Of a stretch of 64,000 bases of DNA, positions 1-64,000 are shown piece after piece; positions within the stretch are counted from its first letter, which is position 1; the number at the start of each line of letters is the position of its first letter. The DNA is from Arachnia rubra (lineage in GTDB: Bacteria > Actinomycetota > Actinomycetes > Propionibacteriales > Propionibacteriaceae). The notes below the pieces were generated by a model that was not told where the DNA came from, did no database searches, and was given only the letters and a program-made list of their open reading frames with translations. The stretch spans positions 2,914,001 through 2,978,000 of the forward strand of contig NZ_AP024463.1 of assembly GCF_019973735.1 (NCBI RefSeq), read 5' to 3'. A program made the position numbers and the translations under genes.

Positions 1-120
1 CACGAGCACCGACATCTTAGGCGGCGCAGGCTGCATGACAGCGACCAGACGCGGACCAGCCAGCACCAACCACTGGCCAGGCGTGTAGGTAAGCCGCCAA
101 GGACCCATAGGAAGCGACAT
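1..120 (-). CDS. N-terminal fragment of an unrecognised protein, runs off the window
   Basis: An open frame begins at an ATG at 120 on the minus strand, preceded by a GGGAG-type ribosome site, and continues off the left edge. The 40 visible residues begin MSLPMGPWRLTYTPGQWLVL and show no signal peptide or catalytic motif. I do not recognise the family. It is transcribed in the same direction as ileS but lies beyond the ileS terminator, so it is probably a separate unit. Confidence 0.55.
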   Translation of the reverse strand, partial: MSLPMGPWRLTYTPGQWLVLAGPRLVAVMQPAPPKMSVLV

Positions 121-229
121 CACACTTCTCCCGTCGTCAGATTTGTTTTCAGCCTAATGCCGGAAAGCTCAACTACCCCGTTCAGACACCCCGCTGCACC
201 AAATGGGGGACAGAAGAGATTCCATGCCC

Positions 230-277
230 AAAAAGGCGATCCCGGACGCCGGGGCCACGCGGCTGGCGTCCGGGATC
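230..277 (-). terminator. Intrinsic terminator of ileS
   Basis: A perfect 13-bp stem (238-250 pairing with 265-277, GATCCCGGACGCC and its complement) with a 14-nt loop is followed on the minus strand by GCC and five T residues (234-230). It lies a few bases after the ileS stop at 285, the expected place for a Rho-independent terminator. Confidence 0.85.
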
Positions 278-284
278 TGGGCTC

Positions 285-3200
285 TCAGACCCTAGTGATC
301 TGCACCTTCAGGCCGAGTTCCGGCTCCTGCGCGGCCAGAGTCTCGACCTCGCCCTGCTCCAGCTCGACGGCCAGCACCTCGTCGGCGATCAGGTCCGCGT
401 GCTCGGTGATGGCCTCGGACAGCTCCGCACCGGCCTCAAGGCGCAGCCGGATCCGGTCGGAGACGTCGAGCCCCGACGTCTTACGGGCCTCCTGCACCAC
501 GCGGATCACCTCACGGGCCTGTCCGGCGCGTACCAGCTCAGGGGTGAGCTCCAGGTCCAGGGCGACGGTCTCGCCCTGCTCGTTGACGACGCTCCAGCCC
601 TCGCGGGGACGCTCTGTGAGCAGCACATCGTCGGCGGTGACCTCGATGGGTTCGTCGTCGAGATGCACCAGCGACCTGCCCAGCTCCCGCAGGTCCTTGG
701 CGAGTCTGGCTGCGTCCGCGGCAGCGATCGCGGCCGCCACATGCGGGGTCCGTTTGCCGAACCGCTTGCCCAGGGCGCGGAAGTTGCCCTTGGCGGAGTG
801 GTCGACGAGATCGCCCGCGGAGGTGAACGACGCGACCTCCCTGACGTTCAACTCGGACCGCACCTCAGCAACGAGTTCCTTCGTCAGCTCCGCCAGGGCC
901 GCTGTCGGGACCAGCATCCGGGAAAGCATCTGGCGCACCTTCATCCTCGACTCGGCGCGGGCCGCGCGACCCAGCTCCACGATCCGCCGGGCGGTGGCCA
1001 TCGCACCCATGAGACCGGCATCGATCAGTGACTCGTCGGCGACGGGCCAGCTTGCCAGGTGCACCGACTCGGGCCCGGTGGGATCGGTGGCGGCGAACAG
1101 GTCCTGCCACACCCGTTCCGTGACGAACGGCATGATCGGGGCCATCAGCCGGGTGACGACGTCGAGGGTTTCGTGGAGGGTGGCCAGCGCGCCGGCCTCC
1201 CCCGCCCAGAAACGCCGCCGCGAGCGGCGCACATACCAGTTCGACAGATCGTCGATGAAGGCTGTGAGCAGCAACCCGACCCGCTGCGTGTCGAAGTCCT
1301 CCAGCGCTGCGGTGACATCGCGGATCAGCTCGTTGGTCGCGGAGACCAGCCAGCGGTCGAGGACGTGCCGGTCAGCGGCCGCGGGCACCTCGCCACCCGG
1401 CTCCCAGCCCGAGGCCCGCGCGTACAGCGACTGGAAGGCGACGGTGTTCCAGTAGGTCAACAGCACCTTGCGGACCGTCTCAGCGATGGTGTTGTGGCCG
1501 ACGCGCCGCGCCATCCACGGCGACCCGGAGCAGGCCATGAACCAGCGCACCGCGTCAGCGCCATTGGCTTCCATCAGCGGGATGGGTTCGAGGATGTTGC
1601 CGAAGTGCTTGCTCATCTTGCGGCCATCCTCGGCGAGGATGTGACCCAGGCACACGACGTTGCGGTAGCTCGACCGGTCGAACACGAGGGTGCCGACCGC
1701 CATCAGGGAGTAGAACCAGCCGCGGGTCTGGTCGATGGCCTCGCAGATGAAGTCGGCCGGGTAGTTGGCCTCCAGCTTCTCCGCCGACCCGGGCGCGTGC
1801 GGGTAGCCCCACTGCGCGAACGGCATAGCCCCGGAGTCGAACCAGGCGTCGATCACCTCGGGCACGCGACGATAGGTGGCCCCGTCGCGGACGATCTCGA
1901 CGTCATCGATGAAGGGACGGTGCGGGTCGAGATCGCTCAGGTCACGGCCGGCCAGCTCACCCAGCTCTTTCAGGGAGCCGACACAGATCAGGTCGGACGG
2001 ATCGTCGACGTTGCGCCAGATGGGCAGCGGTGTGCCCCAGTAGCGGCTGCGCGACAGCGCCCAGTCGATGTTGTTGTTCAGCCAGTCGCCGTAGCGGCCG
2101 TGCTTGATGGACGCGGGATACCAGGTGGTGGCCTCGTTCTGAGCCAGCAGCTCATCCTTGACGCGGGTGGTGCGGATGTACCAGGACGGCTGGGCGTAGT
2201 ACAGCAGCGGGGTGTGGCAGCGCCAGCAGTGCGGGTAGGCGTGCAGGTAGTCGAGCCGGCGGAACAGAATCCCGCGCTCCTCCAGGTCGGCGACCAGGGG
2301 CGCATCGGCGGATTTGAAGAACATCCCGCCGACCTGCGGGACGTCGTCCTGGAAATGCCCGTCGGGACGGACAGGGTTCACGAACGGCAGGCCGTAGCCG
2401 CGGCAGGCGATCATGTCCTCCTCGCCGAAGGCAGGGGCCTGGTGCACCAGGCCGGTGCCGTCGGTGGTGGTGACGTAGTCGGCCAGGAGCACATAGTTGG
2501 CGGGCTCGTCGAACTCGATCAGCTCGAAGGGCCGCTGGTAGGTCCAGCGCTCCAGCTCGGAGCCCCTGAACACCTGTCCCCGCGACCACTCGTCACCCAG
2601 CACCTCGTCGAACAGCGGCTCAGCGACCACGAGGGTGCCCTGCTCGGGATGACTGCCGACGACGTAGTCGACGTCGGGGTGGACGGCGACGGCGGTGTTG
2701 GACACCAGCGTCCAGGGCGTGGTGGTCCACACCAGCAGGTCGGCTTTGCCGGCGAGCGGCCCAGAGGTGACGGGGAACCGGACGTAGACCGACGGGTCGG
2801 TGACGTCCTCGTAGCCCTGCGCCAGCTCATGGTCGGACAGGGTGGTGCCGCAGCGCGGGCAGTAGGGCGCGACCCGGTAGTCCTCCTGCAGGAGCCCCTT
2901 GTCGAAGATCTGCTTCAGCGCCCACCAGCACGACTGCACATAGCCGGGGGTCATGGTGACGTAGGCGTCATCGAGGTTGACCCAGTACCCCATGCGGCGG
3001 GTCAGCTCGGCGAAGGCGTCCACGTGCCGCAGCACCGACTCGCGGCACTTGGCGTTGAACGCCTCCACCCCGTAGGCCTCGATGTCGGGTTTGCCGGAGA
3101 AGCCGAGCTCCTTCTCGACGGCCAGCTCGACGGGCAGGCCGTGGCAGTCCCAGCCGGCCTTGCGGTCGACGTGGTAGCCCTGCATCGTCTTGAACCGCGG

Positions 3201-3410
3201 GAACAGGTCCTTGAAGACGCGGGCTTCGATGTGGTGCGTGCCGGGCATGCCGTTGGCGGTCGGCGGGCCTTCGTAGAACGTCCAGGGCTGGCCACCGGCG
3301 GTGGCGTCGAGGGATTGTGCGAAGGTGTCGCGCTCAGCCCACAGCGCGATGATCTCGTGCTCCAGCGCAGGGAAATCGACGCTTGCGGGCACGGCGTTAT
3401 AGGAACTCAT
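285..3410 (-). CDS. ileS: Isoleucyl-tRNA synthetase
   Basis: This cytoplasmic enzyme charges tRNA-Ile with isoleucine and hydrolyses mischarged valine. The 1041 residues contain the class I signature as GPPTANGMPGTHH near residue 48, the editing (CP1) domain, the WFDSG segment, and KMSKHFGN as the KMSKS loop near residue 600. An anticodon-binding and C-terminal region follows. The length and KMSKHFGN form fit the long IleRS type found in many actinobacteria. The start at 3410 is preceded by GGAGGT. The upstream leader is a T-box, so expression should respond to uncharged tRNA-Ile. A strong terminator follows. Confidence 0.97.
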   Translation of the reverse strand: MSSYNAVPASVDFPALEHEIIALWAERDTFAQSLDATAGGQPWTFYEGPPTANGMPGTHHIEARVFKDLFPRFKTMQGYHVDRKAGWDCHGLPVELAVEKELGFSGKPDIEAYGVEAFNAKCRESVLRHVDAFAELTRRMGYWVNLDDAYVTMTPGYVQSCWWALKQIFDKGLLQEDYRVAPYCPRCGTTLSDHELAQGYEDVTDPSVYVRFPVTSGPLAGKADLLVWTTTPWTLVSNTAVAVHPDVDYVVGSHPEQGTLVVAEPLFDEVLGDEWSRGQVFRGSELERWTYQRPFELIEFDEPANYVLLADYVTTTDGTGLVHQAPAFGEEDMIACRGYGLPFVNPVRPDGHFQDDVPQVGGMFFKSADAPLVADLEERGILFRRLDYLHAYPHCWRCHTPLLYYAQPSWYIRTTRVKDELLAQNEATTWYPASIKHGRYGDWLNNNIDWALSRSRYWGTPLPIWRNVDDPSDLICVGSLKELGELAGRDLSDLDPHRPFIDDVEIVRDGATYRRVPEVIDAWFDSGAMPFAQWGYPHAPGSAEKLEANYPADFICEAIDQTRGWFYSLMAVGTLVFDRSSYRNVVCLGHILAEDGRKMSKHFGNILEPIPLMEANGADAVRWFMACSGSPWMARRVGHNTIAETVRKVLLTYWNTVAFQSLYARASGWEPGGEVPAAADRHVLDRWLVSATNELIRDVTAALEDFDTQRVGLLLTAFIDDLSNWYVRRSRRRFWAGEAGALATLHETLDVVTRLMAPIMPFVTERVWQDLFAATDPTGPESVHLASWPVADESLIDAGLMGAMATARRIVELGRAARAESRMKVRQMLSRMLVPTAALAELTKELVAEVRSELNVREVASFTSAGDLVDHSAKGNFRALGKRFGKRTPHVAAAIAAADAARLAKDLRELGRSLVHLDDEPIEVTADDVLLTERPREGWSVVNEQGETVALDLELTPELVRAGQAREVIRVVQEARKTSGLDVSDRIRLRLEAGAELSEAITEHADLIADEVLAVELEQGEVETLAAQEPELGLKVQITRV

Positions 3411-3590
3411 CGGTACCTCCGGTAGGCGAACACGACCAGAGGGACGAGCCAGGCCCGCGGTACCACCCTCCTTGGACGCACGCGGCGTCCCGCTTGATTG
3501 TCGATCGCGGCCGGGTCTAGTAGGCGTTCACCGTTCTTCCGGCAGCTCCGGGGTGATGGCCCCATCGTCGCCTTGCGATGCGGGAACCAG
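3411..3590 (-). promoter_or_regulatory. T-box riboswitch (tRNA-Ile sensing) of ileS
   Basis: On the minus strand the conserved T-box core AGGGTGGTACCGCGG lies at 3469-3455, about 45 bases before the ileS start. It is preceded by a GC-rich hairpin (GGACGCCGCG...CGTCC). Further upstream is a Stem I-like region with GGCCATCACCCCGG, where ATC is a candidate isoleucine specifier codon. Actinobacterial ileS T-boxes usually control translation by exposing or hiding the ribosome site. No U-tract follows the antiterminator here, which fits that mode. The 5' end is approximate. Confidence 0.88.
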
Positions 3591-3699
3591 TATGCGTCAA
3601 CCCCGGTGTCGGGGCAAACTGAAGCCCTGACCGATCACCCACAAGGGCTGACAAGTTCGACAGAACTCAGGTCAGATGGCAGCCATATCTCAGTCGGCG

Positions 3700-4749
3700 T
3701 CACGAATGGGCTGGAACACCGAATGGGGCGCAGAAAACAGGGCCTTCTTTCAACCCCAAGCAGCTTTGCAGTCTCGCGCGGGTATCCTCATATTGCGTCA
3801 AAACCGATATAGGCCATACAGCGTAGCCCGCCTCCTCAGCACACACCCACAGATCAAATATCTGCTCCCCTAACTCAACCAAGTCGAAAACACAGCTGTC
3901 AGTATCACACCAGGCAACCAGAATCCCCTTGGCATCGCGCAACCCCCGGAGGCCAGAGGAAGCCAGTCTCCGCGCACGCGCCTCTCTCACTGACTGAGGA
4001 GAGAACCTCGGATGGAGAAGGACCCGGTTCAGAATCCCGTCAACCGAGAGAAGCGGACCCAAAACATCCCCAGAGCGCAACCCTATCACACGCTGAGCAG
4101 CTGAGGGGGAACCGTGAATCCAGCTATGCGTCTCGCGCCACACCGCAGGATCTGAATAATCTCTGAATCCGTACTCCCCGTAGAGGGAGAGCCAGATCTC
4201 AAATGACTCATGATCCATCACGCGAATGCGAGCGCAATCAGAATCGGAATTATACGACCAGAATCGACCACGATCCTCCCCGACCGAAACATCCTGTTCC
4301 TCACGAAAATCGCCACGATACGTCTTGCGGAGCAATCCCTTGAGCAAGGAATCATGAACATCCTCACCCCGCCCTTCAGAATCAACAGAATATTTCGCAA
4401 CACACATCAAGAGGCTTCCCTTTAACCTCCTTTCCACCAAAAGTAGGTCCGAACAAGAATCGATACTCCTCTCCTCCAGATATTCCAACGACAATCGCGA
4501 ACAACCAAAAGTCTTCATGGCCCGATCAAACAAGGCAATGTAGCAGCCAAGCGATATAAAAACCTCCCTCGCAACATGCTTATTGGCCACCAGTGCTCGA
4601 GAACACTCAATGGAGAAGATAATTTCACAGCAGGCGCCGCCCTCAACCTCCCGGCACACAGGAATCCCCCATGGCTTTGAATTATGAGAGGAGGGAGCCC
4701 GATCCGCAAACATCGAGCTCAGTGCAGCAACAGTTTTCCAGCACAACAT
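3700..4749 (-). CDS. Nitroreductase-fold flavoprotein, candidate PigM/RedV-type bipyrrole oxidase
   Basis: From the chosen start, APSSHNSKPW near residue 20 matches the APSGHNTQPW flavin-binding signature of Acg-type nitroreductases. The C-terminal pattern (AGYAVWPISVLTQYEDTRAR, then LGLKEGPVFCAPFGVPA) matches the end of that fold. A longer frame opens to 4917. I prefer the ATG at 4749 because a GGAG site precedes it and it places the flavin motif at the usual distance. It is the last gene of the red operon. PigM is a nitroreductase-like FMN oxidase that turns the bipyrrole alcohol HBM into the aldehyde HBC. No other gene here fills that step, so the assignment is inferred from fold and pathway gap. 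The gene is more AT-rich than its neighbours. Confidence 0.6.
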   Translation of the reverse strand: MLCWKTVAALSSMFADRAPSSHNSKPWGIPVCREVEGGACCEIIFSIECSRALVANKHVAREVFISLGCYIALFDRAMKTFGCSRLSLEYLEERSIDSCSDLLLVERRLKGSLLMCVAKYSVDSEGRGEDVHDSLLKGLLRKTYRGDFREEQDVSVGEDRGRFWSYNSDSDCARIRVMDHESFEIWLSLYGEYGFRDYSDPAVWRETHSWIHGSPSAAQRVIGLRSGDVLGPLLSVDGILNRVLLHPRFSPQSVREARARRLASSGLRGLRDAKGILVAWCDTDSCVFDLVELGEQIFDLWVCAEEAGYAVWPISVLTQYEDTRARLQSCLGLKEGPVFCAPFGVPAHS

Positions 4750-5134
4750 CAAAACTCCAGAATCACCTATCTCAAGGCACGACAAAACCTCAGAACACCG
4801 CCAGCAGACATCAGTCCCATAACCAGCAGGACTCACAGAGAAGACTTCGACCGTCAAGGAAGGGCAACATTCCTCCGGGCGGCACGCCTGCCTTCCAGCG
4901 CTCGACCATCGGGGCACTCAAGACACGACGTCCACTCGAAGGGTGCAAACGACACAGCCTTAAGAAACTAGCCCGAAAGGCTGCGAAACCGTCAAGACCC
5001 GAGAAACCACACGCGAAGGTTCAGTTCATTCTCCGATGATGGTCCAGGTCAGGACGACGCCGCTGAGAACGCCTCCATTGGCGAGGCTGCCATCGATGCC
5101 ACTCGATGGAGATGAGAGACGAGAAGACAGAGCC
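4750..5134. other. 385-bp gap inside the red operon
   Basis: No convincing gene. The nitroreductase frame remains open to 4917, so part of this could be its N-terminus. The remainder separates it from the upstream membrane-protein gene. No clear terminator is seen, so the last gene may be cotranscribed or have its own promoter here. Confidence 0.4.
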
Positions 5135-5560
5135 TCAGACGTCCTGCATCTTCCTGCGCATACGACGCTTGCGCAAAATCCAAAGCGCGGCTCCCGCAAA
5201 AGCGATATCCACGGGAATGACAGCCGGCAGTGCCCGATGAAGCACTGTGACGAACGTGCCGAGCATAGGCAGGGTGCCGACGAGCGCCGCATCGACAAGC
5301 GGTCCCTCTCCCGCGAGCATTGCCACACCAGCGCCCGTCATCGAAGATGCTACGAGGGCATTCGCCCCCTGGTGCTCGCGAAGAAGCCACGCGGTGGGCT
5401 CCTCAAACACCGTGCCACGGTTCGCCTCAAGCGCCTGCGTCAAACGCCCCTCAGTGCTCTCCCAGGAGGGGAAGCATTTTGCGATGCCTGCGACAAGATA
5501 GCATGCGCCTAGCACCCTGCGCGCCCGAAGCTCAACTGAGCCTTTCGAACTCTTCTTCAT
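5135..5560 (-). CDS. Small four-helix membrane protein, possibly RedF/PigN-like
   Basis: The 141-residue protein has about four hydrophobic segments (near residues 13-32, 68-86, 90-110 and 113-130), a basic start (MKKSSKGSVELRARR) and a basic end (RKRRMRRK). It is therefore an integral inner-membrane protein with a DoxX-like look. It sits 5 bases after the methyltransferase stop within the red operon. Prodiginine clusters carry a small membrane protein (PigN/RedF) that assists O-methylation of HBC to MBC. Assignment here rests on size, topology and context only. Another possibility is a general membrane protein with no pathway role. Confidence 0.5.
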   Translation of the reverse strand: MKKSSKGSVELRARRVLGACYLVAGIAKCFPSWESTEGRLTQALEANRGTVFEEPTAWLLREHQGANALVASSMTGAGVAMLAGEGPLVDAALVGTLPMLGTFVTVLHRALPAVIPVDIAFAGAALWILRKRRMRRKMQDV

Positions 5561-5565
5561 CGTTA

Positions 5566-6762
5566 CTAACCTTTCTCTGCGATGATGTAAAAGGAATAGA
5601 AAAGAGGATCAGCGGGTAGAATCTCTTTCAACCGGAAACCCGCCTCTCGTAGCATGGCCCGGTATTTCGCCCAGTATACAGGAGAGCGGAAGTGAGCAAG
5701 CATCCTATTGAGAAGCACTTCAGCGTCGACGCAGGATCGCGCAACCTCTGCAACATATCGCGCCAACGCGTCGCTCCCCGATGTTTCCTCGACGAGAGCC
5801 TCCTGAGGCTCCTCAAAGTCGGGGAAATACTGGCAAAGCACGAAGACCCCGCCAGGGGCAAGCGCCTCACGGATCATCCTCAGCATGTCGACCTGTTGTT
5901 CCTCCTCAAGGTAGAAGAGCATGTAGCACGCGAACGCCATGTCGACCGGTTCATCCGGCTGGTAGCAGCAGATATCACCCGTGACGATCTCACCTCCTTG
6001 GGCAGTTACCCGCGCACGGGCCGATGCAGCGACGTCAGGATCCACCTCCACACCGAGAGCCCTACGAACGGCGGGATGCGACGACGCGGCAACGACATGT
6101 CGACCTTCACCGCATCCCACGTCGAGGAAGACGCCTGGCCGGACAGCGTCCAGAAGAGCGTTGAAGGACGCGTGCGTGAACTTGACGAACGCCATCTCCC
6201 CAAGATCCGAGCAGAACGCGGTCCCCTCTCTCATCGGCCGTCGACCCGTGAAGTCAATACCCTCGATCTCACGGAAGTAGTCGATCATCCAGGGGAAGTA
6301 TGCGACATCGTCGCGACGTATCCACACAGGCGCGGTCTCGGCACGGGCCTCCTCTGCGAACCGGATCATGAAAAAGTAATCCTCACGGTCCGCAGCAACC
6401 TGACCTTGCGGCTCCCGACCAGCGGCAGTCCACGCATACGAGGGACGCAGGCGAACCTCATCCACCTCCCACCCGGCCTCAAAAACTCCAAGACGTCGAG
6501 CCAGCACGCAGAACTCTCGCCAGATCTCCACATCCCAGTCAGGGCGGGGCTGCACCACGCCATCGACCACATGATCGCTCACCGCCCCCAGCACGATTGT
6601 GCGAAGAAAACCACGCACACGAGAGAACACGGCCAGCGAGGCCGTCTCCGGAATCTGCGCGAGATCCTCACGCGCCTTCTCAACGATGGCACGGGCATCA
6701 TGGTCAAGTCCACGGCTGATCGCCCGCTCCTCACAATATTCCTCAAGAGCATCGAGTTTCAT
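5566..6762 (-). CDS. SAM-dependent methyltransferase, extra to the usual prodiginine set
   Basis: This 398-residue cytoplasmic enzyme has a class I methyltransferase core. FLDVGCGEGRHVVA near residue 222 is the SAM-binding glycine loop, followed by an acidic strand end (GVEVDPD) and a DMAFACYMLFYL motif. About 200 residues upstream of the core resemble no domain I recognise and may bind substrate. The start overlaps the redY-like stop by ATGA, so translation is coupled. The cluster already has a RedI/PigF-type O-methyltransferase at 13.2-14.2 kb. This second enzyme is therefore predicted to add another methyl group to the pigment or an intermediate, which is inference. Confidence 0.8.
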   Translation of the reverse strand: MKLDALEEYCEERAISRGLDHDARAIVEKAREDLAQIPETASLAVFSRVRGFLRTIVLGAVSDHVVDGVVQPRPDWDVEIWREFCVLARRLGVFEAGWEVDEVRLRPSYAWTAAGREPQGQVAADREDYFFMIRFAEEARAETAPVWIRRDDVAYFPWMIDYFREIEGIDFTGRRPMREGTAFCSDLGEMAFVKFTHASFNALLDAVRPGVFLDVGCGEGRHVVAASSHPAVRRALGVEVDPDVAASARARVTAQGGEIVTGDICCYQPDEPVDMAFACYMLFYLEEEQQVDMLRMIREALAPGGVFVLCQYFPDFEEPQEALVEETSGSDALARYVAEVARSCVDAEVLLNRMLAHFRSPVYWAKYRAMLREAGFRLKEILPADPLFYSFYIIAEKG

Positions 6763-7097
6763 AGCTTTTCCTTCCGGTCGATATCATGTGTTGCCCTGTA
6801 GCCCAGGCCGACTACATCCTCCACCGTCTCCGATGTCACTGCGGCCAGGGCGCCGAACTTCTCCTCGAGTCTTCGGAACTCCTTGGAATCCATGTCCCTC
6901 GCAAACGCCTCCGCGTCCGTGACGAGAATGAATTCACGATAGAGACCTGGAACTTCTGCGTCACCTACAACGGTGAACGCGAGAAGGCTGCGGAATGCAG
7001 GGCAGGTTGGGTAGTCCTGCTCCTGAACGAATCGCTCGAACTCTTCAGGATCAACGCCTGCATGAAGGGAGATCTCATGCGAGATGAGAAGAGGCAT
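6759..7097 (-). CDS. redY: RedY/PigK-like small protein
   Basis: The 112-residue protein begins LISHEISLHAGVDPEEFERF and contains DYPTCPAF, closely matching the RedY family of Streptomyces red clusters as I remember it. The fold is probably a ferredoxin-like dimeric alpha-beta barrel. Its role is not firmly known. The Serratia counterpart PigK has been suggested to help bipyrrole formation, perhaps as a chaperone. The gene overlaps the following methyltransferase start and lies 6 bases after redW, within the same operon. No metal or catalytic residues are obvious. Confidence 0.75.
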   Translation of the reverse strand: MPLLISHEISLHAGVDPEEFERFVQEQDYPTCPAFRSLLAFTVVGDAEVPGLYREFILVTDAEAFARDMDSKEFRRLEEKFGALAAVTSETVEDVVGLGYRATHDIDRKEKL

Positions 7098-7103
7098 AGC
7101 TGA

Positions 7104-8267
7104 TCATTTCCCCTTCGCAGAGACGCGCTGGTCACGATGTGCGAAGTCGAGAGCTCTGGCGATGTTGTCGAGCAGGACATCATTCGACCCAGAGAAGACC
7201 TGTGCTGGAAGGGCATCACGAACAAGCCTCTGAGCCGAGGAGCCGAATAAGCCCGCGCCCCCCTGAAGACGCGTGCATACAAGCCCCACGTCGAGGGCTG
7301 CCCGGCTGACGACCACCTTGGCCATGTCCCCGAGGACAGCAGCGTCGGAAGACTCAGCATCGAGTGCAGTCGCCGCTCTCAGCAAGAGAGACCTCGCCGC
7401 CTCCAGGCCTGTCGCAGCCTCCGCGAGGGCATGTCCCACTGCCTGAAGATCGATGAGGCGCTGTCCGAACTGCTCTCTCGACGCCAGATACTCCCTAGCC
7501 TCTCTGAGAGCGCGTCGGCACTGGCCCAAATAGAGCCCGTGAAGGCACACACGTTCCCAGGCCATCGCCATGCTGAAAACCGCGCCCCCTGCACCCGCGC
7601 CCCCAAGCATGGCCTCTGGACCGACCTGGCAGCCATCCAGCCTCAGATCACCAAGCGGCGCAGAGGGCATGAATGGCTTTTCATAGGAGACGCCACACTC
7701 AAACCCAGGGGCGCCTACGGGGACAAGGAACCCTGAGGATGCAAAGAAGGAACGTCCCTGGGCTGTTTTTGCGATGACCAGAATCAGATCGGCCTCAGGA
7801 GCGTTTGTGATCATCGCCTTGGCGCCGCTGAGACGCCAGCTGTCGCCGTCGCTCTGTGCCGACGCCTTGCCACCCATGGCATCGGAACCGGCTTCTGGTT
7901 CTGTCACCGCGAAAGCCCCGATAAGAGAACCCTCAACGAGTCCGGGAAGCCATCTCTCCCGTTGTTGAGAATTTCCAAATGCCGCGAGGGGCCGGACACA
8001 GGCGAAATTATGCGCACACATAGCGAAGATGAAGCCTGCATCGTCGCTGTTCTCGCTGAGCGCCTCAATGACTGCCACCGACTCGTAAGCCGAGAGCCCC
8101 GCCCCACCATAATCCTTTGGAACACCCAAGCCGGTCAGGCCCAGCTTCCCGGCCTGACGGAAACGAGCACGAAATGTGCCCTGGCTATCAAGCTCACCTC
8201 CTGCCTTTTTGGCCCAAGAAAGCAGTCTCTCAAGATCCTCTGAGTCAGAGGCTTTGGGCAGTCTCAT
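7104..8267 (-). CDS. redW: L-prolyl-S-PCP dehydrogenase, acyl-CoA dehydrogenase family
   Basis: This 387-residue flavoenzyme oxidises prolyl bound to the carrier RedO to pyrrolyl-2-carboxyl-S-PCP. It has the full acyl-CoA dehydrogenase layout: GVPKDYGGAGLS near residue 55, FAVTEPEAGSDA near 140 (FAD/substrate binding) and a helical C-terminal domain with SREQFGQRLIDLQ and LQGGAGLFG. The start has an AAGGAGGA site and overlaps the redX end. Homologues RedW and PigA have the same length and role. The redX-redW-redY order matches Streptomyces. Confidence 0.88.
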   Translation of the reverse strand: MRLPKASDSEDLERLLSWAKKAGGELDSQGTFRARFRQAGKLGLTGLGVPKDYGGAGLSAYESVAVIEALSENSDDAGFIFAMCAHNFACVRPLAAFGNSQQRERWLPGLVEGSLIGAFAVTEPEAGSDAMGGKASAQSDGDSWRLSGAKAMITNAPEADLILVIAKTAQGRSFFASSGFLVPVGAPGFECGVSYEKPFMPSAPLGDLRLDGCQVGPEAMLGGAGAGGAVFSMAMAWERVCLHGLYLGQCRRALREAREYLASREQFGQRLIDLQAVGHALAEAATGLEAARSLLLRAATALDAESSDAAVLGDMAKVVVSRAALDVGLVCTRLQGGAGLFGSSAQRLVRDALPAQVFSGSNDVLLDNIARALDFAHRDQRVSAKGK

Positions 8268-10521
8268 CGTTTTTTCCTCCTTCTAACACGACGTGATAAT
8301 TAATGCCTCCTGTACCGAAGGCACTGACAGCAGTACGACGGATGCATTCCTCCGTTCTCGTGAAGGGCTCTCTCTGCGAGGGCACATAGACGCCTCGTCT
8401 CCTCAAGCGTTGGCGGTCCACGTCCGTGAGTCCATGGCTACTCGGGAACATTCCACTGCCAGCAGCCGCCTCAGCACGGAGAAGCCCCGCCATCCCGGCA
8501 GCCGAGAAAGCGTGTCCGATGTAGGACTTCACCGATCCGATGCACAGCTCCCCGGGTCCGTAGACAGCGGCCAGCGAGTCGAGTTCAACGGTGTCGCCAC
8601 GCACAGTTCCGGTCCCATGCGCCTCGATATATCCGACGGTTGAGGCCTTCACACCAGCTTCCACAAGCGCCGCTCTCATGGCGGCCTTCTGGCCCTCCAC
8701 ATCCGGGGCCAGCATGGATCGCGCATCACACGAGCCCCCCACTCCGAGCACCCTGACGGCATCACCACTGAGCTCTTCATCCGGCAGCAGGAGCACCGCC
8801 CCCGCCCCGTCACCAGGAAGAAACCCGTCGGCGGCCTCGGAGAACGGCGTCATAGCAGTCCGACTCAGCATCCCCAGCTCGGAGCAGAGGACGAGGTCCC
8901 GTGCCCACGCTGGAAAGTCAACCCCACACACCAGCACATATCCGACCTCACCTGCGCGCAGAGCCCGGGCAGCAACGTCAAGAGCGGCAAGGCTTGAGGC
9001 GCAGGCCGCCTCGACTGCGAGCGGCACGGCCGCAAGTCCCAGCCCATCGGCGACGAACGCAGCAACCGAGCCAGAGGAACGCGCATCGATCGAATGCGCT
9101 GTGCAGGCGCCGCTTTCCAGGGATTCCGCCAACAGACGACGGCGGAGACGAAGCGAGATCTCTGCTTCCCCGCCGAGCGCATTACCCAGCCGCTCAAACA
9201 TCCCGTCGGCCTCATCCGATCCGAGGCTGCTCAGTCGGCCATGCGGAACACCAATCGGCATTCCGACGACGACCATGCCGTTGCGACCCGAAAGATCAAC
9301 CCCCGCATTGTCAACGGCCTCACGGCACACATGCAAGGCAAGGAGATGCATGGGCCCCAGCGCACGTGCCCGGGCAGGCTGAAGCGCGAATCCTCCGACT
9401 GGGATATCCTGTGGGCACACAGCAGCACCGAGTGCGCAATAGGAACGGCCCACTCGCATATTCCCCTCGGAGCGCAACTGCCGAGGAAGACGATTACCCA
9501 GGTCCGCGAACAAAGGCTCACAGATCCGGTCGAATGCCTTCCGCCCCTGAGCGCTCGCAAACCACGCGCCCGCTCCGGCAATCGCAACGCCACGTCCCGC
9601 GCGGTCTTCGGGAGCATCGACGTCACAGGCGCCGCCCGCGACATGCACCACAGCAGCCGCTCCGCTCACCGAGGTCACCACGACCTCACGCTCGGCTTCC
9701 CCCTCACCACATTCATCGAGCGTGTTCATCACGCTGAGCGCCAGGTCTGTAACCCGCACAGGCCCGGAGAAACGGCATCGGACATCACTTCCACCAAGAA
9801 GCTCACGGCTCTCTTCCTCATCGGGGTAGCGGTGAGGTCCTGCACATGGCCGTCGCCGAATGCGCGCCCCGAGAACTCGCGGAAGGACATCGTGTGGTTT
9901 CGCATTCCTGACGAGCATCGCCACGGCCTGACCCTCCCGAGGAACTCCCGGATCCATGCAGGTCTTCTGCGACCATGCCCGCATATCAGAGGCATTATCA
10001 GGCTCATCCACAAACACCAGCAAGAGAGCGGTGACGCAGTTCTCGAGCAGCAGAAGGGCGTGGGAAAACACTGCCGCCACGGTGGTCTCGTGCGCATCAA
10101 GGGCGAGAACACGACCACGAAGACGAAATGCCACAGCGAGACGCGCCGGTATGCTGCTCGCCATCTCCCCAATCTTGTCTTGGGGCCCACTGCCGAATGC
10201 CTCAAGCACAGCATCAACGGCCTCATCGGGGTTCACCCCCTCATCGGACCAGAGCCTGGAGGCGCTGCAGGCGATGCGCATCGCATTACGCCGCTGAATT
10301 GCAGTACTGCCTGTGAGACCGACAAGAACACCAGTGCTTTCCCCGTCGTATCCCTCAGAGCGGCTGAGGCATTCCTCCGCAGCTCGCAGAGACAGGATCT
10401 GTGCCCAGGACAGGGAGCTCCGATAACTCACAGGAATACGACAGCGCCGGAGCAACGCGTCGATGTCTCCAACGTCAGAGTCGGAGCACACGGCCGAGCT
10501 GGTCACAACAAGTGCGTTCAC
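8245..10521 (-). CDS. redX: Tandem ketosynthase (KS'-KS), RedX/PigJ type
   Basis: The roughly 758-residue protein holds two ketosynthase-like halves. The C-terminal half is intact: Cys in EAACASS near residue 507, His in EAHGTGT near 645 and His in SYIGHAFSAAG near 680. The N-terminal half lacks these residues, as in PigJ (KS'-KS). In prodiginine synthesis it decarboxylates malonyl on the RedN carrier and condenses it with pyrrolyl-PCP. The GTG at 10521 overlaps the redH stop as GTGA, so I prefer it to the longer frame reaching 10584. Confidence 0.87.
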   Translation of the reverse strand: MNALVVTSSAVCSDSDVGDIDALLRRCRIPVSYRSSLSWAQILSLRAAEECLSRSEGYDGESTGVLVGLTGSTAIQRRNAMRIACSASRLWSDEGVNPDEAVDAVLEAFGSGPQDKIGEMASSIPARLAVAFRLRGRVLALDAHETTVAAVFSHALLLLENCVTALLLVFVDEPDNASDMRAWSQKTCMDPGVPREGQAVAMLVRNAKPHDVLPRVLGARIRRRPCAGPHRYPDEEESRELLGGSDVRCRFSGPVRVTDLALSVMNTLDECGEGEAEREVVVTSVSGAAAVVHVAGGACDVDAPEDRAGRGVAIAGAGAWFASAQGRKAFDRICEPLFADLGNRLPRQLRSEGNMRVGRSYCALGAAVCPQDIPVGGFALQPARARALGPMHLLALHVCREAVDNAGVDLSGRNGMVVVGMPIGVPHGRLSSLGSDEADGMFERLGNALGGEAEISLRLRRRLLAESLESGACTAHSIDARSSGSVAAFVADGLGLAAVPLAVEAACASSLAALDVAARALRAGEVGYVLVCGVDFPAWARDLVLCSELGMLSRTAMTPFSEAADGFLPGDGAGAVLLLPDEELSGDAVRVLGVGGSCDARSMLAPDVEGQKAAMRAALVEAGVKASTVGYIEAHGTGTVRGDTVELDSLAAVYGPGELCIGSVKSYIGHAFSAAGMAGLLRAEAAAGSGMFPSSHGLTDVDRQRLRRRGVYVPSQREPFTRTEECIRRTAVSAFGTGGINYHVVLEGGKNDETAQSL

Positions 10522-13157
10522 GGCTGGCTTTCGTCTCTGCCCAGAATCCGCACAGTGCCTTGGGAGCCATCCACACGCACCCAATCACCGGTGCGAATCT
10601 GTGAGGTTCCATACCGGGTATTCACGACGGAGGGAATGCGCAGCTCTCGCGCGACGATAGACGAGTGTGAAAGCAGGGAACCGGTATCAGCCACAACTCC
10701 CGCGGCCATGGCAAACAGCGGAGTCCATGATGCATCTGTGAATGTGGTGACCAGGACCTCCCCAGACTGCATCTCTCCAGCCTGGGATGCGACATCGACG
10801 ATGACGCGTGCCCGGCCTTCGACGATCCCAGCGCTCGTGCCCAAACCGGTCAGCAGAGCTTCATCACTCCCATCAGAGTTCGAGGTCTTCTCGGGGATGC
10901 TTCCATTCCAGGTGCCGATGATCGTCAACGGAGGCTCAGGCCCGCAAAGGTTGCGGTCATGCTCCTCACGTCCCCGTTCAACTGCCTCCCTGGAAAAGAA
11001 CTTCTCCCATGCCAGTCCGCCTGCCAGGCAGCGTCGGAAATCCTCAAAATCGAGCAGCCACGCTTCCTCCGCAGAACGCAGCAGTCCATCCGCCACTGCA
11101 CGCCGGGCGCATTCGACGACAACGCGACGCACAAGCCAGATTGCCGTCACCATCGGCATGCGCGTCACTTCCCTGAGCCGACTGAATTCGGTGTATGCAC
11201 GGACGATCGCTCTGAGAATGAAGGCACGGCGATGCGGCAGAGTTGCCAATATGTTGGTGGGATTTCGTCGCTCTGACACGTGAGTTTCCACCGTCTCAAG
11301 GAGTCCGGGCTGCGTGAGATAGGCCGACAGCATCGTCAGGACATAGGACGGATCATCAACCCAACGAGGACGTGAGAGCTCCATCTCCTGGCGTCCGCGC
11401 GTGCCGTGTTCTCGGAGGAATTGGGCAACATGTGATGCGAGGAAGTCACGCCCTTCCGCACTGTCTGAGAGGGCCGCAAGCCGTCGGGGGGCAGATTCAC
11501 CCCGAAGAATCCGCGCGACATCTGGAATCTGCTGAGCCACACGCGCGAGAGCCGCAAGATCCCCGGCGGTCCTCACGGTCCGCAACGCGGACATGTCTGA
11601 TTTCACACCATTGACAAGCTCATCCACAGACGTCTCATTGAGCCAGGCTCTACTGATCCTTTCGAGCACCTGATACACACCAGCCGCGTTGAGGTAGTAC
11701 GGCATGTACCCGACATGTGTCGTGTGAAAAGCCGCAAGGGCCTCCTCAAGTTTTCTTCCAAGCTGATACCGAGACAACTTGGAAAGATCCTCGTCCTCCG
11801 CAGAGCGAAGCGCCTCGAACCGCCACCGATCAAGACGTCGTGCCCGAGCGCGCATGCTGACGAGTTCCCGACATGTCATGAACGCCCAATGAGCTGCCCC
11901 TCTCAGAGACTCAACGGCTCCGGGACGCTCCCCAAAAGGATTGCTGTATGTCTCCGCAGCCGTCTCCTCGCTGCGGAAACGCTCTGTGAAACCCGCTTGA
12001 TTCCGTGAAGCAGGCGACTGCTGAAGCAGTCGTGCGGTGTAAGAGATGTTGAGATACACATACCCGCGCAAATATCCCATGTGCAATTCAGCACGTCCGC
12101 CATCCGCAATTCCGGTGGAACGCACACAATCAACATGAACCTGGTACTGGTAGTGCCTAGCAAATCCGAGGCCCATCGGAGTCATCATCCCGTTGAAGAT
12201 CTCGCCGATATCCATCCGGGACCACATTGTCCCGGCACGCACCGAGGGGATGACATCCACCTCATAGGGTGAGAATTCGCGGGATGAGAGTTCGTCGGGC
12301 AACGCGTCAAGCGCAGTGATGCGACGTGCCTGCAGAAGCCGAATCCCTTCCGCTCCGACACAGAATTCAAGATCCACAGGACCGGCAAATCGCTCACAGA
12401 CCTGCCGTGCGAACATGCACAACTGTTTCCTCTCCTCCTCAGAAAGGCTCGCTTCAAGACGCCGATCCCGGGAGACAGCAACCGTTGTCGGCCCCTCACC
12501 GGGCCGGATCATGATCTTGTCAGGCTTATCCCCTATCTCAGCCCTCAGCGTTCTTCCGCTCTTCACATCAAGTCGGAACCTGTCGACTGCGACACGCGCC
12601 TGGACGACACCCTCACCCGCACCCCAACTCGACTCCACCACCGACTCCCCGCTCTCAGGCGCTAGGGGATCCACCGTGAAGAAAACTCCTGAGGTGCGCG
12701 CATCCACCATTTCCTGGACGATCACAGCCATACTCGCCGATTCTCGGGTGCCACCGTAATAGGCTTCAGCCCTGTCCGAGAGGCCAGAGGCAAGGCAGCT
12801 CGTAATCGCTGTGAGGAGCCCCTCCTCAGTGTTCACCCCCAGGACAGTCTCATAAACACCCGCTGCAGAGCTGGATTCCCCATCCTCAAGCAGAGCAGAG
12901 CTGCGCACTGCGACAACCGGGCTCCCGAGACGGCGGTAGGCTTCGCGGATGAGTGCCCTTCCCTCCTCGTCAAGCCCTCGGTCAAGAAGCCCACTTGTGA
13001 CGCAGAAGCCCCGCGGAACGGGCAGCCCCCAGGCAGCGAGTGAGTCAAGACTCGCCCCCTTGCCGCCCAATTGCTCGCGACGCGCGGGCAGCTGGCCGCC
13101 CTCGCCGAGCTTGACGACGCCCCCACGAACCGTGGTGCATGTCATCTGCCCCGTCAC
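10518..13157 (-). CDS. redH: Prodiginine condensing enzyme, PEP-utilising family (RedH/PigC type)
   Basis: The 879-residue enzyme has three parts. An N-terminal ATP-grasp region carries GGKGASLDSL near residue 32 and AVRSSALLEDG near 80. A central substrate domain starts at WSRMDIGEIFNG near 310. A C-terminal phosphohistidine domain carries GSLLSHSSIVAREL near 830, which holds the swivelling His. RedH and PigC use ATP to join the bipyrrole aldehyde MBC with an alkylpyrrole, giving the tripyrrole pigment. The GTG start overlaps the redI stop; an in-frame ATG at 13145 is an alternative. A second, divergent copy lies at 33990-36578. Confidence 0.9.
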   Translation of the reverse strand: MTGQMTCTTVRGGVVKLGEGGQLPARREQLGGKGASLDSLAAWGLPVPRGFCVTSGLLDRGLDEEGRALIREAYRRLGSPVVAVRSSALLEDGESSSAAGVYETVLGVNTEEGLLTAITSCLASGLSDRAEAYYGGTRESASMAVIVQEMVDARTSGVFFTVDPLAPESGESVVESSWGAGEGVVQARVAVDRFRLDVKSGRTLRAEIGDKPDKIMIRPGEGPTTVAVSRDRRLEASLSEEERKQLCMFARQVCERFAGPVDLEFCVGAEGIRLLQARRITALDALPDELSSREFSPYEVDVIPSVRAGTMWSRMDIGEIFNGMMTPMGLGFARHYQYQVHVDCVRSTGIADGGRAELHMGYLRGYVYLNISYTARLLQQSPASRNQAGFTERFRSEETAAETYSNPFGERPGAVESLRGAAHWAFMTCRELVSMRARARRLDRWRFEALRSAEDEDLSKLSRYQLGRKLEEALAAFHTTHVGYMPYYLNAAGVYQVLERISRAWLNETSVDELVNGVKSDMSALRTVRTAGDLAALARVAQQIPDVARILRGESAPRRLAALSDSAEGRDFLASHVAQFLREHGTRGRQEMELSRPRWVDDPSYVLTMLSAYLTQPGLLETVETHVSERRNPTNILATLPHRRAFILRAIVRAYTEFSRLREVTRMPMVTAIWLVRRVVVECARRAVADGLLRSAEEAWLLDFEDFRRCLAGGLAWEKFFSREAVERGREEHDRNLCGPEPPLTIIGTWNGSIPEKTSNSDGSDEALLTGLGTSAGIVEGRARVIVDVASQAGEMQSGEVLVTTFTDASWTPLFAMAAGVVADTGSLLSHSSIVARELRIPSVVNTRYGTSQIRTGDWVRVDGSQGTVRILGRDESQP

Positions 13158-14182
13158 AGTGCCGCCTCTTCCCGACAGGCAGTGAACGCGATGAGGGAGA
13201 AACCTGGCAGTGGACGTGTGCAGGCAACGTCACCGAACCCGGCCTGCTGGAGTGCCTCCCGCAGCTCCTCCTCAGAGGGCAGTCCCGAGGCGACAGCGGA
13301 GCAACGGAACCACAGGTCAAGGGCGGAGACGGCGGTGACGCGTCCGGGCACGGATGTCGTGAGAAGGAGACGACCTCCCGGCTCAAGCAGCTGCGCGCAG
13401 TGCCTCAGCAGATCGACACGTTCTTTCTGGGGGAAATAGTAGATGAGGTTATGGAGGGTCACGACATCGAACCGGCGATCTTCCAGGTCGCGGACATCAC
13501 CGCATTCAGCCGTCACGCTCTCGGAGACTCCCTCACGGACGAACATGTCCCGCATGCGCTCGACGAGCTCCTCCTCAAGTTCGAGGCATGTCACACGCAG
13601 GCCTGGTTCCTGTTTCCGGGCGTAAAGCGCGTATTCCCCGTCCCCGGCTCCGACCTCAAGCCACGTTCGCGGCTTGACCTGCTGCACGAGGTGACGCACC
13701 ACGGATTTCACCAGGGGCTCCACGAGGCGCGTTGAGCGCGCTATGACAGCCGGGTCTTCAAGCGTCAAGGCACCCCCAGAAACGGCAAGCCGAGGAGCAA
13801 CAAGGATCGCCTCACAGTGGTACAAGACGACCTCAAGCAACCCCGCCGGGCCGACCCCACTCACGTCCCTGGCGAGCAGCCGTGCTTCAATTGCGCGTAG
13901 CCTGAAGCGCCCCTCGACGTCGCGACGAAGCACTCCAGAAGCAACACCAAAATCAAGCCATGGGGCCACGAGGTCAGGTCGGGTGTCGGCTCCAAGCCGC
14001 TGTATCACCTGTTGCGCAGTGAGCGAACGATTTCCCGCGAGAGCCGTCAGCAGACCACAACGAGCGGCCGAGGCAAGGAAAACGGCTCTGTAGTAAGGAC
14101 CCATCAGACGTGCCTGAACGGCCGCGAGACCCGGCATCCAACTAGCACTGACCATCTTTGCGAAGGTCTTCAGCGCTCCCAT
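13154..14182 (-). CDS. redI: O-methyltransferase RedI/PigF type (HBC to MBC)
   Basis: The 342-residue protein has an N-terminal winged-helix/dimerisation region (about 20-120) and a SAM-binding core with TWLEVGAGDGEYAL near residue 180 and a DVVTLHNLIYYF motif near 250. This is the architecture of plant-type and PigF-type O-methyltransferases. Its family role is methylation of the hydroxyl of the bipyrrole aldehyde. The ATG at 14182 has an AGGAGG site and begins just after the thioesterase stop, so I prefer it to the 14218 start. The length matches PigF. Confidence 0.85.
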   Translation of the reverse strand: MGALKTFAKMVSASWMPGLAAVQARLMGPYYRAVFLASAARCGLLTALAGNRSLTAQQVIQRLGADTRPDLVAPWLDFGVASGVLRRDVEGRFRLRAIEARLLARDVSGVGPAGLLEVVLYHCEAILVAPRLAVSGGALTLEDPAVIARSTRLVEPLVKSVVRHLVQQVKPRTWLEVGAGDGEYALYARKQEPGLRVTCLELEEELVERMRDMFVREGVSESVTAECGDVRDLEDRRFDVVTLHNLIYYFPQKERVDLLRHCAQLLEPGGRLLLTTSVPGRVTAVSALDLWFRCSAVASGLPSEEELREALQQAGFGDVACTRPLPGFSLIAFTACREEAAL

Positions 14183-14196
14183 TTTTTTACTTCCTC

Positions 14197-14967
14197 CTAA
14201 TAGATCTGGTCGGCCCAACAGATGAGCTCGTCAACGACCTCTGAAGCGACGGCGTCGTCGAACAGAAAGAAGTGCGAGCCTGAATACTCACGTCGCGAGA
14301 ATGGACCCGTCGTGTACCTGGCCCATCGTTTGATCTGCTCACTCGTCGCAACGGAATCCCCACGCCCCGTCAACGCGATGACTGGACAGGAAAGCGGCGC
14401 CTCACCCCGCTGTCGTCGACTGCGACAGATCTCAAGATCGGCTTGAAGCAGGGCGATACGCTCTGGGCTCGGGAGCCGAGCTCCAAGGGCCATGAGTTCG
14501 GAGCTTCCTCCCAAGGCCTCGGCCGCGATGTCAGCGTCACCACCAATGCCCAACAGGCGAGTCGACTCACCGTATTCCGAGGGAACACGGCTGCCTGAAA
14601 CAAAGAGGGCCTCAGGCTCCCGGAAGCCCTTGCTTCTGAGGTCGAGAGCAGCCTCATAGGCCAGAAGCGCCCCCATGCTGTGCCCCAACATCATGAATGG
14701 CCTTCCGGGTCTTGTTCCAAGGGCTGCCCGCAGAGTTTCGGTGACATCCACAATGGCTGAAGTGATATCCCGGATCACGGGGTCGTGCAGACGCCGTCGC
14801 CGTCCGGGTAGATCGAGGGCCACAACCTCACCGTGAGCCTCAAGACGCTCAACCCATGAGTAGAAGACGGAACTCGCGCCTCCAGCATGGTGGAAGAGGA
14901 CGAAGAGCGGACGGTGGTCACATGTCTTGTCGGCGTTGAGTAGGGATCCCGGCGACGATTTCCGCAC
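14197..14967 (-). CDS. redJ: Type II thioesterase, RedJ type
   Basis: This alpha/beta hydrolase has FVLFHHAGG near residue 20, the nucleophile elbow GHSMGA near 92, an acidic residue in ALTGRGDSV and a His in YSGSHFFLFD. These are the features of editing thioesterases that clear wrong acyl groups from carrier proteins. In the red pathway RedJ influences loading of the starter fatty acid onto RedL. The frame opens to a TTG at 15024 inside redL. The GTG at 14967, 3 bases after the redL stop, gives 256 residues, the usual size, and is preferred. Confidence 0.82.
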   Translation of the reverse strand: MRKSSPGSLLNADKTCDHRPLFVLFHHAGGASSVFYSWVERLEAHGEVVALDLPGRRRRLHDPVIRDITSAIVDVTETLRAALGTRPGRPFMMLGHSMGALLAYEAALDLRSKGFREPEALFVSGSRVPSEYGESTRLLGIGGDADIAAEALGGSSELMALGARLPSPERIALLQADLEICRSRRQRGEAPLSCPVIALTGRGDSVATSEQIKRWARYTTGPFSRREYSGSHFFLFDDAVASEVVDELICWADQIY

Positions 14968-14969
14968 TG

Positions 14970-17900
14970 TCAATGAGACCACCACCACGTTGCAGTTTCG
15001 GCAAGAGCACGAGGATACCTCCAAGGTCTGTCAGTCCAGAAGACATCCATCGCCTCGACACCTGCCCGGAATCCTGCCCTGTCTGTGGGCGCAGGCCCCA
15101 GGTCCACGGTGAGATGCGAAACAGCCATCTCGCTCGTGAGTGCAAAAAGATCACACAGATACCGACCCCATGTGAGGCCATGGGGATCTGCGATCTCCAT
15201 GCGGCGGCCATGCGTCGCCTCGGAACCGGCAGCCTGGACGGCGGCGGCTGCCAAGTTGATCGTGCAGACCAACGGAGCGGGTTGGGAGGCCATCTCATCG
15301 TCAACGATTCCGGCGTGGGCAAGAGCCGCAGCCGTCACAACAGTTCCACGGCAACCTGGTCCATAGACGGCGTGGGCCGCGAGCACCGTGAGTTCTATAC
15401 CAAGCGCCTTGGCCTCGGCGAAGAGTACAGCCTCGCCATCTCCTCGCAGCGGCTGCTCTCCCTCATCGTGCGTCGAAAGGCTTGGAGGCAGCGCATCCGA
15501 CCAGGCGACACGAACCACACGAGAGCCTCGAGCGAGTTGCCTCAACTCGACAGGGCCGACACCGTCCGTGCCGACGCAGTCGAAGACGAGGCCCGGCTGT
15601 TCAGCAGCGGGGGTTCCCGCCACCACGAGAAACCCTTTGGCCTGCAAACGCTCAGTGAGCGGACGTCCCACAGCGGAATCAGGATTGGTGACGTAGGCAG
15701 TCGCCTGCTCACGTGACACGCAGCAGCTCTCATCGATTCTCGTCATGATCCGTCGACGGGCTTCAAGATCTGGGAACGCTGCCCCATCCCGTGGTAAAGG
15801 GACAGCAAGGGATGGAGATGCCTGCGTCCCTGGTCCTGACAGCCGAGTCACTCCTGCAGGAGATCGCCCGCCGAGTAAATCGGCGATGCACCCCACCGCC
15901 TCCTCGAGTTCATACTCCTCGTGCTCGGCATTGATGAAGAACCGGATCCGTGCGGCATCACGGGAAACGGCAGGATAGCCGATCGGCATGGCGTTAAAAC
16001 CACAACGGAACATCTGATTTGAGATGTTGACGGCTTGTGCCCATTCCCCGACGATGACCGGCACAACGGCAGATTCGCGGGAGACGCCTGTGTCGAGCCC
16101 GGCCTCTGAGGCAAGCCGACGGAATAGGTCAGCTCGGTCGTGAAGGACCCGCACCCGCTCCGGCTCATTCCGCAGGACGTGGACAGAGGCAAGCGCAGCC
16201 GCCGCGTTAGCCGGGGAGGGGCCAGTGCTGAAAAGGTATAGCGGTGCCGAGTAACGCAGATACTCGACCATCTCTCGCGAACCGGCTATGTAACCTCCAA
16301 GGCTGCCAAGAGCCTTGCTCAGAGTGCCCATCCAAAGATCAATGGCAGTGCCGCAGACGTTCTGGGCCTCACCTATTCCTCGCCCCGTCTCGCCGATGAC
16401 CCCGATCGAGTGGGCCTCATCAACCATGAGAAGGGCATCGTGCTTGTCTGCCAAGAGCGCAAGGCCGGGCAGGTCCGGAAGGTCCCCATCCTGGCTGTAC
16501 GCACCCTCGGCGCATATGAGTGCACGGCGATGCGATCCTCGAAGCTGGGTGAGCAGCCCATCGAGCGACTCCAGATCATTGTGACGGTAGGAACGACGAG
16601 TCGCCCCAGACAGAAGTGCTCCCCGCACGCAGCTGTCATGAGACCACTCATCGTGAATGATGAGATCCTCCGCGCCCATGAGATGTGAGACCGTTCCCAC
16701 ATTTGTCGCATGCCCGCCCGCGAAGACGATGGCCGACTCGGTTCCCACGAGCTCGGCGATGGCTGACTCGAGTTCCCGATGAAGTGGCGTCTCCCCGTAC
16801 AGCAGGGGGGTCGCAGCAGCAGACGTTCCATAAGTCTCGATCGCCTCCACTGCACGACGTCGCACCTCAGGGTGATGCGAGAGCCCGAGGTAGTCAAAAC
16901 TCGAGAAATTCACCATCGGACGTCCGCCCACAGTGATATGAGCGCCGTTGAACCCCTCGTGGATGCGCTCATAGGGATTTGCAGCTCCATCTGTGGCCTT
17001 GGCGAAGCGATCAGCGACTTCACGAGCCTCAGACCAGAGCGCGACATTCCGTCGTGATCCGTGACGGAACATCGTCGTTGCAGGCCTCACGACATCGTTC
17101 TCCGACGTGTGGCGCAAATGAGGCTGCGACGCGGTCTCAGGGTTGGCACAGACACTGCCGCCCTCATCAACCTTGCCATTGGGCCCAGCGCCGAGAGCCA
17201 GAAGAGCAGTCTTGATCGTCGGATCCCCAGAAAGTTTGTCCATCAGCTGTTCCCGACTGAACGGCCCTCGCTCGGCAAGGGACCGAGCGAGAGCACTGAT
17301 CATGAGCGAGTCCAGCCCAAGATCGCTATGAAGTCTGTCCTGCATTGCGATCCGATCCTCAGAGAAACCACTCGTCTTTGAGATCTCATGTAGGATGACT
17401 GTTCTGTCCAGCCAACGCATGCCCATGGCTTCTCCTCCTTCAGTTCGCGTCGCCCCAGCGACTTTCGCCTGCCGCCCCGCGCTGGAAGCCCGAGTGGCCG
17501 ATTCTCTGGTGAAGTTCGTGAACACCCGACGGGGGCGACGCGTTGGACGTTTGTTCTCTGGACCCCAGTCGACTTCAAGCCCCGCAGCCTCAGCAGTCGC
17601 GAGGGCTCGGAGGAAAGCCTGTGCACCATGCCCAGCATCCAGAAGCGGCACCACGCACGTCGACTCGGGCAAGATGCGCAGTGCGGCGCCTGTCAGGGTC
17701 CTGACTCCCAATTCCACAGCCAGGCCCAGACCGCTGCCCCCCGCACAGGCAAGGGCATCCCCAAACCGCACCGGCTGGATGGCGTGCGAGACCCAATAAT
17801 CCGCACTGATTTCCTCCACAGGCCTGCCCGTGAATGAGGAAATCCAGGTCCGCTCGGGCTGCCGACCAACGAAGTTGGCTCCCACATCACGCAGAACCTC

Positions 17901-20900
17901 CACAGCCTCTGCGACAGCCGGGGTGTGAAAAGCATGGTTCACCGAGAGTCGCCGCGCAGGAAGTCCCGCCTCGGCAGACAACATCAGAAGGCGTTCTGCC
18001 TCCGTCTCCGCCCCCGCGAGCACAACAGCCGACGGTTCGTTGAAAGCAGCGACGCGCCAGGTGGGGCAAGCAGCTAGGATCTCCGCAAGTTCGGACGCAG
18101 AGGCTCGGCACGCGATCATGGCTCCTGGGGGCACCGCAGCCATGGCCTCACCCCGAAGCACGGCAAGGTCCATGGCCTCAGCCTCACTGAGCACCCCGGC
18201 GAGCACCGCAGCAGTGATCTCACCGGCACTGTGTCCAAGCAAGAGGTTTGGGACGACAGCATGCTGTGCAAGTGCCTCAGCAAGCGCTAGCTGGAGCGCT
18301 ACGAGTAGCGGCTGCTGCACCTCTGTCCGTCGAAGAGAATCCGGATCCGCGGCAGGGTCCACGAGAAGATCCTTCGCCGCGTGAACGCCACGCACCTCCA
18401 GCTCACCGCATAGACGGTCCAGGGCGAGTGCGAAACTCTCACAGTCAGCGTTCAGACCTCCAGCGGCTCCCGGCGAAAGGCTGCCCTGCCCAGGAAGAAG
18501 GAACAGCGTCGCGCCCCGCGTCTCTGATCCGATGCTCCACCTGATGGCATCAGGATGCCGTCCGCCGTGGACGGTGGCGCGAAGAGCCTCGCAGGCATTC
18601 CCAGGCTCCGAGGCGATGACGACAAGACGCTCACGGCCTCCCGCCATGGCGGGGAGCGGGACGTCCACACCCCGGGATCTGTCCACCTCATCTGCAATCC
18701 GTGCCGCCGCGTCACGTAATCCTTGACAGTCCGCAGCCTCAATCCGAAGGGCCCTGGCACTCGGGCGTCTCGCCTCAAGGCCTTCTGGCGGCCCGAGGAT
18801 CACGTGGCCAAGCGCACCCCCGAACCCGAAGGAGCTGACTGCAACACACGCCAGAACATCCGAGGGGAGCAGGGCAGGCTCATGCGGAAGGATGAGCCCG
18901 CTGCCCTCCCATCCGAAATGCTCTGTCGGAGCTTCCACGCCCACAACGGGAGGCACGACCCCACTCTCAATGATGAGGGCTGCCTTGACAATCCCGGCTA
19001 TCCCAGCTGCTGCTTCAAGATGTCCGATGTTGTTCTTCACCACCCCGAGCAGGAGTGGGGATGACGTCTCTCGCCCCCTGCCATACACCTCCGAGAGAGC
19101 CGCGAGTTCTATGGGGTCTCCGAGAGCGGTCCCGGTGCCGTGGGACTCGACGAAGGCGACTTCACTGGATTTCGTCCCGGCGTCCTCAAGAGCGGCACGC
19201 AACACCGCGGCCTGGGAGGATGAGGAGGGCGCAGTCAGTCCATTAGTCTTACCCACATGCGAGAGTGCACTTCCCCGTACCGTCGCATACGCTCTCTCAC
19301 CCGCAGCCTGAGCATCCTGCGATCGACGCAGGAAAAGCGCTGCGACACCCTCGCCACGCACATATCCTGCGGCTCCTTGTGCAAAGCCTCGGGGCCTTCC
19401 ATCGAGTGCAAGCATCTGACCGTCCTCCAACGCCTCGAAGAAGCGTGGCGACCTCAGGTGGCTGACTCCCACAACGAGGGCAGCATCGCACTCACCGTGA
19501 CGGACAGACTGCAACGCGAGGTGAAGAGCTGTGAGCGAGGATGAGCACGCGGTGTCCACTGCCATGCTTGGGCCTGTCAGGTTCAGCAGATAAGAAACTC
19601 GGTTGGCTGCGACGGCATGGCTCATCCCAGTGGCTTCATAGAGGTCCGGAGGAGCGCCAGATGCTTGGCGTTCAAACGCTGAGTCACTGGACGATATCCC
19701 AACGAAGACACCCATCCTTCGTGTGGGGGGTTCCCGCCAGTCGTATCCTGCGTCCTCCAGAGCCTGGCAACAGGCGACAAGGGCCAGCGCATGTTGGGGA
19801 TCCATCGTCATCGCTTCACGCTCAGAGATCCCGAAGGCCTTGGTATCGAACGCTGCTAGAGGCTCAATCCAGCCTGCGAGACGTCCCGAGAGACCCGTGC
19901 GCTCTGCCGGACCGATGCCCGTGGCCCCCTCAAGGAGCATCTTCTCGAAGGCACGTGGCGTATCTGCTCCTGGCAGTCGGCATGAGAGGCCCGTGATGAC
20001 GACGGGGCCCTCAGGGGGTGTGCTCACGAGAGGTGCTGGGCCGGGGACATCCTGAGCTACTGGGAGGGCCTGGGCCAGTGCAGACACCGTCGGATGATCG
20101 AAGACGAATTCGGGATTCATGCGAACCCCTCTGCGCCTCGAGAGGCGCTCACAGAGCATCACGGTCTGCCGCGATCCGATGCCGAGATCCCTCAGCGGGG
20201 TCTCTTCGTCGATATGCCCAGGCGCGACCCCTAGAAGCTCACTGAGAATCTTCTTGACCTCGGCGGCGGTATCCTCCACCGAGGAAATCGAGGCGGAGGC
20301 AACCATATCGTTCCCAAGCGACCCGAGAACCGGTTCCCGCAGGACCTTGCCGACGTCAAGCCATGGATGCATCGCAGCGTGACAGAGAAGGTCTGCGAAA
20401 TGGATTCCGAGGTCAGCCAGAGGTGTGTCCGGAGGCAGAGTTGAGGACTTCAGGGACCGCGCATCATCAAGTTGCAGTGCATCCAGGTCCAGGAGGGAGA
20501 CGGCGTCAATCCTGAGACGCAGGTTTTCAAAGAGCCTCCGGAACTCAGCGCGCCTGATCTTGCCGCTGGTGGTCCGCGGCGATGTCCCCATCGGCACCAA
20601 CAGAACCGCAAGCGGCGTGACCCCCGTGTGCGAGGCAAGCACTGAACGCATCCGCACAAGCAGCTGCCCAGGATCGGCGGCTCCCCTGCGAACAGGCTCA
20701 TAGACGACGACGACACGCTCGCGGCCATCGACCATCGTTCCGAAGACCGCCCCATAACCCCGTCGAAGCTCAGGCATCTCCCGCTCGAGGATCTCCTCGA
20801 CATCTGGCGGGTATATGTTGCGCCCCTCGTCAATGATGAGGTCCTTCACCCGGCCGGTTAAAAAGAGGTCGCCGTCTAGGATGAACCCAAGGTCTCCTGT

Positions 20901-22235
20901 GCGAAGGTATTCCTCGCCCTCGTCATCTGCGAGGTGCGCTCTGAAAATCTCCGCGCTCTGTTCCACGCGCCCTCGGTAGCCTCGTGCAACGCCAGGACCT
21001 GCGACCCACACCTCGCCGACGCGCCCTTCCTGAAGCTGGACGCGTGATTCGGGGTCGACGATGCGGATGTTCGTGTTCCGTGCGGGATGCCCACAGCCGA
21101 CCATAACAACCCCGCCTGCATGCTCCGCCTTGACCGCTCGTCCTTCAGCTAGGGCCTCACGATCGAGTTCGACGACCAGAAGGTCCCTATCCGCAGGCGA
21201 GGCCGTCACCATGAGTGTCGCCTCGGCAAGGCCATAGGCAGGAGCCAGTGCCTCACGACGGAAACCAGCAGGCTTGGCGAACTCGGCGAAACGCTCCAGA
21301 GATGCTGCACGGACCGGTTCAGCCCCGTTGACAGCACGATGCCAGCAGCTGAGGTCGAACCCGGCGATGTCCTCCGACCCAAGCCTTGTGACGATGTAGT
21401 CAAAAGCGAAATTAGGGGCGAATGTCGTCGTGACGCGTCCCTCCGAAATTGCTCGAAGCCAGAGCGCAGGCCTTCGGATGAAGGTCGTCGGCGCCATGTG
21501 CCAGGACGTCAAACCGCCGAAGATGGGCAGAAGAATGCCTCCGATGAGTCCCATGTCGTGATATGGCGGGAGCCATGATGCAACGGCGCTGGCTTCATTG
21601 TGCTCAAACGCAAGATGCATCGCGGTGAGGTTTTCAAGAAGGTTGCGATGGGTCACCTCCACGCCATGCGGATCTCCCGTCGAACCTGATGTGTACTGCA
21701 AGAAGGCAACAGAATCCCTGACCTGACGAGAGATCGGAGGCGGCTCATCTGCGAGTGGAGCTGCGGCAACGTCAACCCATGTGAGCCGAGCGGGCAGACC
21801 TGGCAACTCTGGCAGGCACTGAGCTTCGCCACTGTCTGAAGGATTTACCAAAGCAATCTGAGCCTCGCAATCCTCAACGATGCTCCCAAGCCGCTCAAGT
21901 GACGAGCTGATGTTGCGTGTGTCGAGTGGATAGGCAGGAACTGCCACCATACCTGCGTACAGACAACCCATGAACGACGCGATATAGTCGATGCCGGGTG
22001 GCAGAAGCAACAGGACTCGCTCCCCGGCACCACCCGCTTCAAGGATGCGATGCGCGATGCCCCACGCTCGGCGCCGAAGTCCAGCGGCATCGATGGTCTG
22101 GGCTCCGCCCATCGAGTTGAGGAAGCACACAGCCGTCTTGTCGGGGGTTTGCTCCGCGAAACGGTCGAGCAGGTCCGGGACTGTTCCTGCGAGGCGATCC
22201 GCAAGCGCGGCATCGAGATCAGTGGGCTGCATCAT
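14970..22235 (-). CDS. redL: Alkylpyrrole synthase RedL with fused RedK-like reductase
   Basis: The 2421-residue megasynthase has, in order: a fatty acyl-AMP ligase (YTSGSTGDPHGVEVTH near residue 185; about 1-600); a carrier domain (Ser in LGIGSRQ, about 684); a ketosynthase (DTACSSS about 896, ESHGTGT about 1031, NNIGHLEAA about 1069); a malonyl acyltransferase (GHSAGE about 1335); a second carrier (LGLDSLM about 1641); and a PLP oxoamine synthase (Lys in TLSKALGSLGG about 1972). This is the RedL order. It activates a fatty acid, extends it with malonyl and condenses it with glycine to a pyrrolinone. From about 2163 on lies an SDR-like region (TNPDSAVGRPLTERLQ, AHAVYGPG) resembling RedK, which completes the 2-alkylpyrrole. 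RedK is a separate protein in Streptomyces, so this is a fusion. Confidence 0.88.
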   Translation of the reverse strand: MMQPTDLDAALADRLAGTVPDLLDRFAEQTPDKTAVCFLNSMGGAQTIDAAGLRRRAWGIAHRILEAGGAGERVLLLLPPGIDYIASFMGCLYAGMVAVPAYPLDTRNISSSLERLGSIVEDCEAQIALVNPSDSGEAQCLPELPGLPARLTWVDVAAAPLADEPPPISRQVRDSVAFLQYTSGSTGDPHGVEVTHRNLLENLTAMHLAFEHNEASAVASWLPPYHDMGLIGGILLPIFGGLTSWHMAPTTFIRRPALWLRAISEGRVTTTFAPNFAFDYIVTRLGSEDIAGFDLSCWHRAVNGAEPVRAASLERFAEFAKPAGFRREALAPAYGLAEATLMVTASPADRDLLVVELDREALAEGRAVKAEHAGGVVMVGCGHPARNTNIRIVDPESRVQLQEGRVGEVWVAGPGVARGYRGRVEQSAEIFRAHLADDEGEEYLRTGDLGFILDGDLFLTGRVKDLIIDEGRNIYPPDVEEILEREMPELRRGYGAVFGTMVDGRERVVVVYEPVRRGAADPGQLLVRMRSVLASHTGVTPLAVLLVPMGTSPRTTSGKIRRAEFRRLFENLRLRIDAVSLLDLDALQLDDARSLKSSTLPPDTPLADLGIHFADLLCHAAMHPWLDVGKVLREPVLGSLGNDMVASASISSVEDTAAEVKKILSELLGVAPGHIDEETPLRDLGIGSRQTVMLCERLSRRRGVRMNPEFVFDHPTVSALAQALPVAQDVPGPAPLVSTPPEGPVVITGLSCRLPGADTPRAFEKMLLEGATGIGPAERTGLSGRLAGWIEPLAAFDTKAFGISEREAMTMDPQHALALVACCQALEDAGYDWREPPTRRMGVFVGISSSDSAFERQASGAPPDLYEATGMSHAVAANRVSYLLNLTGPSMAVDTACSSSLTALHLALQSVRHGECDAALVVGVSHLRSPRFFEALEDGQMLALDGRPRGFAQGAAGYVRGEGVAALFLRRSQDAQAAGERAYATVRGSALSHVGKTNGLTAPSSSSQAAVLRAALEDAGTKSSEVAFVESHGTGTALGDPIELAALSEVYGRGRETSSPLLLGVVKNNIGHLEAAAGIAGIVKAALIIESGVVPPVVGVEAPTEHFGWEGSGLILPHEPALLPSDVLACVAVSSFGFGGALGHVILGPPEGLEARRPSARALRIEAADCQGLRDAAARIADEVDRSRGVDVPLPAMAGGRERLVVIASEPGNACEALRATVHGGRHPDAIRWSIGSETRGATLFLLPGQGSLSPGAAGGLNADCESFALALDRLCGELEVRGVHAAKDLLVDPAADPDSLRRTEVQQPLLVALQLALAEALAQHAVVPNLLLGHSAGEITAAVLAGVLSEAEAMDLAVLRGEAMAAVPPGAMIACRASASELAEILAACPTWRVAAFNEPSAVVLAGAETEAERLLMLSAEAGLPARRLSVNHAFHTPAVAEAVEVLRDVGANFVGRQPERTWISSFTGRPVEEISADYWVSHAIQPVRFGDALACAGGSGLGLAVELGVRTLTGAALRILPESTCVVPLLDAGHGAQAFLRALATAEAAGLEVDWGPENKRPTRRPRRVFTNFTRESATRASSAGRQAKVAGATRTEGGEAMGMRWLDRTVILHEISKTSGFSEDRIAMQDRLHSDLGLDSLMISALARSLAERGPFSREQLMDKLSGDPTIKTALLALGAGPNGKVDEGGSVCANPETASQPHLRHTSENDVVRPATTMFRHGSRRNVALWSEAREVADRFAKATDGAANPYERIHEGFNGAHITVGGRPMVNFSSFDYLGLSHHPEVRRRAVEAIETYGTSAAATPLLYGETPLHRELESAIAELVGTESAIVFAGGHATNVGTVSHLMGAEDLIIHDEWSHDSCVRGALLSGATRRSYRHNDLESLDGLLTQLRGSHRRALICAEGAYSQDGDLPDLPGLALLADKHDALLMVDEAHSIGVIGETGRGIGEAQNVCGTAIDLWMGTLSKALGSLGGYIAGSREMVEYLRYSAPLYLFSTGPSPANAAAALASVHVLRNEPERVRVLHDRADLFRRLASEAGLDTGVSRESAVVPVIVGEWAQAVNISNQMFRCGFNAMPIGYPAVSRDAARIRFFINAEHEEYELEEAVGCIADLLGGRSPAGVTRLSGPGTQASPSLAVPLPRDGAAFPDLEARRRIMTRIDESCCVSREQATAYVTNPDSAVGRPLTERLQAKGFLVVAGTPAAEQPGLVFDCVGTDGVGPVELRQLARGSRVVRVAWSDALPPSLSTHDEGEQPLRGDGEAVLFAEAKALGIELTVLAAHAVYGPGCRGTVVTAAALAHAGIVDDEMASQPAPLVCTINLAAAAVQAAGSEATHGRRMEIADPHGLTWGRYLCDLFALTSEMAVSHLTVDLGPAPTDRAGFRAGVEAMDVFWTDRPWRYPRALAETATWWWSH

Positions 22236-23762
22236 CGCACCAGCCCTCCAAGCTCCGAGAGCACCGCTACAACTCCTTGATGATCGATCTTTCCGTTGCT
22301 GTTCCTGGGAAGTCTCTCAAGGTTCCAGACCCGCTGCGGGATCATGTGCCTGGGCAGCAGCCCTGCACAGTGTCTCTTGAGACCCAAAGCTGGAACGGGA
22401 CGCCCTCCCACGCCGACGATCGCAGCCACGAGAAGTGTCCGCCCCCCAATATCAATTGCCTCGACAGCCGCGTCCAGAACTCCGGGGGTCGACGAGACGG
22501 CTTCCTCGACCTCAGCCAGTTCGACGCGGTGCCCCCCCCGCCTGAATTTGCCGGTCCGCCCGACCACGAAAGATGATGTCCCCGCGTTCGTCGTACTCAC
22601 CGAGATCTCCCGTCGCATAGCTCCGTCGCCCTGCCGCATCGAGGACTGGACGATCCGGCTGTCCCCAGTAACCTGGTGAGACGCAGGCCCCTGTAATGAC
22701 GATCTCGCCGACGAGGCCGGTCTTTGAGACCTGCTCACCGGATTCGTCCATGATCTCGACGCGGACCCCGTCAACAGGTTTGCCCAGGAAAAGCTGCCCG
22801 GAACGCTGGAGAACATCCCCTGCATTCGAGACTGCTGCTATGCACACATTCGTCTCAGTTGGCCCGTAGAGGTTGCCGAGGACGACTTCACCCGGCAACC
22901 GCAGGGCAAGCTCCCGCAACCGTTCCGGTGCGTAGACCTCACCCGCGAAAAGTATGCTCCTCAGAGAGGAGCCGCCCTCTCGGGGAAACTCGGTCCGGCT
23001 TACGAGGATGTCAAGCGCGGAAGGCACGGAATACCAGATTGTGGGATGCCAGCGCCGCAGCAACGCCTCGGTCGCGAGAGGATCCGCACGCAACTGGTCG
23101 GGGATGGGAAGCATCGCGGCCCCGGCGGCCAGTGCAACGAAAATGTCGTGTGTGCTGAGATCAAACGCAACCGATGCATGCGCGGCAAACCGATCCTCAC
23201 AGGTCGGTGTGAAAGTGCGCAAACACCAGCGGATGAAAGAGCTGATATTACGGTGCGTGAGCCGGACGCCCTTGGGATACCCCGTCGACCCGGAGGTGTA
23301 GAGGATTGCGGCAAGATCCTCAGGTCGCAACTCCGGTTCAGGCGTCACAAGCCTTTGGGCGTCGGCTCCACACGGCTCAACGACATTCGCCGCCCACCGA
23401 GCCCCCAGTGATCCTGCAAGGTGGGGGGTCGTGATGATGACCTTTGGCTCCGCGTCGACGAAGATGGCCTCGACGCGCGTTGGGGGATGGGTTGCATCCG
23501 CAGGTACATAACACGCCCCGGAACGCAGCACCCCCAGGATGCTCGAGATGCATGCGCTCCCCTTGGGAAGCCAGACGGCCACCCGGTCTCCGACGCCCAC
23601 ACCCAACGACGTGAGATGGCCCGCAGTCGATGACGCTCGAGCCCACAGCTCCGCATAGTCACATCCATCCTCGCCAAGGATGGCGGGCCTGGAGGCAACA
23701 TCTCGCGTGGGGGGAAGAATGAGCAGAAGTTCACGCTCAAGGCCGCCGAGAAGGCCGTTCAT
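22232..23762 (-). CDS. redM: L-prolyl-AMP ligase RedM/PigI type, frameshifted in a G8 tract
   Basis: This adenylating enzyme activates L-proline and loads it on RedO. The first frame (23762-22512) holds the N-terminal domain with LYTSGSTGYPKGV near residue 157, LYGPTE near 283 and YATGDLG near 382. It then runs out of frame. A second frame (to 22232) carries HRVELAEVEE and the C-terminal catalytic Lys region RNSNGKIDHQG. The switch falls in eight C residues on the plus strand (22532-22539). Removing one restores RADRQIQAGGHRVELAEVE, a normal family sequence. It may be a sequencing error, a phase-variable tract or a true mutation. The start overlaps the redN stop (TGATG). Confidence 0.85.
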
Positions 23763-25372
23763 CAGCGTCCATCCCGTCTGAAACCGATGACATCCGCGGC
23801 ATCTCTCACGATGTCTGCCGCCTCATCCAGATCTCGGGACACGTGGTCTGCAGTGACGCTGATGCGGAGCCGCGCCTGTCCCAGTGGGACTCCGGGAAAG
23901 ACGACGGTCTGGCAGAACATCCCGCGACGCCTGACCTCCCGTCCGAGGGCGAGGGCCGTGGGCTCATCGCCCACGACGACCGGGAGGATGGCACTTTCTG
24001 TCCGCTCAAGATCGAATCCATCGCTGATGAGTCGTGAACGCAGACGGCGAATGTTTTGCCATAGCCGTCCCAATCTGCCTGGCTCAGCCTGGAGTATCTC
24101 GAGCGAGACGATGAGGCCTGCCACAACAGGGGCTGGAAGCGTCGCGGCAAAAACATAGGAGTCGGCGTAGTAGCGGAGGTACTCGATCACGTCACCATCT
24201 CCAGCAACAAAGCCGCCGATGCCAGCAAGGGCCTTGCTCATAGTTCCCAATTCCAGATCAGGTGCGCCCTTCAACCCGAAGTGCTCTGCGGTGCCCGCGC
24301 CGGTGCCGCCAAGAACGCCTGTGGCGTGGGCATCATCGACGAGCAGTCGTGCGCCGTATCGCCTCGTCATCTCCACAAGCACTGGGAGCGGACAAATATC
24401 ACCATGCATGCTGAAGACACCGTCGACAGCGACGAGAACGCCCCCTGGTCGAGCGGCTGCCTCACGCAGACGTCGCTCAAGCGACTCCACATCGTTGTGG
24501 GCAAACGCCATCCTTCGGGCTCCAGAAAGCCTCGCCCCGTCTGTGATGGACATGTGGTTGAGAGAGTCAACAAGGACATGGTCCCCAGGGCCTGCTAGAG
24601 CTGAGATCGCCCCCAGATTTGCCGCATAACCTCCGGGAAAGACAATGCAGGCTTCGCGCCCCTTGAATTCGGCAAGTCTGCGCTCAAGTTCGAGATGAAG
24701 CTTTGTGGTGCCCCCGATGATGCGGCACCCCGTGTTTGTCGCTCCATAGACGCCTGCCGCCTCAGCGATGGCTTCGGACACCCGGGGGTCGTTGGCGAGG
24801 CCAAGGTAGTTGTTTGACGAGAATAGAAGATATTCGCGATCACACCCGGCCTGCATGTCGTGGTAAATTCCGCGCCCACGGAGCCGCCCTGAGGAGGGCA
24901 TCCCATACCAATAGAGCTGTTGCTCCTCCATGGTGCGACGATGCTCGGCGAAACGAGCGGCCTTAGCGAAAAGGTCATGGGCGCCATCTGGACCAAAGTC
25001 TTTCATCGTGACTGCCGTCGAGAGCTTTTCAGCTTCCTCGGTCAAGTCGGCATGATCGAGCCTGAGATCATCCTCCAGAGCTGCTTGTCCAGCTACCTCA
25101 TCGGGGTCAACGCACGCAGCGGGTTCCACGACATCAATGGTTTGGACTTCCTCAAGGATGTCACCAACGGTCTTCACATCCCGCCTAAGGTGGGCACCCA
25201 CGGCGTCCCTTTCGATCTCGATGAGCACAGCCTCGAGAAGCACCGAGTCAATGCCCAAGTCGTCTTCCAACAGGAAGTCCCGAGAAAGTTCCTCAGAACT
25301 GTAGCCCGTGTGACGGGTGAGGACGCGATAGACGGCTGTTTCACCGACCCCAGAGTCCATTGCCAGACTCAT
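23762..25372 (-). CDS. redN: ACP-oxoamine synthase RedN/PigH type, with one intact carrier domain
   Basis: The 536-residue protein starts with an acyl carrier domain (Ser43 in LGIDSV). An acidic linker (about 90-135) follows, then a PLP-dependent alpha-oxoamine synthase with HDMQAG, a VDDAHATGVLG motif and the PLP Lys in TMSKALAGIGG near residue 378. The family joins the pyrrolyl-acetyl unit on its carrier with serine to give 4-hydroxy-2,2'-bipyrrole-5-methanol (HBM). PigH and RedN carry two tandem carrier domains. Here the second is missing or reduced to EDDLRLDHADL without a Ser, and the protein is about 100 residues shorter. The start overlaps redO by ATGA. Confidence 0.87.
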   Translation of the reverse strand: MSLAMDSGVGETAVYRVLTRHTGYSSEELSRDFLLEDDLGIDSVLLEAVLIEIERDAVGAHLRRDVKTVGDILEEVQTIDVVEPAACVDPDEVAGQAALEDDLRLDHADLTEEAEKLSTAVTMKDFGPDGAHDLFAKAARFAEHRRTMEEQQLYWYGMPSSGRLRGRGIYHDMQAGCDREYLLFSSNNYLGLANDPRVSEAIAEAAGVYGATNTGCRIIGGTTKLHLELERRLAEFKGREACIVFPGGYAANLGAISALAGPGDHVLVDSLNHMSITDGARLSGARRMAFAHNDVESLERRLREAAARPGGVLVAVDGVFSMHGDICPLPVLVEMTRRYGARLLVDDAHATGVLGGTGAGTAEHFGLKGAPDLELGTMSKALAGIGGFVAGDGDVIEYLRYYADSYVFAATLPAPVVAGLIVSLEILQAEPGRLGRLWQNIRRLRSRLISDGFDLERTESAILPVVVGDEPTALALGREVRRRGMFCQTVVFPGVPLGQARLRISVTADHVSRDLDEAADIVRDAADVIGFRRDGR

Positions 25373-25629
25373 CGGTTCTCTTCCTCTCCCTCAAGGATGA
25401 TGTCCCGAATCCTTCTCACTGTGCTGAAGTTCTCGGGAACGACCCTGGTGAGGGGAACGGCCTTCCCAAAGCGGTCGTGGATGAATCTCACCACGCTGAG
25501 GATCTCGACCGAGTCGAGAATATTAAGTTCAAGAAGAGGAGTTTCAGGAGTCAGCCCGTCTTTATCCCCATCAAGATAGGTTTCAACGAGATGGTCAATG
25601 AGTGCGGTCTCGACCATTTCCACGTCCAC
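25369..25629 (-). CDS. redO: Peptidyl carrier protein RedO/PigG type
   Basis: This 86-residue carrier holds L-proline and its oxidised pyrrolyl form during starter-unit synthesis. Ser40 in NILDSVEIL is the phosphopantetheine site. The frame opens to 25725, but the GTG at 25629 has GAGGAGG 8 bases upstream and gives the size of PigG. It is the first gene of the long minus-strand red operon, and the divergent gene on the plus strand encodes the PPTase that would activate it. Confidence 0.85.
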   Translation of the reverse strand: MDVEMVETALIDHLVETYLDGDKDGLTPETPLLELNILDSVEILSVVRFIHDRFGKAVPLTRVVPENFSTVRRIRDIILEGEEENR

Positions 25630-25728
25630 GTGCCTTGCCTCCTCATGCTTACAGATACGGCGCCATGCCGTCGTATTCTTCTGAGACTTCAGACTTGCAG
25701 ACCTCTCTGACAGAGGGAGCCACAAGCA

Positions 25729-25758
25729 GCTGACACCTTCCTTACACCCAATGTCAGC
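25729..25758. promoter_or_regulatory. Inverted repeat in the divergent redO/PPTase promoter region
   Basis: GCTGACA (25729-25735) and TGTCAGC (25752-25758) form a perfect 7-bp inverted repeat centred near 25743. A further TGTCAGG lies at 25784. It sits between the start of the minus-strand red operon and the plus-strand PPTase, so it is a plausible binding site for the local TetR or SARP regulator. No core promoter was assigned. Confidence 0.45.
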
Positions 25759-25812
25759 CTTATGGCGGACACACTACGGTCTCGTGTCAGGCAGCCGTAG
25801 GACACTTTCTCT

Positions 25813-26646
25813 GTGTCCGCTGCCCTTCTTGCACTCCGTACGCTCCTCATCACGCCGCTTGCCGCGCGTTGCGCAGCCGAGGGGCGGGATTGGGCGACCA
25901 CGAGGCTCACACCGCGAGAGAGGGATCTCTGGGGCCAGATGAGAGGACGACGCTCTGACGAATGGCTCGCAGGCCGAATCGCCGCGAAAGATGCCGTTGC
26001 CGCACTTCAGATCAGCGACGGCTCCCATCACCCCCCTTCTTGGCCGGAGATCACAACGAGCTCCTCACCCGAAGATCGCGGGCGCCCGCTCACATGCAGC
26101 CCCTATCACGTGAGCATCTCGCACTCCCATGGCCTCGCGGCAGCTGCTGCCTCGTTCGCCCCAGTTGGCGTCGACGTCGAGGCGCACACGCGTCACTGGC
26201 CTCGCGAGGCGCTGGAGCTGGCCGGCTGCATCACAGTCCGACTTCCCCGACCACGCGATCTCATGCCCGCCGTGGCTTGGAGCTGCGCCGAAGCCGTCCT
26301 CAAGCAGCGCGGGTGTGGGATAAAACATGGCATCGACGCGGTCACCCTCACCCGGGTCACGGATGAAGGCTTTTTCGAATGGACCGAGCAGCCTCCCCGC
26401 GAGGGTCCCGACGCCGAAGCGCCACTCAAAGGCCGCACTTACGACTTGGGGTCACACGCCCTGTCCTTCGTGTGGGAGCCCACAACCATCGGGGCTCTTG
26501 ACACAGCACGAGTGCACAGCAGCAAGAGTTCCGGGGAGTTGAGCACCACGCATGAAGCCGTGAGCCATACCGGAAACTCTTGGCCTCAAGAGCAGGTGAC
26601 GATGTTGTTCAACAATTCCTGGACAAGACTGCCCAGGAACCTATAG
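25813..26646 (+). CDS. redU: 4'-phosphopantetheinyl transferase, RedU type
   Basis: This enzyme transfers the phosphopantetheine arm from CoA to the carrier domains of RedO, RedN and RedL. The 277 residues contain VSISHSHGLAAAAAS near 100, PVGVDVE near 117 and WSCAEAVLKQRG near 155. These are the three Sfp-type motifs with the Mg-binding Asp and Glu; the usual KEA is CAE here. An in-frame stop at 25798 fixes the start at or after the GTG at 25813. The last roughly 50 residues extend beyond the usual fold. It is divergent from the red operon and upstream of the TetR gene. Confidence 0.82.
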   Translation: MSAALLALRTLLITPLAARCAAEGRDWATTRLTPRERDLWGQMRGRRSDEWLAGRIAAKDAVAALQISDGSHHPPSWPEITTSSSPEDRGRPLTCSPYHVSISHSHGLAAAAASFAPVGVDVEAHTRHWPREALELAGCITVRLPRPRDLMPAVAWSCAEAVLKQRGCGIKHGIDAVTLTRVTDEGFFEWTEQPPREGPDAEAPLKGRTYDLGSHALSFVWEPTTIGALDTARVHSSKSSGELSTTHEAVSHTGNSWPQEQVTMLFNNSWTRLPRNL

Positions 26647-26658
26647 GCTGGAATTGTT
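26611..26658. promoter_or_regulatory. Candidate auto-operator upstream of the TetR gene
   Basis: AACAATTCC (26611-26619) and GGAATTGTT (26650-26658) form a 9-bp perfect inverted repeat. An inner repeat TTCCTGG/CCAGGAA (26616-26622, 26633-26639) overlaps it. The arms overlap the end of the PPTase gene and lie 23 bases before the TetR start. This is a typical place for autoregulation. It could also act as a weak attenuator hairpin. Confidence 0.4.
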
Positions 26659-26680
26659 CTGATCAGAGGAGGCAGTACAA

Positions 26681-27316
26681 GTGGCTAGGCCCGCACAACC
26701 ACTCGACCCGCAACGACGAGCGCGTCTCCTCAGCGAGGCCCGCCTGGCGTTCGCGGCCAACGGCTTCAGCGCGGCTCGCCTCAGCTCAATCCTTCAGAGG
26801 GCAGATTTCCCACGCAGTTCCTTTTACCACTTCTTCGGCACCAAAGAGCGACTTCTCGACGAGGCCTTTGCCGCCGGTCTGAGCGAACTTGCGAGTCTCG
26901 TGCATATCCCCGAGGTTGCCGATCTCGATGAGAATACCTTCTGGCCATCGCTGACGGGGCTCATCACTGACATCTCGACTGCCGCAAAGCGTCCGGACCT
27001 CGCTGCGGTTGGCACCATGTACTACCTCGATGATCTACCCCGATGCCCAAGCCTTGAGGCTTTCAAGGAAGTAGTCATCTCATGGAACATGACCATCGTC
27101 TCACGAGGGTTGGAGCTCAAGTTACTCAATCCAGGCATACCAGCTCACATGCACGCAGAGCTCGCATATGCCGTGACAAGCTGCATCGATCGTTGGGCCA
27201 TCCGTGATGCAGCTCCCCCCGATAAAGCACTGGAACTCGCTTGCACCGTCCTTCCACGGATGCTCGGCGCATCGAGAGCTCCCTCCTCCAGCACCCAATA
27301 CATGTCAACAGGATAG
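26681..27316 (+). CDS. TetR-family transcriptional regulator
   Basis: The 211-residue protein has an N-terminal helix-turn-helix: LSEARLAFAANGFSAARLSSI leads to FPRSSFYHFFGTKERLLDEA (about 15-60), the TetR signature. The C-terminal ligand domain is variable. The GTG start has GAGGAGG 8 bases before it. It lies between the PPTase and an SDR on the plus strand, so it probably senses a pathway product or a related small molecule and controls this unit and perhaps the divergent red operon. Confidence 0.88.
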   Translation: MARPAQPLDPQRRARLLSEARLAFAANGFSAARLSSILQRADFPRSSFYHFFGTKERLLDEAFAAGLSELASLVHIPEVADLDENTFWPSLTGLITDISTAAKRPDLAAVGTMYYLDDLPRCPSLEAFKEVVISWNMTIVSRGLELKLLNPGIPAHMHAELAYAVTSCIDRWAIRDAAPPDKALELACTVLPRMLGASRAPSSSTQYMSTG

Positions 27317-27329
27317 GAAGGTTTTGATT

Positions 27330-28196
27330 ATGACAACTCTTGTTGCTGGATCTACTGGCTACCTTGGACGTTTCATCGTTGCCGAGCTACACCGCCGCGG
27401 ATACCGAGTACGTGCTATCATGCGCAGCCGCGAGCGGGCTGAGTCTCCAGGCCTCTGGGACGCACCTTCTCTGGAAGGCCTCGTTGATGAATGGGCGGTC
27501 GGCGAGGTCACAGACCCTAATTTCATAGCCGATATCGCCGAAGGTGTTGACAACGTCGTCTCCGCACTGGGGGTAACCAAGCAGAAGGCAGACCCTTGGG
27601 ATATTGACTACCGCGCGAACCTAGCGATCCTACACTCTGCCGAGAAGCACAAAGTACAAAATTTCTGCTTTGTCAATGTGATTGGCGGCGAGCAGTGCCC
27701 GGCCGAACTGACGAAGGCAAAAACAGCTTTCACCCATGAACTTGCCTCCTCGCCAGTCGTGAGTCAGATTATCAATCCCCCTGGGTATTTCTCAGATATG
27801 ACCCAGATTCTGCAGATGGCCAGGCGAGGAAAAGTGTTCCTGTTCGACCCGAAGGTGCAGATCAACCCGATCCATGGGGCAGACCTTGCCAGATTCTGTG
27901 TCGACCGGATGGAAGCAGGCCAAGAGGGCCAGTGGGACGTAGGAGGACCGGAGGTGTTCACCTGGGAAGGCTTGGCGCAATGTGCTTTCCAAGCACTCGA
28001 TCGCCCCACAAAAATCAAGACTATCTCTGCACGCTTGCTGCCACCGCTGACAAAGATCCTGGGCATATTCAGCCGGAGACGAGCCGATACAGTGCGTTTT
28101 GTCACCTGGAGTATGCTGCACAACTGTGTGGGTGCGCCTACCGGAACTCACAAACTGCTTGAATTTTATCAAGCTCACGCCAAAGACAACGTCTAA
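27330..28196 (+). CDS. NAD(P)-dependent SDR/NmrA-type oxidoreductase
   Basis: The 288-residue protein starts MTTLVAGSTGYLGRFIVAEL, an atypical-SDR glycine motif. It continues as an NmrA/epimerase-like protein (VDNVVSALG near 74, NVIGGE near 112, a long C-terminal substrate region). The ATG at 27330 has AGGAAGG upstream and lies 13 bases after the TetR stop, so the two are cotranscribed. Its substrate is unknown. It has no counterpart that I know in standard red clusters and may tailor the pigment or respond to redox state. Confidence 0.75.
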   Translation: MTTLVAGSTGYLGRFIVAELHRRGYRVRAIMRSRERAESPGLWDAPSLEGLVDEWAVGEVTDPNFIADIAEGVDNVVSALGVTKQKADPWDIDYRANLAILHSAEKHKVQNFCFVNVIGGEQCPAELTKAKTAFTHELASSPVVSQIINPPGYFSDMTQILQMARRGKVFLFDPKVQINPIHGADLARFCVDRMEAGQEGQWDVGGPEVFTWEGLAQCAFQALDRPTKIKTISARLLPPLTKILGIFSRRRADTVRFVTWSMLHNCVGAPTGTHKLLEFYQAHAKDNV

Positions 28197-28261
28197 TGTC
28201 TATTCAGACTGCGCTAATTCGGCTGCTGTATCGAGCCTTATCCCTCGGCACAGCAGCAGCC

Positions 28262-29023
28262 TCAGACTTTAAGCACATCAAACGCCGCACCGCGGCCCGA
28301 GTCATTCAAAATGATCTCGTAGACAGCATGCAGACGCTTTCCAGGAACCATCCCCATCTTCTCTCCAAGGACCGACGTAAAACGGCCAAAGTGCTCAAGA
28401 GCCTCCGCGTGACACCCTCGTCGATAAAGAGCAAGCATGCGCAATTCGCAGTATCGTTCATTCAGCGGACGCTCAAGCACAAGTTCTGCCGTATTATGGT
28501 CCGCGCTGGTGGTGTGTCCGTCAGCAAGTTGTCGCAGCACAAGCCGCTCACACACATCGAGCCGGAGTTGCTCAAGATCTCGGGCATATGCATCACAACG
28601 AGCAAATCCAGCGGTACCCATGAGAGGCGGCCCATACCAGTGCGTGAGAGCTTCGTAGCACTCCGTCACCGACGCCCCCGAAGACCCGAAGACCCTATTT
28701 GCTGCAGCCTTGAAGGCAAGCGCATCAACAGCCCCTGGAGCAAGTTCAAGCCGGTACCCTCCTGGCACTGTGACTATCAGCCCCTTCCCACCACAGCACT
28801 CCCGGATGAGACGACGGATGCGCGCAATCGTTGCCTGCAGAGCGTTATCAGCCGCTTTCGGCGGATCATCGCCCCAGAGTTCGTACTCCAAAACCGATTT
28901 GGGCACCGGACGCCCAGCCTCCATCCCTAGCAGCGCTAGACATACCCGCGCATTGTTTGAGCGGACCGGGTACCAGTCCGAACCATTACGAATGGCAACA
29001 CCGCCCAACAGTTTTAGCTGCAT
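28262..29023 (-). CDS. SARP-family pathway activator (RedD-like role)
   Basis: The 253-residue protein has the compact SARP layout. An OmpR-type winged helix spans about 1-95 (LLGGVAIRNG, RARVCLALLGM-like region, WGDDPPKAADNALQATIARIRR). A bacterial transcriptional activation domain follows, about 100-250 (DPLLMG-like region, AEALEHFGRFTSVLGEKMG). RedD and related SARPs activate antibiotic and prodiginine operons by binding direct repeats near -35. It converges on the SDR gene and marks the right end of the red cluster. An AGGGAG site precedes its ATG. Confidence 0.85.
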   Translation of the reverse strand: MQLKLLGGVAIRNGSDWYPVRSNNARVCLALLGMEAGRPVPKSVLEYELWGDDPPKAADNALQATIARIRRLIRECCGGKGLIVTVPGGYRLELAPGAVDALAFKAAANRVFGSSGASVTECYEALTHWYGPPLMGTAGFARCDAYARDLEQLRLDVCERLVLRQLADGHTTSADHNTAELVLERPLNERYCELRMLALYRRGCHAEALEHFGRFTSVLGEKMGMVPGKRLHAVYEIILNDSGRGAAFDVLKV

Positions 29024-29498
29024 CTAAATCTCCCTAGCTCAACCTCTACCTTACATAGCGCGCTGTCGCGTCACAGCCACCCAACGGCGGCGCCCTGTTA
29101 AATAATTAACCATCCCACAGAAACCAACAGATGTCCATCAGAGAATATGAACAGTACACCACGATTCTAATAATAGCGAACTAATCCGCAAGCTTGCAGC
29201 AGCCTTTGAAGATGTAACCGCGATGGGTTGATACCCACGCAACCAATGAGATAGCCGAATATAATTGAACATTTGAATAATTGTCAAAAAGTTCGGCACT
29301 GAAAATTTGATGAAATATAAAATAAAAAATCTCGAAGAAATAATTAACGGCTACGAGCGACACGCAATTAGCAAACAAATCTACGACATTCAGAACCTCA
29401 AGTAAACAAGCTCCTATGCATAAGTATTCGACGAGGCAACAAAATCCCTTATCAACGCCAGGACGCCGTTAACTATGAAATATGATTCAATCAATGAG

Positions 29499-29570
29499 GC
29501 TTATTCATAGCTGCCAGCAACTGGTTTCTGACAAGGGGTTTCGCTGTTTTCGGCACCCCCACGAATAAGC
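29499..29570 (+). repeat. TTATTCA element, copy 1 (72 bp)
   Basis: The ends are GCTTATTCATAG and CACGAATAAGC. The interior contains TTCTGACAAGGGGTTTC. It aligns end to end with the copies at 50607 and 45765 in reverse complement. It is intergenic, downstream of the minus-strand membrane-protein gene. Confidence 0.85.
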
Positions 29571-29606
29571 ATCAATGAAATCATAAAACCCCATATCAAC
29601 ATTAAA

Positions 29607-29679
29607 GCTTATTCATAGCTCATGGCCACCCGCCAATGAGAAGGGGCTCCGCGACCCCGTCGACCGTCCGTGAATAAGC
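29607..29679 (+). repeat. TTATTCA element, copy 2 (73 bp)
   Basis: The ends are GCTTATTCATAG and CCGTGAATAAGC. The interior contains AATGAGAAGGGGCTCCG. It abuts the stop codon of the 29681-30295 gene, so it could also act as a 3' hairpin for that transcript. Confidence 0.82.
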
Positions 29680-29680
29680 C

Positions 29681-30295
29681 TCATTCTTGAGAAAAGGCAC
29701 CATCAGATAGAAGATGCGAAAGTAAAAGCTTCATAAAATACCCCGGCAAGAACCAGCTCAAATACCAAGCGACTCCTCCCATAAAAGCAGTAAACAAAAT
29801 TAATAAAGAACAGATTCCATAAGCCATAGGACGCGTAAGACTAGGCGGAAAAAAAATACAAATCCCAGCAGCGCAAATAACGCCTGCATAGCTAATTACG
29901 CCAAGTGAAAAACTAAATCCACTATACAGTGCCCCAATGATAATGGGATGCAAATGAAACAGAGTAAAAAATATAAAGCTACCACGCTTAACGCCAGGAC
30001 GATGCCACCATCGCCTAGCAGAATTTGTAGCATTAGCAGTTGCCCCACCAAAAACATCAAAAGCAAGAATACAGATGATAAATAATTTCCAAAAAGAAAA
30101 TTCTTCTCCTAGAGTAAAAAGAATGCCAGCCCCTATCATACCAGTAAAAGCAACAAAATAAGTAATCATGTTCTCTGGCCGCGTAGCGCTAGGACCAACC
30201 AAAAACCCATTGCATCTGCTAATCAGGGTTGCAAAGCGACTTGACAAATCTTTTTTCTCATATCTTAGAAATTGCTTCCTTGACAATTGATTCAA
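29681..30295 (-). CDS. Multi-pass membrane protein of unknown function
   Basis: The frame of up to 204 residues has about five hydrophobic segments (for example near 44-62, 66-84, 104-124, 126-150 and 158-185) and a short loop NATNSARRWWHRPG. I do not recognise the family. It overlaps the SRPBCC gene by 38 bases and is the last gene of the AT-rich operon, so it is probably coupled. No ATG lies near the start; TTG at 30295 is the longest option and the true start is uncertain. Possible roles are transport, immunity or membrane docking of the operon enzymes. Confidence 0.65.
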   Translation of the reverse strand: MNQLSRKQFLRYEKKDLSSRFATLISRCNGFLVGPSATRPENMITYFVAFTGMIGAGILFTLGEEFSFWKLFIICILAFDVFGGATANATNSARRWWHRPGVKRGSFIFFTLFHLHPIIIGALYSGFSFSLGVISYAGVICAAGICIFFPPSLTRPMAYGICSLLILFTAFMGGVAWYLSWFLPGYFMKLLLSHLLSDGAFSQE

Positions 30296-30680
30296 CTAAT
30301 TTCCCCGCTAACGGCTCAAATATCCCGGATAAACTAGGTATTCCCATATCAAATACAAGCGAAAATTCAATCTTCGTACCCACATCAACTTTATAGAATT
30401 CCCATGATCCTTCAAAAACATCAAAATCACCTTTCTCTATAGAAAAACAGATATTTGGTATTCTTAAATCAAGTTCATCTTTTTCAGTCCACCGAAACTC
30501 CTCATCACGAAAAGCAACTCGCCACGAACTTATTCGTGATGATTGATCACAAATATTAGATAGATTAATAGCTATGACGTCCCTAGATCTTCCCAGAGAA
30601 TGCTCGAATTGCCACACAAATTCACAAGTCTGGAGAGGGGACATACCTCGTACATTTTCTATGACCCGGACATCATGCAT
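30258..30680 (-). CDS. SRPBCC/START-like protein
   Basis: The 140-residue protein has the pattern of a polyketide-cyclase or coenzyme-Q-binding-like helix-grip fold. VIENVRGMSPLQTCEFVWQ is followed by successive strands (SRISSWRVAF, RWTEKDELDL, FDVFEGSWEFYKV, GTKIEFSLVFDMG) and a long C-terminal helix. Such proteins bind hydrophobic ligands or act as cyclases and aromatases. A TAGGAG site precedes the ATG, and the start overlaps the aminotransferase stop. The ligand cannot be read from sequence. Confidence 0.68.
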   Translation of the reverse strand: MHDVRVIENVRGMSPLQTCEFVWQFEHSLGRSRDVIAINLSNICDQSSRISSWRVAFRDEEFRWTEKDELDLRIPNICFSIEKGDFDVFEGSWEFYKVDVGTKIEFSLVFDMGIPSLSGIFEPLAGKLVESIVKEAISKI

Positions 30681-31881
30681 CGGAACTCCTATTAAGCCAC
30701 TCAGTTAACATTAAATCGATCGCCCTAATATCGTTTTCCTCTATTATTACCGGAGGAGTAAAACGTATAATATTTGATGAATTAAGTGCAGTACTTGGTA
30801 TAATTCCATAATCCATACAATGAAATAAAAATTCTCCCGAAGCAGCGCCCGGTAAAAACTCTACAGCCCACAGAAGACCTTTTCCCCGAACTTCCAATAC
30901 CTGTGGATCCTTTAAAACACGATTCATAATAAAGGACAATTTACGCCCAAGTTTATCAGCTCTGTCAGGCACTTGGTTATGCTCAAGATAATCCATGACA
31001 GCTAGCACTGTAGCACATGCAGCAGGGGAACCTGCATAGGTACTACTATGCAAAAGTGGATCGCCATCAAATGGTTTATACAGCTCTGATGTTACTGAAA
31101 CTGCGGCAATAGGATAAACACCTCCGGAAAGGACTTTACCGCTCAGAACAATATCTGGATTACACCCGGCGGCTTGGTATTCCCACCAGCAACCCAATCG
31201 GCCAAGTCCCGTTTGGATCTCATCAACAATTAGAATCGCGTCTGCTTCCTGACAGATCTTTCCGAGAGAAGACAAATATCCTTCTGGGGGGAAAACCACT
31301 CCGGCCTCTCCTTGGATAGGTTCAACTATAACTGCTGATCTACCACCATCCCGAATTTTGTGTTGCAACGCATCGATATCGCCGAATGGTACATGTTCAA
31401 CATCTAGGAGCGGTCTAAATGGCGCCTGATAAGTCCCCCTTCCCGATAATGCTAAAGCCCCAGTAGTTTTACCGTGAAAAGCATTATCCATCCCTATCAA
31501 ACGATTACATCCATTAATTTTAGCAATTTTTACGGCAATCTCAGTAGCCTCAGCCCCTGAATTAGCAAAAATAACCTTTGCAAGAGACCCACCTTGAGTA
31601 GACAACAGCTTAGCAGCCGCCTGCCCTAATAATGTATTCGGAACAAGTCGCGTAGACATAGCCATCTTTTGCATCTGGTTAGTAACCGCCTGAAGAACAC
31701 TCTTAGGATTGCCTCCTAAAAGAAAAATCCCGTATCCACCTAAGTTTAAATACTTTCTACCGGATGCGGTAATAAGATACTGCCCTTCATGGGAACACTC
31801 GACTTCGGCAGTAAGCATCCTTTGCATCGTGACCATGGCCGCATTAGTTACTTGCTTTTGAATATCTAAGGGATCTATCAT
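30673..31881 (-). CDS. Class III aminotransferase (PLP)
   Basis: The 402-residue enzyme has the acetylornithine/GABA aminotransferase layout: FANSGAEATEIAVKIAK near residue 105, GKTTGALALSGRG near 145, VDEIQTGLGRLG near 220 and the PLP Lys in SGKVLSGGVYPIAAVSV near 248. The ATG at 31881 has TTAGGAGT upstream and is preferred to the weaker start at 31911. In prodigiosin and tambjamine pathways, PigE and TamH contain a class III aminotransferase domain acting on an aldehyde. Together with the adjacent aldehyde dehydrogenase this could be a split version of that pair, which is inference. Confidence 0.85.
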   Translation of the reverse strand: MIDPLDIQKQVTNAAMVTMQRMLTAEVECSHEGQYLITASGRKYLNLGGYGIFLLGGNPKSVLQAVTNQMQKMAMSTRLVPNTLLGQAAAKLLSTQGGSLAKVIFANSGAEATEIAVKIAKINGCNRLIGMDNAFHGKTTGALALSGRGTYQAPFRPLLDVEHVPFGDIDALQHKIRDGGRSAVIVEPIQGEAGVVFPPEGYLSSLGKICQEADAILIVDEIQTGLGRLGCWWEYQAAGCNPDIVLSGKVLSGGVYPIAAVSVTSELYKPFDGDPLLHSSTYAGSPAACATVLAVMDYLEHNQVPDRADKLGRKLSFIMNRVLKDPQVLEVRGKGLLWAVEFLPGAASGEFLFHCMDYGIIPSTALNSSNIIRFTPPVIIEENDIRAIDLMLTEWLNRSSDA

Positions 31882-31903
31882 TTCAACACTCCTAATACCT
31901 CTT

Positions 31904-33460
31904 TCATTCAACTATACCACGCCAAACAGTAGCTTCAAGGTGCGATGTTCTGAGAAAAGGATAGTTAGCCTCACCATGTACGTCCGCACTAGCACCTCGT
32001 CCACCCTGTGTGGGAAGCCCAGCAATAAACTCAGTATGACTAGAATTAATCTTAATTGTTCCAAAACCTAATGGAATTGAGCTCAACCATTTACAAAAAC
32101 TCATATCAGTAGACCAAATAGACATACGAAGTCTGTGCTTTGTTAAACGAAGTAGATATTCAACAGCTCTCATGCATTCAGACTCATCTCGCTCATCAAT
32201 ATTCACTATTGGCAGAAGAGGGAAAAAGGTTTCTTCTAAAACTATATGAGAGCGACAAGCAGTTTGGATAGAGTACAAAGCAGCGGCAGGTTCAAAAAAG
32301 ACACCATACTTATCCCGCTCACCGAAATCATTTAGTCTTTGACCACCAAATAATAAATTTCCACCTTCCTCATGCACTAGTTCCAAGGCGTCAAGCATAC
32401 CTTTAGAATTCCCCACTGGCGCTAAGAAAGAACCAGGTTTACTGATCTTCTGTGGTCTATAGTTTAACGAATAAATCCGTAGGTATTCCAGAAATTCTTT
32501 AATAACTTTATGGTGCACAAAAGCCACCTTAGGAACTATGCAGATCTGAGCTGAACCCATATAGCATTCAGCTGCAGCTTTAGCTGCATTCCTAACGTCA
32601 GCGTCCCGCCAAACAACTATCGGATCATTACCCGATAATTCTAGGATAGGTTTAATCCCTCGCCTTACACATTCAATTTCAAGTTCCTTACCACGCTCAG
32701 AGCTGCCAATAAAAAATATGTCATCGATTTCTTTAGAATTAAGCCAACTATCAATGGCCATTCTAGGATGGCAGCATAGGAACTGACATACTGGCTCATC
32801 AATCTTAAATTCATCCAGAACAGGAAGTATCACCTCATGAAAAAGCCAAGCAGCTGCATACGAATGATTCCGAGGAGCTTTCATGATAACAGAATTTCCT
32901 GCTGCCAAAATAGGCAATGCCATCGCAGCATTTGCTCCTGCAGCATTACGAGGAAGAACTATTGCAACTACGCCATCGGGTCTCCTTTCAACCTGATTTA
33001 ACCCTATAGGTGTCTCAATGGAAAATCCCATAAATGCAGAAAGCACGTCAAACATACCTTGTCCACCCCCAGCGATTACCCCTGACACCTCCCATGCTGC
33101 CAGGTTTCTCGGATGTCCATCATTCACAAGAGACATAATATATTCTTGAGAACGTTCAACTATACGATTATGCATCGCAACTACTATCTGCTCTCGAAAT
33201 TTTCTAGATCTTTGCGCCCAAACCCCACACGCTTCCCGCGCGGCACTATTTGCTTTTTGGCAATCTTGTGGACTCGCCAAGCCAATACGCCCAAGAACTA
33301 ATTTCTGATCTAGCAAATCACTATCATCACCGCGGTCGAGACGTCGTTTAAGTCTAATCGCACTTGCAGGATTAGACATAAAAAAGTCCGGTTCAATAAC
33401 ATAACTCCACTCGTTATTATTAACGTGGACCCCTTCGACAAAACAATTATAGGTCTTCAT
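31904..33460 (-). CDS. Aldehyde dehydrogenase family oxidoreductase
   Basis: The 518-residue protein has the aldehyde dehydrogenase fold: AIVLPRNAAGANAAMALPILAAGNSVIMKAP-type cofactor region (near 165-195), FFIGSSERGKELE, the catalytic Glu in ELSGNDP near 270 and the catalytic Cys in GSAQICIVPKV near 305. A GGAGGGT site precedes the ATG at 33460. It heads the AT-rich operon with the aminotransferase 22 bases downstream. It could oxidise an aldehyde or, like acylating members, reduce an activated acid to the aldehyde that the aminotransferase would use. The direction cannot be decided from sequence. Confidence 0.83.
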   Translation of the reverse strand: MKTYNCFVEGVHVNNNEWSYVIEPDFFMSNPASAIRLKRRLDRGDDSDLLDQKLVLGRIGLASPQDCQKANSAAREACGVWAQRSRKFREQIVVAMHNRIVERSQEYIMSLVNDGHPRNLAAWEVSGVIAGGGQGMFDVLSAFMGFSIETPIGLNQVERRPDGVVAIVLPRNAAGANAAMALPILAAGNSVIMKAPRNHSYAAAWLFHEVILPVLDEFKIDEPVCQFLCCHPRMAIDSWLNSKEIDDIFFIGSSERGKELEIECVRRGIKPILELSGNDPIVVWRDADVRNAAKAAAECYMGSAQICIVPKVAFVHHKVIKEFLEYLRIYSLNYRPQKISKPGSFLAPVGNSKGMLDALELVHEEGGNLLFGGQRLNDFGERDKYGVFFEPAAALYSIQTACRSHIVLEETFFPLLPIVNIDERDESECMRAVEYLLRLTKHRLRMSIWSTDMSFCKWLSSIPLGFGTIKINSSHTEFIAGLPTQGGRGASADVHGEANYPFLRTSHLEATVWRGIVE

Positions 33461-33989
33461 TATACCCTCCACAGTACATAAAATTGCCACGGATTGCCTT
33501 TTTAATCTTTAGGCATATTTCATAGCCCCCATAAAATAAATTTTACTATCACATCCTCCCTAAAGCAAAACATGCCATACCTGAGTATGCCAGGTCCCCG
33601 CCACATGAGCCTGAAAATTAGGGAAACATTTAAGGCGCCATTCGCAACCTCAGGCGACCGGGCTCTGACAAGGGGTTTACATCCTCCCGAGGTGCTCGTG
33701 AATAACCCCTTTAGATTTTATTAAACGCGAGCTACAGCAGCTTTATAGGCTATCTACGAAAAACTTCAGCTCCGCAAGTACTCTTTCAGAGTAAGTTTAT
33801 TATGGAAATCGCGAATAACCTCCTTATTTTTAACGCTGTTCAGCGTTATATGCACTTGAGACTTACCCGCAGCCGCGGATAACCTGGCTCCGACGAAAGG
33901 GCTGCTGGTGACTGCCGGCTGCTCATAAATTGCTTCAATAATCATGGATAATCAAATTATAGCCTCCCAGTTGATTGAACTCTACGCTT
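33461..33989. other. Intergenic region with a degenerate TTATTCA element
   Basis: There is no gene in these 529 bases. The region separates the second RedH-like gene from the aldehyde dehydrogenase operon. It contains one recognisable element (33634-33707) and further decayed pieces around 33800-33930 (GTTTATTATGG, GCGAATAACC, a GCTCCGACGAAAGGG segment). Confidence 0.65.
33634..33707 (+). repeat. TTATTCA element, copy 3 (decayed left end)
   Basis: The core GGCTCTGACAAGGGGTTTAC and the right end CTCGTGAATAACC match the other copies. The left end reads GCGCCATTCGC instead of GCTTATTCATAG. It is intergenic and its length is as expected (about 74 bp). Confidence 0.7.
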
Positions 33990-36578
33990 TTAATCAAGTA
34001 CTGCGCTTCCAGAGTTTCCATTGACTGTAATGACATCACCGGTACGGAAAAATGATGTCGCATCCCGGGTACTCACAATACAAGGTATGCCGAATTCTCT
34101 TGCGACAATTGCACTATGAGAAAGATACGATCCTTCATCAGTTACGATTGCAGCCGCATCACGTATTAGTGGGGTCCATGAGGCGTCGGTGTATGGGGCT
34201 ACTAAAATTTCTCCAGTTCGAAAATTTCGGAGTTCTCTATCAAGGTTCTTAATCACACACACCCTTCCTTTGATAACCCCGGTGCTTACGGGAAGACCAG
34301 TTATTCTTTTTTCATCGCGATTCAAGTCATTAGATATCATAGTTGGATTCCAATAACCGTAAAAGCTTTGTGGCGGCAGTGGACCTTCAAGGGCAGTCTT
34401 CCAGTCCGCATCACGGTTTGCCAATTCTTGGCCCGAAGGAATACGTGTCACATCGCCTCTTAACGCAGAACGGATCTCTTCAAACTTGCAACACCATATC
34501 TGCTTAGGATCCTCTAAGATATTTTTCTTACATAGACGCTGAGATAATTCGATTATTATCTTCCTAATAATCCAACTAGAAGTAATCATCGCCATACGCG
34601 CTACTTCACGCTGCTCGCTTGTCTTTTTATATAATTTTGCCACTGTCAAAATGATGGCCCTACGTACTCCAGAAATAGGTAATTCATCTATACCTACGGT
34701 TTCTCTCAAAATTCGTGGTCGCTGAATCTGATCCGAATGGTTATTAGCTTCCAATGCTCGGCGAACAAGAAACTCGACGACTTGCTCTGGTTCATCAACC
34801 CATCGGGGGTTCGCGAGTTCCATCTCTTCATGACCTCGCACGCCATGTTCCATAAGAAACGGCTCAAGCGCCTCCGATATAAAATCTTTGCCACCTTTGG
34901 CAGAAGATATTGCGTCCATGGCTTCACCCAGCGGCGCTTGAAGAAGAGCCTCGTAAACACCTGAGTATTCCTTTGCATGTTCAAACAACGCATCTATATC
35001 TTCCGAAGCAGCAACGGTGCGGAGATTTGACATATCAGTTTTTAGATTCTCAATAACTGATGGACCAATTTCAGGCACCCAGACTGACACGACGCCCTCC
35101 AAGAGAGCATGTATCGTGGAAGCATTTATATAATATGGCATATATTGCGCGTTCATGCGGGAAAAATAATCTAATCCCTTCTCAAAGAGCTTTTCTAGAG
35201 CACTGTTTGAATACTTTTCAAGTTTTAAAGATCGCATCAAGGCAAATGCTTTTCGCCTTGATTCATCCATTCTCTTAGCCCGTCTACTAGAATCCACAAT
35301 TTCACGGAAAAGCGACCCTAGAAAGAAGAGAAATGATCTACTAATTTTCCCATAGCCTGAATATATTCCAAAAGGATTGGTAATTCGGGTGGGATCTACG
35401 TCTGGACTTGTAAACCTATTTGTGAAACGAGCAAGATCTCGCATATGAGGCATTTGCGACAACAGATGCGCTGTATAAGAGACATTTAGATAGACATGAT
35501 TTTGCAAATATCCCATATGCAATGACATATCACCATAATCTCGGGCGCCAGTCCAACGTCCACATTTCTCGTGAACATTCATCTGATAATATTTCGCAAA
35601 ATCGACACCGATAGGAGATAACTGCCCGGTAAATATTTCGCCGATATCCATTCTGGACCATAAAGTTCTTGCTTCTGTATAAGGATCAACATTACCAACA
35701 TATGGAGTTCTGGCCTCATCAGATACGACCTGCGTAGTCACAGGTCTTAGTTGCAAATAATAGACACGCGACTTATGTATGGCCCACTCTAGATCAACCT
35801 GTCTTCCTAGATAATTAGCTGCATATTGTGCATCATTAGCAATTTTCAAAACACACGCTTCATCAAGAGCTAAGCCTGATGCACTGGTGGATTCAACAAC
35901 ACTCTTCTGAATACCACCAGAGACCGTTTGATCGAAACGAAATTGCTTTGATCCAATAGTTTGATGCACGACAGTATCCGTCCCAACTGCCACCCAATGC
36001 CGATCCGGAACTGTATGGCCTCCGACAACCACTTCCCCTAATCCATAAGAGGCTTCTACGAGTGCCAGTGATCGGTCAACATCTGGTTTCCCTGAGAAAA
36101 CTATGCCACTACATTCCGCGACTACCATCCGCTGCACGACTAACGAAAGCATTGCACTGTCATTCTGTCCCATAGTTTCTGAATACTTTCGTTGACGCTC
36201 ACTAGTAGCTGATTCCCAACACCGCATAATTGCTTGGCTAAGTTTTTCTATACCTTTAACACCAAGTACCGTTTCAAACTGACCAGCAAAAGATGCCGCC
36301 ACCTGATCTTCTCTTGCCGAGGAGCTTCTAACGGCTAAGTATTCCCCATCAAAGTGCTGATTAATTTCCTCAGCTAGAGTCATCAAATTTAAATTAAACG
36401 TTTGGGAATCATATAGATAAGATGAACCAAAAAGTTCTTTGATAACCGAGTAGGGAATTATGATAGCATCAGGTACTTCAAATCCCAGAGATACTAATTC
36501 GATTAGGCCATCTGCCTTACCTCCATATTCATTACGTGGTATATCTTTAGTTAATTGAATAAAACGATGCTTGTTCAT
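33990..36578 (-). CDS. Second RedH/PigC-like PEP-utilising condensing enzyme
   Basis: The 862-residue enzyme matches redH of this window along its whole length. It has an ATP-grasp region (GGKADGLIELVSLG near 20, AVRSSSAREDQ near 82), a central domain with LWSRMDIGEIFTGQLSPIG near 300 and HMGYLQNHVYLNVSYTAHLL near 350, and a phosphohistidine domain with SYLSHSAIVAREFG near 823. The shared WSRMDIGEIF and YLN.SYTA motifs tie it to the prodiginine condensing group rather than to rifampin phosphotransferase, which has the same domain order. The gene is strongly AT-rich, unlike redH, so it was probably acquired from another source. GGAGGATAA precedes the ATG. It is predicted to condense an aldehyde with an amine or pyrrole. 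Confidence 0.82.
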   Translation of the reverse strand: MNKHRFIQLTKDIPRNEYGGKADGLIELVSLGFEVPDAIIIPYSVIKELFGSSYLYDSQTFNLNLMTLAEEINQHFDGEYLAVRSSSAREDQVAASFAGQFETVLGVKGIEKLSQAIMRCWESATSERQRKYSETMGQNDSAMLSLVVQRMVVAECSGIVFSGKPDVDRSLALVEASYGLGEVVVGGHTVPDRHWVAVGTDTVVHQTIGSKQFRFDQTVSGGIQKSVVESTSASGLALDEACVLKIANDAQYAANYLGRQVDLEWAIHKSRVYYLQLRPVTTQVVSDEARTPYVGNVDPYTEARTLWSRMDIGEIFTGQLSPIGVDFAKYYQMNVHEKCGRWTGARDYGDMSLHMGYLQNHVYLNVSYTAHLLSQMPHMRDLARFTNRFTSPDVDPTRITNPFGIYSGYGKISRSFLFFLGSLFREIVDSSRRAKRMDESRRKAFALMRSLKLEKYSNSALEKLFEKGLDYFSRMNAQYMPYYINASTIHALLEGVVSVWVPEIGPSVIENLKTDMSNLRTVAASEDIDALFEHAKEYSGVYEALLQAPLGEAMDAISSAKGGKDFISEALEPFLMEHGVRGHEEMELANPRWVDEPEQVVEFLVRRALEANNHSDQIQRPRILRETVGIDELPISGVRRAIILTVAKLYKKTSEQREVARMAMITSSWIIRKIIIELSQRLCKKNILEDPKQIWCCKFEEIRSALRGDVTRIPSGQELANRDADWKTALEGPLPPQSFYGYWNPTMISNDLNRDEKRITGLPVSTGVIKGRVCVIKNLDRELRNFRTGEILVAPYTDASWTPLIRDAAAIVTDEGSYLSHSAIVAREFGIPCIVSTRDATSFFRTGDVITVNGNSGSAVLD

Positions 36579-36612
36579 CCGGTTATCCTCCCAATCACAA
36601 CAGAAATCTAGA

Positions 36613-36696
36613 TTTATTCATGGCTAATCTTAAACCTAGCAAATACTAACGAAATCGCCAATTAGAAAACGACTTTGGCTAAGATTTTTGAATAAA
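36613..36696. repeat. TTATTCA element, copy 4 (84 bp, divergent interior)
   Basis: The ends are TTTATTCA (36613-36620) and TGAATAAA (36689-36696), a perfect 8-bp inverted repeat. The interior carries GGCTAATCTTA and GGCTAAGATT, which can pair, but lacks the GACAAGGGG core. Family membership rests on the ends and size. Confidence 0.5.
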
Positions 36697-36770
36697 TTGA
36701 AATTTACTTCATTAGGGTCTTCTAACTTTCAAAGCTCTAGGTTGACAGAAGGCTATGTGGGACATACTGC

Positions 36771-36825
36771 TCACTGAGTAAGCTTCACCTAACCTGGTTC
36801 ATATGTCCTTCTCTTTACTCAGTGA
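36771..36825. promoter_or_regulatory. Perfect 11-bp inverted repeat, candidate operator or hairpin
   Basis: TCACTGAGTAA (36771-36781) and TTACTCAGTGA (36815-36825) are perfectly complementary with a 33-nt spacer. CTCAGTGA recurs at 39693-39700, upstream of the exporter operon. A shared regulator site is possible; a 3' hairpin of the permease transcript is the alternative. Confidence 0.45.
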
Positions 36826-36827
36826 AA

Positions 36828-36908
36828 TTTATTCATATTTCGGACTTCACGGCACCTCTTTATCAATCACAGATTAACGGAGACTTAGCCACACGCATTA
36901 CTGAATAG
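36828..36908. repeat. TTATTCA element, copy 5 (81 bp, divergent interior)
   Basis: TTTATTCA (36828-36835) and CTGAATAG (36901-36908) delimit an interval of the family's usual size. The interior is not clearly similar to the best copies, so this one is tentative. Confidence 0.4.
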
Positions 36909-36968
36909 CCCTCCGGATTGCACATAATAAAATCCATCGATTCTTCTCTACCAATAGAGCTATAATTC

Positions 36969-38732
36969 TCATCTATCAGTACATATATCCCTTCGCTCAA
37001 ATGCCCAAATACCTACAGATAGCGCAACACAAAAAATAACTACCAAAAAGATCCACGCGGTTAGAGGAATATCTATCTTTCCCACATTAATCCATCCAGC
37101 CCCATTCCCAGCTTTTTCAGTTGGTGACCATGATAACAGACTTAAATTCTCTGCCCACTTAGGAAACTTCAATAACGAAGAAAATACAGTATCGAAACCA
37201 GACCATGCTGCAGCCAGCCATGTAACTACGTAAGAAAACCGAGGTGCGATACCTATTGATATTACAGCTACACCTATGCCAGCCATTATACCAGGTAAAT
37301 GCCCAAGAGTACTTATGATTGCTGCACGCATCACCTCTTCTTTGCTGCTTACGTCATCTTTCAAGGTCTGTCCTCCAGTATACCCCATTAAGACACCTGA
37401 CAATCCCAACAGTATCGCTACTGTGCAACTTGCCAGAGACACTCTTCCTAATAATGCACGATGTCTGGAGACACCTACTGATAACTCATTCAAAGCTTGC
37501 CCATTAAGCTCTTCATGCCACCACTTTAAAACACAGCTAAGAGCGAAAACAAGAATAACGATTGTAAGTATCAACCCAAGAAGTTTAAAATATTGTTGTA
37601 TAGGCGAAGCATCATTTTTTGAGAGATCTCCTAGTAACTGGGCCGTTCTGCGATCTTTCTTAATCGCTTCAGTCATTCCTCCAGCCGATAAGCCAACCAT
37701 GGCCGAGGCTAAAAGTATAGCACTAAACCAGGCGACAAATTGATTCAAATCTTTGTAAAAAAGCCAGCCTTCGACTGATTTAACCTTTACCCGAAGTTTA
37801 GAATACGATGAGATATCGGGTATTATACTCCCTCTGTATTCTCGCAATATAAATAAAATTAAAGCTAGGATCGTGCCTGCCAAAATTATGACTAGAATTG
37901 TAGGAAGGTGATTCAATCTATCATCAGTATATGGCGATAATTCATTTCGCCACCCTAGAATGGATAGCCAATTGATTGCCTGAGAAAGCCTTTTTTGATT
38001 CCTATGCCACAACTCATCCGCGATAGCTCTCAAAGCAAAGCATAACCCTACACCGATAAGGGCAAAGCTTCGCACTGCTGAAGAATCGCGCCGAATTTGG
38101 GCACAGATAACACCTAAAAGGCCAAACATAACCCCGATAGCCAAGACAGTAAAGGAGAAAGTAAATGCTCCAATGTGTGTAAGCTCATTACTTTGAGCTA
38201 CTTGCAGCTCGAGTGTGATCCAAACCCCTAAAGCAATAACAATCGGCACAGTAAAAAGTACGAACATACTTGTTACCATGGCCATCCACCGTCTGATCCC
38301 TGCCGCCCACACCATTTCAAGTTGTCCAGAATTTTCACTTACTCGCGTAAGACGCACCGCTAATAACACCATCATTATAGCTGTAAGAAGAAGAACAAAT
38401 GTGCCAGTTTCCCACACAAAAAACTGCCCTAGTGTGCCTGGTTTAGGTAGGTTTCCATAGAGCAATCTTGTACCTGAGTTATCACCCATTTGCTCTACCA
38501 AGGTTTTTCTATCTTCTAGGCCTGGGTAATATGATTTATACGATGGCACTGTAATAGCCACAAGTGCTACTATACCAGTCATCCAGGAAATAATAAAGAC
38601 CCAAGAGCTCCGAACACTAATTGAAATTAACTGTAAAAACTGTTTGATAGACATGAAAATATTCCTCAATAATCCCGCATGTTTCACAGAAACTTCGCTT
38701 ATTCTCTGACTATTTGTTTCAGCAGTATTCAT
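36969..38732 (-). CDS. ABC-2 type exporter permease (polyketide-exporter-like)
   Basis: The 587-residue membrane protein has roughly twelve hydrophobic segments arranged as two halves. It begins with a cytoplasmic region and FIISWMTGIVALVAI. Near residue 135 it contains SENSGQLEMVWAAGIRRW, a motif of large actinobacterial permeases annotated as exporters of polyketide antibiotics. It overlaps the ATPase gene by 4 bases (ATGA), so the two form one transporter. It probably exports, or protects against, the small molecule made by the adjoining AT-rich genes or the prodiginine. Confidence 0.8.
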   Translation of the reverse strand: MNTAETNSQRISEVSVKHAGLLRNIFMSIKQFLQLISISVRSSWVFIISWMTGIVALVAITVPSYKSYYPGLEDRKTLVEQMGDNSGTRLLYGNLPKPGTLGQFFVWETGTFVLLLTAIMMVLLAVRLTRVSENSGQLEMVWAAGIRRWMAMVTSMFVLFTVPIVIALGVWITLELQVAQSNELTHIGAFTFSFTVLAIGVMFGLLGVICAQIRRDSSAVRSFALIGVGLCFALRAIADELWHRNQKRLSQAINWLSILGWRNELSPYTDDRLNHLPTILVIILAGTILALILFILREYRGSIIPDISSYSKLRVKVKSVEGWLFYKDLNQFVAWFSAILLASAMVGLSAGGMTEAIKKDRRTAQLLGDLSKNDASPIQQYFKLLGLILTIVILVFALSCVLKWWHEELNGQALNELSVGVSRHRALLGRVSLASCTVAILLGLSGVLMGYTGGQTLKDDVSSKEEVMRAAIISTLGHLPGIMAGIGVAVISIGIAPRFSYVVTWLAAAWSGFDTVFSSLLKFPKWAENLSLLSWSPTEKAGNGAGWINVGKIDIPLTAWIFLVVIFCVALSVGIWAFERRDICTDR

Positions 38733-39667
38733 CTTTCACCAACTTCGTAGTGGCGTATAAAAAGCTCTTCTAATGATGTCGCTTGACATGTGAAATTACT
38801 TATCCCTTGATTCCCTAAATAAGTAAGGACTCTAGGCATCTTTTCCCTATCAACAGCAAACTTCAATCTAGAAGGCTGCCTAATAGTTTGGATATCCTCG
38901 ATGTTTATCTCAATTTCCGATGCAAGTCTTTTTTGAGATACATCTATGTCGATGTCCGGAGAAACCTCCATTTCTATGATCATGTTAGTGATCTGCTTCA
39001 TCTTAGACATCTCGCTGCTCTCTACTATGAGCCCGTTCTTTATAATGGTAACATGGCTGCATAGCCTCTCTACTTCAGGAAGTAAGTGCGAAGAAAGTAG
39101 GATAGTTTTGCCTTGAGCAACTGCGTCGGTTACTAGCTCTTGGAAAGCCAGTTCCATAAGTGGATCTAAGCCTGAGGTAGGCTCATCTAAGATAAGAAGA
39201 TCCGTTGGGGCAGCAAAGGCTGCCACTAACAATAGTTTCCGGAAATTGCCAGTTGAATACGTTCTAACCTTTTTTGATGGATCAAAAGATAGAATATCAA
39301 TAATTTTTACTTCTGCCCTCCGATCTCTTGACCCTCGTAGACCTGCTAACACGTCAAGAGTCTGTTGACCCGTCAAACTCGGCCAAAGCGCGGCCTCAGC
39401 TGGAATGTACGAAAGCTGGCTATTAATTTCAGGAGAATCCCGAATTGGGTCAAGGCCAAATATACGCAGACGACCGCTCGTAGGTTTATATATGCCTAGC
39501 ATAGTACGTATTGTTGTAGATTTCCCGGCACCATTTGGACCTAGGAAACCATGTACTTCCCCTTCATTTACACTAAACGATACACTATCGAGTGCTTTAA
39601 ATTTTCCAAATAATTTTGTCAGTGACTTTACTTCAATAATGGGAATATTTCTCCCTGCCATTATCAT
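38729..39667 (-). CDS. ABC transporter ATP-binding protein
   Basis: The 312-residue ATPase has Walker A GPNGAGKST near residue 45, a signature variant YSTGNFRKL near 140, Walker B LLILDEPTSGLDP near 158 and the His switch in LLSSHLLPEVERL near 195. A roughly 80-residue C-terminal extension follows, as in the drug-exporter group. The signature lacks the usual SGGQ, which is common in partners of the large 12-helix permeases. It is the first gene of the exporter operon. The CTCAGTGA motif lies upstream. Confidence 0.9.
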   Translation of the reverse strand: MIMAGRNIPIIEVKSLTKLFGKFKALDSVSFSVNEGEVHGFLGPNGAGKSTTIRTMLGIYKPTSGRLRIFGLDPIRDSPEINSQLSYIPAEAALWPSLTGQQTLDVLAGLRGSRDRRAEVKIIDILSFDPSKKVRTYSTGNFRKLLLVAAFAAPTDLLILDEPTSGLDPLMELAFQELVTDAVAQGKTILLSSHLLPEVERLCSHVTIIKNGLIVESSEMSKMKQITNMIIEMEVSPDIDIDVSQKRLASEIEINIEDIQTIRQPSRLKFAVDREKMPRVLTYLGNQGISNFTCQATSLEELFIRHYEVGER

Positions 39668-39901
39668 TCACTCTCTATAGATCATTAAATATGCTCAGTG
39701 AAGTCTGCTCGTAGCAACGAACTGTCTAGCATTTTAAAGCAGCTTGATTATTCTGCATGCCCCGTAGGTATCCTTAAACATTTATCCCATACGTATATGA
39801 GACTATTCATATGCAGGTTAAAACTTTACTCATAAACAAAAACACCAGCTTCATTAATGATTGACGAACATCTTCTTTACTTACTACAGTAGCATGTGAT
39901 T

Positions 39902-40900
39902 TTACAGTAGGCAACACGTTTTGATACCTCCGGTTGGGCTGCCCAAGGATCGGGACGGGGGATGCTGACGCACCCCGAGCAGCGGGGTGCCGACGAGAAA
40001 GTCACCGGCGTTCACTAACAGCACGAAACCGAGGCCAGCGTCAGGCAGCAGCACGAAGACGCTCGTGGCGCCAGGAACCTTGCCGACGTGAAGGTGCACC
40101 GGACGTCCACGGACCTGCTTGCGCACCCAGCCCAGGCCATACTCTCCCTGGTCACCGAATGGACCGGCCACCGCTGGGCTGCCGTCCGCCTGGACCACGT
40201 CGTTCAGCATCATCGTGACGGAGGCTGGGGAAAGCACGCGCCGCCCGTCCAGGACTCCCCCGCCGAGCATCATGGCCAGAAACCGGCCGGCATCGGCGGC
40301 GCTCGCCGTGACCGCGCCCGAAGGCCCCTGAATCCAGGACCCCGGCCCGGCTTTAAAGGCCCGCACGGGGATGTTCACGCCGAATACCGCGACGTGCCCC
40401 GGCGCTCCGGGCCGCAGCGGCGGACACCAGCTCTGGTCCATGCCGAGTGGCTCCAGGACTCGGCTCGTCAGGAGCGAGGCGTAGGTCATGCCGGAGGCCG
40501 CCGCCAGGACATTGCCCAGCAGGTTGTAGTTCTGGTTGGCGTACCGAAACTCGCGCGTGCGAGCCTTGATTAGGTGCGCCGGCCGGGCGTCCGGCCTGAG
40601 GCCGCTGCGGTGATGGGCAAGGTCCAGCAGCGTGACCTCCTGGGGGAGGCCGACGCCGGGCAGGTAGCGCTGCACCGGGGCGTGCAGATCCACCAGCCCC
40701 TCCTCGGCGAGCTGCAGCAGGACGGTGGCGGCCAGCGCCTTGCTGGTCGACCCGAGAGTGACCGGGTCGCTGGCCGCCAGGCCACCGTATTCGACGGTCT
40801 CGCGAGGTCCTTGCGCATCCACGACGTGCAGCACACCGCCTGGGACTCCGGCCGCGTCGAAAGTCTCGGCCACCAGGCGCTCCAGGTCGTCGCGGCTCAT
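39902..40900 (-). CDS. Serine hydrolase, beta-lactamase/class C family, C-terminus probably truncated
   Basis: The 332-residue protein has SxxK as GSTSKALAA near residue 50, YxN as YANQNYN near 125 and HVGKVPG near 270 in place of the third motif. These are the three active-site elements of class C-like esterases and peptidases. No signal peptide is visible. After VLLVNAGD the sequence ends in a low-complexity tail (HPPSRSLGSPTGGIKTCCLL). Its stop lies exactly where base composition drops into the AT-rich island. I infer that island insertion removed the original 3' end. Confidence 0.78.
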   Translation of the reverse strand: MSRDDLERLVAETFDAAGVPGGVLHVVDAQGPRETVEYGGLAASDPVTLGSTSKALAATVLLQLAEEGLVDLHAPVQRYLPGVGLPQEVTLLDLAHHRSGLRPDARPAHLIKARTREFRYANQNYNLLGNVLAAASGMTYASLLTSRVLEPLGMDQSWCPPLRPGAPGHVAVFGVNIPVRAFKAGPGSWIQGPSGAVTASAADAGRFLAMMLGGGVLDGRRVLSPASVTMMLNDVVQADGSPAVAGPFGDQGEYGLGWVRKQVRGRPVHLHVGKVPGATSVFVLLPDAGLGFVLLVNAGDFLVGTPLLGVRQHPPSRSLGSPTGGIKTCCLL

Positions 40901-40925
40901 CTCTTCCCTGGTCGTCCTGACGATG

Positions 40926-40989
40926 TGCTGGCCTTCATCACGGTTGCCTGTGCTGTGGAGCCAGCGAATACGAACAAGGCCAGCGCAAC
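40926..40989. repeat. 64-bp TGCTGGCC palindromic repeat, copy A
   Basis: It starts TGCTGGCCTT, contains TTGCCTGTGCTGTG and ends AAGGCCAGC plus CAAC. By hand alignment about three quarters of positions match 58588-58651. The outer arms (GCTGGCCTT, AAGGCCAGC) are complementary, so the unit can form a long-spaced hairpin. It lies just upstream of the serine hydrolase start. Confidence 0.7.
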
Positions 40990-41041
40990 AGGACCGGCCT
41001 GGCGGACGTCCTACCGGCAGAAGCCAGAGGCGCGCCGTCCC

Positions 41042-41482
41042 TCACCGGGTTTTCTCAGCTGCCTTCTTCAGGCCAGCCCAGGCGACGAGGGCGACCGCTG
41101 CGGCCAGGGCGACCTTGCGGCGGCATCGTTTCGCCTTCTTCCTGGGGGACGGCTCCGGCTTCCCGGATTTCAGAGCCATTGCGTGATGCCCCTTGGACGG
41201 GACATTGCCGACGGCCCGCTTGGACTTGACGCTGAACAGCGACCGGGACGATCCCAGCGACCCGACGGACAAGAACGAACCCACCGAGCCGATGGACAGG
41301 ATGGAGCCCATGGAGCCGATCGACAGGAATGACCCCACCGAACCGACTGACAGGCACGACCCCAGCGACGCGGCGGACAGGCACGAGAGCACCGATCCGA
41401 CGCTGAGCAGGCTGCCCTTGCTCTTGATGGACAACACCGACTTGTCAGACTCGCCATAGCCGGCTGAACGCTTCGAACTCAT
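41042..41482 (-). CDS. Ser/Gly-rich nonapeptide-repeat protein with C-terminal membrane anchor
   Basis: The 146-residue protein (ATG at 41482, GAGGAAGGA upstream) contains tandem 9-residue units of the type SVGSVGSFL / SIGSMGSIL / SIGSVGSFL / SVGSLGSS, with further imperfect units before them (about residues 14-72). A basic, Lys-rich stretch (KKAKRCRRK) and one hydrophobic helix (VALAAAVALVAWAGL, about 125-139) follow. The regular Ser/Gly/hydrophobic pattern suggests a short beta-solenoid or stacked sheet. I do not recognise a function. It is flanked by the serine hydrolase and the DUF1648 gene, all on the minus strand. Confidence 0.75.
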   Translation of the reverse strand: MSSKRSAGYGESDKSVLSIKSKGSLLSVGSVLSCLSAASLGSCLSVGSVGSFLSIGSMGSILSIGSVGSFLSVGSLGSSRSLFSVKSKRAVGNVPSKGHHAMALKSGKPEPSPRKKAKRCRRKVALAAAVALVAWAGLKKAAEKTR

Positions 41483-41563
41483 ACGAATGTCCTTCCTCGT
41501 GGAGCTTGGTGACAAGCCTGCCACGTGCTCAGGGCCACTCGCGCATGCCCTTCAGCTGAGCGG

Positions 41564-42580
41564 TCAGGCATGGCTGGTCCTTCTGAGCAGGAGCGTGTTC
41601 ACGACGGTCACGGCGGTTTCGGCGTCGTCGACCGTGACGGTGAAGGAGCCCTCAGAGCTGCCGCGGTCGATCCGGATCGCCTCACCGCGCGAGGTGATGA
41701 AACCCGCCGCGCCACCGATTGTAAATCGCGCTCCTCCCCAGCCGTAGAAATCACGCAGCGGATCGACGTGGACCACGCTGGCACCGGAAATCTCCGAGAG
41801 CGGGATGGTCGCGTACGGGAACAGTCCGGCTCCGCGGACCCGCACGCCACGGGAGTCGATCGTGACGCGCGCCGCCATGGAGACACCCACGGAGACGAAC
41901 ACCAGCAGCAGGAAAGCCATCATCGCCACGGGCTCCCAGGAGAGGTTGATCAGCAGCCAGCAGACCACCGCGATGAAGGCCACGGCGATCCCTGAGATCA
42001 GGGCCACCCAGAGGCCGCGGGAAACGCGCGCCTGCCCGGTCCAGGCGACCTTAACGCCATCTTTCACTGCCAGCCGCGGGTCCGAGTCGCCGAGGGTGAC
42101 GGGCACCTCTCGCTCGCCCGGACGCCGGCGCAAGGCGAACGCCAGCCCGGCGCCGACCAGGATCGCCACCAGCATTGCCAGAAACGCCAGGGGCAGCGGG
42201 GACGGCGCCGAGGCCTGAATCTGTTCCTCGGTCATGCCGCGCTGCAACGACAGCACACCCCCAAAGATGATCGTGAGCAGCGCCGCGACTCCCCCGGCGA
42301 CGGGGGTCAGGATGCGGCCAAAACGCAGGAGCAGCCCCAGAAGGACCAGCAGCAACGGAATGCCAAGGGACAGGCCGAGTCCGAGACCCCATATCACCCC
42401 AGGATCGATGAAGGCATCAACATGGCCGTCCATTCCCCAGCCCCTCGCGACCTGGCCTGGTATGTCCGCCAGAATCCCCCGCGTCCATAGCGCTCCGGCT
42501 CCGGAGATCGCGATCACCACCGCGATCCCCACCAGGGAGGCAGTCAGCTCTCCTCGGTTCGTCAACTTCGATGTACTCAT
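41564..42580 (-). CDS. DUF1648-type membrane protein
   Basis: The 338-residue protein has an N-terminal helix, then ADIPGQVARGWGMDGHVDAFID, the DUF1648 segment. About five to six membrane helices follow, then a C-terminal soluble part (PH-like: TIDSRGVRVRGAGLFPYATIPLSEISGASV). It overlaps the GntR gene by 4 bases. GntR/DUF1648 pairs are common in actinobacteria and Firmicutes (SdpI/YtrA-like arrangements) and are often linked to envelope stress or immunity. The exact role is unknown. Confidence 0.8.
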   Translation of the reverse strand: MSTSKLTNRGELTASLVGIAVVIAISGAGALWTRGILADIPGQVARGWGMDGHVDAFIDPGVIWGLGLGLSLGIPLLLVLLGLLLRFGRILTPVAGGVAALLTIIFGGVLSLQRGMTEEQIQASAPSPLPLAFLAMLVAILVGAGLAFALRRRPGEREVPVTLGDSDPRLAVKDGVKVAWTGQARVSRGLWVALISGIAVAFIAVVCWLLINLSWEPVAMMAFLLLVFVSVGVSMAARVTIDSRGVRVRGAGLFPYATIPLSEISGASVVHVDPLRDFYGWGGARFTIGGAAGFITSRGEAIRIDRGSSEGSFTVTVDDAETAVTVVNTLLLRRTSHA

Positions 42581-42927
42581 GCCTCAACCTGCTTCTCAAT
42601 CAGATGGAATAGTTCTTCACGGCTGATGCCAGCGCTCTTCGCCTGCCGGACGAGGTCGGCGATCAGGGCGTCCAGCCGTGTCGTGCTGCCTTTGGCGATC
42701 ACCACAGCACCGCGTCCGCGCCGCAACTCGATGTGTCCCTCGTCGCGCAGCTGCTGATAGGCCCTAAGGATGGTGTGCAGATTCACATCCAGGCTGGCCG
42801 CGAGTTCCTTCGCGGCAGGCAACCGGTCTCCTGCGGTCAGCTCCTGGTCGGCCACGGCGCGACGGACCACCTCAGCGATCTGCTCATAGAGCGGCTGCGG
42901 GTCGCGGGGGTCAACTTGCCAAAGCAT
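42577..42927 (-). CDS. GntR-family regulator, YtrA type
   Basis: The 116-residue protein has PLYEQIAEVVRRAVADQELTAGDRLPAAKELAASLDVNLHTI-type winged helix (about 13-75) and a short C-terminal helical tail without a ligand domain, the YtrA subfamily layout. It heads a two-gene operon with the DUF1648 protein. A perfect palindrome just upstream of its start is a likely autoregulatory operator. Confidence 0.9.
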   Translation of the reverse strand: MLWQVDPRDPQPLYEQIAEVVRRAVADQELTAGDRLPAAKELAASLDVNLHTILRAYQQLRDEGHIELRRGRGAVVIAKGSTTRLDALIADLVRQAKSAGISREELFHLIEKQVEA

Positions 42928-42928
42928 A

Positions 42929-42947
42929 GTTCTAGAATAACTAGAAC
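42929..42947. promoter_or_regulatory. Operator-like palindrome of the GntR gene
   Basis: GTTCTAG (42929-42935) and CTAGAAC (42941-42947) are separated by AATAA and lie 2 bases upstream of the GntR start codon, overlapping its ribosome/promoter region. The spacing and position fit a YtrA-type dimer site. Confidence 0.65.
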
Positions 42948-43059
42948 AAATTTGGATGTCCAGTGAACTACACGAAATGTCCAGCGACCGTCAGGACGAC
43001 GTCCCCCACAAGAGCCGATCGCCTCACCGCCTCACAGGTGCATCACATATGATGCAGTT

Positions 43060-43293
43060 ATGCGCACCACGGTCGATCTACCCCCTGCAGTCCGAGAAAG
43101 AGCACAGGAGATAGCTCAACTACAGGGCCGCTCACTATCAGCCGTCGTAGCAGAGCTGGCGACCCGGGGGCTTGCCCAGCTCGATGACCACCCAGCCATC
43201 ATCGAAACCGATCCCCGCACCGGCTTCCCCGTTCTACGCATTGGCAGATCCATCACAAACGAACAGGTTGCAGACCTCATCGAGGAGTCATGA
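43060..43293 (+). CDS. Ribbon-helix-helix antitoxin (VapB-like)
   Basis: The 77-residue protein begins MRTTVDLPPAVRERAQEIA, a CopG/Arc-like ribbon-helix-helix start, with LSAVVAELATRGL as the helix region. A C-terminal tail would bind the toxin. It overlaps the PIN toxin gene by 4 bases. It should repress its own promoter together with the toxin. Confidence 0.85.
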   Translation: MRTTVDLPPAVRERAQEIAQLQGRSLSAVVAELATRGLAQLDDHPAIIETDPRTGFPVLRIGRSITNEQVADLIEES

Positions 43294-43688
43294 TCCGCTA
43301 TCTCCTGGACGCCAACGTCTTGATAGCCCTCACCGCAGCCGAACACGAACACCATGAGGCCGCAGGTGAGTGGCTCGCAGAAACCACCCAGTTCGCGACC
43401 TGCCCCACCACAGAAAGTGCTCTACTGCGTTTCCTCCTTGGTTTGGGCGAACCAGCCACCATGGCTCTGGAACGCATCCGGCTCATCAGGGCACTCCCTG
43501 CTGCCGAGTTCTGGCCCAGCGACCTGTCATACGCCGATATCGACGCCACTGGCCTGATCGGTCACCGCCAAGCCACAGATCTCTATCTCGTCTCCCTGGC
43601 TGCCGCGCACGGCGGACTCCTCGCCACCTTCGACAAGGCCCTTCATGCCTCCCGACCAGACCTGACCTTTCTGATCCCTCGCCCATAG
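43290..43688 (+). CDS. vapC: PIN-domain ribonuclease toxin (VapC)
   Basis: The 132-residue protein has the acidic PIN residues: Asp in LLDANVLIAL (residue 7), Glu in TTESALLRFL (near 43), Asp in TDLYLVSLAAAHGG (near 96) and Asp in LLATFDKALH (near 114). It is an intact toxin that would cleave RNA when freed from the antitoxin encoded immediately upstream. Confidence 0.88.
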   Translation: MIRYLLDANVLIALTAAEHEHHEAAGEWLAETTQFATCPTTESALLRFLLGLGEPATMALERIRLIRALPAAEFWPSDLSYADIDATGLIGHRQATDLYLVSLAAAHGGLLATFDKALHASRPDLTFLIPRP

Positions 43689-43750
43689 GCTGGAGCGGCT
43701 GTCCGCCCCAGCGACTTGCGCCCGGTCGCCGGGACGCATAGGAATAGGGC

Positions 43751-44521
43751 ATGCTGAGCGTCCTGTCACCGGCCAAGTCGCTGGACTTCGAGTCCCCGCT
43801 GCCCACCGCCGAGCACACCACACCGCGGCTGCTGGAGCAGTCGATGGAGCTGATCGACGTCATGCGCACCATCTCGCCCGGGGACCTGGCCCGGCTCATG
43901 CGCATCTCGGAGGACCTGGCGCATTTGAACGTGACCCGCTACCGCGAGTTCAGCCCGGAGCACACGCCCGCGACGTCGCGTCCGGCGGCGCTGGCCTTCA
44001 GCGGCGACGTTTACCAGGGGCTGGCGGCGTCGACGTTCGGGAAACGCGATTTCACGGAGGCGCAGAAGACGGTGCTGATCCTGTCGGGACTGTATGGGCT
44101 GCTGCGTCCCCTGGACCTGATCCAGCCGTACCGTCTGGAGATGGGCACCCGCCTGGTTACCGGGCGCGGCCGCAGCCTCTACGACTGGTGGGGCACGCGG
44201 ATCACCGACCTGCTACGCGAGGACCTAGCAACCTCCCCCGGCCCGGAGGTGCTGGTCAACCTGGCCTCCCAGGAATACTTTTCCGTCATCGACATCGACC
44301 GTCTCGGCGTCCGCGTCATCACACCCCGGTTCGAGGACCGCAACAAGGACGGCGCCCCCCGCATCGTCAGCTTCCACGCCAAACGGGCCCGCGGCTCGAT
44401 GGCCGGATGGCTGGTCCGCAACCGGGTCCGCTCCGTCGCTACGCTCCGCGACTTCACCGAGAACGGGTACCACTACGACGAAGACCGCTCCACCCAGGAC
44501 GTCCCGGTCTTCGTGCGCTGA
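43751..44521 (+). CDS. yaaA: Peroxide stress protein YaaA
   Basis: The 256-residue protein begins MLSVLSPAKSLDF and carries FSGDVYQGL, LSGLYGLLRPLDLIQPYRLEMGT and VNLASQEYFSVI. These are signature blocks of the YaaA/DUF328 family, which lowers free iron and DNA damage under hydrogen peroxide. Length and composition are normal for a resident chromosomal gene. Confidence 0.93.
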   Translation: MLSVLSPAKSLDFESPLPTAEHTTPRLLEQSMELIDVMRTISPGDLARLMRISEDLAHLNVTRYREFSPEHTPATSRPAALAFSGDVYQGLAASTFGKRDFTEAQKTVLILSGLYGLLRPLDLIQPYRLEMGTRLVTGRGRSLYDWWGTRITDLLREDLATSPGPEVLVNLASQEYFSVIDIDRLGVRVITPRFEDRNKDGAPRIVSFHAKRARGSMAGWLVRNRVRSVATLRDFTENGYHYDEDRSTQDVPVFVR

Positions 44522-44909
44522 GAGCTGCCCCGCTGGATTGCTTTTATCCTGAGGGCATGGAAACCGCGCCAGATTCCGCCCCACGAGCACCAGACGTCAC
44601 GATGGGCGAGGCAATCTCGGCGCCGATTCCCGCTGAGTCGGCATCACAACATCAACGACACAACGTCTGGTGCTCCTGCCCTCGGCCAAAGGCCATGTGG
44701 TCACGAATGCGATGGTTGCCGAGGCGCTCGACGACGAGTGTGGACCTGCGCCCTGACAGCTCTGGGACCTGGTGATCCTCAAATCCGGTGGTGAGCGGCG
44801 TCGTTCCTGAAGTCCTGGGCCTCACGGGGTAGTGTCGGTGCGCAGCGCATGACGGCTTGCCACCCGGCCTTCCGGAACTAGTCCATCCCAACTTCAGTGA
44901 GGAGCAGCT
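44522..44909. other. Intergenic region with a 13-bp inverted repeat
   Basis: No gene is supported in these 388 bases. GAGCACCAGACGT (44585-44597) and its perfect complement (44663-44675) may be a long-spaced terminator or a scar. Just after it a short open stretch reads LLPSAKGHVVTNAMVAEALDD before a stop, possibly the end of a lost gene I cannot name. Confidence 0.5.
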
Positions 44910-45455
44910 ATGAAAACCCTCGTGCTCGTCTTCCATCCGAACATGGCGGCCTCACGGGTCAACCGTGCGCTGGCTGAGCGAGCCGAGAGTCTTGGCGATG
45001 ATGTCGTTGTGCGCCGGATGTACGATCTCTACCCCGGCTTCCGCATCGACATCGCCGCCGAGCAGCAGGCGATGGAAGCCGCAGATCGCATCGTCCTGCA
45101 GTTCCCCATGTACTGGTTCTCCAGCCCGCCCCTGCTCAAGAAGTGGGAAGACGACGTCCTGACCTACGGCTGGGCGTACGGCTCCACGGGCAACGCCCTG
45201 GCCGGCAAAGAACTCCTCGTCGCCTGCTCCCCCGGCTCCAGCAAATACGGACGCGAAAGCGACTACATCTACACGGTGCACGAGTTCCTGCGACCCTTCC
45301 AGGCCAGCGCAAACCTCTGCTCCCTCACCTACCTGAAACCCTTCCTCACTATCGGGGCGATGGCGATCTCGGACGAGGACCTGGCGAAGCGGGTCGAGGA
45401 CTACGAAACCACGCTCAAAGCCAACTCTCTCCCCACGCTGAGTGACTTCGACTGA
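44910..45455 (+). CDS. NAD(P)H-dependent flavodoxin-fold oxidoreductase (KefG/MdaB-like)
   Basis: The 181-residue protein begins MKTLVLVFHPNMAASRVNRAL and contains the flavin-loop motif QFPMYWFSSPPLLKKWEDDVL, typical of the NQO1/KefG-like quinone reductases. A GAGGAG site precedes the ATG. The last 25 codons and the following 45 bases are duplicated at 49481-49599, about 4 kb downstream. Confidence 0.88.
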   Translation: MKTLVLVFHPNMAASRVNRALAERAESLGDDVVVRRMYDLYPGFRIDIAAEQQAMEAADRIVLQFPMYWFSSPPLLKKWEDDVLTYGWAYGSTGNALAGKELLVACSPGSSKYGRESDYIYTVHEFLRPFQASANLCSLTYLKPFLTIGAMAISDEDLAKRVEDYETTLKANSLPTLSDFD

Positions 45456-45500
45456 CCTGCCAGGGTCAGGAGGACGGCGCTGGACTCACTCTGGTCTGCC
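45382..45500 (+). repeat. Direct repeat, left copy (oxidoreductase 3' end)
   Basis: About 119 bases, starting TGGCGAAGCGGGTCGAGGAC and covering the end of the flavodoxin-fold gene and its downstream flank, recur at 49481-49599. I count 6 mismatches by hand, about 95% identity. Together with the right copy it brackets the IS3/lantibiotic/ABC segment. Confidence 0.9.
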
Positions 45501-45764
45501 TTTTACCTTTTACTTGTCTCACCCCTGAGCCCTGGAGTGCTGTGGGTTTTGTGGACACTGCTGAAAAATGGGATTCTCAGGCTGCTTTCTGGTGTTGACA
45601 TCTATTCTTGGTGGACGTGGTTGGGGGTTTGGTACCCTAGCGTCGAGTGGAGTCGTTTTGTGATTGCAGCAGTTGCTCGATCCAGGCTGCAACATCCCCG
45701 GCTGCGTGTTTTCGTGTCGGGGTAGAATTTTCCGGTTCACTATCTCCTTCTTGCAGGAGGGAGA

Positions 45765-45834
45765 TTTATTCATGGGTAGCTGAGGGGTGGTGAACCCCCT
45801 CGTCAGAGCCTGGTTGCCCGTAGCTGTGAATAAA
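45765..45834 (-). repeat. TTATTCA element, copy 6, inserted inside IS3 OrfB
   Basis: The ends are TTTATTCA (45765-45772) and TGAATAAA (45827-45834). Its reverse complement contains GGCTCTGACGAGGGGGTTCACC, matching copy 1. It separates AAESFNTLK from KKEIVNRKIL, adjacent parts of one transposase, so it inserted into a pre-existing gene. CCTGAAG and CCTGCAAG on the two sides may be a decayed target duplication. Confidence 0.85.
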
Positions 45835-46654
45835 CTTCAGGGTGTTGAATGATTCTGCTGCGGCATTGTCGTAACACAACACCAGTTCCACCCGATCGAG
45901 GCGCGGATACCATATGTGTTCATGACGTCCGCGCAATTCAGCCGAGATGCAAGTGTGAACCACGCACCGGAATGAAAGACAGTCTCACCCACGATAGGGG
46001 GTTGATTCCTGACCGCCATGTGTAAAGCCTCGTCAACAAGCCGGGTGCGCATATTCCCGGCGATCGCATAACCGATGATCTTCATCTCGGGTAGCAATCC
46101 ATCACGGTCGCTAGATAAGCGAACCCTTCCCAGGTGGGGATGAAGACTGACCTCGCCCACCTCGTTTCTACCCCTGGTTTGTTGGCGGCGACAGTCCTGC
46201 TTGACCAGATCCGGGCGGTGGTGAAGGCCCCTGAGCTGGGATAGTTGGTGCAGGCCCGCTTTGCGGGACCGGGTAGGCCAACTAGGCCAGCCCGGTGCAT
46301 GAGCTGACGCACCAGATCGGAGCTTGCGTGGACCCCCCCGCTCAACCAGAGCAGCGTGGATACGTCGACACACCTGTAGGTTTGCTCAGACTCATGGAAG
46401 AAGACCTGTAATCACACTAGTGACTTCCCCCCTGGTGTTTCTGCGTCTCCGATACACCCTGGCTCCGCCACCTCGTGGTAGCCAGAACGAGACACTCTGA
46501 CCCAACGACACATCACATACACCAGATAGCCGCCTCCATCCGCGGAGAGATATAAACACATTCTTCGCTGCTACCCGGAGTCTCCTGCACGCATGAAGGC
46601 CGCCGCTTTATCTCTGAACTCGAACCCCCGTCTTCGCTTCACCCAGCCTCGGAA

Positions 46655-46738
46655 GCTTATTCAGCAATTCCGCTAAATCCCTGGCAACCCACAGTTGGCA
46701 AGGGGGAATGTCGCGGATGGAACGATTCCTGAATAACC
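46655..46738 (+). repeat. TTATTCA element, copy 7, inside the IS3 remnant
   Basis: The ends are GCTTATTCA (46655-46663) and TGAATAACC (46730-46738). The interior has GTTGGCAAGGGGGAATGTCG, related to the family core. It lies near the OrfA/OrfB junction of the IS3 remnant and is longer (84 bp) than the 70-73 bp copies. Confidence 0.7.
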
Positions 46739-47075
46739 CTCTCGGCCTGTAAGCGCTTGATTTTCCGCCATCTGATCCGAGGACGCTTCTACCGATGCTG
46801 TTTCCGCCATATTCTCACCCAACTGATCCACAGTTCGCCGACTCCAGATTGTAGGACTTCGCCACTTCCGCTATCGGCCGAGACCCCTCAAGAACCTCCG
46901 CGATGATTTGTTCTTTAAACTCTTTACTGAATTTCGAAGCCGGCATAGTACAGATTTTACCTCACATGTTCGAATAAACTCAGGTTTTTCACCACTGTCC
47001 ACGAAACGCCGGGCACTCCATTCATCTTTTTTCCTTTGCTTTGATTGGGTTTTTTTACATGTTGCGAGTCGGGGC

Positions 47076-47252
47076 TCACCTACACCACGACATGCACTCG
47101 CTGGTGATGCTGCACAGGTGGCCACGGTTGCCCCAGTAGTCGCTGAGGGAGAACGTGTTGGTGGTGCAGGCACCGAAAACGTCCGTATCGAACTCCTGCT
47201 CAGCGACCTCCTGCATCCAGGTGACGTCCTGGAATCCATTCTGATCCTGCAT
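47076..47252 (-). CDS. Two-peptide lantibiotic alpha precursor, lacticin 3147 A1-like, orphan
   Basis: The 58-residue precursor has a leader ending VTWMQEVAEQEFDTDVFGA and a core starting CTTNTFSLSDYWGNRGHLC and ending SITSECMSWCR. From memory lacticin 3147 LtnA1 reads CSTNTFSLSDYWGNNG in the same place with an almost identical leader end (DVFGA), so this is a very close relative. Modified, it would be a lipid-II-binding lanthionine peptide. A strong AAAGGAGGT site lies 5 bases before the ATG. No LanM synthetase or beta peptide remains. The IS3 end lies 55 bases downstream, directly behind a second ribosome site and ATG (start 47025), so the operon was cut there. Confidence 0.88.
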   Translation of the reverse strand: MQDQNGFQDVTWMQEVAEQEFDTDVFGACTTNTFSLSDYWGNRGHLCSITSECMSWCR

Positions 47253-47645
47253 TTTTCTTACCTCCTTTGGTAGGTTTGGAAAGGGTTTGTGACCTATAAG
47301 ACTCCGGACATCCTCCACGTCTTTGCGCGGTTCACTCGAGGCTAAAACCCTTTCTCTAGCCCCACCCTTTCGAGTTATTCGCCGCGTTTGCTGCGATGAG
47401 GAAACGGTATTTCACCACCAGGCACCCTGCAATACTAAGTCACCGTAAGTTGACCCCCATGCGTCAGAAAGCTGCATCTGCCCTTGCCAGGCCCTCCTCA
47501 GGATTCAGCAAATAGTCACTACAGCGCCTGCCTGCGCGAGCCTTTTGGCGCAATCCGCCGGGCAGTCAACTTTCGACAACCGCGCGAGAGAGTGGCTCTT
47601 CTCTGGTGCTACCATCAGCACGATCATCAACAGTTAGGATCGGCA
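47253..47645. other. Divergent intergenic region between lantibiotic and ABC transporter genes
   Basis: No gene is supported in these 393 bases. The region must hold the promoter of the precursor gene (minus) and that of the transporter (plus). The transporter frame stays open upstream to 47484, but an ATG at 47646 with AGGATCGG upstream is preferred. Confidence 0.5.
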
Positions 47646-48554
47646 ATGAATGAGGTCATCAATGCTGAACACGTGACGCGACGATACAGTCAGTTTGTGG
47701 CCGTGGATCGCGTGTCCTTTCACGTGCGCAAGGGGGAACTCGTGGCGCTCCTCGGTTCGAACGGGGCGGGGAAGACCTCCCTGATGGAAGTGCTTCAAGG
47801 CGCCACCCGCCCAGCCGAGGGGCGGGCTCAGGTCTTTGGCCTGGACCCGATCGCTGATCGGGCGCGCGTGCGTCAACGCACGGGCATCATGCTCCAGGAA
47901 GCGGGTTTCGCCCGTGACCTCACCGTGCGCGAGACCCTGCGCATGTGGGCAGGCACCCTCACCGACCCCCGTCCGGTGGATGAGTCGCTGGGCATGTGCG
48001 GGCTGAGTGAACGCGCGGACATCCGGGTGGGCAGCCTCTCCGGAGGCGAGCGTCGACGCCTCGATCTGGCGATGGCCACCCTTGGTCGGCCTGAGCTGCT
48101 CTTCATGGACGAGCCGACCACAGGGCTCGACCCGGCGGTACGACAAATGACTTGGGACCTCGTGCGCGCGATGCTCGACGAAGGGGCAACCGTGTTGCTC
48201 ACCACCCACTACATGGAGGAGGCGGAAGAGTTAGCCGATCGCCTCCTGATCATGGACGGCGGGAAGATCCTCACCACAGGCACGGTCGATGAGATCGTCG
48301 CCCAGCACCCGTGCGAGATCACTTTCCGCACCGCGGCCCTCCCGGAGCAGCGGTTGGCTGCCCTCCCCCAGCTCAGCGCCCCGGTTTCCCACTACCGAGG
48401 TACCACCAGGTTGTTGACCTCGGATCTGCACACGACCCTGCGGGAGCTGCTCTCCCTCGCCGACGAGCACCGCATCCACCTGGATGGCCTCAACGCGCGG
48501 GCCGCCTCGCTGGAGACCGCGTTCCTCGCACTGACCAATAGGAGCTCGAAATGA
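47646..48554 (+). CDS. ABC transporter ATP-binding protein, DrrA/CcmA type
   Basis: The 302-residue ATPase has Walker A GSNGAGKTS near residue 39, LSGGERRRLDLA near 133, Walker B LLFMDEPTTGLDP near 154 and LLTTHYMEEAEEL near 187, with a C-terminal extension of about 80 residues. It forms an operon with the permease (4-base overlap). It lies divergent from the lantibiotic precursor; a role in self-protection is possible but unproven, because such drug-type transporters are common. Confidence 0.9.
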   Translation: MNEVINAEHVTRRYSQFVAVDRVSFHVRKGELVALLGSNGAGKTSLMEVLQGATRPAEGRAQVFGLDPIADRARVRQRTGIMLQEAGFARDLTVRETLRMWAGTLTDPRPVDESLGMCGLSERADIRVGSLSGGERRRLDLAMATLGRPELLFMDEPTTGLDPAVRQMTWDLVRAMLDEGATVLLTTHYMEEAEELADRLLIMDGGKILTTGTVDEIVAQHPCEITFRTAALPEQRLAALPQLSAPVSHYRGTTRLLTSDLHTTLRELLSLADEHRIHLDGLNARAASLETAFLALTNRSSK

Positions 48555-49336
48555 TCACGAATTCGCTGCACCGCACCTGGGCGATCTCGCGCGCGGAGAT
48601 CAGCCTCTACGTCCGCAATCGGTCCATCGCCCTCACCGCCCTGCTGCTGACCCCAGTCCTGGTTCTGGCCAGCAGCCCAGTGATCCTGCGCGAGGACACC
48701 ATCGTCTCAGCACCCACCGTCGTCCTGCAACTGGTGATGAGTATGAGCCTGCTGATGGTCGTGTACTACAACCTGACCGTGATCTTTGTGGCGCGACGCG
48801 AAGACGGCGTGTTTCAGCGCATGGATACAGGCGAGGCGACGCGGCTGGAGACCGTGGTTGCCACCACCGTGCCTAGTGCGCTGGTACTGCTGCTTCAGGC
48901 GGGGATAGGGCTTGTCATTGTCGGCTTCGCCGCCCGCGCGTGGCCGATCACGAACCCGCTTCTGCTCCTGGTGGCCCTCCTGCTGGCGTTTGCGATGTTT
49001 GCGGCATTCGGCGCCTTCACTTCCTCCTTCTGCCGCACCGTAGAGTCGGCCCAATACGGCGCACTGCCCGGGTTCTTATTCCTCTACCTCATCTCCGGCG
49101 TCATCATCCCGCTCCAGGCTTTCCCCGAGCCGATCCCAAGCATCTCCGCTTGGAGCCCCATGGTGGCCGTCAACAACCTGATGGCGTTGAGCACCGGGTC
49201 TAATCCCGCTAACGGGGCCGAGATCTCCTTCGTCGACAGCTGGGCCCCGGCCACGCAGCCGTTGGCGGCGCTATCTCTGTGGCTGCTGATCTTCGCCTAC
49301 TCGGCACGCCGCTACATGCGCTTTAACCGCCGCTAA
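48551..49336 (+). CDS. ABC-2 type permease
   Basis: The 261-residue membrane protein has about six helices (near 25-45, 53-75, 100-125, 135-155, 165-190 and 230-250) and the ABC-2 loop GALPGFLFLYLISGVIIPLQAFPEPI. It partners the ATPase just upstream in a DrrAB-like exporter. Base composition is that of the host chromosome, unlike the AT-rich exporter at 37-39.7 kb. Confidence 0.88.
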   Translation: MITNSLHRTWAISRAEISLYVRNRSIALTALLLTPVLVLASSPVILREDTIVSAPTVVLQLVMSMSLLMVVYYNLTVIFVARREDGVFQRMDTGEATRLETVVATTVPSALVLLLQAGIGLVIVGFAARAWPITNPLLLLVALLLAFAMFAAFGAFTSSFCRTVESAQYGALPGFLFLYLISGVIIPLQAFPEPIPSISAWSPMVAVNNLMALSTGSNPANGAEISFVDSWAPATQPLAALSLWLLIFAYSARRYMRFNRR

Positions 49337-49458
49337 CCCGCGTCAGGATCGAGGGTCTGCGTGAGGTGAAGGGCGGGTTGCCGAGAGGATGCACATTCGG
49401 CGGCCCCTCGGGTGCGTTTCCAACGCAGGCCCCAGTCTGCACTGGTGGGTTGACTAGA

Positions 49459-49485
49459 GTGCCCGGCGTTTCGTGGACAGTGGCG
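49459..49485 (+). mobile_element. Isolated IS3 end (27 bp)
   Basis: These 27 bases (GAGTGCCCGGCGTTTCG..., ending GACAGTGG) are exactly the reverse complement of 46995-47021, the left end of the IS3 remnant. They abut the right copy of the oxidoreductase direct repeat. The two ends thus face each other across the lantibiotic/ABC segment. Confidence 0.85.
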
Positions 49486-49599
49486 AAGCGGGTCGAGGAC
49501 TACGAAACCACGCTCAAAGCCGACTCTCTCCCCACGCTGGGTGACTTCGACTGACCTGCCAGGGTCAGGAGAACGGCACTGGGCTCACTCTGGTTTGCC
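49481..49599 (+). repeat. Direct repeat, right copy (oxidoreductase 3' fragment)
   Basis: This copy carries the last 25 codons of the flavodoxin-fold gene (VAKRVEDYETTLKADSLPTL in frame) and flank, about 95% like 45382-45500. It has no start codon of its own and is a gene fragment. Confidence 0.9.
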
Positions 49600-49610
49600 T
49601 CTCGTATGTT

Positions 49611-50537
49611 TCACCCGAGCTCCTGCACTGCCTCTCCCGCAGTGACGGGGCGCATCAGCACCGCAAACTGATTAACCGTTTTCTGCTCCGCTTTCTCGGG
49701 AAACTGCCAGACCATCACCTCGCCATTCTCAAGGGTCAGGCGGATTCGCTCCCTCTCCTGGCCAGCATCGCCATGAGGAAAGCGACGAACCCCCGTCTTC
49801 TCAGAGATCTCGATGGATTCCTTCTTGGCCCCGCTCGTGAGGAACTCTTTCGGTTCTGCGGTGAGGATCCGTTGATCGGTCACAGCAACGAGGAGCCCAG
49901 GTGAGGCAAATCTGTCAGCAATCCCATCTTTTACGCTGACGACCTTTTCTTTTGCCCAGCGAACCCTGTCTTGCACCCGGCCCAGAGGCTTCTGTGCCCC
50001 ATCCTTCTGAGATGAGAGCGAACCCTGGACACGATCATCGGCCGGGACCTCCTCGACGATCGCCACACCACGAAGTTCCTCGTCCACGCCGAGATGCCAT
50101 CGAAGCATCTCCAGATACCGCTTGATGTCCTCACCCTCCGGGACGCACACCATCTCTGACGCGACCACTTTGGGCGGCACGGCATGCACGCTCTCCGCCA
50201 GCGGTTCAAGGACCTCCAGCAGCTGCGATGCCCGTTCCCTAGACTCTTTGACATCCTTGCTCTTTTTCGTCAATGATGGGACTTTCAAGCTATCTTTGGG
50301 CTTTGCTACCTTCCCCACTTCTCTCGTCAGATCCCCCATGAGGGAGCGGACATCGCGCGCAGATTCCTCCAATCGACGGAGCGCTTTCCTGCTGGTACTT
50401 TCGGCAAGTTTCAGTTCTCTCGGATCGGTTTCTCCTTTTTCTCTGGCGCGTGCGGCACACAGGGCATCGTAGATGGCGTGGGACTTGAGAATTCTCAAGA
50501 GCGCATGCGAGTCGAAAGCGATCACACCGGCATTCAT
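49611..50537 (-). CDS. Hypothetical protein with C-terminal bacterial-PH-like domain
   Basis: The 308-residue protein has an N-terminal helical part rich in charged residues and likely coiled coil (about 35-115). A middle segment contains VVASEMVCVPEGEDIKRYLEML. The C-terminal region GLLVAVTDQRILTAEPKEFL...RLTLENGEVMVWQFP (about 220-300) resembles short bacterial pleckstrin-like domains. No signal peptide or membrane helix is seen. The neighbouring hypothetical gene lies upstream on the same strand, with a TTATTCA element between them. Function unknown. Confidence 0.7.
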   Translation of the reverse strand: MNAGVIAFDSHALLRILKSHAIYDALCAARAREKGETDPRELKLAESTSRKALRRLEESARDVRSLMGDLTREVGKVAKPKDSLKVPSLTKKSKDVKESRERASQLLEVLEPLAESVHAVPPKVVASEMVCVPEGEDIKRYLEMLRWHLGVDEELRGVAIVEEVPADDRVQGSLSSQKDGAQKPLGRVQDRVRWAKEKVVSVKDGIADRFASPGLLVAVTDQRILTAEPKEFLTSGAKKESIEISEKTGVRRFPHGDAGQERERIRLTLENGEVMVWQFPEKAEQKTVNQFAVLMRPVTAGEAVQELG

Positions 50538-50606
50538 CCGGAGGTATTCGCGGCGAGCAGAATCCCCACGATCACTCAGCTGCTGCTGATGATCTGAAAC
50601 CTTGAA

Positions 50607-50677
50607 GCCTATTCATAGGGTGGCTGATAAACAGTAAACTCCTTGTCAGGGCAGGTTGACTGCGGCTATGAATAAGC
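50607..50677 (-). repeat. TTATTCA element, copy 8 (71 bp), supplies a stop codon
   Basis: The ends are GCCTATTCATAG (50607-50618) and CTATGAATAAGC (50666-50677), 11 of 12 complementary. Its reverse complement carries CTGACAAGGAGTTTAC, matching copy 1 over the whole length. Read on the minus strand its first bases give the last codons and TAG stop of the 50666-51388 gene. Confidence 0.88.
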
Positions 50678-51388
50678 CTCCTTGATTCTGTAGAGTTCCT
50701 CTTGTTCCCAGATCAACGTTTCAAGATTGTCGATTCGGTCCCAGAGCGTGTCAGGAACACTCTGACATTCACGGGCATAATCTAGCGCATCATTAACTTG
50801 TCTCAACACCGCCTCAAGCTTTGCCCACTCTTTCTGGCGGATTTCCCTCAGGACCTGGCAGATCAGGTCGTTATTGGTCTGTATCAGTCCCCGAACATCG
50901 CTGATCATTGTCTGGAGCGCCAGCATCGCCAGGGCAGGGCCGATGGCAGCCACCAGCCCGGCCGCAGTCGCGGCAACTGGGATGAATCGGGCCTGGGCCG
51001 CCAGCTTTCCGTTCATGAAGATGGCCCCCAGATTCGCGCCGTCCTTGACCGCGAGCTGGGCGCCGCTGCTGAGCAGAGCTTGCGTGGCCGCATCCACCCG
51101 GTAGATGCCCTGGAGCATTCCGGCGATGTTACCTCCCAGGGTCCCCACATTCCCCGCCGTTCCCAGCGCCTCGGCGAGCCATTCACGATCAGGCAGAAGG
51201 CTAAGATCGAATGGCGCAACCCCATCAGCAGCTTGGTCGAAGAGTGCAACATATCCGTCAGGTAATTCAACTATCACCGGTCCCTGTTCCAGAACTTCGC
51301 CAGGAAGCTTTTCACCTGTTCCTGCTGGCATCTGGGGCACACCGTCGTTGTCATTCTGCCCTGGCCCCTGTTGCGGCTCGTTCTTCAT
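50666..51388 (-). CDS. Hypothetical protein, possible membrane-inserting helix pair
   Basis: The 240-residue protein has a Gln/Pro/Gly-rich start. A Gly/Ala-rich middle reads IYRVDAATQALLSSGAQLAV, then FIPVAATAAGLVAAIGPALAMLAL (about 135-160, a probable membrane segment). A charged helical C-terminus follows (REIRQKEWAKLEAVLRQV, about 185-235). I do not recognise the family. Its last residues (EAYS) and stop lie within a TTATTCA element, so the natural C-terminus may have been changed by the insertion. Confidence 0.7.
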   Translation of the reverse strand: MKNEPQQGPGQNDNDGVPQMPAGTGEKLPGEVLEQGPVIVELPDGYVALFDQAADGVAPFDLSLLPDREWLAEALGTAGNVGTLGGNIAGMLQGIYRVDAATQALLSSGAQLAVKDGANLGAIFMNGKLAAQARFIPVAATAAGLVAAIGPALAMLALQTMISDVRGLIQTNNDLICQVLREIRQKEWAKLEAVLRQVNDALDYARECQSVPDTLWDRIDNLETLIWEQEELYRIKEAYS

Positions 51389-51566
51389 GCAGCCTCTCCT
51401 CGATTCGGCTCACCCCTGAGCCATCAGTAGCACCGACAATTATGCAGCAGAGCCTCAGCGACGTCATGCTGCGGGGCAGCGGTACTACGAAGCGGAACGC
51501 GAGCCGCGGCGAGACCGCCTCGTCCGAACAGCACGCCGGTGTCACGGCCGCTGTGGACAGCGGGCC

Positions 51567-52199
51567 TCAGTACCCAGGGAAGTCGCGACCCCAAGCATCG
51601 ATGGTGTTTTTCGCCGTACGCAGGTCTGCCCCTGTGAACTCGCGATATAGCTTGATGGCGTGGATCTTGCGGCCGGCCTCGATTTCACGCATCACCCGGT
51701 CGCGCTCTTGGAACGTGAGCTGCCGGGGCTGGACTGGCGGCAGGGCCGTCCGTCTGTTCCGGGACCGGGAGAGCTTGGGTGCAATGACCATCGCGAAAAT
51801 TACTATGGGCACCAAGGGCCAGAGGATTCCTCGCGAAGTCATCACCAGGATGATGACACCCCAGAAAACCCAAGCCTGGTTATACCAGGGTTTGTTCTTG
51901 GCCGGCTCCTGCGACGACTCATAGCTAACAAGACCTTCACCCGGCGATCCCAGGTTGCTGAGACCATATGTTTCCTGCATCGACGGCGTCGTCCCCACCT
52001 GGGATTCCCGCTGGGGCGAACCTCCCGGTAAGTCGACAAATAGCTTGTCGATATCCCCTCCGGTCTTGGCCGCCAATGCCGCCTGAATACGCTCCTGCAA
52101 TTCCTCAACAGTGAGCCGCCCCTCAGCATGGCACTCCTGGAGACGCGCGACCGCCTGGTCCCGTTCCCGGTCACCCACCCTGATGTGCTCATCACCCAT
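51567..52199 (-). CDS. DUF1707 (SHOCT-like) domain membrane protein
   Basis: The 210-residue protein (ATG at 52199) starts MGDEHIRVGDRERDQAVARL and continues to AALAAKTGGDIDKLFVDLPG, the DUF1707 domain found at the N-terminus of many actinobacterial membrane proteins. One or two hydrophobic helices follow (WVFWGVIILVMTSRGILWPLVPIVIFAMVI-like, about 110-140), then a cytoplasmic tail. The longer frame to 52319 would put non-conserved residues before the domain. Function unknown. Confidence 0.8.
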   Translation of the reverse strand: MGDEHIRVGDRERDQAVARLQECHAEGRLTVEELQERIQAALAAKTGGDIDKLFVDLPGGSPQRESQVGTTPSMQETYGLSNLGSPGEGLVSYESSQEPAKNKPWYNQAWVFWGVIILVMTSRGILWPLVPIVIFAMVIAPKLSRSRNRRTALPPVQPRQLTFQERDRVMREIEAGRKIHAIKLYREFTGADLRTAKNTIDAWGRDFPGY

Positions 52200-52260
52200 A
52201 TCATCCAGCGTAACGAAGCAGACCAGATACCCCAGCCCTACCCTGCCACCCTTCAACCGA

Positions 52261-52296
52261 GGACGTCCGTCCCGGATTTCTCCGGGACGGACGTCC
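52261..52296. terminator. Perfect 16-bp stem hairpin
   Basis: GGACGTCCGTCCCGGA (52261-52276) pairs perfectly with 52281-52296 across a TTTC loop. It lies 45 bases upstream of the stop-side end of the MerR gene region (52341), in its transcription direction, and before the DUF1707 gene. It is therefore probably the MerR gene terminator, although no T-run follows. Confidence 0.7.
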
Positions 52297-52340
52297 TGAC
52301 CGGCGGAGCACAACCCCACCGGGCTCTCAGACCTGGATCA

Positions 52341-53117
52341 TCACTCCCACTGGGCGGTCTCCGGGTCGACGCCATGAGCCGCGGCGTTGGCGTCGACGAT
52401 GGCCTTCAGCCACGGTCCGAGACCCTTGCGCAGGCCCTCGTAGTGGTCGAAGAACTGGCCGTCCTCCGCGTAGCCGCGGGCGATGAGCACCTGCTTGGCA
52501 TAGGTGACATCGAACCAGGTGCCGATCGACGCGCGGAGCCGCTCGGCCAGGGCATTGGCCTCAGGGCTGCCGGGCTGGACGCCGCCCTCCAGGGCCGCGA
52601 CCAAGTCGGCTTCCAGGTCGCGCGTCTCGTCGCGGACGTCGATCCAGTCCTGCCTGGTCATCGTCGCCTGCCGGGCCATGGACTGCGCCCACTCGGGGGT
52701 CTGACCCCAGGCCTGCTCGGCTTCCTTGCGGTAGTCGCCCCAGTCGGTGCCGAAGATCTCGGCCTGTTCCGCGACGCTCACTTGGGTGTTCATGCTGCTC
52801 CTTTCCAGCATCTGATCCACTGCACGGGCCATCCGTTGCAGCCGTGAGATGCGTTCGGCCAGCAGGTCGCGCTGACGCATCAGGTGAGCGGTGTCGGTCT
52901 CCTGGTCCAGGACCTCGGCGATCCGCGCCAGCGGCATCCCGACCTCCCGGTACACCAGCACCCGGTGAATCCGGGCGATGTCGGCGGCGTCGTAGAGACG
53001 GTAGCCGCTCCACGCCCGCGCACTGGGCCGGACCAGTCCGATCTCGTCCCAGTGATGCAGGGTGCGGACGGTCACACCTACCAGCCGCGCGACGGCCCCG
53101 ACGGTCAGTTCCTCCAC
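52341..53117 (-). CDS. MerR-family regulator, TipA type with TipAS ligand domain
   Basis: The 258-residue protein has an N-terminal MerR helix-turn-helix (ELTVGAVARLVGVTVRTLHH, GLVRPSARAWSGYRLYD, about 3-70), a coiled coil (about 75-115) and a C-terminal TipAS helical domain (ERLRASIGTWFDVTYAKQVL and following). TipA proteins bind thiopeptide and other RiPP-like antibiotics and activate resistance genes. The GTG at 53117 with AGAGAGG upstream gives the standard N-terminus. It sits next to an azoline-peptide cluster, so a link is plausible but not shown. Confidence 0.85.
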   Translation of the reverse strand: MEELTVGAVARLVGVTVRTLHHWDEIGLVRPSARAWSGYRLYDAADIARIHRVLVYREVGMPLARIAEVLDQETDTAHLMRQRDLLAERISRLQRMARAVDQMLERSSMNTQVSVAEQAEIFGTDWGDYRKEAEQAWGQTPEWAQSMARQATMTRQDWIDVRDETRDLEADLVAALEGGVQPGSPEANALAERLRASIGTWFDVTYAKQVLIARGYAEDGQFFDHYEGLRKGLGPWLKAIVDANAAAHGVDPETAQWE

Positions 53118-53208
53118 CTGCTCATCCTCTCTCACACCTCCAGCCTGAGACCTCACGCCAGGTGAGGGTCAAGGACCCAGCCGGCAGGCGTGGTAGCGCC
53201 GTCCGGGA

Positions 53209-53916
53209 TCACCGGCGGGGATGGCCGACGAGGTATCCGAAGGCCACGCGCCCGCCTGCCTGGGCGACGCCCAGCCGGCCGGCCCAGTAGTCGTCAATCA
53301 GCCCGCCCGCGACCACCCCCGCCAGGCCCAGTTCGGCGGCCGCGAGAGACAGCTGCTGCATCACAGCGCCGGCCTCCAGCAGCGCGAACCGCCCGCCGCG
53401 CTCGTCGTATTTGCCAGTCAGCCGGCCGGCGAACAGCACCGCGACCACCATTGCCGCGGGCTGCCCCGTCACCGGGGCATTGATGCGGGATGAGGCCTCC
53501 TCCCAGGCCGGTGCTGGGTCGGGCAAGGTGACCAGGCCGTGCGCGATGGGGTCGTAGTAGGCCATGTGCACCTCAGGCCGCCACGCGACGACGAACAGCT
53601 CCACAGCATACGAGGCCCCGGCCGACGGGAAACTGCGGTGCTCGGCACCGCCCCAGGCCCGGCAGGACCCCAGCAGGCGGGACAGCTCCCTGGGGTGCAG
53701 CGGGCGTTCCGCGAACTCACGGCCGCTGCGGCGTCGCGCCGCGACCCGCTCCAGGGGACTGCGCCGCGCCTGTGGCAGGGACGCCGGGGCGGCCGGATAG
53801 TCGAGGCGCAGCGGCTTGTCGTCGCCGTGGAACGCGGTGATCCGCTGCCCGAACTCGGGCAGGTTGTAGGCGTCAAGCTCCGAGGCCAGCCAGAAGTCGT
53901 CGAAGAAACGGGTCAT
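53209..53916 (-). CDS. SagB-type azoline dehydrogenase (nitroreductase fold)
   Basis: The 235-residue flavoenzyme has RRSGREFAERPLHPRELSRLL near residue 62, the SagB-family start of the nitroreductase fold. PSAGASYAVELFVVAWRP follows near 98 and ALLEAGAVMQQLSLAAAELGLAGVVAGG near 180. SagB oxidises azolines formed by the YcaO cyclodehydratase to azoles. It lies 3 bases after the YcaO gene, the last gene of the cluster. Confidence 0.85.
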   Translation of the reverse strand: MTRFFDDFWLASELDAYNLPEFGQRITAFHGDDKPLRLDYPAAPASLPQARRSPLERVAARRRSGREFAERPLHPRELSRLLGSCRAWGGAEHRSFPSAGASYAVELFVVAWRPEVHMAYYDPIAHGLVTLPDPAPAWEEASSRINAPVTGQPAAMVVAVLFAGRLTGKYDERGGRFALLEAGAVMQQLSLAAAELGLAGVVAGGLIDDYWAGRLGVAQAGGRVAFGYLVGHPRR

Positions 53917-53919
53917 GGA

Positions 53920-55233
53920 TCATCCCAGGGGGTGCGGCATGCGGTTGGGGAACCTCGACTCTGCGACCCGGTCCGGGTAGCGCGCGGGCAGCATGCCCGC
54001 CACCCGGCCGAGCAGCGGCCAGTCCTCGTGGGCGTAGATCAGGGCCATGTCCGGGGACAGGGCTTTGACGACGTGCAGGCCCGCTTGGAGGGCGTCGATG
54101 GTGGTGATGTCGCGATAGTAGACGCGGATGCCGGCCTGGCCGAGAGCCTGCCGGGCGGCGGCCAGGGGATCCATCCCGGACGGCGTCGGCGGAGGCGGGT
54201 GACGGACGCCGTCGTGGTGCAGGATCGGCAGCCGGGACCAGTGCTCGGGGTTGCGGGTGTAGAACATGGCGTGGTGGTCGAAGCTGCGGACCTGCGCGTA
54301 CTCGGTCAGGCCGCTGACATCGACGAAATCGCCGTAGATGCCTGCGAACAGCACTCCCTGATTCCATTCCAGGAACGCCTTCTCGGCCGCGGAGTCCCAG
54401 TCCTGACGGCATGCCACCCCCAGCGAGTACCGCCACACACCGCGTTTCGGGATGCCGCCCAGGACGGCAGCGACGGGGAATGGGCTGTAGGCGGGGGTCA
54501 GGTCGAAGAGGGTGAACTCACCGCCCAGCCGCTCCACCTCCGCGGCATGCACAGCCGGCGGCTCGACGGACCGCCCCGGGAGGGAGTGCAGCCACGTCGT
54601 CATGAGGGCGTCGCGTTCGATCAGTTCGAGGATGCCTCGCAGCAGCGCCTCACGGGCGGTAGGCGCGGCAGCCAGGCCGGAGGAGGTCGGCATCCCGGTG
54701 CGGTGCGGGTCCTGCAGCGTGACAAAAGGCTGGGGCACCCACCACGGCGAGTTGTCGCGCAGGTCGTAGGCGACGGCGTACGGGCAGTCGTCGTCGAACA
54801 GCGTGCCGTGCGGAAACGCCGGGTTAAGTCGCTGTCCGGGAGTGAATAGCGAAAACTCCCCGGCGTCGATCCGCGGCTCCCCGTCCAGCTCCCGGCGCGG
54901 TCGCGTCGGCAGCCTCACCTGCGCGGAGGTCGCACGTTCGACAGCCTCCCCGATAGCAGCGAGCCGGGCGTCGGTCACGCTGCGTCCCACCCCACCTGCG
55001 GCACTCTCCCAGGGCCGTTCCACCGCCCGGGGCGCCCCGAAGTGGGCGATCGCACTGATGTCGGCCATCGACAACGAGGCACGCTGCGGCTGCAACACCA
55101 GCCCGTGGCGGTTCCCGACCGCCTGCCCCATCAGGAAAGAGCTCAAAGTCCCCGCGGGTGAGGCGCGGCCGGCTCGCTCATGCGTATCTCTACCGGTGGG
55201 GTCTTCAGCCACCTGACGCATCGCCTTGCTCAT
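53920..55233 (-). CDS. YcaO-type cyclodehydratase (SagD-like)
   Basis: The 437-residue enzyme has the YcaO ATP-binding pattern: GEAVERATSAQVRLP near residue 105, ILELIERDALMTTWLHSLPG near 195 and a C-terminal region with ERDITTIDALQ-like contacts, ending MPHPLG. It phosphorylates the peptide backbone to cyclise Cys, Ser or Thr into azolines, working with the SagC-like partner encoded two genes upstream. It overlaps the precursor/membrane gene by 29 bases. Confidence 0.88.
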   Translation of the reverse strand: MSKAMRQVAEDPTGRDTHERAGRASPAGTLSSFLMGQAVGNRHGLVLQPQRASLSMADISAIAHFGAPRAVERPWESAAGGVGRSVTDARLAAIGEAVERATSAQVRLPTRPRRELDGEPRIDAGEFSLFTPGQRLNPAFPHGTLFDDDCPYAVAYDLRDNSPWWVPQPFVTLQDPHRTGMPTSSGLAAAPTAREALLRGILELIERDALMTTWLHSLPGRSVEPPAVHAAEVERLGGEFTLFDLTPAYSPFPVAAVLGGIPKRGVWRYSLGVACRQDWDSAAEKAFLEWNQGVLFAGIYGDFVDVSGLTEYAQVRSFDHHAMFYTRNPEHWSRLPILHHDGVRHPPPPTPSGMDPLAAARQALGQAGIRVYYRDITTIDALQAGLHVVKALSPDMALIYAHEDWPLLGRVAGMLPARYPDRVAESRFPNRMPHPLG

Positions 55234-55816
55234 CCTGTGGCTGGCCTGGGTATTGTGGCGGCAGCCCGGCTATGAACTCAGGGAGCGTGCGCCCCGCGCT
55301 TCCACGCGCCGACAGCAGCTTGAGGCTCAGCACCAGGCTCAGCACCGGCGCCAAGACAAAGTAAATAGCGAAAGTCTTTATCAGGGCTAGGGACCATATT
55401 GCGACGGCAAGCTCAAGGAGTCCAGTCGCCATGACTCCTGCGGTGAACAGCATCCCCGTCCTGATAGGGGCCTGACGTTTGAGCAGGATAAAGAAGACCA
55501 GATAAGCGACAAGAACGACGAGAACCCCATAGGCCGTAAGTTCCAAGATACCCCTGTTGAAGGGGACAAATTTCATGCTCCAGAACGGCAGGACCACCAG
55601 CCAGGGCGCGGCCATCCCGAGGACCACCCCGCACACCCTCGCCCCCGATGACAGTTTCCGGTGCCGGCTCGCGGCTGCAGCAGCAGCGGCCCCGGTCACG
55701 CTGGCCGTGGCGAATGTCGTCACACAGCAGCAACAGCAACACGACGAACAGCAGGAAGGCGTCGCAACCGCTCCAGAGAACTCACCAGCGTCAAACTGGG
55801 TCCGGATAGCTTTCAT
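55205..55816 (-). CDS. Cys-rich azoline-peptide precursor fused to a four-helix membrane domain
   Basis: The 203-residue protein starts with a short acidic leader-like segment (MKAIRTQFDAGEFSGAVATP). The core SCCSSCCCCCCVTTFATASV resembles streptolysin S SagA (CCCCCTTCC pattern). A poly-Ala linker, a basic patch (SRHRK) and four hydrophobic helices follow (about 60-80, 88-112, 118-146 and 150-172). It lies between the SagC-like and YcaO genes, where SLS-type clusters keep the precursor. Standard precursors are about 50-70 residues and free, so a fusion to a membrane domain is unusual. The domain may act as immunity, anchor or delivery module. An alternative is a membrane protein whose Cys cluster is not modified. 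Confidence 0.7.
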   Translation of the reverse strand: MKAIRTQFDAGEFSGAVATPSCCSSCCCCCCVTTFATASVTGAAAAAAASRHRKLSSGARVCGVVLGMAAPWLVVLPFWSMKFVPFNRGILELTAYGVLVVLVAYLVFFILLKRQAPIRTGMLFTAGVMATGLLELAVAIWSLALIKTFAIYFVLAPVLSLVLSLKLLSARGSAGRTLPEFIAGLPPQYPGQPQDEQGDASGG

Positions 55817-56529
55817 AGCGGTATCACACCCGAGGACTCATACTCCTGGCAATAGGGGCAGGCAGGAACAGTCAACAGTTTCTCCCTCATGACGCGCCGC
55901 TGCCGCAGGTCCCAGGCGACCGTCCAGCCCACCAGGGAGGTGTCGCCTTGAAGACATCGCTTCACCTCGACGCAGATCAGCGCAGCCGCGAGAGGGCCGT
56001 AGTCGGTCACAACCCCTGGCTGAGACGGGGGTTCCCGGTCTCCCCACCGCTCGTTGAGCCGGCCGTAGAGACAGCTGATGCAGGGAGTCTCGTGGGGGAT
56101 CACCAGCGGCCCGATAGAGACCGTGTGATGGAACGCGATGTCGACATACAGGTGGGGCAGCTCCAGACCCAGGACCTGATGCGCGATCCCCAGGTGGGTT
56201 GAGCGGTGGCGCACGACGACGGCCAGGTCGGCGTCGCCGAGCCCTGCGAGTTCCCACCCGGCGTTCTCCTGGAGTTCCTCGGGGAAGGGGTCGCCGAGCA
56301 ACGCGACCCGCCCCGTCACGGACGTCAGCTCGGGTGCGATCACCCCAGCGGACCGGAGCTGCTCGAACTCTTCCAGCTCCCCGTCCGGGATATCGGACCG
56401 GTCAACCGCCGCACCACCGGCGAACCGGGCCGCCAGAGTGGGGGCGGAGATCAGGAACCGGGCGTCGTCGCCACCATGCACCTCGCAACCGTCAAGGACC
56501 CAGGCGGGCGAGAGTCGGAAGACAGCCAT
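55813..56529 (-). CDS. SagC-like E1/ThiF-related leader-binding cyclodehydratase partner
   Basis: The 238-residue protein has an N-terminal strand-rich peptide-clamp-like part (about 1-80) and GDADLAVVVRHRSTHLGI near 120. A degenerate E1-like region carries two Cys pairs (CISCLYGRL near 160 and CPYC near 228), which are typical zinc ligands of SagC/ocin-ThiF proteins. It presents the leader peptide to the YcaO enzyme. It is the first gene of the four-gene minus-strand cluster and overlaps the precursor gene by 4 bases. Confidence 0.8.
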   Translation of the reverse strand: MAVFRLSPAWVLDGCEVHGGDDARFLISAPTLAARFAGGAAVDRSDIPDGELEEFEQLRSAGVIAPELTSVTGRVALLGDPFPEELQENAGWELAGLGDADLAVVVRHRSTHLGIAHQVLGLELPHLYVDIAFHHTVSIGPLVIPHETPCISCLYGRLNERWGDREPPSQPGVVTDYGPLAAALICVEVKRCLQGDTSLVGWTVAWDLRQRRVMREKLLTVPACPYCQEYESSGVIPL

Positions 56530-56881
56530 CCACGGATTCTACCGGCGCAGGCCAACGCCACATCCGGTCCGGAGCGCTGCGCGCTACGCAGCCATACCCG
56601 GATTCGACAAGCGCGCCCACAGATCCAGGCCGGGGACGATGAGCTCATGCATACCGAGAGGCGCATGATCAGGGGAGCAGCGTTATGTGCTCCTGCTGGT
56701 CGCCACTCACGCTGCCCACCGCTTGGTTGCGACCTGGGGACGATCACTGAGCATAGGCACCCACGCACCGGCAGAAATGTATCCGGCACAGAAACTATCC
56801 CGGCGCTGACACGGCTACCTGGTGACACACGCGTAGCCCCAGCGGATGCCACGACTCACTCAACCTATTGCCCTAGGAATT
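56530..56881. other. Intergenic region upstream of the azoline-peptide operon
   Basis: No gene is supported in these 352 bases. The promoter of the minus-strand operon should lie in the left part. A small hairpin (GGAGCA...TGCTCC, about 56674-56695) is the only structure seen. Confidence 0.5.
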
Positions 56882-57196
56882 ATGGGGCAGGTTTCCATTA
56901 CTTCACAGGGGCAGATTACCCTGCCCGTCTCCATTAGACGCCGTTGGGGAATCGAGGGAGCAGCGTCGCTGGATCTGGAATTCGATGAAGAGAATAACCT
57001 CGTTGTCCTACGTCCGAAGCCGAGTGTGGATGAGGTGCTGAAGTACCTTTCGTCGCTACCTCGCAACCGGAAAGCTGCCCCACTGGTCGATGTGCACGAG
57101 CTTCTACGAGCGAGAATGCCTCACTGTTCACCTTCGACCAGAAACTCGCCCAGCAATGCCCAGCCGGCGTCCTCGTGCCCTAGATCAGGAACGTAG
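56882..57196 (+). CDS. AbrB/SpoVT-type antitoxin, C-terminus altered
   Basis: The protein starts MGQVSITSQGQITLPVSIRR, the swapped-hairpin AbrB DNA-binding domain used by antitoxins such as VapB and MazE. About 75 residues look normal. After HELLRARM the frame runs across a deletion into former toxin DNA read out of frame (PHCSPSTRNSPSN). The remaining domain could still bind DNA. Confidence 0.75.
   Translation: MGQVSITSQGQITLPVSIRRRWGIEGAASLDLEFDEENNLVVLRPKPSVDEVLKYLSSLPRNRKAAPLVDVHELLRARMPHCSPSTRNSPSNAQPASSCPRSGT
57121..57183 (+). pseudogene. Remnant of a PIN-domain (VapC) toxin
   Basis: In this frame the 20 codons before TAG read SLFTFDQKLAQQCPAGVLVP, a typical VapC C-terminus (TFDxKL and a final strand). 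The rest of the toxin is gone and the piece is joined, in another frame, to the AbrB antitoxin gene. This is a dead toxin-antitoxin module. Confidence 0.7.
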
Positions 57197-57262
57197 CGCC
57201 TCAACGGGTTCGAGACGTGAGGCCCGCAACGAGGGATAGATCCCAGCGAGGATATTCGAACA
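57185..57262 (-). pseudogene. C-terminal remnant of an FtsX/MacB-type permease
   Basis: On the minus strand one frame reads NILAGIYPSLRASRLEPVEA and ends LRS plus TGA, the very conserved C-terminus of MacB-like ABC permeases. No further part of such a gene is found upstream, so only the 3' end survives. Confidence 0.75.
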
Positions 57263-57414
57263 CATCGTTTACCGGCATCGGACTCATTCCTGCACGTATC
57301 CTATTCCACCTTGCCCCAAGACGACCGTATGGTCCGGGCTGGCCGTCCCTGCGGGTTTGCGGTACCGGCGGCGTCGCGGACGAGGGAGCACGCCGTCGCA
57401 ATAGAATCCCGTGC

Positions 57415-58530
57415 ATGACCGTTTTCGATGTCCCCCTGGAGGAGCTCCGCAGACGCCGCAGCATCAAATGGGCACGCTTCGGCCCCGACGTACTGCCGAT
57501 GTTCGTCGCGGAGATGGACGCCCGCCCGGTGCCTGCGGTGGTTGAGGTGCTGTCGCGGATGGTCGCCGACGGCGACACCGGGTACCCGGAGCTGCCCGAC
57601 TACCAGGAGGCATTCGCCGGTTTCGCGCGCGACGTCTGGAGCTGGCAGATCGACCCGGCCGAGATCCTGCTGGCAGGTGACGTCATGTCGGGCATGCGGG
57701 AGCTGACGCTCGCGACGACGCAGCCCGGCGACGCCGTCGTCATCAACCCGCCGGTCTACCCGCCGTTCCGCGCAGTGTGCCGGACCACAGGACGCCGCAT
57801 CGTGGAGGTGCCCGTCACCGCCGACGGCCGCCTGGACCTCGATGCGCTGGCCGAGGCCTTCAAGAGGGAGCATCCCGCCGCCTACCTGCTGTGCTCGCCG
57901 CACAACCCATCGGGGGTCGTGCACACCGCTGACGAGCTGGCGCGGGTGATGGAGCTGGCGAACGCCCACGACGTCACCGTCATCTGCGACGAGATCCACG
58001 CCCCGCTCTCGGGTGCGGAGCACACCCCCATCCAGCTGGTGCCGGGCGGTGAGCGGGCGCTGACCGTGACGTCGGCGTCGAAGTCGTGGAACCTCGCGGG
58101 CCTGAAGGCTGGCCTGATCGTCCCGGGCGCGGAGGCAGCTGGCTTGGTGAGGAGCCTGGGCGGCTATGTGCCGGAGTCGGCTAGCTACCTGGGTGTGGTG
58201 GCGCACGCGACGGCGCTGACCCACGGCCGCGACTGGCTGGCCGAGGCCGTCGCCGGGATCCACGAGAACAAGCAGTACTTCGCCGACGAGCTGCACCGCG
58301 CCATCCCCGAGCTGTCCTGGACGCCGTCCCAAGGAACCTATCTGGCCTGGGTCGACTGCTCCCCCCTCGGCCTGACCCACGCAGGCCAGCACTTCTTCGA
58401 ACAGGCGAAGGTGCGCTTCGGCCAGGGCACCGACTACGACCCGGCAGCCACCCAGTTCGTCCGCGTCAACCTGGCGACGTCGCAGGAGATCATCTCCGAA
58501 GCCGTGCGACGGATGGCCGCCTCGCTGTAG
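57415..58530 (+). CDS. MalY/PatB-type aminotransferase, probable cystathionine beta-lyase
   Basis: The 371-residue PLP enzyme starts MTVFDVPLEELRRRRSIKWARF and has MFVAEMDARP, a MalY hallmark. Further on are GYPELPDY, LLCSPHNPSGVV, VICDEIHAPL and the PLP Lys in TSASKSWNLAGLKAG near residue 224. Family members cleave cystathionine or related C-S bonds in methionine metabolism. The ATG at 57415 fits the family start. Confidence 0.9.
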   Translation: MTVFDVPLEELRRRRSIKWARFGPDVLPMFVAEMDARPVPAVVEVLSRMVADGDTGYPELPDYQEAFAGFARDVWSWQIDPAEILLAGDVMSGMRELTLATTQPGDAVVINPPVYPPFRAVCRTTGRRIVEVPVTADGRLDLDALAEAFKREHPAAYLLCSPHNPSGVVHTADELARVMELANAHDVTVICDEIHAPLSGAEHTPIQLVPGGERALTVTSASKSWNLAGLKAGLIVPGAEAAGLVRSLGGYVPESASYLGVVAHATALTHGRDWLAEAVAGIHENKQYFADELHRAIPELSWTPSQGTYLAWVDCSPLGLTHAGQHFFEQAKVRFGQGTDYDPAATQFVRVNLATSQEIISEAVRRMAASL

Positions 58531-58563
58531 TCCGCAACGCCTTCCCGCCTAGCCTGGTGCCTT

Positions 58564-58651
58564 GGTTTGCTGGCCTTAATCCGGTTTTGCTGGCCTTGTT
58601 CACGTTTGCCTGTGCTGTGACGCCAGCAAACGACGATAAGGCCAGCAAACC
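58564..58651. repeat. TGCTGGCC palindromic repeat, copy B, with 15-bp perfect arms
   Basis: GGTTTGCTGGCCTTA (58564-58578) is perfectly complementary to 58637-58651. Two further TTTGCTGGC-type motifs lie inside (58586 direct, 58621 inverted), giving two direct and two inverted copies. Bases 58588-58651 match 40926-40989. Lying between convergent genes, it may act as a bidirectional terminator. Confidence 0.75.
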
Positions 58652-58688
58652 GCCCCAGGCAGCGGCTAGGACGGCGAAAGCAAGCGAT

Positions 58689-58761
58689 CAGAACGCAGGT
58701 ACCCAGCCATAGAAAGGCGCCCCGGTATAGACAGAACGCAGGTGCCCAGGCATAGAAGGCG
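58689..58761 (+). repeat. Short tandem duplication, two about 30-bp copies
   Basis: CAGAACGCAGGTACCCAGCC... at 58689-58719 recurs as CAGAACGCAGGTGCCCAGGC... at 58732-58761, each running into ATAGAA and GGCG. The second copy ends 2 bases before the stop of the oxidoreductase gene. Confidence 0.75.
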
Positions 58762-58762
58762 A

Positions 58763-59755
58763 TCAGATCGTGACCTCGGCCTCCTGCTGTGGCCGGCCGA
58801 GTTGCCCCAGGCACGTGTCGAGGACCCGCATCACCTCGACGGTGTCGGACAGGGGCATCGTCGCGGACTGGATGCGTCCGGCCAGCAGGCAGTCGCTGAC
58901 CTCCATCAGCTCATGGGCATAGCCCTTGCCGACCTGTTTGGCCTCGATGATCCGCGGCAGCACTCCTGACCGGTGCACGGAGATGGTGGTCGGGTGGTGG
59001 AACCGGGGTTGGATCTCGACCCACCCCTTCGTGCCGTAGACCGCCATCTGGGCCGGGCCGTGGACGTCGAATCCGCAGGTGAGCGCTGCCGTTCCGCCGC
59101 CGGCGTAGCCGATGGACATCGTCGCAGCCGACTCCACGCCGTTCGGGGCATACCGCCCGACGCAGTGCACCTGGCGCGCCGCACCGAGGAACGCCTCGGC
59201 CATGGAGACGGTGTAGACCCCGAGGTCCAGGATGGCCCCGCCGCCCGTCGCCGGGTCCCACAGCCGGCTCGCCGGGTTGTAGGGACGGTAGGCACACAAG
59301 TCGCCCTGGACGCCGAGCACCTGCCCGATCCTGCCCCACGCCACGACCTCCCGGGCGGCCTCCACCGCGGGCAGGAAGCGCGTCCACATGGCCTCCATGG
59401 CGAACACCCCGGCCTCGGTTGCGGCCGCAACCACCTCCTGGGCGCCCGCGAGGGTCGAGGTGAACGCCTTCTCCACGAGCACCGCCTTCCCGGCGGCGAT
59501 CGCAGCCAGGGCAATGTCGCGGTGCTGTGGATGCGTGGTCGCGATGTAGACCACATCGACACCACGGGACTCGATCAATGCCCGGTAGTCCCGGTGGGCA
59601 GCGGGGATCCCATGTTTGCGGGCGAACTGCCGCGACCGGTCCGGATCACGCGATGCCACCGCCACCAGTTCAGCCTGGGGCACGAAGGCGAACTCCCCGG
59701 CAACAGTATCGGCGATGCTCCCAGCCCCGATGATTCCCCACCGAATGCGCTCCAT
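58763..59755 (-). CDS. Gfo/Idh/MocA-family NAD(P)-dependent oxidoreductase
   Basis: The 330-residue enzyme starts MERIRWGIIGAGSIADTVAG, the Rossmann motif. It has VYIATTHPQHRD near residue 72 and VLVEKAFTSTLAGAQEV near 92, where the EK pair is the family catalytic Lys region. A C-terminal alpha/beta substrate domain follows (GGGAILDLGVYTVSMAE). The substrate is probably a sugar or polyol; sequence alone does not say which. Confidence 0.92.
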   Translation of the reverse strand: MERIRWGIIGAGSIADTVAGEFAFVPQAELVAVASRDPDRSRQFARKHGIPAAHRDYRALIESRGVDVVYIATTHPQHRDIALAAIAAGKAVLVEKAFTSTLAGAQEVVAAATEAGVFAMEAMWTRFLPAVEAAREVVAWGRIGQVLGVQGDLCAYRPYNPASRLWDPATGGGAILDLGVYTVSMAEAFLGAARQVHCVGRYAPNGVESAATMSIGYAGGGTAALTCGFDVHGPAQMAVYGTKGWVEIQPRFHHPTTISVHRSGVLPRIIEAKQVGKGYAHELMEVSDCLLAGRIQSATMPLSDTVEVMRVLDTCLGQLGRPQQEAEVTI

Positions 59756-59978
59756 GGCGTAAGGCTACTCTGGACCCCTGGGGGGTGACCATTATTTTGA
59801 AACGAAAACTTTAAGAGATTCCGCGGATGGGGCGCAGGCGATGCCGGTGACGTCCAGGGGCCGGGCTGACACGGCTCCGGTGAGAGGGCGCATCGCATCA
59901 CGCACTGACGACCCACGGCCTGGACGGGGCCTGGGGCTTGCCCGGCGGGCAATCCCTGCAGGCGGGATCTCTCGGGAA

Positions 59979-60002
59979 GCTTCACCGGGTACCCGGTGAA
60001 GC
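59979..60002. promoter_or_regulatory. 24-bp perfect palindrome upstream of the sensor kinase gene
   Basis: The half-site GCTTCACCGGGT (59979-59990) is followed directly by its full complement (59991-60002), with no spacer, 51 bases before the kinase start codon. It is a likely operator or transcript hairpin. The rest of the 298-base intergenic region (59756-60053) shows no gene. Confidence 0.6.
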
Positions 60003-60053
60003 CCATAGATGTACTCCCGGGTTTTTCCCTCAAGTTTGGGAAGTCGTGGGAAA

Positions 60054-62201
60054 ATGCCGACGATGCAGTTCCAAGAGCCAGCCAGAAAGATGCGCCGCCT
60101 GATGGGGTTCGGCGTCGGAATGGCTGCCGCCCTGCAGGGAATCACCCCCATCCAGGACATGCTGACCTCCGGCCTGCCCACCCTGGCATTCTTCGGGCTT
60201 GGCCTGATCGCGCTGGCGCATCTCATGGCCGCTTTCGGCGCCTTCCTCGACCTGCCCCTGGCCTGGCCGGTGGCCCTGGTCAACACCATCGGGTTCTGGC
60301 TGACGGGCGCGGGGATGTGGTCCAGCGAGGCCCCGGTGATGTGGCACAGCAATCTGTGGGTCTGGACGATCCTGATCTACCTGCTGCTGCGAAGACGCGA
60401 CGGGAACGGTCCCTGGATCTTCATGGCGTCCGGGGCCCTGGTGCCGATGATCACCCTGCTGCCACGACTCGACTGGCGGCAGCAGATCCTGGACATCAAC
60501 TTCACCCTGGTGGGGATCTGCATCATGACGCTGGCCTACAGCACCATGAAGGCACAACTGCAGGACCTAGAGGACAGCGTCGCCGACGATGCCCGCCGCC
60601 GGAGCGTCGAGCATCGCGCCCGGCTGCTGGAGAGCACCCGGCGTGCGAATATCCGCCGCGTCCACGACACCCTGCTGCACCTGTTCCAGCAGGTCGCGAG
60701 CGGCCGCGGGGAGATCACCCGCGAGGAGGTGCTGCGGCTCGGCGAGGAGTCACGGGCGGGGCTCGGCACCTCCGACCTGGACCTGGAGGCGTCACCGCTG
60801 CTGACGGCGCTGGAGCAGGCCGTGACGGACGTCGGCTGCCCCGTCGCACTGCGCATCGAGGACGAGGCCAGCCTGCCTTCGAAGGTGACCCGGAACATCG
60901 CCGAGGCCACCCGGGAGGCGGTCCGCAACGTCGCCAAGCACGTGCCCGGCGGCACAGCCCAGGTGACGGCCCGTACCTCCAGCAACGGCTGCACGGTGGT
61001 GATCAGCGACTGGGGGCCCGGATTCGACCCCAGCGACGTGCCGCGCAGCCGCATGGGCATCAAGGAGGGCATCCACGGGCGCATGGCGGAGGTCGGCGGG
61101 CACGCCACCATCCACTCCGACATCGTCGGCGGCACCGCCGTCACCCTCACCTGGAACCCGATCCCGCACGCGGTGCGCATCGGCCCCTCGGGCAGGCGAT
61201 GGCTGTCGATGATCGCGCTGCCGAGCCTGTTCGGCACCGGGCTGCTGCTGACGTTGAAGGATCCCAGCCCGAATCCCGTCCTGGCCTGGACGCTCTTTCT
61301 CGCGACGGCGGCGGTGGTGCTGCTGACCAGTCATGTGCTGCGACGTCGCGGACTGCACATCCACGAGGCGATCCTGGCCAACGCCTGGGGCATCGGGCTG
61401 CTGGTGGCGAACTATGCCTGGCTGTCGCAGACCGCCGGCGGCCGCTACGAGCTATGGACCATCGGCCTGGCCAACGCGCTGATGATCATGACCATCCCAG
61501 GACGCCAGTGGCAGGAGGCGGCCAGCCTGGTGCTGGCGAACGTCACGGCGAGCGTCGCGGGGGCGGCGGGGCTGTTCGGCCGGGTTCCCGAGGGGACCAG
61601 CACCGGCACCTGGGGCGCCACCGTCATCACGGGCATCGTGACGCTGGTGCTGGCGGTGGGGGCCTCATCCATCGGCAAGAGCGCCCACCAGGCACAGGAG
61701 AAACGCACCGAGGAGCAGCTCGCGGAGCAGCTCCACAACGAGCGGGCAGCGGAGCAGCAGGCGTGGATCGCGGCGCTGGACCGGATCTGCGGCCCCCTGT
61801 TCACTGGCCTCTACACTGGCACCGTCGACCCAGCCGACCCCGCGGTGCGCGTGGAGGCCCGGCACGTGGAGTCGCGGCTGCGGGACGCCCTGCGGCTGTG
61901 GCCCGGCGGCATCCACCTGGCCACGGCCCTGGACCGGCTGCGCCGGTCCGGCTGGGGATGCCTGCTTGACGTCGAGCAGGTGGAGGCCTTCGAGGCGACA
62001 CGCTTCGCCGCTCTCCTGAACCAGCTCGACCCCGCGGTCAAGGGCCAGCATCTGACGATCACACGCCGAAAAGGAGTTCTCGTGGCCACTGTGGCTGAAC
62101 CAGGTTTATCAGAGACGCGACAGGCGGGCCTTGCAGGTGCCAGAATCTTGCTTACAGATCCGGATTTCACCCAGTTCAGTTGTGAGGAGGACCAGCCGTG
62201 A
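60054..62201 (+). CDS. NarL-type sensor histidine kinase with a second membrane module
   Basis: The 715-residue protein has five N-terminal membrane helices (about 15-160). A HisKA_3-like region follows with phosphoacceptor His near residue 204 (NIRRVHDTLLH), then an ATPase domain (ATREAVRNVAKH near 285, WGPGFDPS near 322, MGIKEGIHGRMAEVGG near 340). After residue 375 come a further five or six helices (about 380-545), a coiled coil and a final soluble domain of about 150 residues. The latter resembles a kinase-like module without ATP-binding motifs. The long second half is unusual. It overlaps the response regulator gene by 4 bases. Confidence 0.85.
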   Translation: MPTMQFQEPARKMRRLMGFGVGMAAALQGITPIQDMLTSGLPTLAFFGLGLIALAHLMAAFGAFLDLPLAWPVALVNTIGFWLTGAGMWSSEAPVMWHSNLWVWTILIYLLLRRRDGNGPWIFMASGALVPMITLLPRLDWRQQILDINFTLVGICIMTLAYSTMKAQLQDLEDSVADDARRRSVEHRARLLESTRRANIRRVHDTLLHLFQQVASGRGEITREEVLRLGEESRAGLGTSDLDLEASPLLTALEQAVTDVGCPVALRIEDEASLPSKVTRNIAEATREAVRNVAKHVPGGTAQVTARTSSNGCTVVISDWGPGFDPSDVPRSRMGIKEGIHGRMAEVGGHATIHSDIVGGTAVTLTWNPIPHAVRIGPSGRRWLSMIALPSLFGTGLLLTLKDPSPNPVLAWTLFLATAAVVLLTSHVLRRRGLHIHEAILANAWGIGLLVANYAWLSQTAGGRYELWTIGLANALMIMTIPGRQWQEAASLVLANVTASVAGAAGLFGRVPEGTSTGTWGATVITGIVTLVLAVGASSIGKSAHQAQEKRTEEQLAEQLHNERAAEQQAWIAALDRICGPLFTGLYTGTVDPADPAVRVEARHVESRLRDALRLWPGGIHLATALDRLRRSGWGCLLDVEQVEAFEATRFAALLNQLDPAVKGQHLTITRRKGVLVATVAEPGLSETRQAGLAGARILLTDPDFTQFSCEEDQP

Positions 62202-62857
62202 GCATAAAGGTGGCAGTCCTCGATGACCACGAATTCATCTGCCGCGCCATTTCGGCGCTCGGTCGCGACTACCCGGAGCTGGCGGTGGTGTACACCAGCA
62301 CCAGCCCCGAGGAGTTCCAGGCGTGGTGCCTCGAGAACCATCCCGATGTGGCCATGGTGGACCTGATGTTGCACGGCCAGTTGGCCGGGCACGAGACCAT
62401 CCGTGTACTCAGCCAGGCCAGCATCTCATGCCTGGCATTCACCGCCGACCACCGCCGCGTCCCGATCAGCCTGGCCATGCGGGCCGGGGCCCGGGGACTC
62501 GCGTTGAAGGACGAATCTCCCGACAAGCATTTCGAGACGCTGCGGGAGATCCACGAGACCGGCTGGTCGCCGTCCTCGGCGATGGCGGCCGCGCTCATCG
62601 AGGACGCCGCGGAGCTGCCGGCGCTGTCCGCCCATGAGCTGCGCTGCCTGCGGCTGGCGTCGGAGGGAGTCCCCATCAAGGCCATCGGCCGCCAGTTCAA
62701 CCCCGTCATCTCGCTCTCGACCGTCAAGACCTATCTGGCGCGGGCGTACGAGAAGTACGCGGCGGTCGGGCGTCCCGTCGGCAACACGACGGCCGCGGCG
62801 ACGCAGACCTGGGAGGACGGCTGGTTCGACCTCAACGGGACGAGCGAGTCGAGCTGA
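62198..62857 (+). CDS. NarL/FixJ-family response regulator
   Basis: The 219-residue protein has a receiver domain (AVLDDHE at 6-12, phospho-Asp55 in MVDLML, Lys in LALKDES near 104). A LuxR-type helix-turn-helix follows (LSAHELRCLRLASEGVPIKAIGRQFNPVISLSTVK-type, about 145-190). The recognition region has an insertion (QFNPVIS) compared with the usual IAxxLxxSxxTV pattern. It is coupled to the kinase. Confidence 0.9.
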   Translation: MSIKVAVLDDHEFICRAISALGRDYPELAVVYTSTSPEEFQAWCLENHPDVAMVDLMLHGQLAGHETIRVLSQASISCLAFTADHRRVPISLAMRAGARGLALKDESPDKHFETLREIHETGWSPSSAMAAALIEDAAELPALSAHELRCLRLASEGVPIKAIGRQFNPVISLSTVKTYLARAYEKYAAVGRPVGNTTAAATQTWEDGWFDLNGTSESS

Positions 62858-62908
62858 CACCCATCTGCCAGCGTTCCCGTCGGAGGCGCTCTCCCCTGGA
62901 AGCTGCAG

Positions 62909-62941
62909 ACCCCGGGCGACCCCCCTGGGTTTTCCCGGGGT
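62909..62941. terminator. Possible hairpin after the two-component operon
   Basis: ACCCCGGG (62909-62916) and CCCGGGGT (62934-62941) are complementary with a 17-nt loop, between the response regulator and lysC. No T-run follows, so it may be a weak terminator or part of the lysC leader. Confidence 0.4.
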
Positions 62942-62979
62942 AGCTCCGGTAACCTTCCCTCTCGGCAAGGAGGTTTTGC

Positions 62980-64000
62980 GTGGGACGCATTGTTCAGAAA
63001 TACGGTGGCTCGTCGGTCGCGGATGCCGAGTCCATCAAGCGCGTGGCCCGGCGGATCGCCCGGACGCGCGCGGAAGGGCACGACGTCATCATCGTCATCT
63101 CGGCGATGGGTGACACCACCGACGAGCTGATGGACCTCGCGCTGAAGGTCTCGCCGCAGCCGAAGTCCCGCGAGCTGGACATGCTGCTGACCACCGGGGA
63201 GCGCCAGTCGGCGGCGCTGCTGGCCATGGCGCTGTCCGACCTGGGCATCGACGCCGTCAGCTACACCGGCAGCCAGGCGGGCATCCTGACCACACCCACC
63301 CACGGCAACGCCCGCATCATCGACATCACCCCCGGCCGGGTGGTGCGCTCCATCGAGGAGGGCTCCGTCGTCATCGTCGCCGGCTTCCAGGGGGTGGCGC
63401 AGTCGACGAAGGACGTCACCACGCTGGGCCGCGGCGCCTCCGACACCACCGCCGTCGCCCTGGCCTCGGCGCTCGGGGCGGATCACTGCGAGATCTACAC
63501 CGACGTCGACGGCGTCTACACCGCCGACCCGCGGATCACGCCGAGCGCCCAGCGGATCGCAGAGATCGGCTACGAGGAGATGATGGAGCTGGCCGCGTCC
63601 GGAGCCAAGATCCTCCACCTGCGCTGCGTCGAGTATGCGCGCCGCGAGAACGTGAAGGTCCACGTCCGCTCGTCCTTCAGCGACAAGCCGGGCACCTGGC
63701 TCAAACCCCAGGAAGAGGTCAAGAAGGGAAAAAGCATGGAAGAAGCCATCATCACGGGCGTGGCCCATGACCGCAGTGAGGCGAAGATCACCATCATCGG
63801 CGTCCCCGACCAGGTGGGTGCGGCGGCCGCGATCTTCCAGGCCATCTCGGACGCCGACATCAACATCGACATGATCGTGCAGAACGTCTCGCGCCTGTCC
63901 GCGGTCAAGACCGACATCTCCTTCACCCTGCCCATGAGCGAAGGCCGCAAGGGCATCGAGGCGCTGGAGGCCATCAAGGAGAGGACCGGCTTCGACGAGG
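62980..64000 (+). CDS. lysC: Aspartokinase, runs off the window
   Basis: This enzyme phosphorylates aspartate, the first step to lysine, threonine and methionine. The GTG at 62980 has AAGGAGG 7 bases upstream. Visible are [11 protein letters not shown], the catalytic-domain motif [28 protein letters not shown] and the ACT regulatory region ([28 protein letters not shown]). An internal ATG at 63736 ([12 protein letters not shown], purine-rich GGGAAAAAGC before it) is where actinobacteria such as Corynebacterium start a separate beta subunit. The gene is open at the right edge. Confidence 0.96.

Follow-up and report, generated by a model that had tools for sequence, protein, structure and literature searches.

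A low-GC island beside the red operon of Arachnia rubra as a probable horizontally acquired tambjamine-type branch

Arachnia rubra is a red-pigmented species of the human oral cavity. We analysed a 64-kb stretch of its DNA (hereafter, the window), which carries a red (prodiginine) operon, a regulator gene and a low-GC island. The features of the red operon, followed by the regulator, are:

3700..4917, minus strand, tentatively a PigM/RedV-like HBM oxidase (no Pfam match)
5566..6762, minus strand, methyltransferase of the red operon
6759..7097, minus strand, HapK/RedY-like protein (Pfam HapK)
7104..8267, minus strand, RedW-like prolyl-carrier-protein dehydrogenase for MBC (NCBIfam RedW, 361 bits, below the cut-off of 650)
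8245..10584, minus strand, RedX/PigJ-like ketosynthase for MBC (Pfam; NCBIfam PigJ, 240 bits, under the cut-off)
10518..13157, minus strand, RedH, the ligase of the red operon and first of the two in the window, 879 aa (890 bits with NCBIfam RedH, short of the cut-off)
13154..14218, minus strand, methyltransferase of the red operon, presumably in the RedI/PigF-like place
14970..22235, minus strand, A-ACP-KS-AT-aminotransferase assembly line (Pfam architecture), which we take to be of the RedL type, with a 2-alkylpyrrole as expected product
22512..23762, minus strand, adenylation domain, presumably in the RedM-like place
23762..25372, minus strand, aminotransferase-fold HBM synthase, which we take to be RedN/PigH-like
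28262..29023, minus strand, SARP regulator between the red operon and the island (GC 0.57)

The red operon holds MBC-type genes as well as the RedL-type gene, and its RedN-type gene is the only full-length copy in the genome. The putative oxidase finds matches of 22–34% in 15 redH-type loci. RedH of the red operon shows 72% identity to P. massiliense, where the SARP regulator has a 67% identical counterpart; the red cluster region of this congener comes without the island. The island itself consists of:

29681..30295, minus strand, 204-aa multi-TM membrane protein (no Pfam match), in the same overlapping run as the next three genes
30258..30680, minus strand, SRPBCC protein (Pfam Polyketide_cyc)
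30673..31911, minus strand, class III aminotransferase, 412 aa (Pfam Aminotran_3), overlapping the aldehyde dehydrogenase gene by 8 bases
31904..33490, minus strand, aldehyde dehydrogenase, ALDH (Pfam Aldedh, PF00171), related to the ALDHs of azoxy/tambjamine amine modules
33990..36578, minus strand, second RedH/PigC/TamQ-family ligase, 862 aa (Pfam PPDK_N and PEP-utilizers)
36969..38732, minus strand, probable ABC-2-type permease, multi-TM (hydropathy; no Pfam match), overlapping the ATPase gene by 4 bases
38729..39667, minus strand, DrrA-like ABC exporter ATPase (Pfam ABC_tran; low GC)

All seven reading frames between 29681 and 39667 are intact and six of the genes form two overlapping runs. 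Open reading frames and Pfam domains bore out the genes, positions and strand named in a preliminary description of this DNA, which had also placed the GC content of the island far below that of the red operon. Indeed, it is 0.420 (42%), versus 0.606 at 3.5–28 kb and 0.633 at 40–57 kb, and GC3 is 0.28–0.35 in the island genes, 0.63–0.64 in four red operon genes and 0.91 in ileS. From the GC content, we infer that the island was horizontally acquired. Repeats alone were found at its ends, the 64-kb window contains no tRNA genes, and scans for promoters and terminators gave results at chance level. The best NCBIfam match of the ABC ATPase is drrA (200.5 bits, below the cut-off of 312). The multi-TM protein encoded next to it, taken as the permease, has matches of 23–24% in four Streptomycetaceae redH loci (L010, L012, L019 and L021), in which a match to the ATPase (43–45%) is also present.

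The 862-aa ligase is full length, with both the ATP-grasp (PPDK_N) and the phospho-His (PEP-utilizers) domains, and its H821 is aligned with the His in nine alignment rows, as expected from the earlier description of a complete condensing enzyme with a conserved phospho-His. We defined family-specific residues as those conserved almost without exception across 27 family rows but found in none of 3 outgroup rows. The ligase keeps 45 of 56 such residues, among them S308, M310, G313 and I315 of WSRMDIGEIF, a motif already noted as common to the family, together with 141 of 176 near-invariant family positions. Its closest relative, P0002 (50% identity, the rest being at or below 40% among the matches listed), likewise keeps 45/56. 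Six family rows keep 92–100% (56/61, 56/56, 55/57, 56/56, 54/56 and 55/56), the first being the genome's own red RedH and the second the tambjamine-type ligase of S. albus. Since the S. albus ligase keeps all 56, the divergence of the island ligase is not accounted for by its use of an amine, and this ligase may have another partner.

The island ligase shares its domain plan, phospho-His and most family residues with the undecylprodigiosin ligase RedH, but reaches only 692 bits with the NCBIfam RedH model (cut-off 1350), where the genome's red RedH scores 890. It scores 558 bits with PigC (cut-off 1300) and 265 bits with RIF_Ptrans_rph (cut-off 999); the difference between the RedH and Rph scores rules out a rifampin phosphotransferase, the alternative identity raised at the outset. 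The red RedH (707 bits with PigC) and the Pseudoalteromonas A25 ligase P0108 (RedH 1013, PigC 831) also fall below both cut-offs, indicating that the 862-aa protein is no RedH/PigC equivalog but that the family is wider than these models.

The two ligases of the genome are 35–37% identical. This, together with a long separate stem in the ligase tree, rules out a recent duplicate, so that the paralogy with the red RedH proposed earlier holds in the broad sense. In this tree (32 hand-picked rows from a pool of 64 loci and 120 proteins, after six ingroup rows of the initial set were dropped), the island ligase stands with the Arachnia/Prauserella RedH clade (SH-aLRT 88). The tree also allows a first-branching position beside the outgroup (p-AU 0.09) and a clade with the Streptomyces tambjamine-type ligases (p-AU 0.11); a clade with three Pseudoalteromonas ligases was rejected (p-AU 0.0024). 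In these comparisons, the 862-aa ligase is a deep lineage. A plasmid search with it returned 6 records of 30–32% identity.

The other enzymes of the island also keep key residues or motifs: the active-site Cys and Glu in the ALDH, the lysine motif in the aminotransferase and, in the SRPBCC protein, the motifs common to the module SRPBCCs described below (FR, RWTE.D, GDF..F.G.W and GIPSL..I..P.A). The retained Glu is typical of oxidising ALDHs, so that the enzyme may run in either direction, which counts against a tambjamine-type reading. The top NCBIfam models are acetylornithine (293 bits) and putrescine (287 bits) aminotransferase for the one enzyme and succinic semialdehyde dehydrogenase for the other, each match being under its cut-off. 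These matches and the diverged ligase speak for an ordinary catabolic pair (e.g., of the putrescine/GABA type) beside a decaying or idle ligase copy. We find this very improbable, given the intact and overlapping reading frames, the phospho-His and near-invariant positions kept in the ligase, an SRPBCC partner of the amine-module kind, and a 50% relative of the ligase that elsewhere probably lies beside a 50% relative of the ALDH.

The aminotransferase also matches part of the PigE model (279 bits; cut-off 850) and the PigE structure entry 4PPM (205 bits). This would fit a second prodiginine, in which ALDH and aminotransferase lead through an amino-ketone to a different monopyrrole, following PigE-like logic, and the ligase joins this monopyrrole to MBC. 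Such a pathway is hardly to be expected here: the acetylornithine and putrescine models score slightly above PigE, thiamine-type (PigD-like) or PigB-like genes are not apparent among the seven island genes, the ALDH differs from the PigE-type reductase, and the relatives of the module sit in azoxy and tambjamine-type clusters. The suggestion that ALDH and aminotransferase are a split PigE/TamH had to be given up, since the reductase part of these proteins is acyl-ACP-reductase-like and not an ALDH, according to the available parts of two reports (PMC8341465, PMC9594044).

We also read the gene neighbourhoods of 20 ALDHs that are related to the island enzyme and encoded elsewhere than in the window. 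Both an aminotransferase and an SRPBCC gene were found near 16 of them, 13 of these modules being accompanied by VlmO-type genes and 3 lying in Streptomyces bipyrrole clusters, where no RedL was seen in the stretches read. By their layout, these three clusters (S. albus NRRL B-1811, Streptomyces sp. JJ36 and S. alfalfae) are probably of the tambjamine BE-18591 type; a Streptomyces tambjamine cluster was reportedly described by Grenade et al. in 2023. The module ALDH occurs in 11 of 50 RedH-bearing genomes hand-picked from the 64 redH-type loci. Only in the same three genomes is the copy on the RedH contig, ~15–16 kb away, and in the other eight it is on a separate contig, in fragmented assemblies. 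Across the genomes read, the recurrent ALDH-aminotransferase-SRPBCC module is a new observation.

The same module is shared with the clusters for aliphatic azoxy compounds such as azodyrecin, elaiomycin and valanimycin. These clusters differ in carrying VlmO-type genes and, in most cases, VlmA- and VlmB-type ones as well, whereas the seven island genes have no such Pfam match (VlmA PF09924). For these clusters, the available part of one report proposes a route from fatty aldehyde to alkylamine, the aliphatic amine of azodyrecin being ascribed to the dehydrogenase Ady2 and then the transaminase Ady4 (PMC9379638). The preliminary description had not expected the gene block to be common in genomes without a bipyrrole pathway. 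This stands for the block with this ligase, of which the 64 redH-type loci showed no further case, but only partly for its three-gene amine part, which does occur without bipyrrole genes nearby, yet points to amine supply.

An unlikely alternative is that the ligase works in an MBC-independent pathway, joining the island amine to another aldehyde or acid, and that the adjacency of the red operon reflects chance or shared regulation. The 11 of 56 family-specific residues changed in each of the two members, the island ligase and P0002, versus 0–5 in the six family rows, the long stem, the GC difference, which suggests a separate origin, and the congener with a red cluster alone all lean this way. 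Against it, no other aldehyde-supplying pathway was seen in the island, MBC-type genes adjoin it, other red/MBC-type genes are present in most redH-type loci examined (n = 64), and the same amine module stands beside MBC genes in the three Streptomyces clusters.

These clusters resemble the island and red operon taken together in their RedH-family ligase, MBC-type genes, SARP, ALDH, class III aminotransferase and SRPBCC protein. They have one ligase and no RedL was seen, in contrast to the two ligases and the RedL-type gene (14970–22235) of A. rubra, and in JJ36 the module is accompanied by KS and FabH types that the island lacks. More generally, no KS, FabH or acyl-activating genes were found in the island, which also counts against a tambjamine-type reading. 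Identities between the island and these clusters are 36–37% for the ligase, 34–35% for the ALDH, 40–41% for the aminotransferase and 34–42% for the SRPBCC protein. In the ALDH tree, the island enzyme and P0122, a 50% identical relative, stand apart from the other 30 rows, and in the aminotransferase tree the island enzyme falls outside the Streptomyces-cluster and azoxy-cluster groups. Derivation of the island from the Streptomyces clusters is unsupported by both trees.

P0122 and the ligase P0002 are each encoded on a contig of 30,101 bases, a shared contig being judged by equal size alone; ligase and ALDH thus probably travel together. The aminotransferase relative P0242 is on contigs other than the 30,101-base one. 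Two of the three tambjamine-type clusters of Streptomyces have a relative of the 204-aa protein nearby; Streptomyces sp. JJ36 has one away from its cluster and none within. A VlmO-type N-N enzyme was rejected for this protein (profile comparison probability 0.5%, a weak test with small alignments).

Since the module stands beside VlmO-type genes, where an alkylamine is needed, and in Streptomyces bipyrrole clusters without a RedL seen, the island most likely yields an alkylamine that its own ligase, the only nameable amine-using enzyme in the island, would join to MBC from the red operon. The making of such an amine by ALDH and aminotransferase and its joining to MBC by the second enzyme, as first proposed, is the best explanation of the island and draws independent support from the module found at these other sites, with product and MBC use predicted from gene content. 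We thus regard the island as probably a horizontally acquired tambjamine-type branch beside the prodiginine operon. The ALDH would convert a fatty acyl precursor to a fatty aldehyde, and the aminotransferase would form the primary alkylamine from it, a step in which the SRPBCC protein may help by binding lipid. The 862-aa ligase would then activate MBC (ATP, phospho-His) and join the amine as an enamine, and the ABC pair would export the product. Meanwhile, the red RedH would join the same MBC to the RedL-made monopyrrole, one aldehyde pool serving two ligases. We infer every chemical step, the size of the amine chain, the sharing of MBC and the transport from sequence.

A ligase of the PigC family and transporter genes are also known from the tam cluster of Pseudoalteromonas tunicata, in which MBC and a fatty amine are joined by TamQ to give tambjamine YP1 (PMC6667630, in the part available). 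There, the amine comes from TamA/TamT/TamH, whereas the island has a stand-alone 412-aa aminotransferase and a PF00171 ALDH and no TamH-type fusion; TamH combines an aminotransferase with an acyl-ACP-reductase-like domain in a single protein (PMC9594044).

On balance, we lean towards a forked bipyrrole pathway, in which a single MBC pool would be led by RedH to a tripyrrole and by a deep second ligase subfamily, two sequences so far, to an N-alkyl enamine, the latter gained as a plug-in with an amine module of a kind that also serves azoxy compounds. Among the titles and abstract openings of the matches listed in open-licence literature, with subscription papers mostly outside, none concerned the island or an Arachnia prodiginine. 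If the proposal is true, it illustrates how the addition of a single ligase and a transferable amine module can extend a tripyrrole cluster to a second product, and it provides another ligase subfamily in which to study what determines whether a pyrrole or an amine is taken as partner. It would also predict a bioactive, tambjamine-like metabolite in a human oral species that can be cultured and that hosts Saccharibacteria (PMC8638593). Moreover, the repeated occurrence of the module alone connects the tambjamine-type and azoxy-type clusters of actinobacteria.

The island at 29681-39667 holds seven genes, all on the minus strand, transcribed in the order ABC ATPase, permease, 862-aa ligase, aldehyde dehydrogenase (ALDH), class III aminotransferase, SRPBCC protein and 204-aa membrane protein. 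The ATPase and permease genes share a 4-base overlap; gaps of ~390 and ~500 bases follow the permease and the ligase genes, respectively, and the run from ALDH to the 204-aa protein is joined by overlaps of 8, 8 and 38 bases. GC content is 0.420 in the block versus 0.606 at 3.5-28 kb and 0.633 at 40-57 kb, with GC3 of 0.28-0.35 in the block genes. At the block edge, a perfect 15-base inverted repeat has arms 163 bases apart (29493-29685), and a 25-base near-repeat occurs at 29517 and at 33654 (33654-33678), upstream of the ALDH run; these repeats are possibly an element remnant or a regulator site.

The ligase scored 692 bits with the NCBIfam RedH model, 558 with PigC and 265 with Rph. It retains 141 of 176 near-invariant family columns and, like its relative P0002, 45 of the 56 that are also absent from the outgroup; six family rows gave 56/61, 56/56, 55/57, 56/56, 54/56 and 55/56 in the same test. 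A quick tree pairs the ligase with P0002 (support 100); the long stem of this pair adjoins the Arachnia/Prauserella RedH clade (SH-aLRT 88, not starred). Constraining the ligase with Pseudoalteromonas ligases gave a p-AU of 0.0024, compared with 0.11 for the Streptomyces tambjamine-type ligases and 0.09 for the outgroup side. Taken together, the residue counts and the profile and tree results indicate a diverged relative rather than a standard RedH, with the phospho-His in place.

Relatives of the ligase were drawn from ~5.8 billion proteins, with 7,999 candidates scored; among the best 120 of 613, P0002 was the closest (50%) and the remaining ones reached at most 39%. The block-type ligase was absent from the 64 loci found across 84,980 species genomes (best 40% in any segment), in a scan that required one of two exact peptide patterns and may have excluded the window's own genome. 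Within the family, 2 of 147 genomes carry RedH-type proteins (E<=1e-60); in the order the count is 2 of 391 (E<=1e-100), the same two genomes, of which the window's alone has two copies. A single match was obtained in 48 of 50 RedH-bearing genomes (E<=1e-100), the other two, both Nocardia, having a weak second match of 360 and 369 bits.

The closest ALDH relative, P0122 (50%), and P0002 are each listed with a 30,101-base contig. The closest aminotransferase relative, P0242 (52%), is listed with other contigs, its runners-up reaching <=48% over shorter parts and <=45% over most of the length. At E<=1e-60, ALDH relatives turned up in 7 of the 392 other genomes from the class and, at 14 places, in 11 of the 50 RedH genomes; the Cys and Glu are both retained in all 32 rows shown. 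We read the surroundings of all 20 distinct places (that of JJ36, a Streptomyces cluster, being common to both sets). Aminotransferase and SRPBCC relatives are both present at 16 of them, L173 has the SRPBCC relative without the aminotransferase, and the stretches read at L130, L136 and L174 contain neither. A VlmO-type gene accompanies 13 of the 16 full modules; VlmA-type genes stand at 11 of these 13 and VlmB-type genes at 10, the VlmB name being tentative given a Pfam match to AurF under the cut-off. The VlmO-type protein at one such locus, L133, carries D51, H82, H110 and D114, counted on the sequence, which excerpts of PMC11705231 describe as essential in VlmO. The aliphatic amine of azodyrecin was proposed, untested there, to arise from the dehydrogenase Ady2 and the transaminase Ady4 (PMC9379638, in excerpt). 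Given the recurrence of the module with azoxy and bipyrrole genes and the Ady2/Ady4 proposal, the block's four-gene run is best read as one that would supply an alkylamine.

The remaining three full-module places are the S. albus, JJ36 and S. alfalfae clusters, where MBC-type genes and a ligase lie on the ALDH contig and the gene order is SARP, ALDH, aminotransferase, SRPBCC. Relatives of the 204-aa protein lie near the S. albus and S. alfalfae clusters (24% and 27%), whereas that of JJ36 is away from its cluster. Each of the block's three enzymes (ligase, ALDH and aminotransferase) is distant from the corresponding Streptomyces protein. Such separate deep lineages in a common layout would be consistent with an ancient, independent tambjamine branch or with the same module having been assembled more than once. 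The ligases of the three Streptomyces tambjamine-type clusters (L006, L007 and L059) score 1587-1598 bits against the NCBIfam RedH cut-off of 1350, so automatic naming may label them undecylprodigiosin ligases. From their layout, these clusters are presumably linked to BE-18591. This compound and its cluster were reported from another Streptomyces (PMC10960970, in excerpt).

A search of 393 other genomes of the class gave relatives of the 204-aa protein in 16 (E<=1e-4). A member of one gene cluster, into which matches to the TetR-type gene of the window also fall, is present in 8 of 13 stretches around such relatives (L137-L149).

The red operon, the putative source of MBC, includes:
RedW-, RedX-, RedM- and RedN-like genes
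two methyltransferases, a HapK-like protein and a PPTase-like protein
a RedL-type assembly line
Several of these names, RedL-, RedM- and RedN-like among them, are presumptive. Genome-wide, just one full-length copy of the RedN-type protein is present, its second match falling inside RedL.

The window's genome is a single contig of 3,316,972 bases; for A. rubra DSM 100122T, a species cited as red-pigmented and from the gingival sulcus, 3,316,958 bases and 64.2% GC are reported (PMC8638593). In three congeners (G617, G618 and G070), ileS (285-3410 in the window) adjoins the counterpart of the gene at 57217-58530, and ~3.5-57.2 kb is thus an accessory segment here. It spans ~54 kb (3500-57200) between ileS and an aminotransferase gene, with three GC levels within. 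The nearest named red-bearing record, [Pseudopropionibacterium] massiliense (L045/G070), has a syntenic red cluster of ~24 kb, ending with and including a SARP gene, at a different genomic place (e.g., identities of 72% for RedH, 77% for RedW and 67% for the SARP). The 60 kb read there gave no block-gene match at E<=1e-6 except a ligase-to-RedH cross-match of 35%. PigM/RedV-like genes (window 3700-4917; G070 C1:2776278-2777225) lie at opposite ends of the two clusters and share only 26% identity, versus 58-83% for other red genes.

The same accessory segment contains, at 47484-56529, a YcaO gene (53920-55233), a nitroreductase-like gene (53209-53916), two unknown proteins, and a TipAS/MerR regulator with an ABC pair (47484-49336), which by gene content looks like a putative azoline-peptide (RiPP) cluster. 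Finally, a 27-base tandem-like repeat is present in five copies at 41241-41402.
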